Below are positions 1 to 36,247 of a stretch of 36,247 bases of DNA, piece by piece. The position numbers and the translations under genes are program-made. The stretch spans positions 1 to 36,247 of the forward strand of contig JAHYJK010000014.1 of the NCBI GenBank assembly GCA_019429225.1, given 5' to 3'. How positions within the stretch are numbered: the stretch's first letter is position 1; every line of letters starts with the position of its first letter. This DNA comes from Anaerolineaceae bacterium. GTDB lineage: Bacteria; Chloroflexota; Anaerolineae; Anaerolineales; Anaerolineaceae. Under the pieces are notes generated by a model. It did no database searches. It worked only from the letters and a program-made list of their open reading frames with translations, and had not been told where the DNA came from.

Positions 1-18
1 CGTGTGCTCTTCCGATCT
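1..18. other. Illumina adapter remnant at contig end
   Basis: The first 18 bases are identical to the 3' end of the TruSeq read-2 adapter (ending GCTCTTCCGATCT). The coding frame of the permease to the right is sensible up to base 19, and the 18 bases add nothing FtsX-like. This is an untrimmed sequencing artefact, not genomic DNA. Confidence 0.95.
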
Positions 19-2085
19 AACATTCAAACTCAATGTTCCACTCAATCCAATCCCTCCCACGATACCTGTCAGAACAGAGAGAAACAATAGCAGGTAAATC
101 AAAACCTCAATTTTCTCGAGTCCCTGTTTCGTAATTTCTTCACGAGCTATGATCGAATCTACTCTGTAACCAGATGTAGTCAGATGCTCATCAATCATGT
201 TTGCGATCTTGATTTGATATGCCAGGTCATGCTCTTGGGTTACAACCCGATAAGATATGGCATGCGATGGTGAGTTCAGGATTTTTGCCAGGTTGTCGTG
301 GGCAGTAAATGCATATTTTTGATCCAACCCGGTGTAATGGAAGATGCCTGTCACGGTCCAATACTCTTCATTTCCGTTGATATCCAGGGCGATTTGATCG
401 CCGGGTTTTAGATCGGGATAGTTGTTCCAGAAGGCATCATTTACCACAAGGGAATATTGCTCATCTGGTTGTATCCATCGTCCAATATTCACGACCTGTT
501 TTACCAAAGTACTATTCTGTGGTGGACCCACCAGTAAGACATTTTCAGTGGTAGTGGTGGTTTTTAACAATGCCGTAGTTGCCATCCAGGCTTCTGATTT
601 AACAACCCCAGGTACTTTTTGAATTTGATAATTTATCTCCTCGATTAGATAGTTACGATCCATATTGAGGAAAAGGTCAGCCTGGTTATATTGGAGGACT
701 CGCTCAATTTGTTTCTCAAGCGATAATTCCACATTAAAAACAGAGATAAAAATTGCACAACCCAGAGATAATGTGAAGATCGTTAGCAGCAGGCGGCCTT
801 TTTGGCGGAAGGTGTTACGAATACCGAGGGTGATGATGCCGTCTTTACTGCGAATGTTGTCTAACCAGAGATCAAATTTGCCTGGCTTTGTGGCATGATT
901 AATAAGTTTTGCTGTCAGGGCTTTATGGATGGGAATGCTGGCTCCCTGGACAATTGGTTTTATTGCAGCCATAACTGGAATGATTAACGTGACAATTGCC
1001 TGAATGATGATGACTTTTGGAAGATAGATGAATAAGTCTGGCGTTAATAATCTGCCATTCAGCACAGGCAGGATGTTGGCACACAGGATTCTGCCAACGT
1101 AGGCACTGGCAGGAATCGCGATCATTAATGAGATTAGGCTGAAGAAAATCACCAAAGCCAGATACATTCCAATGATCTGGTTACGTTGTCCTCCTACCAG
1201 TTTAATGACTCCAATCTGACGAATGTGTTGTGCCATAAGCGCATTCATCGTGTTAATAATCAAGGCACTACTTAAAATCAGAATGAATATACCTATAAAT
1301 CCAATAATCACCGAAATGGCGTTGATGTAGTTGGTAAATGGTTGATCGGTAGAAAGTCTGACTGATTGATTGAAAATCCTACGCCCACTATTTTCAATTT
1401 CTTCACTGACCTGTCTGGCTACTTCTTCGATATTTTCAAGATCGTTTTGATCACCCGTAACGGTAAGTGCAAGATTATTATATTTTTTTGGTTGATACAA
1501 ATATTCCAGGCTTTCAAGTGTGATGAACCCTATGCGTTCATTGAAAGTGATGGCCAGATCGGAGCTATAATCAAAAACGGTTCCGGCAACTTTTATTTCC
1601 TTTTGCGTACCATCATTCAGTTTAATCAAAATGGTTGCGCCTGGCCCAACTGGCAATGACTCCAGGGAACTTTCTGTGATCAGAATTTCTTTAAAGTCCG
1701 GATAGGTTTTTCCACTTGATGGGGTAAGAATTTTTATGCGCTGATTGGATAAATCATCCATGGCAATTAAGCTCAAGGTCATCCAATTACCACTTTCAGG
1801 ATTTTTCACTTTTGCAGAAATGTTGGTCCTGCCAATAACATCTTTAACCCGATCAATCCGTTGAATGGTCTTCACCAAATCTTCATCAAAGGGTTCGGTT
1901 TGGATTTGAATATTGGCTGGATTGGTGGAGAGATAGGTTGTGACCATACTATCCGGAATGACAAAGTATCCAACCCCGACCACGCCGACAGAGAAAATTC
2001 CGATCGAAATGGACGCTATGATCAACAATGACCGTGCTTTATTTTCCCAAAAATCGGCAATCACTTTCTTCCAGCGCGGTCTCAT
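19..2085 (-). CDS. MacB/FtsX-type ABC transporter permease (3' end missing)
   Basis: This is the integral membrane subunit of a MacB/LolCDE-like ABC system. Such systems move lipophilic substrates, peptides or drugs out of the membrane, using energy from the paired ATPase. The reading frame is open for about 689 codons and runs off the contig end. A first membrane segment lies near residues 18-40 and is followed by a large extracytoplasmic domain. Membrane segments near 250-275, 303-330 and 347-375 form the first FtsX domain. A second such unit starts near 432-455, and another segment near 657-683 reads into the conserved GIGLSGTLSLNV-like stretch just before the adapter. Roughly 100 residues are missing. 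The start ATG overlaps the stop of the upstream ATPase gene (ATGA), which implies translational coupling. The substrate is unknown. Confidence 0.88.
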
Positions 2086-2822
2086 GGTTTCGCCTCTGCA
2101 TTCCCAACAGATGGTAACGATCGCCGTTTTTCGCTGACAATTCTGCCATCAACCAGTTTCAGAACCCTTCTTGCGCGTTTTGCCAGGTCTTCGTCATGGG
2201 TTACCATGATGATTGTTTTCCCAGAAGAGGACAGTGTCTGGAAAATGTTGAATATTTTTTCTGCTTCCCCCGAACTCAGATTTCCGGTTGGTTCATCTGC
2301 AATCAGGATCGGTGGATCATTTGCCAATGCCCTGGCAATGGCCGTACTTTGCTGTTGACCACCAGAAACCAAATAGGGTCTTTTATGTGCATAATTTTGT
2401 AAGCCAACCTGGCTTAACAAATCGTGTGCCCGATCTAACCGTTCGGATTGGGAAAATTTACCTGCAATCTGCATGGGAAGCATGACATTTTCCACGAGAG
2501 ATAAAACAGGAATTAGTTGGTAAAACTGGAATACAATCCCCAGGTTTTCACCGCGCCATTTGGACATGGCCGTTTCTCTCATTGTGTGAATCTCGATTCC
2601 ATTAACAATGACTTTTCCGGAAGTTGGTTTGTCAATACCGGTGATCATATTCATAAGTGTGGATTTTCCACTGCCAGATCTACCGACCACAGCAGTAAAT
2701 TCATGTTGGTGAAAAGCAATGCTTATATCGCTCAATGCTACAAACTGCATGGATGCTGCTTGAAAAATTTTGCTTAAATTCAATATCTTAATAAATGGAG
2801 GAAATTGATTCGAATCAGGCAT
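2082..2822 (-). CDS. ABC transporter ATP-binding protein (MacB/LolD type)
   Basis: This is the cytoplasmic ATPase subunit of the MacB/LolD family and the second of two in this operon. Walker A is GRSGSGKST, Walker B is ILIADEPTGN and the switch histidine lies in MVTHDE. The signature region reads VSGGQQQSTAIARAL, where the family usually has SGGQQQRVAIARAL, so the conserved Arg-Val pair is replaced by Ser-Thr. I chose the ATG at 2822, which follows a GGGGG-rich ribosome site and overlaps the upstream gene by only 8 bp. An earlier ATG at 2858 would overlap it by 44 bp. Two different ATPases feeding one permease suggests a heteromeric pair or a second permease outside the window. Confidence 0.9.
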   Translation of the reverse strand: MPDSNQFPPFIKILNLSKIFQAASMQFVALSDISIAFHQHEFTAVVGRSGSGKSTLMNMITGIDKPTSGKVIVNGIEIHTMRETAMSKWRGENLGIVFQFYQLIPVLSLVENVMLPMQIAGKFSQSERLDRAHDLLSQVGLQNYAHKRPYLVSGGQQQSTAIARALANDPPILIADEPTGNLSSGEAEKIFNIFQTLSSSGKTIIMVTHDEDLAKRARRVLKLVDGRIVSEKRRSLPSVGNAEAKP

Positions 2823-3528
2823 GTTTCCCCCTTTTTGCTTCTTTTCTGATGACGCCATCCACTAATAAAAAGAGGTGATCAAACAATGGTAATAGCTGTT
2901 GATCGTGAGTGACCATCACCACTGTTTTTCCGGATTTAACAATCTGTTTAAATATTTTGAAGATGACCAGGCTGGTCTGGGAATCTAATGATCCGGTAGG
3001 TTCGTCCGCCACAATAATTTGCGGGTCATTGATTAATGCGCGTGCGATGGCTACCCGTTGGCGTTGCCCCCCGGAAATCGAAGCTGGAGATTTTTGGGCA
3101 TGTTCGGCAATTTCGAGCCTGGTTAAGATCTGCATAGCTATTCTTGCACTGTTCGTTCGTGAATAATCACCACACAAATCCATTGGCAGCAGGACATTAT
3201 CCAGAATGCTAACCTGGTTCAATAATTCGAAAGATTGAAAGACAACCCCCATGGTCTTACCACGCCAATGGGTCATTTTCTCCTGGTTGGTCTGATGGAG
3301 AGGAAAACCATCAATCCAGAGTTCACCTTCTGTCAGGCGATCCACACCGGTCAGAACATTCACCAGAGTGGATTTTCCCGCACCGGACTTGCCAATCACA
3401 CCCACAAATGAGCCCTGTTTTATGCTCATATTTACGTGATTTAAGGCGTTCACATTTCCAGCAGGGGAAAAGTACGTTTTGGTTACATTCTTAAGTTCAA
3501 TATAGCTGGATTTATTGGTTACCATCAT
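2815..3528 (-). CDS. ABC transporter ATP-binding protein (MacB/LolD type)
   Basis: This is the first gene of the leftward ABC operon, a 237-residue ATPase of the MacB/LolD family. All motifs are canonical: Walker A GKSGAGKST, Q-loop in VVFQSFELL, signature SISGGQRQRVAIARAL, Walker B IIVADEPTGSLDS and H-loop MVTHD. Unlike the downstream copy, its signature motif is fully standard, so in a heterodimer this subunit would carry the conventional composite site. It is divergent from the TetR gene at 3667, with about 138 bp between the two start codons. Regulation of the operon by that repressor is a reasonable inference. Confidence 0.92.
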   Translation of the reverse strand: MMVTNKSSYIELKNVTKTYFSPAGNVNALNHVNMSIKQGSFVGVIGKSGAGKSTLVNVLTGVDRLTEGELWIDGFPLHQTNQEKMTHWRGKTMGVVFQSFELLNQVSILDNVLLPMDLCGDYSRTNSARIAMQILTRLEIAEHAQKSPASISGGQRQRVAIARALINDPQIIVADEPTGSLDSQTSLVIFKIFKQIVKSGKTVVMVTHDQQLLPLFDHLFLLVDGVIRKEAKRGKHA

Positions 3529-3580
3529 TAAATTTACTTCTGTCTTTTATTTTACAAATGAAGCGTTATTATGTATAAAT

Positions 3581-3609
3581 ATCCTAAAGTTTTCTGATCG
3601 TTATGTCAA
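3581..3609 (-). promoter_or_regulatory. Predicted sigma-70-type promoter of the ABC operon
   Basis: On the minus strand a perfect -35 TTGACA (3609-3604) is followed after exactly 17 bases by TAGGAT (3586-3581) as a -10 box. The -10 box and its downstream flank resemble one arm of the inverted repeat at 4254-4303 (16 of 21 aligned bases), so a TetR operator may overlap the promoter. Confidence 0.55.
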
Positions 3610-3666
3610 TCATGTTCTCCTAATGAGATTTTTTGATCTGTAAATAAATTGACAGAAAGGATTGAA

Positions 3667-4254
3667 ATGTCAACAAAAGACTCCACAGATTTAAGGGTCA
3701 GGCGTACCCGCAAGTGGCTGCAGGAAGCGTTATTGTCTCTGATGCTGGAAAAACCATTTACGAGGATATCAATTGCAGAGATAACCGATCAGGCGCAGGT
3801 ATCCCGCCCCACTTTTTATTTGCATTACCGCAATAAGGAAGAAGTTTTAGAAGATTATCTGGATTCAATGTATAAAAATTTTATGATAGACATGCAACCC
3901 TTTCTGGATTCGATCATACAGGGGAAAATTGCGGTGAAATTTTTTGATCAAATTGCTGACCAGGCGGTGTTCTTGCGGTCACTAATTGATTCGGAAGTTT
4001 CAAATCTGGTTATGAATAAGTTGCACAAGTATTGTTATGATGTCATCAAGCAATCTTTGGATCAGGCACCATACCCGTCCATGGAAGGTATAATCTGGGA
4101 TTATGTTATCGCCAGTATTGCCGGTAGTGTATATGCGATGAGTATCCGGTGGTTACAAATGGATATGCCACACACACCGAAAGAAATGGGGGAATTGACC
4201 ATGCGGTTAATCCGGCCAGGAATACGGGATTTATTGATTCAGGGTGGAGAATGA
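3667..4254 (+). CDS. TetR family transcriptional regulator
   Basis: This is a one-component repressor with an N-terminal TetR helix-turn-helix. The recognisable core runs RRTRKWLQEALLSLM, then ISIAEITDQAQVSRPTFYLHY, then RNKEEVLEDYLD, followed by an alpha-helical ligand-binding domain. I prefer the ATG at 3667, preceded by AGAAAGG six bases upstream, over the TTG at 3649; this gives 195 residues, typical for TetR. The gene is divergent from the ABC efflux operon, the usual arrangement for a TetR repressor of a drug or lipid exporter. The ligand is unknown. The last base of the stop codon is the first base of a perfect inverted repeat. Confidence 0.92.
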   Translation: MSTKDSTDLRVRRTRKWLQEALLSLMLEKPFTRISIAEITDQAQVSRPTFYLHYRNKEEVLEDYLDSMYKNFMIDMQPFLDSIIQGKIAVKFFDQIADQAVFLRSLIDSEVSNLVMNKLHKYCYDVIKQSLDQAPYPSMEGIIWDYVIASIAGSVYAMSIRWLQMDMPHTPKEMGELTMRLIRPGIRDLLIQGGE

Positions 4255-4303
4255 TAGTGTTTATTTATCCTAAACAAAAATGTATAGGATAAATAAACAC
4301 TAT
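4254..4303. repeat. Perfect 19-bp inverted repeat with 12-base spacer
   Basis: The left arm 4254-4272 and right arm 4285-4303 are exact reverse complements (19 of 19), separated by 12 A-rich bases. The stem is AT-rich and no T-run follows on the + strand, so it is not a textbook terminator for tetR. It lies 71 bp before recD2. It could still end transcription, act as a TetR operator (see the promoter at 3581-3609), or be the remains of a small mobile element. Confidence 0.9.
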
Positions 4304-4374
4304 GTTGAAAATGATTATTTGTAAATCTGATCCGTTTCCTTTCCGCTCTTAATATTCTTTGGTAAGATCAAACC

Positions 4375-6600
4375 ATGACACCAGAAAATAACGCCGACTC
4401 ACTTTTAAAGCAAACCCTGGAAGGTGTGCTGGAAAGAATTACATTTCAGAATGATGAAAATGGTTACACCATTGCGAAAATTCTTCCCAAAGGAAAAATC
4501 CAACCCGTCACAGTTGTGGGAGCATTGGCAGGTGTGCAGGTGGGGGAATCGCTGGTATTAACCGGAATCTGGACCAATCATCATCAATATGGACGTCAAT
4601 TTGAAGTGAAGTCCTATCAGGTGCGGTATCCGGCCACGTTGGAAGGTATTCGCAAGTATCTGGGCAGCGGGTTGATCAAAGGGGTGGGTCCGGTGACAGC
4701 CAGTAAAATTGTAGATTTTTTTGGGCTAAAAACACTGGATGTGCTGGATAAAACCCCACAGAAAATTTTGGAAGTGCCTGGTATTGGACCTTCTAAAACG
4801 GACCTGATTGGCAAAGCCTGGATTGAACAACAACAGATTAAGGAAGTAATGTTGTTTCTACAAAGCAATGGTGTCAGTGCCAGCCTGGCTGTCAAGATTT
4901 ATAAGCAATATGGTGAAAAATCGATTCAGGTGGTGCGGGAGACTCCTTATCAATTAGCACGCGATATTTTTGGAGTTGGTTTCAAAACTGCTGACCAGAT
5001 TGCACAAAAATTGGGTCTGGCCATGGATTCACCGGAAAGGATTCAAACCGGATTGTTGTATGCCCTGGGGAATCTTAGTAATGAAGGGCATTGTTTTGCC
5101 ACCCAGGATCAACTTCTGGCCGTGTCGGTTCCCTTACTGGATCTGCCAAAAGAACTATGTTCAGCTCAAATCAAAACCCTGATTGCACAGGAAGCCATTA
5201 TCGCGGATAAAGAAGTGCTATACCTGCCACCGTTTTATCATGCTGAGAAAGGGGTGGCCAATAAAATTTTACGGATCATGCAAAGTAGTCTGGATCGGTT
5301 GGGAACATTCCAAAAAGTGAACTGGCAGTTAGCTTTTTCGGTTCTGGATCGAACCGGTCAGATTCAATTGACCACGCAGCAGAAACTGGCCATCCAGACT
5401 GCATTAACCGAAAAGGTAAGTGTCCTTACAGGGGGTCCAGGTACCGGAAAAAGCACCATTACCGGATCTATCATCCAACTTATGAAAGAAAGGCATGCAT
5501 CTGTTTTGTTGGCAGCTCCTACTGGCAGGGCAGCCAAACGATTAAGTGAAACGACTGGATTACAGGCCAAAACCATCCACCGCTTATTGGAGTTTACTCC
5601 CTCGGAAGGTGTTAATTTTGCCAGGGATCGTGAGAATCCACTGGATGCTGATCTGATCATCATCGATGAAACATCCATGGTGGACATCTTGCTGATGAAT
5701 CATCTGCTTAATGCTGTGGAAGTGGGTTCGCATATCCTGCTCGTGGGTGATATGGATCAGTTGCCTTCCGTTGGCGCGGGCAATGTGTTGCGGGATTTGA
5801 TTGAGAGCCATGTGATTCCCGTGATTCGTCTGGATACGATTTTTCGGCAGGCGGAAGATAGTTACATTATCGTGAACGCACACCGCATCAATAATGGTGA
5901 AATGCCATTATATCCAAAAGACTCGACAGATTTCTTTTTATTCCCTGAGACGGATGCCATCAAAGCAGCTGATTGGGTAGTCGATCTGGTCAGTCAGCGG
6001 GTGCCGAATAAATTTGGATTTGACCCGATCCGGGATATCCAGGTGCTGACACCCATGCATCGCGGAGCCAGCGGGGTGACCGAATTGAATGAAAGATTAC
6101 AAAATGCCCTCAATCCGGAAGATCCACGAAAAGCGGCAGTAAGGCATGGATCAAGAGTTTTCAGGGTGGGTGATCGGGTGATGCAAATCCGCAATGATTA
6201 CGATCGCCAGATTTTTAATGGGGATCTGGGAATGATCGCCAGTATTGACACAGAAAATCATATTGTGATGGTCAACTTTGAAGAACGCTTGGTGCCCTGC
6301 GAGACAGTCCAATTAGACGAGTTGGTGCATGCTTATGCCATCAGCATTCACAAATCTCAGGGATCTGAGTTCCCTGTGGTGGTCATTCCTTTACTGATGC
6401 AGCATTATATGATGTTACAGCGCAATCTGCTTTATACAGCTGTGACCCGCGCCAGAAAGCTGGTGGTGATGGTGGGGGACAAAAAATCGATTGGAATGGC
6501 AGTGCGCAACAATAAAATTGCCTTACGAAATACCTTTTTGAAAGAAAGGTTGCAGGTAAAACCAGAGCAAGAGCCATCCAACTTATTATGGCAGGTTTAG
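4375..6600 (+). CDS. recD2: RecD2-like ATP-dependent DNA helicase
   Basis: This is a superfamily 1B 5'-3' DNA helicase of the RecD2 (RecD-like) class, found in bacteria without RecBC and involved in DNA repair and replication-fork processing. Its 741 residues match the family length. The N-terminal OB-like domain starts LEGVLERITFQNDENGYTIA. Tandem helix-hairpin-helix elements follow, for example VPGIGPSKTDLIGKAW near residue 137 and GVGFKTADQIA near 200. Walker A GGPGTGKST is near residue 352 and Walker B LIIIDETSMVD near 430. The C-terminal UvrD-like motif YAISIHKSQGSEFPVVV is present. All key residues are intact. Its TAG stop overlaps the stop of the convergent DegV gene by 4 bp. Confidence 0.96.
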   Translation: MTPENNADSLLKQTLEGVLERITFQNDENGYTIAKILPKGKIQPVTVVGALAGVQVGESLVLTGIWTNHHQYGRQFEVKSYQVRYPATLEGIRKYLGSGLIKGVGPVTASKIVDFFGLKTLDVLDKTPQKILEVPGIGPSKTDLIGKAWIEQQQIKEVMLFLQSNGVSASLAVKIYKQYGEKSIQVVRETPYQLARDIFGVGFKTADQIAQKLGLAMDSPERIQTGLLYALGNLSNEGHCFATQDQLLAVSVPLLDLPKELCSAQIKTLIAQEAIIADKEVLYLPPFYHAEKGVANKILRIMQSSLDRLGTFQKVNWQLAFSVLDRTGQIQLTTQQKLAIQTALTEKVSVLTGGPGTGKSTITGSIIQLMKERHASVLLAAPTGRAAKRLSETTGLQAKTIHRLLEFTPSEGVNFARDRENPLDADLIIIDETSMVDILLMNHLLNAVEVGSHILLVGDMDQLPSVGAGNVLRDLIESHVIPVIRLDTIFRQAEDSYIIVNAHRINNGEMPLYPKDSTDFFLFPETDAIKAADWVVDLVSQRVPNKFGFDPIRDIQVLTPMHRGASGVTELNERLQNALNPEDPRKAAVRHGSRVFRVGDRVMQIRNDYDRQIFNGDLGMIASIDTENHIVMVNFEERLVPCETVQLDELVHAYAISIHKSQGSEFPVVVIPLLMQHYMMLQRNLLYTAVTRARKLVVMVGDKKSIGMAVRNNKIALRNTFLKERLQVKPEQEPSNLLWQV

Positions 6601-7430
6601 CTGGTTACGCAAATCAGCCCTATCCCATTTGGACCAACATGTGCCCCAACCGCCGGGGTAACCATCTGATAAATTGGCTGGTTATTTTCAGGGATCAGAG
6701 AATAGGCTTTCTGGTATAGCCATTTGGCTGCTCCCAATGCCTGTGTGTGTACAACTGACACATGCTCCAAAGGTCCTAAATTGCGTACATAGGTTAACAT
6801 GCGATCGATTGCTTTTCCTTGGGTTCTGACTTTTTCAAAAATTGGATTTCCGGCATGAAATGTCATTAATGGTTTGATACGTAACAAAGAACCAATGCCC
6901 CGCATGGCAAGATTAATCCTGCCACTGAGATGCAGGAATTTTAATGTATCTAACAATGCGTACACATAAGTTCGCTTTCCCAGATCGGTAACCACTTCTA
7001 TTATTTCTTTCACAGTAGCACCATTTTCAGCCATTTTACAGGCAGTAATCACCTGTAATCCAGCACCAAGGGTTAGTTGTTGCGAATCATGAATGGTCAC
7101 TGGTATTTTTACCTCGCTGGCAGCTTTAATAGTGGAATTGTAAATCGTGCTGAGATTGCTGGCAACGTGAATGGAAAGCACATGATCAAATCCATCATCT
7201 GCTGCCTGTGCATAAACTCTGGCATACGTTTCCGGTCCAGGCGCAGCAGTTTTGGGATGTTGAGGAAAGCCATCCAGACTGTCATAAAATTGTTTTCGCG
7301 TCATTTCCACCCCATCCAGATAGCTCTGATTGCCGATGTTGATGTAAGATGGCACTACTTTGATGTCATATTGTTGAATGATTTCATCAGGTATATCGCA
7401 GACACTGTCGGTTACTATCTTGATGCGCAT
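6597..7430 (-). CDS. DegV family fatty-acid-binding protein
   Basis: DegV proteins bind long-chain fatty acids; some (FakB) present them to the kinase FakA for phosphorylation. The N-terminus MRIKIVTDSVCDIPDEI and the early DGVEMTRKQFYDSL are diagnostic. Further conserved parts are HVASNLSTIYNSTIKAA and the C-terminal HVGPNGIGLICV. I chose the ATG at 7430, with AGAGGC just upstream, giving 277 residues, the usual length. The frame stays open for 75 codons further upstream, but that stretch is low-complexity and has no family homology. No fakA (DAK kinase) gene is next to it. The gene is divergent from the P-loop protein at 7548. Confidence 0.93.
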   Translation of the reverse strand: MRIKIVTDSVCDIPDEIIQQYDIKVVPSYINIGNQSYLDGVEMTRKQFYDSLDGFPQHPKTAAPGPETYARVYAQAADDGFDHVLSIHVASNLSTIYNSTIKAASEVKIPVTIHDSQQLTLGAGLQVITACKMAENGATVKEIIEVVTDLGKRTYVYALLDTLKFLHLSGRINLAMRGIGSLLRIKPLMTFHAGNPIFEKVRTQGKAIDRMLTYVRNLGPLEHVSVVHTQALGAAKWLYQKAYSLIPENNQPIYQMVTPAVGAHVGPNGIGLICVTS

Positions 7431-7547
7431 ATTGCCTCTTTGATGCCAGGTTTCAAAGAAATTAAAATGATATAAAATAAAACACAACAGAGAGAATTTA
7501 GATGTTAGAACTTGAATAAGTATTATTGTATGCCTTAAAGGAAAAAA

Positions 7548-8276
7548 ATGGAAAAGAAATCTACCTTTGATATTCTGGTTTTGAATGCCCGTCCAGCTGC
7601 TGGAAAAAGTGAAGTAATTGATTATTTGAAACGCTGTTCCATCGAAGAACGTCAAAAACGGTTCAAGATTGCTGATTTTGAGGAAATTGATGATTTTCCG
7701 ATGTTGTGGACCTGGTTTGAAGAAGATGATATTTTACAAAAAATGGGGCTACCCAGGATACACAGTGATGAGCAAGGTTACTTCAAAGGCGACCATCTCT
7801 GGCATTTGTTAATTCGACGAATGTGTTTTGAATATCAGAAAAAGGTGGCTCGAATTCCTGATTACCATCAGACATATACTACAATTTTTGAATTTTCACG
7901 TGGTAGCGAACATGGTGGTTATCGTGAGGCATACCAGCATTTATCCAAAGATGTTGTTGAACGAATGGCAATTCTGTATCTGGACGTATCGTTTAGCGAA
8001 TCTTTACGTAAAAATCGGGCAAGATTTAACCCTGATAAACCGGATAGTATATTGGAACATGGTTTACCGGATGCGAAGTTAGAGCGGATGTACAAGGAAG
8101 TAGATTGGCACGATTTGGTGCGTGACGATCCGGCATACATAACCATTCAGGGTGTCAAAGTGCCATATGTGGTTTTTGAAAATGAGGACGATGTCACCAC
8201 TGCGCGAGGAGATGCCCTTGGAGATCGTCTGGAAGCCAGATTGCAAACCCTCTGGCAAGGTTGGTGTAACAGGTAG
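7548..8276 (+). CDS. Conserved hypothetical protein with P-loop
   Basis: I do not recognise a named family. The 242-residue protein starts with a beta-strand followed by ARPAAGKSE, which fits the AxxxxGKS P-loop pattern, so NTP binding is likely. An acidic stretch IADFEEIDDFPMLWTWFEEDD follows near residue 40. Further on are FEFSRGSEHGGYREAYQHLS and a predicted strand AILYLDVSFSE followed by LRKNRARF. That order (P-loop, central acidic motif, strand then basic helix) resembles nucleoside or adenylate kinases and a lid segment, but this is inference. There is no signal peptide or membrane segment. A good ribosome site (AAAGGA) precedes the ATG. It is convergent with the permease gene at 8304, with 27 bp between. 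Confidence 0.8.
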   Translation: MEKKSTFDILVLNARPAAGKSEVIDYLKRCSIEERQKRFKIADFEEIDDFPMLWTWFEEDDILQKMGLPRIHSDEQGYFKGDHLWHLLIRRMCFEYQKKVARIPDYHQTYTTIFEFSRGSEHGGYREAYQHLSKDVVERMAILYLDVSFSESLRKNRARFNPDKPDSILEHGLPDAKLERMYKEVDWHDLVRDDPAYITIQGVKVPYVVFENEDDVTTARGDALGDRLEARLQTLWQGWCNR

Positions 8277-8303
8277 ATACTAAACATATTGAATTCAAAA
8301 CTC

Positions 8304-9635
8304 TCAAAAAAGCGTTAATGCAACACCAAATAAATAGCCAGCGAGGGTGCTCAGGATCGCAACCAGGACAACATAAATGGATGTCTTCTTTTTACCCATA
8401 ATGCCAGTCAAAACCAAAATCGATTGGATCGATAACTCTGGATCTGAGAGCAAGTAAGCCAACAATGGCCCCCGAGCCATGCCTAAATCCAGGAACATTT
8501 TTGCGACTGGAACTTCCACCAGGGTAGGAAAATACATGAAGACTCCGAAAATAACACCCACAAAATTTGCCAGGAGGGTATTGCTACCTGCCAGGGTTTG
8601 AATCCAGGCTTCTGGAATAATCACCCTGGCGATGCCTGCCAGAAAAACACCCACAATCAGGATGGGGAAGATTTGTTTGACAAATTTCCAGGTTTCCCAA
8701 ATCCAACCTGCCAACTCATCTTTATCAAATTTAAGGCTGGCAACTACCCCGATCAAGATCAGAAGAATTACCTCACCGAAAAAACGACCATTGATACCAA
8801 TAGAATTGCTGGAGACAGTAACCAGAGGAGCTGCAATCAATATTGTGAGTCCAATCGCAACAAAAGCGGCATAAGTCCAACGATTGTAACCATCAAAGAT
8901 GTTTTCAAAACCTTTCCATGCCAGAAGTCCAATAATGATCAACATCAAGATCAAGAGCGCACCTTGAACGGATAAATTAGATGCATTCAGCGCACTGATT
9001 AAATTACTTTCCGGATTGATGCGCAAGCCTACATCAAAGTAGACATCGGTGAGTAATGGAATTTGCAATGTGCCTACAATCAGGGTTAATACCAATAAAA
9101 TGAAAAGCCACCAAATGGCTGGTTTGACTTTTGCTGTCTGATCAAAAACACCGTTTTTTTGCATTTCCGTTACACGTTCGGTCTCTTCTTTACGGAAGAT
9201 CCAGGCCATGATTAATCCGATAACAATCCCGAATGTGATCGATAGAATGAGACGAGCCATAGCGATGTCAAATCCAATGGCTGCCCCGGTATAAGTGATT
9301 GCCAGGATATTAATGGCTGGACCAACGAAAAGGAATGTGATGGCCGGTCCTAACCCAGCCCCGCGTTTCCAGATACCGGCAAACAATGGCAATATGGTAC
9401 AGGAACAGACTGCCAATACGAATCCACCAATTGAAGCGGCTGGATAACTAACCCATTTGCTGGCTTTAGGGCCTAAAAAGCGGGTTATGGTTTCTTTGGG
9501 AATCATAGCGCTCATGAATCCCGCAATGATAAAGGCAGGCACCAGACAGAGTAATACATGTGCTGCCAGATAATCCAGCAGACTCAACCATCCTGCGGTT
9601 AAAAATGTCCCAATCGTTGATAATATAGTTTCCAT
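8304..9635 (-). CDS. ArsP/DUF318 family permease
   Basis: This is a polytopic membrane permease of the ArsP_1/DUF318 (YraQ) family. Characterised members export trivalent organoarsenicals, though many are of unknown substrate. Its 443 residues include the diagnostic motif CSCTILPLFAGIWKRGAG near residue 76, followed by FLFVGPAINILAI, and a similar second half with FGVFMYFPTLVEVPVAK. The paired cysteines near residue 76 are those linked to metalloid handling in the family. The promoter region holds an ArsR-type palindrome 24 bp upstream of the ATG, identical in form to the one before the arsR gene, and a terminator separates it from that operon. It is therefore probably a separate transcript under the same repressor. 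Confidence 0.9.
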   Translation of the reverse strand: METILSTIGTFLTAGWLSLLDYLAAHVLLCLVPAFIIAGFMSAMIPKETITRFLGPKASKWVSYPAASIGGFVLAVCSCTILPLFAGIWKRGAGLGPAITFLFVGPAINILAITYTGAAIGFDIAMARLILSITFGIVIGLIMAWIFRKEETERVTEMQKNGVFDQTAKVKPAIWWLFILLVLTLIVGTLQIPLLTDVYFDVGLRINPESNLISALNASNLSVQGALLILMLIIIGLLAWKGFENIFDGYNRWTYAAFVAIGLTILIAAPLVTVSSNSIGINGRFFGEVILLILIGVVASLKFDKDELAGWIWETWKFVKQIFPILIVGVFLAGIARVIIPEAWIQTLAGSNTLLANFVGVIFGVFMYFPTLVEVPVAKMFLDLGMARGPLLAYLLSDPELSIQSILVLTGIMGKKKTSIYVVLVAILSTLAGYLFGVALTLF

Positions 9636-9658
9636 AGTTTTTGTCCAAATATGTCTAT

Positions 9659-9678
9659 ATATTCAATATTTTGAATAT
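9659..9678. promoter_or_regulatory. ArsR/SmtB-type operator upstream of the permease
   Basis: A 20-base palindrome with arms ATATTCAA and TTGAATAT around four central bases lies 24 bp before the permease ATG. It has the same outer arms and total length as the palindrome at 10435-10454. ArsR/SmtB proteins bind AT-rich dyads with TTCA/TGAA halves, so the neighbouring ArsR protein is the likely ligand. Confidence 0.7.
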
Positions 9679-9683
9679 TATTG

Positions 9684-9714
9684 TCTCAAAAAATATGGTG
9701 GATTTCTCCACCAT
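9684..9714 (-). terminator. Rho-independent terminator after the arsR operon
   Basis: On the minus strand a perfect 8-bp stem (ATGGTGGA / TCCACCAT, 9714-9707 with 9702-9695) and a 4-base loop are followed by ATTTTTT. It starts 8 bp after the stop of the thioredoxin-like gene and separates it from the permease promoter. Confidence 0.8.
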
Positions 9715-9721
9715 TTATTGA

Positions 9722-9961
9722 CTAGGGTGCTTTTAACCAACTTTCAATCTCAATTTCACTTGGAATTCGTCCACTGCTAAGAACCTTCTCGTTAATTACC
9801 AGACCTGGCGTGGCTAGAATGGGGTATTCCATGATCTGGTTATGGTCGGTGACTTTAATAAACTCAGCATCAATTTCTAACTTCTCAACAACTTTTCGGG
9901 TTTGCGCTTCGAGTCTTTTGCAGTTTGCACAGCCGCCCCCTAAAATCTTAATCGTTATCAT
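9722..9961 (-). CDS. Thioredoxin-like redox-active disulfide protein (TIGR00412 type)
   Basis: This is a 79-residue single-domain thioredoxin-fold protein. It opens with MITIKILGGGCANCKRLE, giving a CxxC redox pair near residues 11-14, and has the cis-proline region ATPGLVINEKV, which closely fits the small redox-active disulfide family. A strong ribosome site AAAGGAGA lies just before the ATG at 9961. The gene overlaps the end of arsR by 14 bp, so both are translated from one message. Members of this family commonly sit beside DUF318/ArsP permeases and ArsR regulators, which suggests a role in thiol reduction or metal transfer to the permease. The substrate is not known. Confidence 0.88.
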   Translation of the reverse strand: MITIKILGGGCANCKRLEAQTRKVVEKLEIDAEFIKVTDHNQIMEYPILATPGLVINEKVLSSGRIPSEIEIESWLKAP

Positions 9962-10361
9962 TTGACTTCTCCTTTTCAGTTTGGTTGCTACATGACCGCT
10001 TATTTTGGTCGGTACTACATTTCGGGCAGGGACAATTGAACGGTTTGATGGGGATTTCACTTTTGCCCGATTTTAAGAATTTTGCGCTGATATCCAGAAC
10101 GTCAAATACTTGATGATCCTGGATTTGATAAAAAACATTCCATCCATCACGACGATCGGTGATTATGCCAGCTTCCCGCAATACAGCCAACTGTTGGGAA
10201 AGGTACGCCTGTCGATATCCCAGAGTTGCTTCCATGTGGCAGACACAGGCTTCTCCCGGGCGAAGAATTTTTAAGATGGCGATGCGTACTGGATGTGCCA
10301 GAAGCTTTAACAGGTTTGCTTCCTGGTTCTCAAAATTTAATGATAATTTATTGGCTCTCAT
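9948..10361 (-). CDS. ArsR/SmtB family metalloregulator
   Basis: This is a winged-helix repressor that should leave DNA on binding a metal or metalloid. The core LLAHPVRIAILKIL, then EACVCHMEATLGYRQAYLSQQLAVLREAGII and GWNVFYQI, is typical. The CVCH motif near residues 39-41 corresponds to the ELCVC metal site of ArsR. A C-terminal tail carries further cysteines (CPCPKC near residues 108-114, then one more), which could form an additional sensing site. I chose the ATG at 10361, preceded by AAGGA; 137 residues. It is first in an operon with the thioredoxin-like gene. A 20-base palindrome about 74 bp upstream suggests autoregulation. Confidence 0.92.
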   Translation of the reverse strand: MRANKLSLNFENQEANLLKLLAHPVRIAILKILRPGEACVCHMEATLGYRQAYLSQQLAVLREAGIITDRRDGWNVFYQIQDHQVFDVLDISAKFLKSGKSEIPIKPFNCPCPKCSTDQNKRSCSNQTEKEKSNDND

Positions 10362-10434
10362 TTTTGAATCCTTGACGCAGATTATATAAATTAATCCATT
10401 TTTCTTACAGTGTCCGATATCACTATTATATATT

Positions 10435-10454
10435 ATATTCATTATATTGAATAT
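10435..10454. promoter_or_regulatory. ArsR/SmtB-type operator upstream of arsR
   Basis: A 20-base dyad with arms ATATTCA and TGAATAT and six AT-rich central bases lies 74 bp before the arsR start and 20 bp after the end of a broken arsR-like gene. Its arms match the palindrome at 9659-9678, so the two sites define a small regulon. Confidence 0.68.
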
Positions 10455-10473
10455 GATTTTTTATAAATGAGAG

Positions 10474-10715
10474 CTATAATCCAATCGGCGCAGATGTAAT
10501 TTTCCCTTCTTTTACTGAATAGTAAATCCAGCTGGCATCCGTATCTCCTCGTATGGATTTCACCAGTCCTGCTCTTGCAGCATTTTCAGATGATGAGAGA
10601 TTAAATTAATAGCCATACCGGTCAGGTCGGATAATTCACAATTGCAGTGCACTCCGGTCAAAAGAATATTCACCAATTCCTGCAGAAATATTTTGTGTGT
10701 GATAAATTCCCTCAA
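10474..10715 (-). pseudogene. Frameshifted ArsR-family regulator
   Basis: Translated on the minus strand, the first part reads LVNILLTGVHCNCELSDL followed by TGMAINLISHHLKMLQE, a clear ArsR helix-turn-helix with an HCNC metal motif. It then hits a TGA at 10560-10562. Moving to the next frame near 10570-10580 restores AGLVKSIRGDTDASWIYYSV, the expected wing and continuation of the same fold, up to a TAG at 10474. One base appears to be missing in the helix after LQE. No ATG start is visible; the open frame begins after a TAA with a possible TTG at 10715. It could be a true pseudogene or a sequencing error. It is distinct from the intact ArsR downstream. Confidence 0.75.
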
Positions 10716-10718
10716 AAT

Positions 10719-10838
10719 TTAGTAATCTGCCAGATCCAGGCACCGATCAACGGTCTCTAATAATCTCGCTGAGGGTTGTTTGATTTCGATCGTTGGAAGT
10801 GCTAGGTATTCCAGCAGCGCCTCAAAAAGAAGGTTCAT
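10719..10838 (-). CDS. Small hypothetical ORF before the broken arsR
   Basis: This is a 39-codon frame starting MNLLFEALLEYLALPTIEIK and ending LDLADY. It stops with TAA and the broken ArsR-like frame continues in the same phase four bases later. It could be a short coupled gene, or the N-terminal part of the same damaged gene interrupted by a stop. No family is recognised and there is no clear ribosome site. Confidence 0.3.
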   Translation of the reverse strand: MNLLFEALLEYLALPTIEIKQPSARLLETVDRCLDLADY

Positions 10839-11058
10839 TGTAAGCAAAACCTACCTAAAGACGTGGTTGTATACGTTGGTATTACCATCGGAGGGCAATA
10901 ATCTGCTGATGTCTGTACAATAAATTTCGGTGGCTTTGCGATTCCTATCCGTGGAGCAAACTCACGCAGTATTACGGAATCGCAAGAGCATCTGTCACTT
11001 CTTCAAGCATCGAACCGACGCAGCAATCTGCGCGGTATTCAAAAAGAGAATAAACTTA

Positions 11059-11256
11059 CTATATTCCCGGTTTACGCAAGACAGCATAGAGGGTATAGTC
11101 TTTTTCCAGAAAGTTTTAACCAAAGGTCATTCCGGATTGAGGTTTGTTCTCAAACATCAGTCCCTGGAAAATCACCAAAGGTTTGGAACCATGACCCGCC
11201 CGATTGTATGGCAGGCCATTGTGAAAATATCCAGAAGATGAAGTTTTAGTAATCAT
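11059..11256 (-). pseudogene. Alpha/beta hydrolase N-terminal relic
   Basis: From an ATG at 11256 the frame gives MITKTSSSGYFHNGLPYNRA, then LVIFQGLMFENKPQSGM. This resembles the start of alpha/beta-fold hydrolases with an early strand and the PLVIFxG turn. A TAA interrupts at 11118-11116, yet the same frame goes on with NFLEKDYTLYAVLRKPGI, again hydrolase-like, before a TAG at 11061. The nucleophile elbow and catalytic residues that would follow are not found, and 10839-11058 shows no readable continuation. The start lies 11 bp after the stop of the membrane-protein gene at 11267, so the two probably once formed an operon. The family assignment rests on pattern recognition only. Confidence 0.55.
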
Positions 11257-11266
11257 CACGTTTCTT

Positions 11267-11866
11267 TTATCGTTTAGTTCGCCCAACAGCGGATACCGCA
11301 GATAGAATTGGAAGGCTAATGTCAAAGATGAGAAATAACAACCCGCCCGCCGACAGCATGGCCGTATTGAAGAAATGTCCCAAGAGCCAACTGCCCGGCA
11401 GCCAGAACGCCATCAACACCAAAGGCCAGGGCCACAACCCGGAGACAAATCGCCAGCCCAATCCACCCGGCTTTACTGGCGTTTTAATGCGGCTGGACAT
11501 GAAAGCAGCCACCAATCCAATAAAGACCGGCACGAATCCGCCGCCAACCAAAAGTGCCAGCAGAGATAAACCCCCGAGCATTAGTGCACCATTCGCACGC
11601 CAGGCAAATGCAGCCGCCCATACAACCAACAACAACCCGACCATAACAGCGGCGATGCCGGTGATGAACAGATTCGGAATCAACGACATAGCCGGGAAGC
11701 ATGCATGCCAGACCATTTCCGGCTGGCAGGGCGGGCCGATGGCATTGAACATCAGTCCTCCAGTGGCGTGGTCACCCTGCGAAATCTCAAAAATGCCGTG
11801 CTGGATGGCAATTAATCCGGCATAGATTCCGAGGAAGGAGGAGGAGATGCGTAGCGGGTTATTCAT
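11267..11866 (-). CDS. Hypothetical polytopic membrane protein
   Basis: I do not recognise a family. The 199-residue protein (ATG at 11866) has about five or six hydrophobic segments: an N-terminal one around SSFLGIYAGLIAIQHGIF, then LFITGIAAVMVGLLLVVWAA, GALMLGGLSLLALLVGG plus FVPVFIGLVAAFM, a Trp-rich segment WPWPLVLMAFWLPGSW, and a last one around LLFLIFDISLPILSAV. The cytoplasmic end is basic (GRTKR). Two cysteines (CQPE, HACF) and histidines lie between the first and second segments. Its DNA is visibly richer in GC than the neighbouring AT-rich stretches, which could mean transfer or simply coding bias. An alpha/beta hydrolase relic follows directly downstream. Confidence 0.7.
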   Translation of the reverse strand: MNNPLRISSSFLGIYAGLIAIQHGIFEISQGDHATGGLMFNAIGPPCQPEMVWHACFPAMSLIPNLFITGIAAVMVGLLLVVWAAAFAWRANGALMLGGLSLLALLVGGGFVPVFIGLVAAFMSSRIKTPVKPGGLGWRFVSGLWPWPLVLMAFWLPGSWLLGHFFNTAMLSAGGLLFLIFDISLPILSAVSAVGRTKR

Positions 11867-12806
11867 AAGGTTACAAAAAACCAAAGACCTGGGAAACATA
11901 ATTGGGTGTCAAATTCCATGGGAGCTCCGTGAGAAGACGCGATTAATCTCGTGCTTCACTAGCGTCATGAGCGAAAGCAGCATAAACAGAAAAAGGTAGC
12001 GAAGTCAAAATGATCAGCATACTAATATACATCCTGAATTCCACGTAAACATAAAATCACTATCAATTTTTCCTAATTGGCAAAGAATCAAGGAAATATT
12101 GTCTATAGTATAGCATTTTCTGCACCTCTATGCCTTGAATTTACTCTTTATTTCTTGTGATTCAGAATATTAGGCCTAGTAAACACACCTCATCCAACTC
12201 ATTGGAACCAATACTGAATACTCGATACCACCTTCTTAGGACAAGCAGTTTTTTTATACACATCTTGATATGGATATTTTATCGAGAGCGTCATGACCAC
12301 ATAGCGTGTTGTTCTGATAATCTTAGCTGCCAGAAAAACAGATCAAACGGAATGTCTTAATTTGCTGCCTGTATTCTGAGATGTGGAGAGAATCAAACTT
12401 GAACAGCAAAAACAGATTGTATGCAAGCATCATCATCTGAAATATTACCTCATTTACCCAAAACGATTTCAGCAAAAGATGTCCCACCGGCATATCATAC
12501 TTGGCTTCTTTGATGTAATTTTCAGCTATCCCTCAAAAAATTCAATCTATATTGAATTATTTAATCAATCTGGGCAATGATCAATGCCAAAAATATCTAC
12601 TAATTTATGAAATGTGTTATGAAAGAAAGGTAGAAACTTCCAAAAAAAATTTAGTCATTGATTGATGAATGATTGATAAAAAATTTCCTTCTACAGATCT
12701 CCCAAAAAAGCAAAGTATAATCAAGACACAATTTGAAAGCCTGTGGAAATTTCAGGGGAATAAAAAAAATCAAAAGCATCGTAAAGCTTCTAAGGAGGAC
12801 AACCAT
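11867..12806. other. Gene-free AT-rich region
   Basis: I find no convincing gene here. Short open frames exist (for example 12157-12360 and 12383-12580 on the + strand, and a 29-codon frame from 12032 on the minus strand), but they lack ribosome sites or protein-like composition. In the last part a frame open from 12669 is simply the upstream extension of the ABC exporter frame. The region probably contains decayed sequence plus the exporter promoter. Confidence 0.6.
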
Positions 12807-14729
12807 ATGGGGATGGGACATCAGAAATGGTCACAATTTGTTCAAGCATCTAATGAGACCCCAAAAGTATCTAAAACACTATTGAAGAGAGTCCTCGATT
12901 ATGCGAAACCATACCGCATGCAGATCATCTGGATGTTGGTATTAATCCTGTTAACTTCAGCGTTGGGGCTGATCTCTCCTTTGATTCTACGCGAATTAAT
13001 CGATCGAACACTACCGGATAAGAACCTTAATAACCTGCTCCTATTAGCAGGAGCATTATTAATTGTGCCAATTTTGAGCGGTGGGTTACGAATTATTCAA
13101 CGGCGGTTAAATGCCAGTGTTGGTGAAGGTGTCATTTTTGACCTGCGGGTGGCTTTATATGAACGCTTACAACGAATGAGTTTGCATTTCTTCAAGCACA
13201 CGCGTTTAGGAGAGTTGATCAGCCGCTTGAACAATGATGTTATTGGTGCACAAAATGCCATCAGCAATACCATTGTCAGCCTGGTTACGAATGTGATTCA
13301 GGCGGTAGCGATTTTGATCGTTTTATTTACGTTGGAATGGCGATTGACATTGGTCAGTGTCATCATTATGCCGATATTCCTGGTAGTGACAAAACGCCTG
13401 GCGAATGTTTTGAGAGAAATTGCGCATCAGGCGATGGATCTGAATGCGCGCATGAATGCGATGATGAACGAAACCCTGAATATTGGGGGAGCCATCCTGG
13501 TCAAGCTTTTCGGAAGACAAAAAACCGAGGTGAAACGGTTTGAACAACGAGCCGGGCAGGTGCGTGATGTTGGCGTACGCCGGGCAGTGATTGGTGTTTC
13601 CTTTTTCGTGATCATTGGATTGGTGAGCGCGATCGGTTCAGCGTTGGTATATGGTTTAGGTGGATACCTGGTGATTAAAGATGCATTGACGATTGGAACC
13701 ATTGTCGCCTTTGGAGCATATCTGACGAGTTTGTACTCCTCTTTAGAAGGACTGGCCAATGCACCGGTAGAATTCGCGACCTCGATGGTCAGTTTTGAAC
13801 GCGTGTTTGAGGTGATCGATATGCCGAGAGATATCCCTGAAAAAGAAAACGCAATTGTCCTGAAGGAAATCCATGGGCAATTGACATTTGACCAGGTCTG
13901 TTTCCGCTATGATGATCATTCTGGTGGTTTAAGCGATGTGCGCCGATTTGGCAGGGTCGATCAGGTGGATGCGGTTTTATCTGACCAGGAAAAAGATGAA
14001 CAAAAATCGGATGAGGAAAAGGCAGCATCACAGGCGCGGGTTACTGCTCTGGAGGATATCTCCTTTCAGGCGAACCCCGGTCAATTGGTGGCATTGGTTG
14101 GGCCTTCAGGCGCAGGAAAGACCACACTGACTTACTTAATACCGCGGTTGTACGATCCGAATGAAGGCCGGGTTATGATTGATGGGATCGATGTGAGAGA
14201 TGTTACCCTGGATTCATTAAGTGATCAAATTGGCATGGTCACACAGGAGACATATCTGTTCCATGACACCATTCGCACCAATTTGAGTTATGCTCATCTG
14301 GATGCCAGCCAGGAAGATTTAGAAAAAGCAGCCAAAGCTGCAAATATCCATGATTTTATAATGGGTCTTCCGAATGGTTATGACACCATTGTTGGCGAAC
14401 GTGGCTATCGGCTGAGTGGTGGAGAAAAGCAACGGATTGCATTAGCTCGGGTGATTCTCAAAGATCCACGCATTCTGGTGCTGGATGAAGCTACCAGTCA
14501 CCTGGATAGCGAATCAGAAGCCCTGATCCAGGACGCTTTAAAGCGCGTCATGGCTGGTAGAACCAGTGTTGTGATTGCACATCGCTTGAGTACGATTTTG
14601 GCGGCTGATCAGATCCTGGTAATTGATCGTGGCAAGATTGTGGAATCCGGGACACATGCTGAATTGATTGCTGTAGATGGAATCTATGCCCATCTTTACC
14701 GAACTCAATTTGCAGAAAAGCATCCATAA
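12807..14729 (+). CDS. ABC exporter, fused permease and ATPase (MsbA/MDR type)
   Basis: This is a half-transporter of the type I exporter class, expected to work as a dimer in the membrane, moving lipids or drugs outward. I chose the ATG at 12807 (MGMGHQKW), preceded by a strong AAGGAGG; the frame is open further upstream but without a ribosome site. It has about 640 residues. A six-helix membrane domain covers roughly 30-330. The ATPase domain has Walker A GPSGAGKTT near residue 435, signature LSGGEKQRIALARV near 535, Walker B ILVLDEATSHLDS and switch IAHRLST. An unusual charged insert of about 40 residues, with DQEKDEQKSDEEKAASQ, splits the beta-strand region before Walker A (about residues 371-411). 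It is monocistronic. Confidence 0.94.
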   Translation: MGMGHQKWSQFVQASNETPKVSKTLLKRVLDYAKPYRMQIIWMLVLILLTSALGLISPLILRELIDRTLPDKNLNNLLLLAGALLIVPILSGGLRIIQRRLNASVGEGVIFDLRVALYERLQRMSLHFFKHTRLGELISRLNNDVIGAQNAISNTIVSLVTNVIQAVAILIVLFTLEWRLTLVSVIIMPIFLVVTKRLANVLREIAHQAMDLNARMNAMMNETLNIGGAILVKLFGRQKTEVKRFEQRAGQVRDVGVRRAVIGVSFFVIIGLVSAIGSALVYGLGGYLVIKDALTIGTIVAFGAYLTSLYSSLEGLANAPVEFATSMVSFERVFEVIDMPRDIPEKENAIVLKEIHGQLTFDQVCFRYDDHSGGLSDVRRFGRVDQVDAVLSDQEKDEQKSDEEKAASQARVTALEDISFQANPGQLVALVGPSGAGKTTLTYLIPRLYDPNEGRVMIDGIDVRDVTLDSLSDQIGMVTQETYLFHDTIRTNLSYAHLDASQEDLEKAAKAANIHDFIMGLPNGYDTIVGERGYRLSGGEKQRIALARVILKDPRILVLDEATSHLDSESEALIQDALKRVMAGRTSVVIAHRLSTILAADQILVIDRGKIVESGTHAELIAVDGIYAHLYRTQFAEKHP

Positions 14730-14732
14730 AAA

Positions 14733-14764
14733 AAGGCAGAGAGAATTAGAATTTTTTCTGCTTT
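14733..14764 (+). terminator. Likely terminator of the ABC exporter
   Basis: Four bases after the stop codon a 14-bp hairpin can form in + strand RNA (14733-14746 with 14751-14764, three G-U pairs, 4-base loop). The 3' arm is itself T-rich and is followed by CTC. It sits between convergent genes; on the other strand the stem is weakened by A-C mismatches. Confidence 0.5.
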
Positions 14765-14787
14765 CTCAAATGAATGGATTTTATTTT

Positions 14788-15870
14788 TTAATAGTTAATA
14801 CGAGCTGGTCTTTCTATGCCATAACGGCGTAAAGCTGTATCCAGAATCATGTTTACCAATTCATGATGTTCGATACCTTCTGCAGCTGCTTCGATGACTA
14901 TATCTGAGATACCCGGGGAAAGACCGGGCAAGGGGTTAATTTCCAGAATATAAGGTTTCCAGTTATCGCTGGCATCCAACCGAAAATCAACACGGGAAAC
15001 ATCCAGTGCACCGGTGACCCGAAAGACGGCTGCAGCGTACCAATTGAGATCATCGATCATTTCTGAATCCAGGGGAGCAGGACAGACATAATTGAGTTGA
15101 TCAGCCAGGTCAACCTTTAATCGATTGCTATAAACGATATCGGTATCTTTGAAAGGTTCCAGATCCACTTCCATGGGAGGAAAAAAGTGCAATCCTTTCT
15201 GGATACGCGGTAAATTTTCATCATGGGGGAGGCGACGAGCAGCCGGGCCAACCAGGTTCCCTACCAGGCCGACGGTTACTTCACGTCCTTCGATGTAGCG
15301 TTCTGCCAATGCTGGTTGTTTATATCGTTTGAAGATTTCTGAGATCTGCTCTCTTAATTCGTGTTCATCCTTTACGATAGATTTTCCACTGACTCCCATG
15401 CCGGTGCCTTCACGGCTTGGTTTTACAAATAAGGGAAACTTTAAATCGTCATTGAGGGGTTCATCCACGCGTTCAAAGACTTGAAATTCAGGTGTTGGTA
15501 ATTCATGCCAATGGAAAATCCGTTTGGTCATGGGCTTATCCAGGGTTAGTGCCAGCGTCATTACCTTGGAACCTGTATATGGAATTCGCATCATTTCTAA
15601 AATGGCGGGTACCTGAGCTTCGCGCCCATCCCCAAAATGACCTTCGCAAATATTGAAACAGATATCCGGTTGATATTTCCTCAATGAATCAAACAGTGTT
15701 AGGTTTCCTTCCAAGAATTCACACTCATGTCCCCCGGTTTTTATTGCCTCTACAATTGCTGAAATGGTTTTTGTGGAATCCAGATCATCCCACTGATCCT
15801 CTGAGAATTCTTCAAATATTGGTGCATTTTCTTTGGCGTTAGCCAGCAAGGCAACCTTTAATTTTTTCAT
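14788..15870 (-). CDS. D-alanine-D-alanine ligase-like ATP-grasp enzyme
   Basis: This is an ATP-grasp ligase closely resembling D-alanine-D-alanine ligase, which makes the peptidoglycan dipeptide. The N-terminal domain has FNICEGHFGDGREAQVPAIL, followed by IPYTGSKVMTLALTLDKPMTK, the family's substrate and ATP-proximal region. The ATP-grasp core has FPLFVKPSREGTGMGVS, then AERYIEGREVTVGLVG. The C-terminal catalytic stretch is ALDVSRVDFRLD and LEINPLPGLSPG. At 360 residues it is close to family length. The typical HG-x-x-GEDG motif is replaced by EGHFGDG, so it may belong to a side branch with another amino-acid substrate. No murein genes flank it. Confidence 0.85.
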   Translation of the reverse strand: MKKLKVALLANAKENAPIFEEFSEDQWDDLDSTKTISAIVEAIKTGGHECEFLEGNLTLFDSLRKYQPDICFNICEGHFGDGREAQVPAILEMMRIPYTGSKVMTLALTLDKPMTKRIFHWHELPTPEFQVFERVDEPLNDDLKFPLFVKPSREGTGMGVSGKSIVKDEHELREQISEIFKRYKQPALAERYIEGREVTVGLVGNLVGPAARRLPHDENLPRIQKGLHFFPPMEVDLEPFKDTDIVYSNRLKVDLADQLNYVCPAPLDSEMIDDLNWYAAAVFRVTGALDVSRVDFRLDASDNWKPYILEINPLPGLSPGISDIVIEAAAEGIEHHELVNMILDTALRRYGIERPARINY

Positions 15871-16414
15871 TTCTCTCGTTAATTCACCAATCCTTTTTTC
15901 GTTTTTTGTTTATTATCACACTTAATTAAAAATTGTGGTCATCAATTTTTATGAACTCAATCATGGCTATAGTCTGGTTCAGATTCCTCTACTTCGTCAA
16001 TGTTCACTTCAGTAAAAATCCAGTTCAATGTGGGTAAGCTTGATAATGATTAATAGCATTGAACAACCAGGAGAGAGGTTTTTTTACCTGCAATATGTTT
16101 TACTAACCTGATATCTGGGTGACAATTAGGACATAAAGCATAAATGACTAAACCCCTCACATCAAGGTCTATAAATTTTACAAAAAATCCTTGTAAATCT
16201 TGCTTCCCGGACAAGCTTGTTGTAGAATCAATTTGTTTTAAAATGGATCATCATCAAATTTTCAGAAAGATTTTTCATCGAACAAAAAAGGAATCAAATT
16301 ATTGCATAATACAAGAGCTTCTAATTACTGGTTAATCATGTATTCATTTGAATAATTAAGAGGTCTACTTCTTTTGATGTTATTTGTTTGTATTGATTTA
16401 CAGGAGTTTTAATT
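15871..16414. other. Intergenic region with a possible decayed minus-strand ORF
   Basis: No intact gene is seen. On the minus strand, about 16222 to 15957, one frame reads protein-like sequence (GFFVKFIDLDVRGLVIYALC, then PNCHPDIRLVKHIAGKKT). It is cut by one TAA and resumes in phase to an acidic end (FTEVNIDEVEESEPDYSHD). It has a CPNCH motif but no clear start codon. The rest is AT-rich and should hold the divergent promoters for the ligase and the zinc-ribbon gene. Confidence 0.35.
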
Positions 16415-16723
16415 ATGTTCAAAGCAGTCTGCCCAGCTTGCGGTGAGGATATTACTTTTGATGAAGACTTACAAATCGGGCAAAATACGGTTTGTCCCAG
16501 GTGCCAGGAATTATTGGCAGTTGTAATGACTGATCCATTGATCTTAGATCTTTACACATTTGCAAACGCTGCCCCGCAATGGTTTGATAGTGAGAAGCAG
16601 GAAGCAGCGAAGAAACATGAACGGAAGAACAAACATCGTCATATTGCAATTGATAATTACGATGAAGATTATTTGCGTAGATCAGGAAAAAAAATCCGAA
16701 ATAAAAATCGTATCGATTGGTAA
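16415..16723 (+). CDS. Small zinc-ribbon protein, LysW-like N-terminus
   Basis: This is a 102-residue protein with an N-terminal zinc ribbon: CPACGEDITFDEDLQIGQ and then CPRCQELLAVV. The two CPxC knuckles, spacing and acidic strand match the fold of LysW, the amino-group carrier of lysine/arginine biosynthesis. It lacks LysW's EDWGE end. Instead a helical, lysine/histidine-rich tail follows (KKHERKNKHRHIAIDNYDED), ending NKNRIDW. The tail suggests nucleic-acid or protein binding rather than carrier function. A good ribosome site AGGAG precedes the ATG. It is a single gene, closed by a strong terminator. Function unknown. Confidence 0.78.
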   Translation: MFKAVCPACGEDITFDEDLQIGQNTVCPRCQELLAVVMTDPLILDLYTFANAAPQWFDSEKQEAAKKHERKNKHRHIAIDNYDEDYLRRSGKKIRNKNRIDW

Positions 16724-16738
16724 ATACTTGAAATAATA

Positions 16739-16777
16739 AAAGGAGTTTTTGAGAAAATCCCTCTCAAAAACTCCTTT
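16739..16777. terminator. Strong bidirectional terminator
   Basis: A perfect 16-bp stem (16739-16754 with 16762-16777) with a 7-base loop starts with AAAGGAG and ends with CTCCTTT. It lies between two convergent genes (ends at 16723 and 16800) and is A-rich on the left, T-rich on the right, as expected for a terminator used in both directions. Confidence 0.85.
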
Positions 16778-16799
16778 CGCAAACATCTATTATTAATAT

Positions 16800-17957
16800 T
16801 TACTTACGAGCGCCATTCACAATCCAGATCCGAACTCGTTCGAGTTCTTCATCGCTAAATTGACCAGGGTGTTCGTTACCAGGCGCTTGAATTTGCATAA
16901 TCAGACTTTCGTCTGGTCTTCCTGGAATGACCGCCATACCACTGTCGCCACCTTGAATGATGCCACTGTAGGTTTTGACCGACAATCCACCAGATTCGCC
17001 ATGACAGAGCCCACATTTTTGTTCAAAGAGGTAATCGATACCGCCGTCCCAGCTATTGGCTACCATCATGTCTGGAGTCGGGGATGGAATTTGGGTAGGG
17101 AATGGGGTTGGTGTACGGGGCACAAAAACGTCCACCTCAGCATAAACCCGCGGAACGGTTGTTATGGCTGTTTCTTCATAATTCGCCAGGAATATAACCA
17201 AACCGACCATGAAGACAGAGAAAACGATGGATACTGGAGTAAATAACTTCATTCTCTTCTTGTAAACAACCGGATCAATCTCTGGTTCTGGTTCTCCCAT
17301 TTCAATCTTCTCTAATTCTGCGCCATGTTCTTCAACCATTTCATGGTGTGTCAAAAATCCTTTGAACATGGACCAATTCCATTTTTTGATGTGAACATGA
17401 TAGAAATGCCATAAAAGAATTGCCAATACAGCCAGGACAGCTTCGAGCCCATGTGCTACTTTTGCAGCAGGAACAAATTCGCCAGGAAATAATCTTGTTG
17501 TTAATATAGGGTTCCAGAGCATAAAACCGGTTAATCCCATCAGGAAATAACCCCAGATCATGGCAAGATACTCCATTTTTTCGGCATAATTGTAGCGCGG
17601 CATTTTTGGACCTTCTTTTCTCAGTCCAATGTTATGCAATAACTCATGAATTGCATCAAATCCGTCTTTGATACCGGGAATCATGGTGGCTTCTTTTCGT
17701 TTTACATACAGGAGATAAGCCAACAAAATGAAGTGATAAACGCCTTCCAGGAAAAATGTGATCGCCGCAATACGATGAATGATGCGAACGATTTCAATTC
17801 CACCCAGGAAACTAATCAGAGCAATCGAGACACTATTGAGAGCATATTTTTGAATCAATCCTGTGACTGCCAGGGTGGAAAATGACAGGATCAATAAAAT
17901 GTGTTCAAGACGTCTGGCGACATTAAACCGTTCGTATTTTTTATTATGATCAGTCAT
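16800..17957 (-). CDS. Cytochrome b (FdnI/b561-like) fused to monoheme cytochrome c
   Basis: This is a membrane protein of 385 residues with two parts. Residues about 1-270 form a di-heme cytochrome b domain of the prokaryotic b561/formate dehydrogenase gamma type, with four core helices. Candidate heme ligands include His in RLEHILL, RIIHRIAA, VYHFILL and LLWHFYHVHIKKW; a fifth helix precedes the export side. A Pro/Thr linker (PTPFPTQIPSPTP, about 283-297) leads to a small cytochrome c domain with one CGLCH near 315 and a late Met (QIQAPGNEHPGQF region). The role is probably quinol oxidation with transfer to a c heme in one polypeptide. It overlaps the nonaheme gene by 8 bp, so they form an operon. 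The c domain is homologous to the C-terminus of the protein at 19522. Confidence 0.88.
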   Translation of the reverse strand: MTDHNKKYERFNVARRLEHILLILSFSTLAVTGLIQKYALNSVSIALISFLGGIEIVRIIHRIAAITFFLEGVYHFILLAYLLYVKRKEATMIPGIKDGFDAIHELLHNIGLRKEGPKMPRYNYAEKMEYLAMIWGYFLMGLTGFMLWNPILTTRLFPGEFVPAAKVAHGLEAVLAVLAILLWHFYHVHIKKWNWSMFKGFLTHHEMVEEHGAELEKIEMGEPEPEIDPVVYKKRMKLFTPVSIVFSVFMVGLVIFLANYEETAITTVPRVYAEVDVFVPRTPTPFPTQIPSPTPDMMVANSWDGGIDYLFEQKCGLCHGESGGLSVKTYSGIIQGGDSGMAVIPGRPDESLIMQIQAPGNEHPGQFSDEELERVRIWIVNGARK

Positions 17958-19140
17958 GTTTAATTACCTCCTCACCTTCCACCGGAACTTCAACAGGTTT
18001 GGGTTTAATGAATTTCATCCGCAACCGGCGATAAGCGTCACTTACGACGAAGATTGCCATACCCCCCAGTACTCCAGGGATCAGGATTTGATAGAAGAGG
18101 GTTACATAATAAACGATAGGATAATTATCTTTGTCCGGAATGTAGTGGCTCAACCAGGTATCCGGGAAATTTGTAGTAGCATCCGGGTGACAGCTCTGGC
18201 AGGCTACCAACATATTCTGTTTGACAGAAAGTCCTTTGTTAGGATCATTGACAGAAAGAATATTGTGAATACCATGGCAATCGTAACAAACAGCTTTGTT
18301 GGTTGTTTGACCGGGTTCTGTGATTTCGAATAAGGTTACGGTAGTTCCATGAAAGTCAGCAACATAGGTATCCAGTACCTGAGTGGATAGACCATACTTG
18401 TCCATAATGGAAGCGTTGGTATGGCAACCAGCACATAAATAAACTGAGCTATTTCTAAATTCAGCTGTACTGGTATCTTCCATGGTATGGACACCATGGC
18501 AATCAATACAACCAGGCACATCCTGATTGTCATCCTTAATCATTGCTTCGCCGTGAACGCTGTTTGCATATTCCTGAAAAATTCCATTGTGGCAATTCGC
18601 GCAAACTTCAGAATGTTCAGTTTTAGTAAGTTCTTCCATGTAGGGTTGGGCATGTGGGTCATGACAGTTTGAACAGGTAGGTGCGTTTATTTCACCTTGA
18701 CTGAGTAAGAAACCATGGATGCTATCTTTTGTCTGGTTAGCCTGTACTTCATGACACTCAACACAGGCAGTATCTCGTTGAAGTTGATATTCATGCAACG
18801 TTCGAGCAGTTTTTATCGGGTGTGGAAAACCAGAAATATCTTTATGACATTGCACACAGCCAATCTGGTTTCGGTCATGTGTCGAGTCAGCAAAGTCAGC
18901 TAATTCTACTTGGATATATAAAATTTCTCCACTGGGTAGCTGTACCGGATTATACGCTTCTGCGTGACAACTTAAGCAATACACATTGGAGGTCGTGTCA
19001 ATTTGTGGTAGTGAACCATCTTCAGATTGTGCCACCACTTTTTCTGGTGGAATCAATAAATCCACAATTAAAAACAACATAACAATGGCAGTTAGGAGAA
19101 GAAGAATACGCCCAACGTTGAGGAGATTAATTCTCTTCAT
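17950..19140 (-). CDS. Membrane-anchored nonaheme cytochrome c
   Basis: This is a 396-residue multiheme cytochrome. The ATG at 19140 follows AAGGAGA. An N-terminal signal anchor (about residues 11-29) leads to an extracytoplasmic domain with nine CxxCH motifs in order: CLSCH, CVQCH, CVECH, CSNCH, CANCH, CIDCH, CAGCH, CYDCH, CQSCH. A second hydrophobic helix near 343-367 is followed by a basic cytoplasmic tail, so the protein is tethered at both ends. Extra histidines (GVHTMED, GIHNI, DPHAQ) offer distal ligands. It resembles cytochrome c3/NrfB-type electron wires rather than an enzyme: no known active-site motif such as CxxCK is present. It is co-transcribed with the cytochrome b fusion, which is the likely electron donor. 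Confidence 0.9.
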   Translation of the reverse strand: MKRINLLNVGRILLLLTAIVMLFLIVDLLIPPEKVVAQSEDGSLPQIDTTSNVYCLSCHAEAYNPVQLPSGEILYIQVELADFADSTHDRNQIGCVQCHKDISGFPHPIKTARTLHEYQLQRDTACVECHEVQANQTKDSIHGFLLSQGEINAPTCSNCHDPHAQPYMEELTKTEHSEVCANCHNGIFQEYANSVHGEAMIKDDNQDVPGCIDCHGVHTMEDTSTAEFRNSSVYLCAGCHTNASIMDKYGLSTQVLDTYVADFHGTTVTLFEITEPGQTTNKAVCYDCHGIHNILSVNDPNKGLSVKQNMLVACQSCHPDATTNFPDTWLSHYIPDKDNYPIVYYVTLFYQILIPGVLGGMAIFVVSDAYRRLRMKFIKPKPVEVPVEGEEVIKHD

Positions 19141-19277
19141 GTGTTTCTCCTTGTTCAAATGACAGATAGGGAAATCCCATTTTGTGAAAAAAACTTTCTT
19201 TTGAATTATGAACATTAATTATATATTAAAAAAAACATTTATTAGCAGCCAAAATTGCCCAATGAAAAAAAGGGCGT

Positions 19278-19293
19278 TGTGAATATTTTCACT
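19278..19293. promoter_or_regulatory. CRP/FNR-family-like site upstream of the cytochrome operon
   Basis: The sequence TGTGA-N6-TCACT matches nine of ten bases of the CRP-type consensus TGTGA-N6-TCACA, with a perfect inner GTGAA/TTCAC dyad. It lies about 138 bp upstream of the nonaheme ATG at 19140. CRP/FNR regulators often control anaerobic respiration genes. The regulator itself is not in the window. Confidence 0.45.
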
Positions 19294-19473
19294 TTGTTAT
19301 TCCTTTTTTACAATATGATATCTGTCTGTAATCAATTGATCGATATCCCTTTTTGATGATTATTAGGCTATTGAATAATATAGTTTTTACTTATAGAAAA
19401 AGCTGATTTTAAGATATGCCCTTATTTTCCGGCAAAATCACAACTCTTGTAAACAGAGAATCTTAATTAAAAT

Positions 19474-19504
19474 ACGAGACTGATTTTTCTGAAATCAGTC
19501 TCGT
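19474..19504 (-). terminator. Rho-independent terminator after the NapC-like gene
   Basis: A perfect 13-bp GC-containing stem (ACGAGACTGATTT with its complement, 5-base loop) lies 18 bp beyond the stop of the minus-strand gene and is followed on that strand by ATTTTAATTAA. It separates two cytochrome transcription units. Confidence 0.85.
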
Positions 19505-19521
19505 CGTGAGGCGAAACTTAA

Positions 19522-21222
19522 TTATTCTTGTGCGCCAGCATTTATCCAGGCAATGATTTGTTCCAATTGTTGATTGGTGAATTGACCAAAATGAGGAGGT
19601 TCGGTCTGTTGTGTCACAACCAGAAGACTATTTTCTGCATCGCCGGGGATAATAATTGCGCCATTATCTCCACCCTGCATAATGCTCTCATAACTACTGA
19701 GGTTGACCCCACCTAAACCACCGGCAGCATGGCAACTCAAACAGACTGTGAAAGAATTGGAGATGTTTGTGTAACTGGGGGGTATGCCTTCCTGTACCGG
19801 GACTTCAATTGGTTCCGGTGTGGGTGAAGATTCGATTAATGCACTGAGAATCTGACGTAATCGTGGTGCGTCAAAACCTGCATATTCCCAGGCCTGGCCA
19901 TGGCAACCAGAATTGCTACAAAAAGAGGTGTTACTGGATCCACCCGGATCACCCATAGTATGGCAATTTTCACAGGTATTATCAACTACTACGTGATGAA
20001 CGGTGATCCAATTGGTGTCTTTGTGCGATGAAGGTTCGATACCTGTGCTGATTTCAATATTGGTAACGAAATCTTCAGGCCTGGAGACGACCGGGATTGA
20101 GTGGCATAAGTTGCACTCCAACCTCACGGCTTCATTTTCATTTGAAAGATGTTTACCATCATGACAACGGAAGCAGCCTGGTGAGGTTAGATGTTGGCTG
20201 TTATCCGGATGTGTATCCCAACGCATTTCCTGATCGATGAACACATTCTCCTGGTAATATTTCCAAAGCACTTCTATGGTTGCTTCCAGATCTGCTCGAT
20301 ATTTTGCATATGCAATGGGGAAATTCTGTTCATAATTCGGGAGAAGTTTTTCAATATTTGCGCGGGCATCGTCGTAGGTTTCAAAATTTCCTTTTAAGGC
20401 AGTGACCGCATAATTCCGGATATAGGGAATATCTTTGTTGATTTCTCCTCTGGCTAACATATTTTGCACTGCCTGATCTGGATACTCAATAAAATGTGCA
20501 GTTCGATTATGGCAGGACATACAATCCATATTAACAAGTTCATCTTCTTTAATTTGACTGACATCAAAATCCAACTCTGTATCTACAAATTCAGTAAAAC
20601 TACCATCTTTATTAACAACACGGATATAAGGGATTTCCTGCATGCGCTCATCGGTCGGGTAAAATAGAACCGGATTCTCGATATGCCAATGAATACCAAA
20701 CCCTAATCCTTCGCGCTCACTGCCACCGCCTGTTTTCATAATCAGGTACGTTGTGGTTTCGGTATTATTTTCATCCTGAGCATAATGTTTGAAGTCAATT
20801 AATGTGTCATTAGAAAAAACCTGGGGATAATGACAGGTCTCACAAACATCTCTGGCAGGACGCATGTTACGCGCTATGATGGGATACTCATAATTATTGA
20901 GCACCATGGCTGAACCTGTTTGCCAGGAGTACTCAATTTTTCGAATAATCTGCGTTCCTAATTCAGCACGACCGAGGTGGCAATCCTCACAGGTGACTCT
21001 GGCATGGTCAGAATTGAGATGGGTAATGTATTGTGGAGGCATGGTATGACAGGTAGTCCCACAAAAGTCGATGGTATTGGTATATGCCCATGCTTCTGTA
21101 GAAAACAATCCTGCTGCGATAATTAAAAAAATTATAATTCCATAAGGTAAAAGCTTCATACCTGTGCTTGCTTCGGCTGGCGGGAGGAAGATTTTCTTAA
21201 TCCAATTACCCTTTTTTTTCAT
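19522..21222 (-). CDS. NapC/NirT-like membrane-anchored nonaheme cytochrome c
   Basis: This 566-residue protein starts at the ATG at 21222 (GAGGTG upstream). One membrane helix near residues 24-42 is followed by a NapC/NirT/NrfH-type region (FCGTTCHTMPP, then HARVTCEDCHLG), the class that takes electrons from menaquinol. There are nine probable c-heme sites. Seven are CxxCH (CEDCH, CETCH, CMSCH, CFRCH, CNLCH, CENCH, CLSCH). The first is CGTTCH with three residues between cysteines (21046-21063), and another is CSNSGCH with four (19900-19920). After a linker SPTPEPIEVPV near 470, the C-terminal module holds the last heme and is homologous to the c domain of the cytochrome b fusion. It is preceded by the decaheme gene and a terminator. 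Confidence 0.9.
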   Translation of the reverse strand: MKKKGNWIKKIFLPPAEASTGMKLLPYGIIIFLIIAAGLFSTEAWAYTNTIDFCGTTCHTMPPQYITHLNSDHARVTCEDCHLGRAELGTQIIRKIEYSWQTGSAMVLNNYEYPIIARNMRPARDVCETCHYPQVFSNDTLIDFKHYAQDENNTETTTYLIMKTGGGSEREGLGFGIHWHIENPVLFYPTDERMQEIPYIRVVNKDGSFTEFVDTELDFDVSQIKEDELVNMDCMSCHNRTAHFIEYPDQAVQNMLARGEINKDIPYIRNYAVTALKGNFETYDDARANIEKLLPNYEQNFPIAYAKYRADLEATIEVLWKYYQENVFIDQEMRWDTHPDNSQHLTSPGCFRCHDGKHLSNENEAVRLECNLCHSIPVVSRPEDFVTNIEISTGIEPSSHKDTNWITVHHVVVDNTCENCHTMGDPGGSSNTSFCSNSGCHGQAWEYAGFDAPRLRQILSALIESSPTPEPIEVPVQEGIPPSYTNISNSFTVCLSCHAAGGLGGVNLSSYESIMQGGDNGAIIIPGDAENSLLVVTQQTEPPHFGQFTNQQLEQIIAWINAGAQE

Positions 21223-21278
21223 AATGTTCACCTCGGAAAATTGATTGTGCTTTTTGGAACGATCGGATCTGAAATTAA

Positions 21279-21311
21279 AAAATCCCATGGGCTAATCACC
21301 CATGGGATTTT
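21279..21311 (-). terminator. Rho-independent terminator between decaheme and NapC-like genes
   Basis: A perfect 13-bp stem (AAAATCCCATGGG with its complement, 7-base loop) lies 12 bp after the decaheme stop, and the minus strand continues TTTTTTAATTTC. Only 56 bp separate it from the next start codon at 21222, so the following gene probably depends partly on read-through. Confidence 0.85.
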
Positions 21312-21322
21312 GGCTAAACTAC

Positions 21323-23476
21323 TTAGGGACGAACAAGACCAGTTACATCACCACCAACATCTTCAATTGAATCAAACAATACTTGTAAGATGTAAGTTGG
21401 ATTATGAGCAAAAGCTCCTGGATCTTTCATGGCATATTGGAAATTATAAGCTGCTCTGAGCAAACGTGGTGACCAGCTCTTGTATCCGTTACCATAATTC
21501 GCTTCATCAGGATCAGCTTCACCATTGGCATTGGTGTCATTGAAGAAATAAGGATATGTATGGGATTCATAGACCAATGGATTTCCTTGTTCTACTGATT
21601 TTGCTTTCAAAGCCTCATACAGTTTCTCAATGAGTGTCTCCACTTCGCCGGCGATACCTTCGGTGGCGCCATCACCATCATAATCTTCTGTTAATTTAAG
21701 GCGGATGGTGTCGGGATTATCAGTTTGATGACATCCCTGGCAGGTTTGTGTTTTGACATCGAGACCATGCACGTCATGGCAATCGACACAGGTGGAAAAA
21801 CCTGCTACGTGTGCAAATTGGCCTGCATATTCTTTGCCTTCATATTCATAAACACCTTTGACATCTGTGCCAAAGAGTGTTGCGCCAGCTGCAAAGTAGT
21901 GGACATTGCGGAAGCTGAGGCCATCTACTACAACATCAGGACCATTTGTCCCAATCACACGATTCACACTGACGGTTGACTCGCGACCCTGGTGACAATT
22001 GAGACACAGGTTAGCGGATGGTTTTTCAGCAAAACCAACTTTTGCCCCACTGGGGAAGGTGACGGTTTCCATTGCATAAACCGCAGGCCATTCAGCTGTG
22101 TTATGGCAGGATTCACACCATAATCCACTGGTCGGTGCATTAGAAATATTAACACCTTCTTTGATGAATTGTGGTAAGCCAGTAGCAGCGTGACATTTGG
22201 CACACGCGGCAGGTACAGCACCATCGGCATCCCAATGGCGCCAGGCTTCTGTGTTGCTGGCAAAGTGACCGGCATCATCACGAGCTGCGGTGCTCAGGTC
22301 TACTGGAGTGTCCACGACTGTATTGAGATCAGCGATAGAATCGTGTAAAAGCTGGACTAAATATTTCCCACCATGGGCATAACCACCGGGGTCTTTGCTG
22401 ACAGTCTGGAAGTTATAGGCTGCTTTGACCAGGCGAGGTGTCCATGATTTATACGCATTGGGGAATACTGCTTCGTCTGCAGTTAAATCGCCATCAGCAT
22501 TGGTATCATTGAAGAAATAGGGATAAGTGTGGGAATCATAACCAATTGGCATTTTGACAACTTCAGCAGCATAAGTCTGCATGGCTGTGAAGGTCATTTC
22601 TTTCAATCCTTCAAGCTCAAAGAATATGCCTTCAGCTACATCACCATCCCCATCGTAATCTACAAAGGAAGATGGTTCGCGTATGGCTCGTAAATCCTCT
22701 ACACTATTAGCTTCATGACATTGAGCACAGGTACCAAGTTCCAATTCCAAAGAATGGGGATTGTGACAATCCTGGCAGGTTTGTACACCTGGGACATGCT
22801 CGAAGAGTGTGTCATAGGTCATGCCATCATATTCGTATCCGCCATTGACTTCTGTTCCATAGCGGCTGACGGCTGCGGCATAATAGTGAATATTAATGAA
22901 ACCTAGATTCTCAGATACGGTGTCATCATCCACACCAGCAGATGTAACGGCGTCATCAACCTGAACCTTGGATGCACGCCCCTGGTGGCAGGTCATACAG
23001 ACAGCTTCACTCCCCAGTCCGGTGAGTTCAACCCCAGAGGGGAACTTAACGGTCGTCAAAGCCATGGTGGCATCGTTGTGGCAGGTTTGGCATTCGATAA
23101 CAGTGTCAACAGGTGCGTTGGCATCAACAACAAACATCTCACTACCATCTGCACCGACAAAGTCCAGGAAACCACCGGAACTATGGCATGTGGCACAGGC
23201 TACAGGAACTTCCATGGGATCTTCTTCATCCCAATGACGAAAAGCTTCTGCTTCTTTGTCAGCATGGGGTGAGTTTTTCCACAATTCCTCAAATGGAGCG
23301 GCGACTGTTTCCGGCAGTTCCGGGCAAGGGGCAGGTTCTGGACAAGCCTGGGTGGGGGCCGTCACAGGAGCCTCTTCAACAGTAGTTTCTGGAGTCTGAG
23401 CACAAGCGGAAAGTAACAGAACCGCCAGTCCGAGGATTACAACTAAGGTGAATTTAATTTTTGAATTTACTTTCAT
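21323..23476 (-). CDS. Decaheme c-type cytochrome lipoprotein, duplicated pentaheme modules
   Basis: This 717-residue protein starts at the ATG at 23476 (GAGGAG upstream). A lipoprotein signal ends LLLSAC and is followed by a Pro/Glu-rich spacer, so it should be lipid-anchored on the outer face of the membrane. It holds ten CxxCH motifs in two sets of five: CATCH, CQTCH, CMTCH, CQDCH, CAQCH and CAKCH, CESCH, CLNCH, CVDCH, CQGCH. Each half repeats the same order, from RHWD...CxxCH through FPSG, CHQGR, HYFAAG/HYYAAA and YDSHTYPYFFNDTN to a helix ending in the KDPG region. The halves start near residues 75 and 405. Asp-rich loops (DYDGDGD, NDTNADGD) look like calcium sites. It is probably an electron wire or terminal reductase to extracellular acceptors; no enzyme motif is recognised. 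Confidence 0.9.
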   Translation of the reverse strand: MKVNSKIKFTLVVILGLAVLLLSACAQTPETTVEEAPVTAPTQACPEPAPCPELPETVAAPFEELWKNSPHADKEAEAFRHWDEEDPMEVPVACATCHSSGGFLDFVGADGSEMFVVDANAPVDTVIECQTCHNDATMALTTVKFPSGVELTGLGSEAVCMTCHQGRASKVQVDDAVTSAGVDDDTVSENLGFINIHYYAAAVSRYGTEVNGGYEYDGMTYDTLFEHVPGVQTCQDCHNPHSLELELGTCAQCHEANSVEDLRAIREPSSFVDYDGDGDVAEGIFFELEGLKEMTFTAMQTYAAEVVKMPIGYDSHTYPYFFNDTNADGDLTADEAVFPNAYKSWTPRLVKAAYNFQTVSKDPGGYAHGGKYLVQLLHDSIADLNTVVDTPVDLSTAARDDAGHFASNTEAWRHWDADGAVPAACAKCHAATGLPQFIKEGVNISNAPTSGLWCESCHNTAEWPAVYAMETVTFPSGAKVGFAEKPSANLCLNCHQGRESTVSVNRVIGTNGPDVVVDGLSFRNVHYFAAGATLFGTDVKGVYEYEGKEYAGQFAHVAGFSTCVDCHDVHGLDVKTQTCQGCHQTDNPDTIRLKLTEDYDGDGATEGIAGEVETLIEKLYEALKAKSVEQGNPLVYESHTYPYFFNDTNANGEADPDEANYGNGYKSWSPRLLRAAYNFQYAMKDPGAFAHNPTYILQVLFDSIEDVGGDVTGLVRP

Positions 23477-23642
23477 GAATCTCTCCTCATTAGAATGCAA
23501 AATAAAATCGGGTAAATATTTATAAATTTACTTATGGGCACCTCCTAGATTAAAATTAAATGAGAAACAAAACCAAGTATATCAACTTTCTTTTATTAAA
23601 ACAATATTAGAAAGCAGACCAATTTTGTCAAAATTGAATTAC

Positions 23643-23672
23643 GTAAAATATTTATTGTAATAAATATTTTAC
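23643..23672. promoter_or_regulatory. 30-bp near-gapless palindrome upstream of decaheme gene
   Basis: Arms of 14 bp (23643-23656 and 23659-23672) are exact reverse complements with only GT between them. A 2-base centre is too tight for an RNA hairpin, so a protein-binding dyad is more likely. It lies about 167 bp upstream of the decaheme ATG and 178 bp before the divergent phosphoesterase ATG, in the longest intergenic stretch of this part. Confidence 0.6.
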
Positions 23673-23849
23673 ATGTTGAATAATCAGAATAATTTCTTGA
23701 AAATTTGTCACAAATAATGCGGGCATGTTTCTGTTTTTTGAACATCGCTTTGTTGACAGTTGAGCTGAAGCTAGAAATGAACCTTAATATTTTTAATGAG
23801 ATCCTTTCATTTACTGCAACAAAAATGAAAAAATGGTTAAGATTAACTC

Positions 23850-24347
23850 ATGAAAATTGGTATTTTATCGGATACACATAATCATCATTCGAATATTCAA
23901 AAGGCGTTGGTAATTTTTGAGCATCACAAACCTGATATTCTCATTTTTTGCGGTGACGCCACAACCGTCGAGGCTGTTGAGTGGTTTTGTGAGTATCCAA
24001 TCATTTACACATTTGGCAATGGAGATTTTACGACTGGTGAGATCAAAGCCTTCTTAAGAGCATATAACCAGTCGAATTTTGCCGGTTACGTTTACAAAGG
24101 TGAGTTGGGTGGAAAAAAGATTGGGGTTACCCATGGTCACCTGTTAAATTATTACGATGAAATGGTCAATGAGGGACAATTGGATTATATATATAGCGGA
24201 CATACTCATGTAAGAATGGATAAAAGAATTGGCAGAACCAGACTGATCAATCCGGGAGCGTTAGGTGGTACTTGGAAACAGAGCCGCAGTGTTGCTATTC
24301 TTGATACAGATACAGATGAACTCATTTTCGAGATACTCGAAGATTGA
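23850..24347 (+). CDS. YfcE/MJ0936-type metallophosphoesterase
   Basis: This is a 165-residue calcineurin-like phosphodiesterase. The metal-binding motifs are in order: SDTHNHHSN (DxH), FCGDATTVEA (GD), TFGNGDF (GNxD), VTHGHL (GH) and YSGHTHVRM (GHTH), then NPGALGG. Members of the MJ0936/YfcE family cleave phosphodiesters in vitro and their physiological substrate is generally unclear. Length and motif order are normal. No strong ribosome site precedes the ATG. It is convergent with the DUF2804 gene (22 bp apart) and divergent from the decaheme gene. Confidence 0.93.
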   Translation: MKIGILSDTHNHHSNIQKALVIFEHHKPDILIFCGDATTVEAVEWFCEYPIIYTFGNGDFTTGEIKAFLRAYNQSNFAGYVYKGELGGKKIGVTHGHLLNYYDEMVNEGQLDYIYSGHTHVRMDKRIGRTRLINPGALGGTWKQSRSVAILDTDTDELIFEILED

Positions 24348-24369
24348 TGTTTATCTGATAAATGACTGA

Positions 24370-25404
24370 TTACCAGCGAGCATGATGCTCTTCTGCAAAT
24401 CCGATCAGATCCTGAATTTCTATCGTTTTTCCTTCATCCGTGATCAATGTACCACTGTATTTTCCAAACATTTGATGAACTTCAGAATACAGTATTTTTA
24501 TGTCAGTTTTAGCCGGGCGGTCGAGAAATGGTGTAAAGGTCAGTTTCAGTCTTTGATCTTCAGATTCCATTGACCATGGCAGCATAAAGTCCTTGGGGTT
24601 ATAGTGAAATTCAAGTTTCCTAATTTTATGAATTTTTCCGTTCAGAATAAAAGCATTCTCGGATGCAGCACTGGTATCTCCAAATCCATAACCCATGTTC
24701 AATCCGATTGTCTGCTGGTCGGTTGTAAAGCCTGAGGCGGAAGCCCATACCCAGAAAGAATCGTAAGCCCAGACACCGCGGCCCCAATCCAGGTTGCCCA
24801 GAGCTGTGTCAGGGGTAATTTCATATTTTTGCCCCAAATATTCCACCCAACCTTGGGCAGGCAGGCAATTGATCTTGCGATTGAAATAAAAACGCCGGGT
24901 TTCAATCGGAATGACCAGATTCATCGATTCATGTTCGATTGGCAGAGAAAGTTCTAATTCTGCGTTTAAGTCCTTGTTCTGGTGAAAATTCTGCCAGGCA
25001 ATGGAGAGTTTGCGTTGATCATTGGCGGTGGTGAAACGTAGTGTGACATTTTTATTCTGATATTCTGTTACCCCATCGGTGCTATTGCGCGCGATCTTAA
25101 CACCGGCTGCGAATGGTAAAGCCAGTGTTTCTTCATGCATTACTTTATTTTCAAAGTCAATCACATAAGCAAACACCATGCCGAGATAACCAATATTGGA
25201 TACGGTGAACGAAAAGTAATGAGTTTTGGTGGTCAATCCATAATAATCCCAGCGTTTCATTCGTAGAGGTTGCAGGAATTTCAACTTATAGAAGTTAACA
25301 TATTCCAGGTTGGAATCCAATAAAGGTTGGGGAGACCAACCTCTTACAGCTAATTCTCCATTGGGTCTGAGCAATAAACCAGGCTGATTGATGAGTTTTT
25401 CCAT
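24370..25404 (-). CDS. DUF2804 family protein
   Basis: This 344-residue protein matches the DUF2804 family by its central motif LGNLDWGRGVWAYDSFWVWASASG, the early KRWDYYGLTTKTHYFSFTVSNIGY and the late FGKYSGTLITDEG. The family has a lipocalin/attractin-like beta-barrel character and unknown function. There is no signal peptide or membrane helix, so it is cytoplasmic. A GAGGA ribosome site precedes the ATG, and it follows the sulfur amino-acid lyase gene by only 13 bp, suggesting co-transcription. No functional link to that enzyme is evident. Confidence 0.88.
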   Translation of the reverse strand: MEKLINQPGLLLRPNGELAVRGWSPQPLLDSNLEYVNFYKLKFLQPLRMKRWDYYGLTTKTHYFSFTVSNIGYLGMVFAYVIDFENKVMHEETLALPFAAGVKIARNSTDGVTEYQNKNVTLRFTTANDQRKLSIAWQNFHQNKDLNAELELSLPIEHESMNLVIPIETRRFYFNRKINCLPAQGWVEYLGQKYEITPDTALGNLDWGRGVWAYDSFWVWASASGFTTDQQTIGLNMGYGFGDTSAASENAFILNGKIHKIRKLEFHYNPKDFMLPWSMESEDQRLKLTFTPFLDRPAKTDIKILYSEVHQMFGKYSGTLITDEGKTIEIQDLIGFAEEHHARW

Positions 25405-25417
25405 TTTTTCCTCTTCG

Positions 25418-26647
25418 TTAAATTTTTTCTAAAGCCTGTGAAAGATCATCCAATAAATCTTCCACATTTTCAATACCAACCGAAAGCCGAACCAGACCAT
25501 CGGTGATGCCAGCTTTGAGACGATCTGCTTGCGGCACATTAACATGGCTCATGCTGGCAGGGTGCTGAATGAGTGAATCTACATTTCCAAGCGTGGGTAC
25601 CAATGCGAAAAGTTTGACATGGTTCATGAAATGGATGCCTGCCTGATATCCGCCTTTAAGTTCGCATGCCAGCATGCCACCATACGCCAGCATTTGTCGT
25701 TTCGCGATGTCATGCCCGGGATGCTCCGGTAAGCCCGGATAAAATACCCGTCCAATTTTAGGATGTTCCAGCAACCAACGGGCGATGGTAGTGGCATTTT
25801 CGCAATGCCGTGCCATCCTCAATTCATAGGTTTTTAAACCCAGTTGGGTCAGCCAGGCATCAAAGGGGGATGGAGAACCACCATACAGTTTGAGTTGATT
25901 CCAGAGTCTTTCTTTAACCCATTCCAGATGCCTGCTCAGGACAACGCCACCTATGATGGTACCGTGGCCACAAAGATATTTAGTGGTGGAATGCAGCACA
26001 ATATCCGCTCCCAGGTTGAAAGGACGCTGGCAGTAAGGGCTGGCAAAGGTGTTATCGACCAATAGCCAGGCATTGGATTGATGCGCAATAATCGCAACCG
26101 CCTGTAAATCAACCAGGGAAAGGTTTGGATTGGTGGGTGTTTCTGCATATGCCAACCGGGCATCCGGATGAGCCTGAAATGCCTGTTCCCATTCTGTGAC
26201 ATCGCCAGATTTTAACCAGATGACCTGAATTTTGTATTCTTCTGCCAGATGATGCAGTAAGGAGTAGGTTGCCCCGTAAAGATTCTGGTGGGCGATCAGT
26301 TTATCACCGCTTTTCAGGCAGCCCAGTACGGCAGCTGTGACGGCCGCCATCCCGGAAGAGAACAGATGTCCATCAAGCGGTGTTCCTGTTTCTGAGGCGA
26401 CATCAGATGGCAGATCGATGGCTTCCAGCGCTGCTATCTTGCTGACGACCTGGCGTTGATTGGGATTTTCAATGCGGGTGTAATAATATCCGGGATGTTG
26501 ATTTTGAAAAATGGAAGCGCCTGTTTCTACATCCGGAAAACGAAAGGCAGAGGTTTGATAGATGGGGGTGACGTGTGCACCCAGGTCATTGGATTCTTCA
26601 GCGTGATGTGTGACAATCGTTGAAATACCCGGTTTATGGCGTGACAT
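25418..26647 (-). CDS. PLP-dependent trans-sulfuration enzyme (methionine/cystathionine gamma-lyase type)
   Basis: This is a fold-type I PLP enzyme of the Cys/Met metabolism family, acting on gamma- or beta-substituted amino acids (release of methanethiol or cysteine, or cystathionine synthesis). The core motifs are YYTRIENPNQR, FSSGMAAVTAAVLG, AYAETPTNPNLSLVDL, LVDNTFASPYCQRP and the PLP-lysine motif HSTTKYLCGHGTIIGG near residue 222; the C-terminus has LVRLSVGIENVEDLLDDL. I chose the ATG at 26647 (GGAGG five bases upstream; the TTG 15 bp earlier is unlikely), giving 409 residues. The specific reaction cannot be assigned from sequence: methionine gamma-lyase, cystathionine gamma-lyase and gamma-synthase share these motifs. 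It lies downstream of the iron transporter genes. Confidence 0.88.
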   Translation of the reverse strand: MSRHKPGISTIVTHHAEESNDLGAHVTPIYQTSAFRFPDVETGASIFQNQHPGYYYTRIENPNQRQVVSKIAALEAIDLPSDVASETGTPLDGHLFSSGMAAVTAAVLGCLKSGDKLIAHQNLYGATYSLLHHLAEEYKIQVIWLKSGDVTEWEQAFQAHPDARLAYAETPTNPNLSLVDLQAVAIIAHQSNAWLLVDNTFASPYCQRPFNLGADIVLHSTTKYLCGHGTIIGGVVLSRHLEWVKERLWNQLKLYGGSPSPFDAWLTQLGLKTYELRMARHCENATTIARWLLEHPKIGRVFYPGLPEHPGHDIAKRQMLAYGGMLACELKGGYQAGIHFMNHVKLFALVPTLGNVDSLIQHPASMSHVNVPQADRLKAGITDGLVRLSVGIENVEDLLDDLSQALEKI

Positions 26648-26728
26648 ACCGACCTCCGACAATTATGGATAAGATGATTATACTGCCAGTGTCTTAGAAA
26701 AAACCTCATCCTGACAGGTGATGTTCGT

Positions 26729-27766
26729 TTATAGCGTAAAAATCTTGAGGGGATGACCTGCGTTGAAGTACGTCAATACCCTTTCACCTGGCTGATAAAT
26801 CTCGGTATGTAATTTGAACACATGCACGATCGCTCCCGAATCCAATTCGACCCGATAGAAATTGAATGCACCACGAAAGAAACGGTTGATAATTTTTCCA
26901 TTGCCCTGTTGGTTTAATTGAAAGTCGATATCATCTGCCCGAATAGCGATTTCCACAGCAGTACCTGGAGAATAATCATTTTGCTGTTCCAGTAAGCCTA
27001 ATTCTGTATGAAAACCAGCAGGAACTGAAGTTCCGCGCACGAAATCACTGTCCCCCATGAAGGCTGCCACAAAACGGCTACCGCTATCATGGAAAATGGT
27101 TTCAGGGAGCCCGATTTGCTCCAATTTGCCCTGATTGAATACTGCCAGACGGTCTCCCATGAAGAGTGCCTCTTCCTGATCGTGGGTGACAAAAATGACA
27201 GTGGATTGAGAGGCTTTGAGAATATTGCGAATCTGTTCGCGGACTTCCAGACGCAGATGAGCATCCAGACTGCTAAATGGTTCGTCCATCAACAGCAAGG
27301 CGGGTTCGGGAGCCAACGCACGTGCCAGGGCAACCCGTTGGCGTTCACCACCGCTGAGGACGTGCGGGAATCGTTTTGCCAATGCTTCCACACCTACCAG
27401 TTCCAGCAATCCTGAGACGCGATCTTTCTTTTCTGCTTTCCTAAGACCTTGCAATCCAAAAGCAACATTATCAAAAACGGATAAATGCGGAAATAAGGCA
27501 TGATCCTGAAAGACCATACCGATGTTTCGTTTTTCAGGTGGGACAAACGTGTGCATATCACTGATGATTCGTTGATCCAGGCGAATAATACCCTGGTCGG
27601 GTCTTTCTAAGCCTGCAATCAAGCGCAAAGTGGTGGTTTTTCCACAGCCACTGGGGCCAACAAAGCAGAGTATTTCATGCGTTTGCATGGAGAATGTTAT
27701 GTTATCCACAGCAGGATATTGATTTCCTGTGAAGCGTTTGCTGAGTTGCTCAATTTCCAGTTTCAT
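26729..27766 (-). CDS. fbpC: Fe(III) ABC transporter ATP-binding protein
   Basis: This is the ATPase of an FbpABC-type ferric iron importer. Of its 345 residues, about 1-235 are an importer-type nucleotide-binding domain: Walker A GPSGCGKTT, Q-loop MVFQDHALFPHLSV, signature LSGGERQRVALARAL, Walker B LLLMDEPFSSLD and FVTHDQEEAL. A regulatory TOBE-like tail follows, as in FbpC/PotA. Its ATG overlaps the stop of the permease gene by 4 bp (27763-27766). Related importers for sulfate, putrescine or thiamine look alike; the partner binding protein and DtxR favour iron. Confidence 0.88.
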   Translation of the reverse strand: MKLEIEQLSKRFTGNQYPAVDNITFSMQTHEILCFVGPSGCGKTTTLRLIAGLERPDQGIIRLDQRIISDMHTFVPPEKRNIGMVFQDHALFPHLSVFDNVAFGLQGLRKAEKKDRVSGLLELVGVEALAKRFPHVLSGGERQRVALARALAPEPALLLMDEPFSSLDAHLRLEVREQIRNILKASQSTVIFVTHDQEEALFMGDRLAVFNQGKLEQIGLPETIFHDSGSRFVAAFMGDSDFVRGTSVPAGFHTELGLLEQQNDYSPGTAVEIAIRADDIDFQLNQQGNGKIINRFFRGAFNFYRVELDSGAIVHVFKLHTEIYQPGERVLTYFNAGHPLKIFTL

Positions 27767-29397
27767 TGTTTAAAAATGGACTCCCTCCGTAATAGAAAAA
27801 AGAGTGGGATGATGGCGATGACCACCAATAACAAAGCCGCTGGTGCAGCTTGAAAATAAAAACCTTCTTCAGACCAAATCCAGACTCGTACAGCCAGGGT
27901 TTCAAAACCAGCCGGGCGTAATAATAAGGTGGCCGGTAATTCCTTGAGTGAACTAAGAAAAACCAAAGCACTTCCTGCCAACAAACCAGGCAGAATGAGT
28001 GGCAAAGTCACCTGCACAAAGGTTTGAAACGCATTTCTTTTTAAAAGTCGGGATGCTTCTTCCAGGCTGGGAGACAGCTGGCGCATGGCTGATTCACTGG
28101 ATCGGACTGCCTGAGGGATATAACGGACAACATATGCCATGACAACTACCAGAGATGTGGCATATAGAAAAGGCAGGAAGCGATTGACCAGCATGACAAG
28201 GCTCAATGCCACCACCACTCCCGGGATGGCGTAACCTACCTGGGATAATCGTGAAAACAAGCGGGAAATTTTACCAGGGTAACGTACAACATAAATGGCG
28301 ATGGGTATGGAAAAGAGCACTGCCAGTATCGCAGCGAACCCGGAACTCCAGACACTGTTGAAGATGAAACTTACTAAACCTTTGGAACCGATCTGCATTC
28401 CGGAGAAGGTTTGATGATCCAGGATGCCCTGTGTGCTCCAGAAAACCAGTAAACCTACGGGAATGATGAAACTCACCAAAACCGTAAAAAATAATGCCAG
28501 AAATCCCCAGATCCTTCGTTTTCCAAGATGAATGAGGGCGGCTGGACGCCATTGCGATCCAATTTGCGTGAATTGTGCCTGACCCTGGATTCGAAATTCT
28601 CCGTACAGAATCACCAATGCCAGCAGAATTAAAACACCACTCAGAATAGATGCAGCTGAACGATCGTAGCGACCGGCTAATTGCACAAAGATTGCAGAGG
28701 AGAAGGTCTCAAAACGCAGTAAAGCAACCGTACCATATTCAGCCAGAATATCGAGAGAGACCAGTAAAGCACCGGCAGTGATGCCCGGACGGATGCTGGG
28801 GATGGTCACCTGCCAGAAAGTTTGCCAGGGTGTGCGCCCCAACATCCTGGCAGCTTCACCATAGGTAGCATTCAGAGATCGAAAGGCTGCTGCGCTTAAG
28901 AGGAATACATACGGATATGAAAAAATAATCAGCACAAATGCTGCCCCCCAAAAACCAGTTGGATTAGGCAAGAATGTGGATGGTATATTCAATTCTTCCA
29001 ACCATTGTGATATCAGACCCCCGCGTGGACGCAAGAGCGCCAGATGGATGATAGCACCTACATAAGGAGGGATGGCAAGCGGTAAAGCCAGAAGCCAGCG
29101 AAAGATTTTTCTTCCAGGCACATCTGTTCGTTCGGTCAGCCATGCCATACTGACACCCAGAAGAGTCGTTCCGGTGGTTACCGCAAGCAACAGTAATAAT
29201 GTGTTGCTGAATAATTTAATCAGGCGTGTCTGGATGATCCTTTGCCAGAGTTCTGGGTCACCTGTCAGCGCACGGATGAGAATGTATATGACCGGAATGA
29301 CTGCGAATAATGCGATCATTCCCGCCAGATATGCAATTTTGGGAGTGGATGTGGTATGTCTCCGGCGGTTTGACCGCAATGCTTCCGTCTTCAACAT
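27763..29397 (-). CDS. fbpB: Fe(III) ABC transporter permease, two fused domains
   Basis: This is a 544-residue permease of the FbpB/thiamine-iron class, containing two BPD_transp_1 modules in one chain. Twelve or so hydrophobic segments are visible. The first ATPase-contact loop is EAARMLGRTPWQTFWQVTIP (about residues 185-205). The second is EASRLLKRNAFQTFVQVTLP in the C-terminal half, giving the expected EAA motifs. The ATG at 29397 lies directly after the TAA of the binding-protein gene. Gene order binding protein, permease, ATPase is standard for Fbp systems. Confidence 0.9.
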   Translation of the reverse strand: MLKTEALRSNRRRHTTSTPKIAYLAGMIALFAVIPVIYILIRALTGDPELWQRIIQTRLIKLFSNTLLLLLAVTTGTTLLGVSMAWLTERTDVPGRKIFRWLLALPLAIPPYVGAIIHLALLRPRGGLISQWLEELNIPSTFLPNPTGFWGAAFVLIIFSYPYVFLLSAAAFRSLNATYGEAARMLGRTPWQTFWQVTIPSIRPGITAGALLVSLDILAEYGTVALLRFETFSSAIFVQLAGRYDRSAASILSGVLILLALVILYGEFRIQGQAQFTQIGSQWRPAALIHLGKRRIWGFLALFFTVLVSFIIPVGLLVFWSTQGILDHQTFSGMQIGSKGLVSFIFNSVWSSGFAAILAVLFSIPIAIYVVRYPGKISRLFSRLSQVGYAIPGVVVALSLVMLVNRFLPFLYATSLVVVMAYVVRYIPQAVRSSESAMRQLSPSLEEASRLLKRNAFQTFVQVTLPLILPGLLAGSALVFLSSLKELPATLLLRPAGFETLAVRVWIWSEEGFYFQAAPAALLLVVIAIIPLFFLLRRESIFKQ

Positions 29398-30447
29398 TTA
29401 TGGGAGATTCGCCATGTCAATCAAGTCAAAGGTCGCCTCGAAGTGGTTGACGACCTGAGCCAGTTCAATATTCGCCATGTTCAGCCCAACTATGGGTTCC
29501 AAATCCGGATGCAGGGCAACACCCGTCAGAAGAGGATATTCGTAATTTCCTTCGGCAAATATCTCTTGCCCTTCTTCAGATACCAGAAAGTCAATAAATG
29601 CTCTGGCAGCATTTAGATTTTTGGATCCTTTTATAATGGCAGCCGCTGTGGCATTGGAAATGATTCCCATCTCGCCAGGTGCCTGATCTGGATAAATGAT
29701 ACCGACATTGCTGCCTTCTGCCAGTTGCAGATAATAGTAATAATGATTGACCAGCCCTAACTTTAATTCACCAGCGCCTACTGCTTTGCGGACATCACTG
29801 TGACCTCCAAAGAAAGTCACTTCATTTTCTATTAATCCATTCAGCCAGGCTTCGGTTTGATCCTGCCCTACCAGCTGGATCATACTGGCAATCTGAGCCT
29901 GCATGGAAGCATTGGTAGATCCAGCAGCAGCAATTTGCCCTTTCCATTTCGGATCGGTCAGAGCGAACAGGGAAGCTGGTAGTTCATCCGGGCTGACCAG
30001 GTCTGTGTTGTACATGATGACGCGCATGCGCTGGGTCAATCCAACCCAGGATGCATCCTCAGCTTTATAAGCATCTGGTAGATTCTGATATCCAACTGGC
30101 TCATAAGGCAGGAAAATTCCTTCCCGGCTGAGTGCATACGCTGTAAAAACTTCTGTGGTGATGAATACATCCGCCTGGGGATTAGCTTTTTCTTCCAATA
30201 ATGTATTTGCCATCTGACTATTACTGCCTGACTTCAATAAGACTTCCAGCTGTGGGTATTTTGTCTGAAAAGCAGTCATCACGGGTTGGATCAATGGTTC
30301 TGATCTACCGGAATAAATAATCAATTTTCCGGATAAGGAATTTTCATTCTCAATGGATGAGATTGCATCCGGTTGGGAGGTAGAGCCAGCACAGGCCGAT
30401 AATATCAGGGTGATCGTAGCCAATACAGGCCAGAGTTTATGAAGCAT
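29398..30447 (-). CDS. fbpA: Fe(III) ABC transporter substrate-binding lipoprotein
   Basis: This is an extracellular solute-binding protein of the FbpA/Sfu class, anchored by a lipobox (LILSACAGS) near residue 20. It has about 349 residues from the ATG at 30447, which is preceded by AAGGAGA; an in-frame ATG 18 bp upstream is less well placed. The sequence KLIIYSGRSEPLIQPVMTAF is the family start, and the run of tyrosines HYYYYLQL near 233-236 matches the iron-coordinating tyrosine pair of FbpA. The conserved ends (GIISNATAAAII, FIDFLVSEEGQEIF) are normal. It is the first transporter gene after the DtxR gene, 47 bp downstream. Confidence 0.92.
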   Translation of the reverse strand: MLHKLWPVLATITLILSACAGSTSQPDAISSIENENSLSGKLIIYSGRSEPLIQPVMTAFQTKYPQLEVLLKSGSNSQMANTLLEEKANPQADVFITTEVFTAYALSREGIFLPYEPVGYQNLPDAYKAEDASWVGLTQRMRVIMYNTDLVSPDELPASLFALTDPKWKGQIAAAGSTNASMQAQIASMIQLVGQDQTEAWLNGLIENEVTFFGGHSDVRKAVGAGELKLGLVNHYYYYLQLAEGSNVGIIYPDQAPGEMGIISNATAAAIIKGSKNLNAARAFIDFLVSEEGQEIFAEGNYEYPLLTGVALHPDLEPIVGLNMANIELAQVVNHFEATFDLIDMANLP

Positions 30448-30494
30448 GGTTGTTCTCCTTGTCATTTTGTGGTCGTTAATGGTTATTGTTTTCG

Positions 30495-31163
30495 TTATGC
30501 TTCTACAGTAGATAAACGCACAAAAACAGCATGGCTGATCCAGGGAGCTAGCTGCAGGATGGGAAAGCCTTCTGGACGGATCAGGCAGGTGCCATTACTC
30601 TGGACAGCCAGAATCTGAAGAGTGGAACCTGCCATCACGCCGCTGTGGTTCAGAAATCTTCTTTCGGTTTCGGCGGTGTGAATGGAGGTGACGATGACCT
30701 TCTCACCTGCATTGCTCATGGATAAAGGCGCATCCAGAACAGGTTTGTCTGGTTGGGCAATAGGGTTGGTCGGTATGGGTTTGCCCTGAGGGGAAGTCCT
30801 TGGCGTACCCAGGAAAGATGACAATTTTTCTATCATCTCGTCAGTCACCATATGTTCGAGTTGGCAGGCGATTGTTTCTCCTTCGAGAGGTGAGTAAGCG
30901 AGATGTTCCACCAGAAAAACTTCCCATAAACGACGATTACGCAACAGGCGGGCAGCTTCGCACCGTCCAGTTGGCGAAAGTTCAACACCTTTATAAGGGG
31001 TGTAACAAATTAAATTGTTTTCTTCCAGCTTCTTGATCATCTGATTGGCGGATACGGGTTGGACCTTCAAACGTTCAGCCAGATGGTTCACGGGAACCGG
31101 GTTGATGCCATCCTCATTTGCCTGGGCAATTACTACCAGATACATTCCCTGACTATCGTTCAT
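30495..31163 (-). CDS. DtxR/MntR-family iron-dependent repressor
   Basis: This 222-residue metalloregulator has the DtxR architecture. An N-terminal winged helix contains VNHLAERLKVQPVSANQMIKKLEENNLI and YKGVELSPTGRCEAARLLRNRRLWEVFLVEHL. The dimerisation/metal domain has ACQLEHMVTDEMIEKL, which holds the C-x2-E-H ligand set of DtxR site 1. A C-terminal SH3/FeoA-like domain follows (SGVMAGSTLQILAVQSNGTCLI). It heads the fbpABC genes, so it probably represses iron uptake when Fe(II) is plentiful. AGGTAAG before the ATG serves as ribosome site. No full DtxR palindrome was found nearby; TTAGGTAAG (31179-31171, minus) resembles a half-site but overlaps the ribosome site. Confidence 0.9.
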   Translation of the reverse strand: MNDSQGMYLVVIAQANEDGINPVPVNHLAERLKVQPVSANQMIKKLEENNLICYTPYKGVELSPTGRCEAARLLRNRRLWEVFLVEHLAYSPLEGETIACQLEHMVTDEMIEKLSSFLGTPRTSPQGKPIPTNPIAQPDKPVLDAPLSMSNAGEKVIVTSIHTAETERRFLNHSGVMAGSTLQILAVQSNGTCLIRPEGFPILQLAPWISHAVFVRLSTVEA

Positions 31164-31353
31164 GTTATTGCTTACCTAATAAAAAATGATAAAATGTTAT
31201 GTAAAAACATATAATACCTCGTTTTTCTGAGAATGTAAATAAAATTAGTCATGATTCCATGATTACATTCATCTAGTATTTATTGGTATTACCGAAAAGC
31301 ATTTATTCAGGCATGTGAAACAGATGTAGAAACCTCACCTGTCTGTTGATTTC

Positions 31354-31382
31354 TTGACGTTCTGACCTCGATGCGGTATCCT
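31354..31382 (+). promoter_or_regulatory. Sigma-70-type promoter of the SRP RNA gene
   Basis: TTGACG (31354-31359) and TATCCT (31377-31382) are 17 bases apart, and six bases later the predicted RNA begins at G31389. Spacing and position are ideal for a housekeeping promoter. Confidence 0.75.
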
Positions 31383-31388
31383 TTAGGC

Positions 31389-31493
31389 GTCCGGGTGGGG
31401 CCGGCGCGGCAGAAACCTTCGAACTTCGTCAGGTCCGAGAGGAAGCAGCGATAAGGAGGTACCTCTGGGTGCCGCCGGGAACCCTACCTGGAC
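31389..31493 (+). ncRNA. ffs: Signal recognition particle RNA, small bacterial type
   Basis: The about 105-base RNA contains the universally conserved SRP core GTCAGGTCC followed by GAGAGGAAGCAGC, in which the GGAA-like tetraloop region appears as GAGA. The 5' end GTCCGGGTGGGG pairs with the 3' end CCCTACCTGGAC. The 3' half has the typical GGGTGCCGCCGGGA, facing GCCGGCGCGGC. The length equals that of 4.5S-type SRP RNAs, which form a complex with Ffh for membrane protein targeting. A T-rich stretch (ATTTTTA) follows, then a methyltransferase gene begins 25 bp later. Exact ends are inferred from the pairing. Confidence 0.92.
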
Positions 31494-31518
31494 ATTTTTA
31501 TTGAAGGCTAGCTAAATC

Positions 31519-32412
31519 ATGAGTGAAAAACCACCCATTTGCAATTATGAAGGCTCCGATTACCAAACCAGCTTCTGGGATCAGGCAGATCGCGCCTATG
31601 AAGATGCCGTAGAAGCGGTTGCTTTAAAACGATTACTCCCCAGCCGTGGAAAATTATTATTGGAATTAGGCGCTGGCGCAGGACGCAATACCCCGCGCTA
31701 TTCTGGCTATGAGCGGGTCGTGCTGCTGGATTACTCAAAAACCCAACTGCAACAGGCGCAATCCCGTTTGGGGACAGGTGATCGGTATATCTATGTAGCA
31801 GCAGATGTATATCGCCTGCCTTTTGTGGATGGTTTATTCGATGGCGCGACCATGATCCGTACCCTGCACCACATGGCGGATGCCCCAAAAGCCCTGCAGC
31901 AGGTGCGATCGGTGTTGCAGGAACATGCAGTTTTTATCCTGGAATACGCCAATAAACAGAATCTGAAAGCAATTGTGCGATATTTACTGGGTAAACAAAA
32001 ATGGAATCCCTTTTCAGCCGAGCCGGTGGAATTTGCTGCCTTGAATTTTGATTTTCACCCACGCACCATCAGAACTTGGCTGGTAAATAGTGGATTTGAA
32101 ATCCAACGACAGTTGACTGTGTCCCATTACCGTATGGGATTATTTAAGAAGCTCATTCCGCTGAAAATCCTGGTGTGGATGGACAGCATGGCGCAATTAA
32201 GCGGTGATGCCTGGCAACTCAGTCCGAGCGTGTTCAGCCGCAATCTTGCGGTTGGAGCCAGTGAGACTGCCCAACCAGGTTCATTCTTCAAATGCCCACA
32301 GTGTGATACGGCTTTGAATGACACGCCACCGCTGTTGAAATGCCAGAAGTGTGGTCAGGAATATCCAGTGGAAGACGGTATTTATGATTTTCGTTTGGAA
32401 GCGTTAAACTAA
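31519..32412 (+). CDS. SAM-dependent methyltransferase with C-terminal zinc ribbon
   Basis: This is a 297-residue class I methyltransferase. The SAM-binding glycine loop is LLELGAGAGRN near residue 52, followed by the acidic end of strand 2 (VVLLDYSKTQL) and then VDGLFDGATMIRTLHHM. A C-terminal segment FKCPQCDTALNDTPP plus LKCQKCGQEYPVEDGIYDFR forms a zinc ribbon of Trm112/YcaR type. The substrate is unknown; RNA, quinone precursors or lipids are possible. Only 25 bp separate it from the SRP RNA, so it may share its transcript. Its end overlaps the convergent gene at 32404 by 9 bp. Confidence 0.88.
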   Translation: MSEKPPICNYEGSDYQTSFWDQADRAYEDAVEAVALKRLLPSRGKLLLELGAGAGRNTPRYSGYERVVLLDYSKTQLQQAQSRLGTGDRYIYVAADVYRLPFVDGLFDGATMIRTLHHMADAPKALQQVRSVLQEHAVFILEYANKQNLKAIVRYLLGKQKWNPFSAEPVEFAALNFDFHPRTIRTWLVNSGFEIQRQLTVSHYRMGLFKKLIPLKILVWMDSMAQLSGDAWQLSPSVFSRNLAVGASETAQPGSFFKCPQCDTALNDTPPLLKCQKCGQEYPVEDGIYDFRLEALN

Positions 32413-33165
32413 CTCGTTTGTTTGGGCTTGATCCAGTTTTTCAACCACCCAAAAATGTGATAACCCCAACACCTGAAAAGGTGTTTTTTCTAAAAATTGC
32501 AGAAACCCCCGTAAGATTTTTCCCAAACGGGGATGACGCACAATGATATTGTCATAAGCGCCAAAAATGATCGATCGCTGAATAAATTTAACCGGCAAGC
32601 CATTGAATAGCTGTTTCAGTTGATTTTTGGTGTATGCCCGTACATGCGGGGCTAATTTGTTGCGCCAGGGTGAGGGCAGGTAATTGACCAGTGGGATGTT
32701 GCCAAAGCGGTAATTGCCTCTCCAAAAGATGCCATGCGTTTCAAAGGGATAGCCGCGGTTTGGGCAGAAGATCAAAATCCGGCCACCTGGCTTTACTGCA
32801 CGTACTATCTCCTGTACAGATTGGCGATCATCCTGCACGTGCTCCAGCACTTCATTGCTGAGGATCAGATCAAAGTTATTCGCTGGAAATGGCAGGTGTT
32901 CCCCAACGCCACAGACAACCTGATCCACATGCTGATGCGCTTCCAGGGTGCGTTCGTGTTCTACATCCAATCCAACCGCTTGTTGAGCATCCTGTGCCAG
33001 GCGAGAAAGATAAGCCCCTAATCCAGCCCCGATTTCGAAGACTTTGCCGTGGACGCGATCACCAGCAGCTTTTTGAATCATCTGCAAGCGGCGATCCTGT
33101 CCAGTGCGCCAGACATAAGAAGGTTCCCCGCGCAAAGCTGCTTTTTCTGAATGAGTATTGCTCAT
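32404..33165 (-). CDS. SAM-dependent methyltransferase
   Basis: This 253-residue class I methyltransferase has the glycine motif VFEIGAGLGAYLSRLA near residue 41, the strand 2 acid AVGLDVE, LPFPANNFDLILSNEVLEHV and VRAVKPGGRILIFCPNRGYPFETHG. The last element, with the Cys-Pro-Asn and Pro-Phe-Glu-Thr-His stretch, is typical of methyltransferases linked to polysaccharide or lipid modification, but the substrate cannot be told. The gene is the last of three on the minus strand, 79 bp after the menG/ubiE-like gene. Confidence 0.88.
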   Translation of the reverse strand: MSNTHSEKAALRGEPSYVWRTGQDRRLQMIQKAAGDRVHGKVFEIGAGLGAYLSRLAQDAQQAVGLDVEHERTLEAHQHVDQVVCGVGEHLPFPANNFDLILSNEVLEHVQDDRQSVQEIVRAVKPGGRILIFCPNRGYPFETHGIFWRGNYRFGNIPLVNYLPSPWRNKLAPHVRAYTKNQLKQLFNGLPVKFIQRSIIFGAYDNIIVRHPRLGKILRGFLQFLEKTPFQVLGLSHFWVVEKLDQAQTNELV

Positions 33166-33244
33166 GGTTGTTGATTTTTCTCCACGCTTATTGTGACCCC
33201 AATACTACCATAGCCGCTCCTTTATGAGAAGTTGACGGGATGGC

Positions 33245-33964
33245 TTATTCCGGAGATGGTTTTTGTGCCCAATGGATGGCAACCGTGTTAAACATGGCGC
33301 GTTGAAACAGGATTTTTTGAAATCCAGCCCGCGCCAGATAGACGACCAATTCTTCAGCGGACAGAAATTTGTCGGTTGTGGTGGGCAGATAGACATACGC
33401 ATCCCGGTCTCCGGTGAGCATTTTGCCTAAATAAGGAATAACCTGATGCGTATGAAAGTTGATGAGGGGACTGAGAATGGATTTTTTGGGGCGGGTGGTA
33501 TCCAGAGAGACAAAAATTCCACCTGGCTTGAGAACACGCCATTGTTCCTGTAATGCCAGAGAGATATCAACAACATTCCTTAGGAGAAATCCCGATACCA
33601 CCGCATCAAAGCTATGATCTGCATATGGAATTTTCAGTGCATCCGCTGCGGTGAACTCAACTTTGGGGCCAGAACGTTTTTGCCCGGCTTGCATCATCCC
33701 CAGGGTGAAATCGGCGGCAAAAATCCGCCGACCGGGATACAGTTTGATGGCTTCCTGCGCCAGATCACCCGTACCAGCGCCTAAATCGAGGAGCGTTCCA
33801 CCGGATGGGAGCTTCGCACGCCGGATCACGATTTTGCGCAAGCGCACATCCATTCCAGCGGTCATCAATCGATTCATTAAATCATAGCGTGGAGCAATCC
33901 GCGTGAACATGGATTGTACCGATTGCGCCCGTTTTTGTTGTTCGCTATTCACTGGTTCGTTCAT
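33245..33964 (-). CDS. menG: UbiE/MenG demethylmenaquinone methyltransferase
   Basis: This 239-residue enzyme would add the final methyl group to demethylmenaquinone (or 2-polyprenyl benzoquinone). The family signatures are MFTRIAPRYDLMNRLMTAGMDVRLRK at the start, LLDLGAGTGDLA near residue 58, FDAVVSGFLLRNVVDISLALQEQWRVLKPGG and FVSLDTTRPKK. I chose the ATG at 33964, which overlaps the histidine kinase stop by 20 bp; the open frame runs 63 bp further but that part is inside the kinase coding region. A menaquinone enzyme fits with the quinol-linked cytochromes nearby. Some family members act on other quinones; menaquinone is inferred from the likely lifestyle. Confidence 0.9.
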   Translation of the reverse strand: MNEPVNSEQQKRAQSVQSMFTRIAPRYDLMNRLMTAGMDVRLRKIVIRRAKLPSGGTLLDLGAGTGDLAQEAIKLYPGRRIFAADFTLGMMQAGQKRSGPKVEFTAADALKIPYADHSFDAVVSGFLLRNVVDISLALQEQWRVLKPGGIFVSLDTTRPKKSILSPLINFHTHQVIPYLGKMLTGDRDAYVYLPTTTDKFLSAEELVVYLARAGFQKILFQRAMFNTVAIHWAQKPSPE

Positions 33965-35636
33965 AAGGCACCCATGCCAGCACAGTCGTGCCGAGACCCG
34001 GTTCTGAGGTAAATTCCACGTCTCCACCTACATTGCGCGCGCGTGTTTGGATATTCGCAAGGCCGTGGCCAATACTCATTTTTTTAGCTTCAAAATCGAA
34101 TCCACGTCCATCATCGCTGACTTCTAAAAGAACCCGTTGCGGTGTTTTCCAAAGCGTGACATCCACGCTGTGAGCACGGGCATGTTTGGCAATATTTGCC
34201 ATAGCTTCCTGACAGATGTGGAAAAGCGCAACCGCATTGACTTCGGTAAGATCTTTGAAACCATCGCTGGGTCCCTGTAAGTTGATTTCCAGCAAGGTGT
34301 TGGCACGTAATTCTATTGTCAGGCGTTGGATGCCATTCATCAGGCTTTCATCATGCAATTGACGTGGGCGTAAATCAAGGATATAGGAACGAATATCGCG
34401 GATCGCGCTGTTGAGATCAGCAATCGATTGTTCGATGCGCTGACGGGCAACATCCGGTTCTTCATTAAGCAGCAGGCGGGCATGTTCGAGGGTAAGACCC
34501 ACGGCGTAAATGGACTGGATAATGCCATCATGCAAATCCATCCCTATACGTTCGCGCTCTTCCAGGATTGCCAGACGGCGACCCTGTAGATTGAGTTGCA
34601 TATTCTCAATCCCGGTACCCACCCAGGAGCTGATGGCTGCCAGAAATTGGACTTCCAATTCATCCAGAGGTTGCGGGTGGCAGGTACCCACACACAGCAC
34701 GCCTAAAATACCCTGGCGGCCATGCAAGGGTAAAAGCGCCAGCTGCCGGAATTGTTTTTCGTAAATATTCGGGTCGAGTTCATTGTTTTCGTCATCGAAA
34801 GGCAAATCAAGCAGGCGTGGGACACCATCTTTGGCAGTAACCCCAACAAAGCCCTCACCTAATTTGAAATAATCAGTCTGCCAGATGGTATCGACAATTT
34901 CACCGCGATGCATGGCACGTTTCAGGCTGCGTCGGTCCTCCTGCATCAGGAAGAATTCCCCCACTTCCAATTGCAAATAGTCCATGATCTGATTGAGCGC
35001 TTTTTCCAGAATCTCATCGATATCAGATGAGGTAGCCAGGGTGGAGGATAGTTCGTTGAGCAGTGCCAGGTTTTCATTTCTGCGAGTGAGGATGCGATCG
35101 CGTTGAATTAATCCGCGATACATTTTGGCATTTGAGATCGCAACCGCGGCGTAGGCTGCCAGCATTTCGATCAGTAATTGATCTTCAGGCGTGAATTCCG
35201 GACCATCCAGTTTATTGGTCAGATAGATCTGTCCCAGGTTACGATCACCCAACACGATGGGAACCCCCAGAAAGGAGTTCATGGTGGGATGTCCCGTGGG
35301 GAATCCACTGCTGCGCGGGTCATTGGTCAGATCAGCCAGGCGAATGCTTTCGCGTTTGTTCATCAAAGCACCAATTAATCCCAACCCCAATGGGGGATGG
35401 GGCATGGCTTCGATTTCAGCTTCATTCATGCCAATCGGGATAAATTGTTCCACCCGTCCCTGTTCATTGTTGACACCCAGGGCGGCGTATTGGGCTCCAG
35501 CCTGTTCACAGGCGAGAATGGCGATGCGTTCCAATAAAGATTCCAGGGAAATATCCTGGATCATTTCTAAACTGGCTTTATGCAGTGCCAGTAAGCGTTC
35601 CTGTAGTTGTTCTCTGGTTAGTTCAATCGTACTCAT
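33945..35636 (-). CDS. GAF-domain sensor histidine kinase (NarL-partner type)
   Basis: This is a 563-residue soluble kinase. Two GAF domains lie at about residues 20-165 and 190-340, the first starting LEMIQDISLESLLERIAILA. The HisKA_3 dimerisation domain has ERERIGMDLHDGIIQSIYAVG with the phospho-histidine near 367. The HATPase domain has the N-box HICQEAMANIAKHARAH, VSDDGRGFDF and GHGLANIQTRARNVGGDVEF. There is no transmembrane segment, so the signal is cytoplasmic (redox, gas or small molecule bound by GAF). The usual NarL-type response regulator is not adjacent. Its stop overlaps the menG start by 20 bp. The ribosome site before the ATG is weak. Confidence 0.92.
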   Translation of the reverse strand: MSTIELTREQLQERLLALHKASLEMIQDISLESLLERIAILACEQAGAQYAALGVNNEQGRVEQFIPIGMNEAEIEAMPHPPLGLGLIGALMNKRESIRLADLTNDPRSSGFPTGHPTMNSFLGVPIVLGDRNLGQIYLTNKLDGPEFTPEDQLLIEMLAAYAAVAISNAKMYRGLIQRDRILTRRNENLALLNELSSTLATSSDIDEILEKALNQIMDYLQLEVGEFFLMQEDRRSLKRAMHRGEIVDTIWQTDYFKLGEGFVGVTAKDGVPRLLDLPFDDENNELDPNIYEKQFRQLALLPLHGRQGILGVLCVGTCHPQPLDELEVQFLAAISSWVGTGIENMQLNLQGRRLAILEERERIGMDLHDGIIQSIYAVGLTLEHARLLLNEEPDVARQRIEQSIADLNSAIRDIRSYILDLRPRQLHDESLMNGIQRLTIELRANTLLEINLQGPSDGFKDLTEVNAVALFHICQEAMANIAKHARAHSVDVTLWKTPQRVLLEVSDDGRGFDFEAKKMSIGHGLANIQTRARNVGGDVEFTSEPGLGTTVLAWVPYERTSE

Positions 35637-35816
35637 TTTGGTTAACGCGTCTCTTTCCTGAATTATTTTACTTGATTTTGACCGATTTTGTGTTCTTTAT
35701 GCAGGGTTAGCGGTTTTCGAGGTAATGTCAATGATCGTCGGGGATGCCGTTATAATTTACATAATCCTTAAGGATGAATTAAACGTATTTAATAACAAAG
35801 AAATGAGAAAAAGCGC

Positions 35817-36247
35817 TTGATCAGTAGAAATTTTAAAGGAAATCTGTGGATCATCAGTGGTGAGATTGGGGCCGGTAAAACGGTTTTATGTGCCAGTCTG
35901 ATCAAAGCTTTTGAAGAGCTCGGCTGGCAGATCTCCGGATTGCGCTCACCAGCCATCATGGAAGCGGGTAAAAAAATTGGCATTGCTGTTGAAAATCTTT
36001 CCACAAAGGAAATGCGCCTACTGGCTGTGCACGATTACAAACCGGATGGACTGGAAGATGACCCACTTCATTGGACATTTGATCTGCAAGTGTTGGCGTG
36101 GGGAAATCAGGTTTTTGCACATGCAGTCCCGACTGATTTGCTGGTGGTGGATGAGATTGGCCCACTGGAAATGAAACGCGACCAGGGTTGGGTGAATGCC
36201 TTGCGTGCCCTCGATTCCAGACAATACCGGCAGGCGATCCTGGTGAT
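35817..36247 (+). CDS. THEP1-like P-loop NTPase (3' end outside window)
   Basis: The visible part, about 143 codons, is an NTPase of the THEP1/DUF265 type. Walker A is GEIGAGKTVLC right at the N-terminus, followed by GWQISGLRSPAIMEAGKKIGIAV and LLVVDEIGPLEMKR (Walker B). Members hydrolyse nucleoside triphosphates in vitro; the natural role is unclear. No ATG is in frame; the TTG at 35817 is the best start, since the frame is closed by a TAA at 35793-35795 upstream. It is divergent from the histidine kinase, 180 bp away. It is cut by the window edge. Confidence 0.8.
   Translation, partial: MISRNFKGNLWIISGEIGAGKTVLCASLIKAFEELGWQISGLRSPAIMEAGKKIGIAVENLSTKEMRLLAVHDYKPDGLEDDPLHWTFDLQVLAWGNQVFAHAVPTDLLVVDEIGPLEMKRDQGWVNALRALDSRQYRQAILV

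Follow-up and report, generated by a model that had tools for sequence, protein, structure and literature searches.

A four-gene, 29-haem cytochrome locus of an Anaerolineaceae bacterium: a candidate electron-export module with two entries from the menaquinone pool

Sediments, aquifers and digesters commonly harbour Anaerolineae, and to our knowledge it is unsettled whether these bacteria use solids as respiratory electron acceptors or trade electrons with partner cells. The question raised by the locus described here, four minus-strand open reading frames (ORFs) at positions 16800–23476 of a 36,247-nucleotide stretch of Anaerolineaceae DNA (the window), is where electrons would enter and leave such a set of cytochromes. 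Among the titles and abstracts found by searches of the open-licence PMC literature, and in passages of some of these papers, the gene set LIPO, NAPC, NONA and BC is not described. The features are as follows.

21323..23476, minus strand: LIPO, decahaem lipoprotein, 717 aa
21279..21311, minus strand: terminator-like hairpin between LIPO and NAPC, 14 pairs
19522..21222, minus strand: NAPC, ImcH-like nonahaem protein; ORF open from 21288, likely start 21222
19474..19504, minus strand: terminator-like hairpin between NAPC and NONA, 13 pairs
17950..19140, minus strand: NONA, nonahaem c-type cytochrome; likely start 19140, as in most relatives
16800..17957, minus strand: BC, dihaem cytochrome b of the FdnI type, carrying one additional helix and, at the C-terminus, a monohaem c domain
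16738..16778, minus strand: terminator-like hairpin after BC, 19 pairs

The original prediction of four consecutive genes with 29 haems was confirmed for all ORFs and motifs: ten c-haem motifs in LIPO (all CXXCH), nine in NAPC (seven CXXCH, one CX3CH and one CX4CH), nine in NONA (all CXXCH) and one in BC. The motifs are not due to chance, because, of the 35 CXXCH that the six reading frames of the window contain, 27 belong in frame to these four genes; seven others lie outside 16800–23500. In alignments unfiltered for haem number, neither the Cys nor the His of the motifs varies in NAPC (21 rows), NONA (13 rows) and BC (11 rows), and the same holds for LIPO (14 rows) except for L040, which is cut short, and L026, in which one motif is lost. 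The larger LIPO alignment (A5; 41 of the 46 LIPO matches plus the window) was made of rows with at least 10 haems and more than 690 aa, and motif invariance therein is by construction because the rows were chosen on haem number. The corresponding NONA alignment (A6) includes 45 of the 53 NONA matches plus the window.

The description of LIPO as a decahaem lipoprotein holds, with a lipobox (LSAC, residues 22–25) preceding the ten CXXCH. LIPO is a tandem duplicate of two pentahaem halves (44% identity), and EF-hand-like loops are present. In the structural model, the N-terminal half has an NrfA-like fold, residues 54–390 being superimposed at Z 10.3 (rmsd 4.3 Å, 254 aligned, 17% identity), a level at which, according to the structural aligner's own note (Z below about 13), a common arrangement in helical proteins may be detected. 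The top three structural rows listed belong to the NrfA superfamily and the next row is at Z 3.9, and Foldseek alone gave the match to this superfamily at E 6.8. LIPO and NONA could be aligned by hhalign across five haems at a probability of 98%, a likeness that may come from the haem motifs they have in common.

The most likely start of NAPC is 21222 rather than 21288, as in most relatives, and the protein includes one transmembrane helix (46–64) and a C-terminal monohaem c domain. Its NapC/NirT-like nature was borne out by PF03264 (31.4 bits, cut-off 24.1); the best named-family match is NrfH (2e-13, below the cut-off of that model), and the NrfH structure 2j7a_C was matched at E 2.7e-11. 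The CX3CH motif (C76–H81, ORF numbering) adjoins the helix, is invariant in 21/21 rows, and is followed by CHxM as in NrfH haem 1. Judged from its sequence, NAPC carries the ImcH signature, a NapC-type head with CX3CH beside the helix; the wording "ImcH-like" is used because NAPC has one helix and Geobacter ImcH three. A plasmid search with NAPC gave one match, a monohaem protein of a planctomycete.

The ORFs of NONA and BC overlap by 8 nt. NONA was originally considered to be doubly anchored, but this is doubtful because the N-terminal hydrophobic stretch ends at a near-invariant Ala (VVA|QS, A43) that fits a cleaved signal peptide; NONA is thus probably made with a signal peptide and held by one C-terminal membrane helix. 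Foldseek gave nothing below E 0.001 for NONA, and the VIA rows (HAO, Z 8.5, rmsd 19.7; MtrA, Z 6.3, rmsd 4.6 over 206) are too weak to classify it, while its profile matched the OcwA chain 6i5b at 1.9e-8 over 66 residues. Comparison of NONA with the NrfA profile of the same genome gave a short alignment only. BC is, as predicted, a cytochrome b–c fusion, since it matches FdnI (1kqf_C, E 1e-11) and carries a monohaem c domain with one motif. Four His of FdnI (18, 57, 155 and 169), which we take to be the haem ligands, align with BC H19, H61, H169 and H184, invariant in 11/11 rows.

BC adjoins NONA in 12 of the 13 other regions inspected, a chosen set whose relatedness ranges from family to phylum level. 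In this set, 9/13 were recognized at first and L160, L162 and L163 were added by a stop-to-stop ORF search. BC of L162 is in two pieces, and in L167, a weak NONA match, no BC was found by the same search. Two loci without NONA–BC (L089 and L107) carry, downstream of NAPC, a fused protein of seven haems and cytochrome b (PF01292, E 4e-25 and 6e-23, respectively) with a CbcL-like layout, the c part of which gave no match to the NONA profile. No fused NONA–cytochrome b frame was found, the frames of NONA matches above 400 bits in 400 Chloroflexota genomes being at most 578 aa. As read from these protein families, NONA and BC together are the CbcL layout split in two.

The assumption that the four genes form a single unit is doubtful, and a single operon was rejected, because terminator-like hairpins follow LIPO, NAPC and BC and recur in relatives. 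Nine related loci (seven of the genus, two of the family) were scanned downstream of each gene for a T-tract hairpin at least as stable as -16 kcal/mol; one is present after LIPO in 9/9, after NAPC in 8/9 and after BC in 8/9, that is, in 25 of 27 spacers, both misses being in L043. Among the controls, -16 was reached by 7 of 150 stretches drawn at random from these loci and by 1 of 27 shuffled spacers. A consensus terminator scan found six sites in the region against a mean of 5.6 in shuffles, thus no excess, and the hairpins after LIPO, NAPC and BC have the longest stems among the six. These signals suggest three transcription units, LIPO, NAPC and NONA–BC, which therefore need not be co-expressed.

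The same gene set was sought in other genomes. The block is present in 8/8 genomes of the genus. Related loci were collected by matching two exact NAPC peptide patterns, and of the 263 obtained the best 80 were kept, a scan that for this reason favours close relatives; all four genes are present in 28 of these 80, none of the other three is visible within the available flanks of the NAPC gene in 18, and the linkage counts are lower bounds because short-flank loci stayed among the 80. In agreement with the predicted Anaerolineae host, 79 of the 80 (best 80 of 263) have Chloroflexota titles. Across 151 genomes, the parts co-occur with p-values of 1e-7 to 1e-10, which ignore kinship; positives were set at 400 bits or more, and weaker or partial matches (NONA in G569, G090 and G091) were taken as absent. 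LIPO, NAPC and NONA were each found without the others in some of these genomes. Many bacteria of sediment and sludge, most of them uncultured, carry the gene cluster. Among cultured species, Longilinea arvoryzae has all four genes, with three other genes separating LIPO, and Anaerolinea thermolimosa has LIPO and NAPC.

A cell without a classical outer membrane had been predicted, and this is supported: no Omp85 match was detected in the genome (98% complete), while 7 of 14 control genomes gave a match. No cell-wall-spanning cytochrome was identified. Elsewhere in the genome are ACIII, a caa3 oxidase, a Rieske/b complex and NrfHA; the oxygen and nitrite routes thus have parts of their own, and the presence of ACIII weakens the idea that the oxidase depends on the locus alone for its quinol:cytochrome c step. 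A linked nitrite reductase, which would have spoken against the original prediction, was rejected: among the 80 related loci (best 80 of 263), no match to the NrfA of this genome was found at 1e-5, nor any CXXCK in ORFs with at least three haems.

To these parts, observed together with their conservation, their linkage and the terminator-like signals between them, we would assign, on somewhat better than even grounds, the role of a dual-entry module for electron export from a one-membrane cell, with two entries from the menaquinone pool and LIPO as the exit. The menaquinol-to-surface chain of the original prediction remains the best reading. We infer that quinol is oxidized, that electrons flow outwards, that LIPO lies on the surface and that its acceptor is outside. 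At one entry, ImcH-like NAPC would oxidize menaquinol at the NapC-type head and pass electrons to its nine c haems; at the other, the dihaem cytochrome b of BC would receive electrons of menaquinol and NONA would carry them off the membrane, the pair acting as a two-subunit counterpart of CbcL. Either entry could feed lipid-anchored LIPO with its two NrfA-like pentahaem units, which may then reduce a mineral, a humic substance, a partner cell or a small molecule. A bolder form, in which the ImcH-like and split-CbcL-like quinol oxidases work at different potentials through one duplicated NrfA-like surface exit without a porin, as an undescribed extracellular respiration of Chloroflexota with energy gain tuned to the acceptor potential, is put forward only tentatively.

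The exit could instead be an enzyme. LIPO would then be a membrane-anchored reductase from the NrfA superfamily, with nitrite, hydroxylamine or some other soluble compound as its acceptor, fed by NAPC as NrfA is fed by NrfH, with NONA–BC as the second feed. The fold of its N-terminal half and the NrfHA-like juxtaposition of a NapC-type protein and an NrfA-like protein agree with this, as does the catalysis by haems without CXXCK described for OcwA of the same superfamily in passages of PMC6703420 and PMC7096707. However, all ten motifs of LIPO are CXXCH, and CXXCK is found in none of the 14 unfiltered rows; five further His are conserved in each half (71, 197, 227, 241 and 368; 404, 526, 556, 570 and 691, of which 556 is outside the 90% conservation list), so that each haem could have two His ligands; CHxEY of the NrfA of this genome has, as compared by eye, no counterpart at LIPO haem 3 (CHQGR); and NrfHA is encoded separately. 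We therefore consider the enzyme reading unlikely. The original statement that a reductase active site is absent stands with respect to CXXCK, but does not extend to catalysis, since OcwA works through other motifs. A profile comparison of LIPO with the same NrfA gave a short alignment, in which H570 lies opposite the His of the NrfA SNH loop; this was counted neither way.

Electrons might also take a purely internal route, with nothing extracellular, in which they pass among the quinone pool, the caa3 oxidase at the membrane's outer face and either a Rieske/cytochrome b complex or an NrfD module. Genes for Rieske protein plus cytochrome b accompany 18, FeS protein plus NrfD 25 and CcmF 12 of the 80 related loci (best 80 of 263), and the genome has the caa3 oxidase, ACIII and Rieske/b complex, but none of the Rieske/b, FeS plus NrfD, CcmF and caa3 genes adjoins the locus in the window, the quinol:cytochrome c step may already be covered by ACIII, and such routing needs no decahaem lipoprotein, all of which makes it improbable. 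Reversal of the same parts, so that the quinone pool would receive electrons from Fe(II), a cathode or a syntrophic partner, is very unlikely: FoxE matches the monohaem domains of NAPC (E 4e-8) and BC (E 8.6e-6), but these values are for the whole chain and single domains score just 20 bits; and, within passages of PMC6295460, relatives of CbcL/MtrH/MtoC are found in both Fe(II) oxidizers and Fe(III) reducers, while ImcH homologues are reported from Fe(III) reducers only.

If the export reading is correct, the two-quinol-oxidase logic of Geobacter, in which a double mutant without ImcH and CbcL shows no Fe(III) oxide reduction, would operate in a phylum that lacks an outer membrane, and its partner would be an NrfA-like surface protein of the kind seen in Thermincola. 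The locus offers conserved genes for testing, with relatives in the two cultured species named above.

Among known systems, NrfA/NrfH resembles the locus in the modelled fold of LIPO and the NrfH-like head of NAPC, and differs by the CXXCK catalytic haem that LIPO lacks and by the true NrfHA elsewhere in the genome. NrfA variants without CXXCK exist. MtrC/OmcA proteins are built of two beta-barrel and two pentahaem domains and work with MtrAB. Like MtrC, LIPO is a decahaem lipoprotein with two pentahaem units, and PF22113 (MtrC/MtrF domains II/IV) matches 22 of 42 LIPO proteins at 0.001; the score of 34.2 bits (cut-off 30) in LIPO and NONA, over a short motif-rich stretch, makes the original denial of Mtr homology too strong. 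Because strands are few, the LIPO model shows no sign of the MtrC beta-barrels, and no MtrC chain is among the structural rows listed. OcwA of Thermincola potens is, as predicted for LIPO, a Gram-positive surface multihaem cytochrome with an NrfA-type pentahaem core, but its nine haems form c554-like and NrfA-like cores and LIPO has ten in two like halves; the LIPO profile gave no match to 6i5b. In passages of PMC6703420 and PMC7096707, OcwA reduces both nitrite and iron oxides.

The closest likenesses are to the quinol oxidase ImcH (GSU3259) and to CbcL (GSU0274) of Geobacter sulfurreducens, so that the claim of no match to any named pathway is not supported. According to passages of the survey by Zhong & Shi 2018 (PMC6295460), ImcH homologues have an atypical CX3CH beside the membrane helices and five to nine CX2CH, and one-helix homologues are already listed for Anaerolinea thermophila and Intrasporangium calvum. 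NAPC agrees in its head, helix, CX3CH, further c haems (seven CXXCH) and, as is often the case for ImcH, neighbouring cytochrome genes, and differs from Geobacter ImcH, as judged by features, in its single helix, CX4CH, C-terminal monohaem domain and linkage to a CbcL-like pair. The same passages list no CbcL homologue in Chloroflexi and describe CbcL/MtrH/MtoC as having 3–23 CX2CH in the c part and an FdnI/HydC-like b part with conserved His. NONA and BC differ from CbcL in being two overlapping genes instead of one polypeptide and in the extra monohaem domain of BC; judged by features, they share with CbcL/MtrH/MtoC the c part, here of nine haems, the FdnI/HydC-type cytochrome b with its His, and a total of about six helices, of which NONA contributes one and BC the rest (four FdnI-like and one more).

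Four consecutive genes encoding c-type cytochromes, with a total of 10+9+9+1 haem motifs, were identified as follows.

23476-21323, minus strand: LIPO, decahaem lipoprotein with 10 c-haem motifs; first in transcription order
21222-19522, minus strand: NAPC, NapC/ImcH-like nonahaem protein with 9 c-haem motifs; second
19140-17950, minus strand: NONA, nonahaem cytochrome with 9 c-haem motifs; third
17957-16800, minus strand: BC, FdnI-type cytochrome b plus C-terminal monohaem c domain, 1 c-haem motif; fourth

The predicted multihaem locus is real and conserved. By six-frame count of the whole window, seven of 35 CXXCH lie outside 16800-23500. Two of the nine NAPC motifs are atypical (CX3CH and CX4CH). 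In alignments the motifs are kept in relatives, the exceptions being LIPO of L040 (cut short) and of L026 (one motif fewer). The original prediction proposed a search for the same gene order in other Chloroflexota, and all four genes were found together in 8/8 genomes of the genus, each with full-length NAPC, own genome included; the BC frame overlaps NONA in G002, and a contig end cuts LIPO in G006. A search of 84,980 species genomes for NAPC relatives gave 263 stretches, of which the best 80 were kept (by title, 79 Chloroflexota and one actinobacterium). Among these 80, 28 carry all four genes, 15 NONA, BC and NAPC, 18 LIPO and NAPC, one BC and NAPC; in the other 18, NAPC is the only one of the four in the DNA stretch around it. 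At a 400-bit threshold, 151 genomes of the order contained NAPC in 43, LIPO in 52 and NONA in 47 cases (21 genomes had all three and 71 at least one), with pairwise co-occurrence at Fisher p of 1.4e-7, 3.7e-9 and 8.8e-11, kinship being ignored. Across the phylum, NONA matched at 0.001 in 50 of 400 genomes, many matches being weak.

Hairpins followed by T tracts are located 3' of LIPO, NAPC and BC, and in nine related loci after LIPO (9/9), NAPC (8/9) and BC (8/9), against 7/150 random stretches and 1/27 shuffled spacers; in a plain consensus scan, the number of terminator-like sites was not above shuffles. From these sequence features, division into three units (LIPO; NAPC; NONA-BC) is more likely than a single operon, and termination between them may be partial.

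Neighbours of the best 80 of 263 loci (BLAST, 1e-10) included FeS plus NrfD (25), an octahaem protein (23), Rieske plus cytochrome b (18), a six-haem lipoprotein (15) and CcmF (12). The six-haem count includes L063 itself, where the protein (12168-13220, 350 aa, collagen-like GPAGPAGP stretch) adjoins NAPC. Other contigs of the own genome encode NrfHA, an octahaem-FeS-NrfD set, caa3 oxidase with CtaA/CtaB, NiFe hydrogenase, alternative complex III and a Rieske/b complex accompanied by proteins of 10 and 6 haems (gene names beyond Pfam matches are from reading translations). These pathways own their electron-transfer parts, an argument that the locus is left for something else. At L154:8586-15624 of the own genome, an octahaem NONA relative lies together with FeS and NrfD subunits between sensor kinase and response regulators, possibly as a regulated quinol module. 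Omp85 gave no match in the own genome.

The locus is flanked by a D-Ala-D-Ala-ligase-like ATP-grasp protein (14788-15870) and a small LysW-like zinc ribbon protein (16415-16723), both also beside it in congeners L021, L022, L023, L026 and L027. Upstream, at 26729-31163, genes for the binding protein, permease and ATPase of a putative iron-type ABC transporter, so called from resemblance, lie with that of a DtxR-type regulator with FeoA domain; the transporter genes remain linked to the cytochrome genes in congeners L022 and L023. Bacterial small SRP RNA is located at 31393-31492, plus strand.

The NAPC head resembles NrfH both in the NCBIfam model (2e-13; 50.5 bits, below the cut-off of 134) and in structure 2j7a_C (2.7e-11). 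Its CGxxCHTM, aligned at NrfH CTSCHIM, is invariant in relatives except at the two x positions, and the final ~100 residues form a monohaem domain common to BC (35% identity). NAPC fits the published description of ImcH homologues, atypical CX3CH beside membrane helices plus 5-9 CX2CH (Zhong & Shi 2018, PMC6295460); a single Chloroflexi entry stands in the table there, and Anaerolinea thermophila is mentioned in the text as having one helix. Because NAPC has one helix against three in Geobacter ImcH, which was compared by description only, NAPC is labelled "ImcH-like".

The b part of BC matches formate dehydrogenase N cytochrome b (E 1e-11), and four FdnI histidines, which we take to be haem ligands, align with invariant BC histidines. 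The NONA and BC frames overlap by 8 nt, and BC adjoins NONA in 12 of 13 regions that contain other NONA relatives, from members of the same family out to the same phylum. In class-level relative L158 (2792-8293), 22-haem (585 aa) and 32-haem (1243 aa) proteins directly precede NONA-BC-NAPC. Two of the best 80 of 263 loci lack NONA and BC and have, downstream of NAPC, an 8-haem gene followed by one for a single protein of 901 or 908 aa that has 7 CXXCH and, at its C terminus, a b561/FdnI-type domain, PF01292 (L089:14341-17046, L107:14411-17137). Because its c part gave no match to the NONA profile, this protein, CbcL-like in layout, is judged to stand in for NONA and BC and not to be the two fused. 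The region and fused-protein analyses strengthen the predicted NONA-BC pair, the likelihood given to each reading staying the same.

LIPO carries a lipobox, and its two halves are 44% identical. Residues 54-390 of the AlphaFold2 model (pLDDT 87, pTM 0.81) were superimposed on E. coli NrfA with Z 10.3 (rmsd 4.3 over 254 residues, 17% identity), a best score within the range (under ~13 in helical proteins) for which the aligner advises caution. Geobacter lovleyi NrfA (9.6) and octahaem nitrite reductase (9.2) followed, then 3.9, among only 43 chains preselected by Foldseek, which alone gave E 6.8 against NrfA. From its sequence identity with the N half, the C half is taken to have an NrfA-like fold too. 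LIPO has no CXXCK. EF-hand-like loops of types DYDGDGD and DTNADGDLTADE (within 21323-23476; C-half copy of the second recognised by eye) suggest calcium binding. Half-length LIPO (~375-410 aa), one pentahaem unit judging from match range, occurs in G016, G049, G021, G052 and others of groups g10 and g15; in genomes with it, neither NAPC nor NONA matched at 0.001.

From the parts and their linkage, menaquinol would be oxidised by NAPC or by BC, and electrons would pass via the haems of NAPC or NONA to LIPO and an outside acceptor. The original prediction that the locus matches no named pathway is not supported, since one part was already named, an Anaerolinea ImcH homologue being in print in 2018. 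Among the titles and abstracts listed in a literature search, none described an ImcH-like protein combined with a split unit of CbcL-like layout and a surface lipoprotein made of duplicated NrfA-like halves. CbcL is one protein with a nine-haem c part and an FdnI/HydC-like b part of six helices (PMC6295460), and NONA plus BC thus share its layout, cut into two proteins, the likeness being one of layout. Geobacter uses ImcH for acceptors above about -100 mV and CbcL for lower ones (PMC7096707), and a mutant without both showed no Fe(III) oxide reduction (PMC5585712); by analogy, the cell would match entry, NAPC or BC, to acceptor potential. The known parallel to LIPO, with its modelled NrfA-like fold, is OcwA of Gram-positive Thermincola, a cell-surface cytochrome that has an NrfA-type core and reduces iron oxides as well as nitrite, the latter slowly (PMC6703420, PMC7096707).
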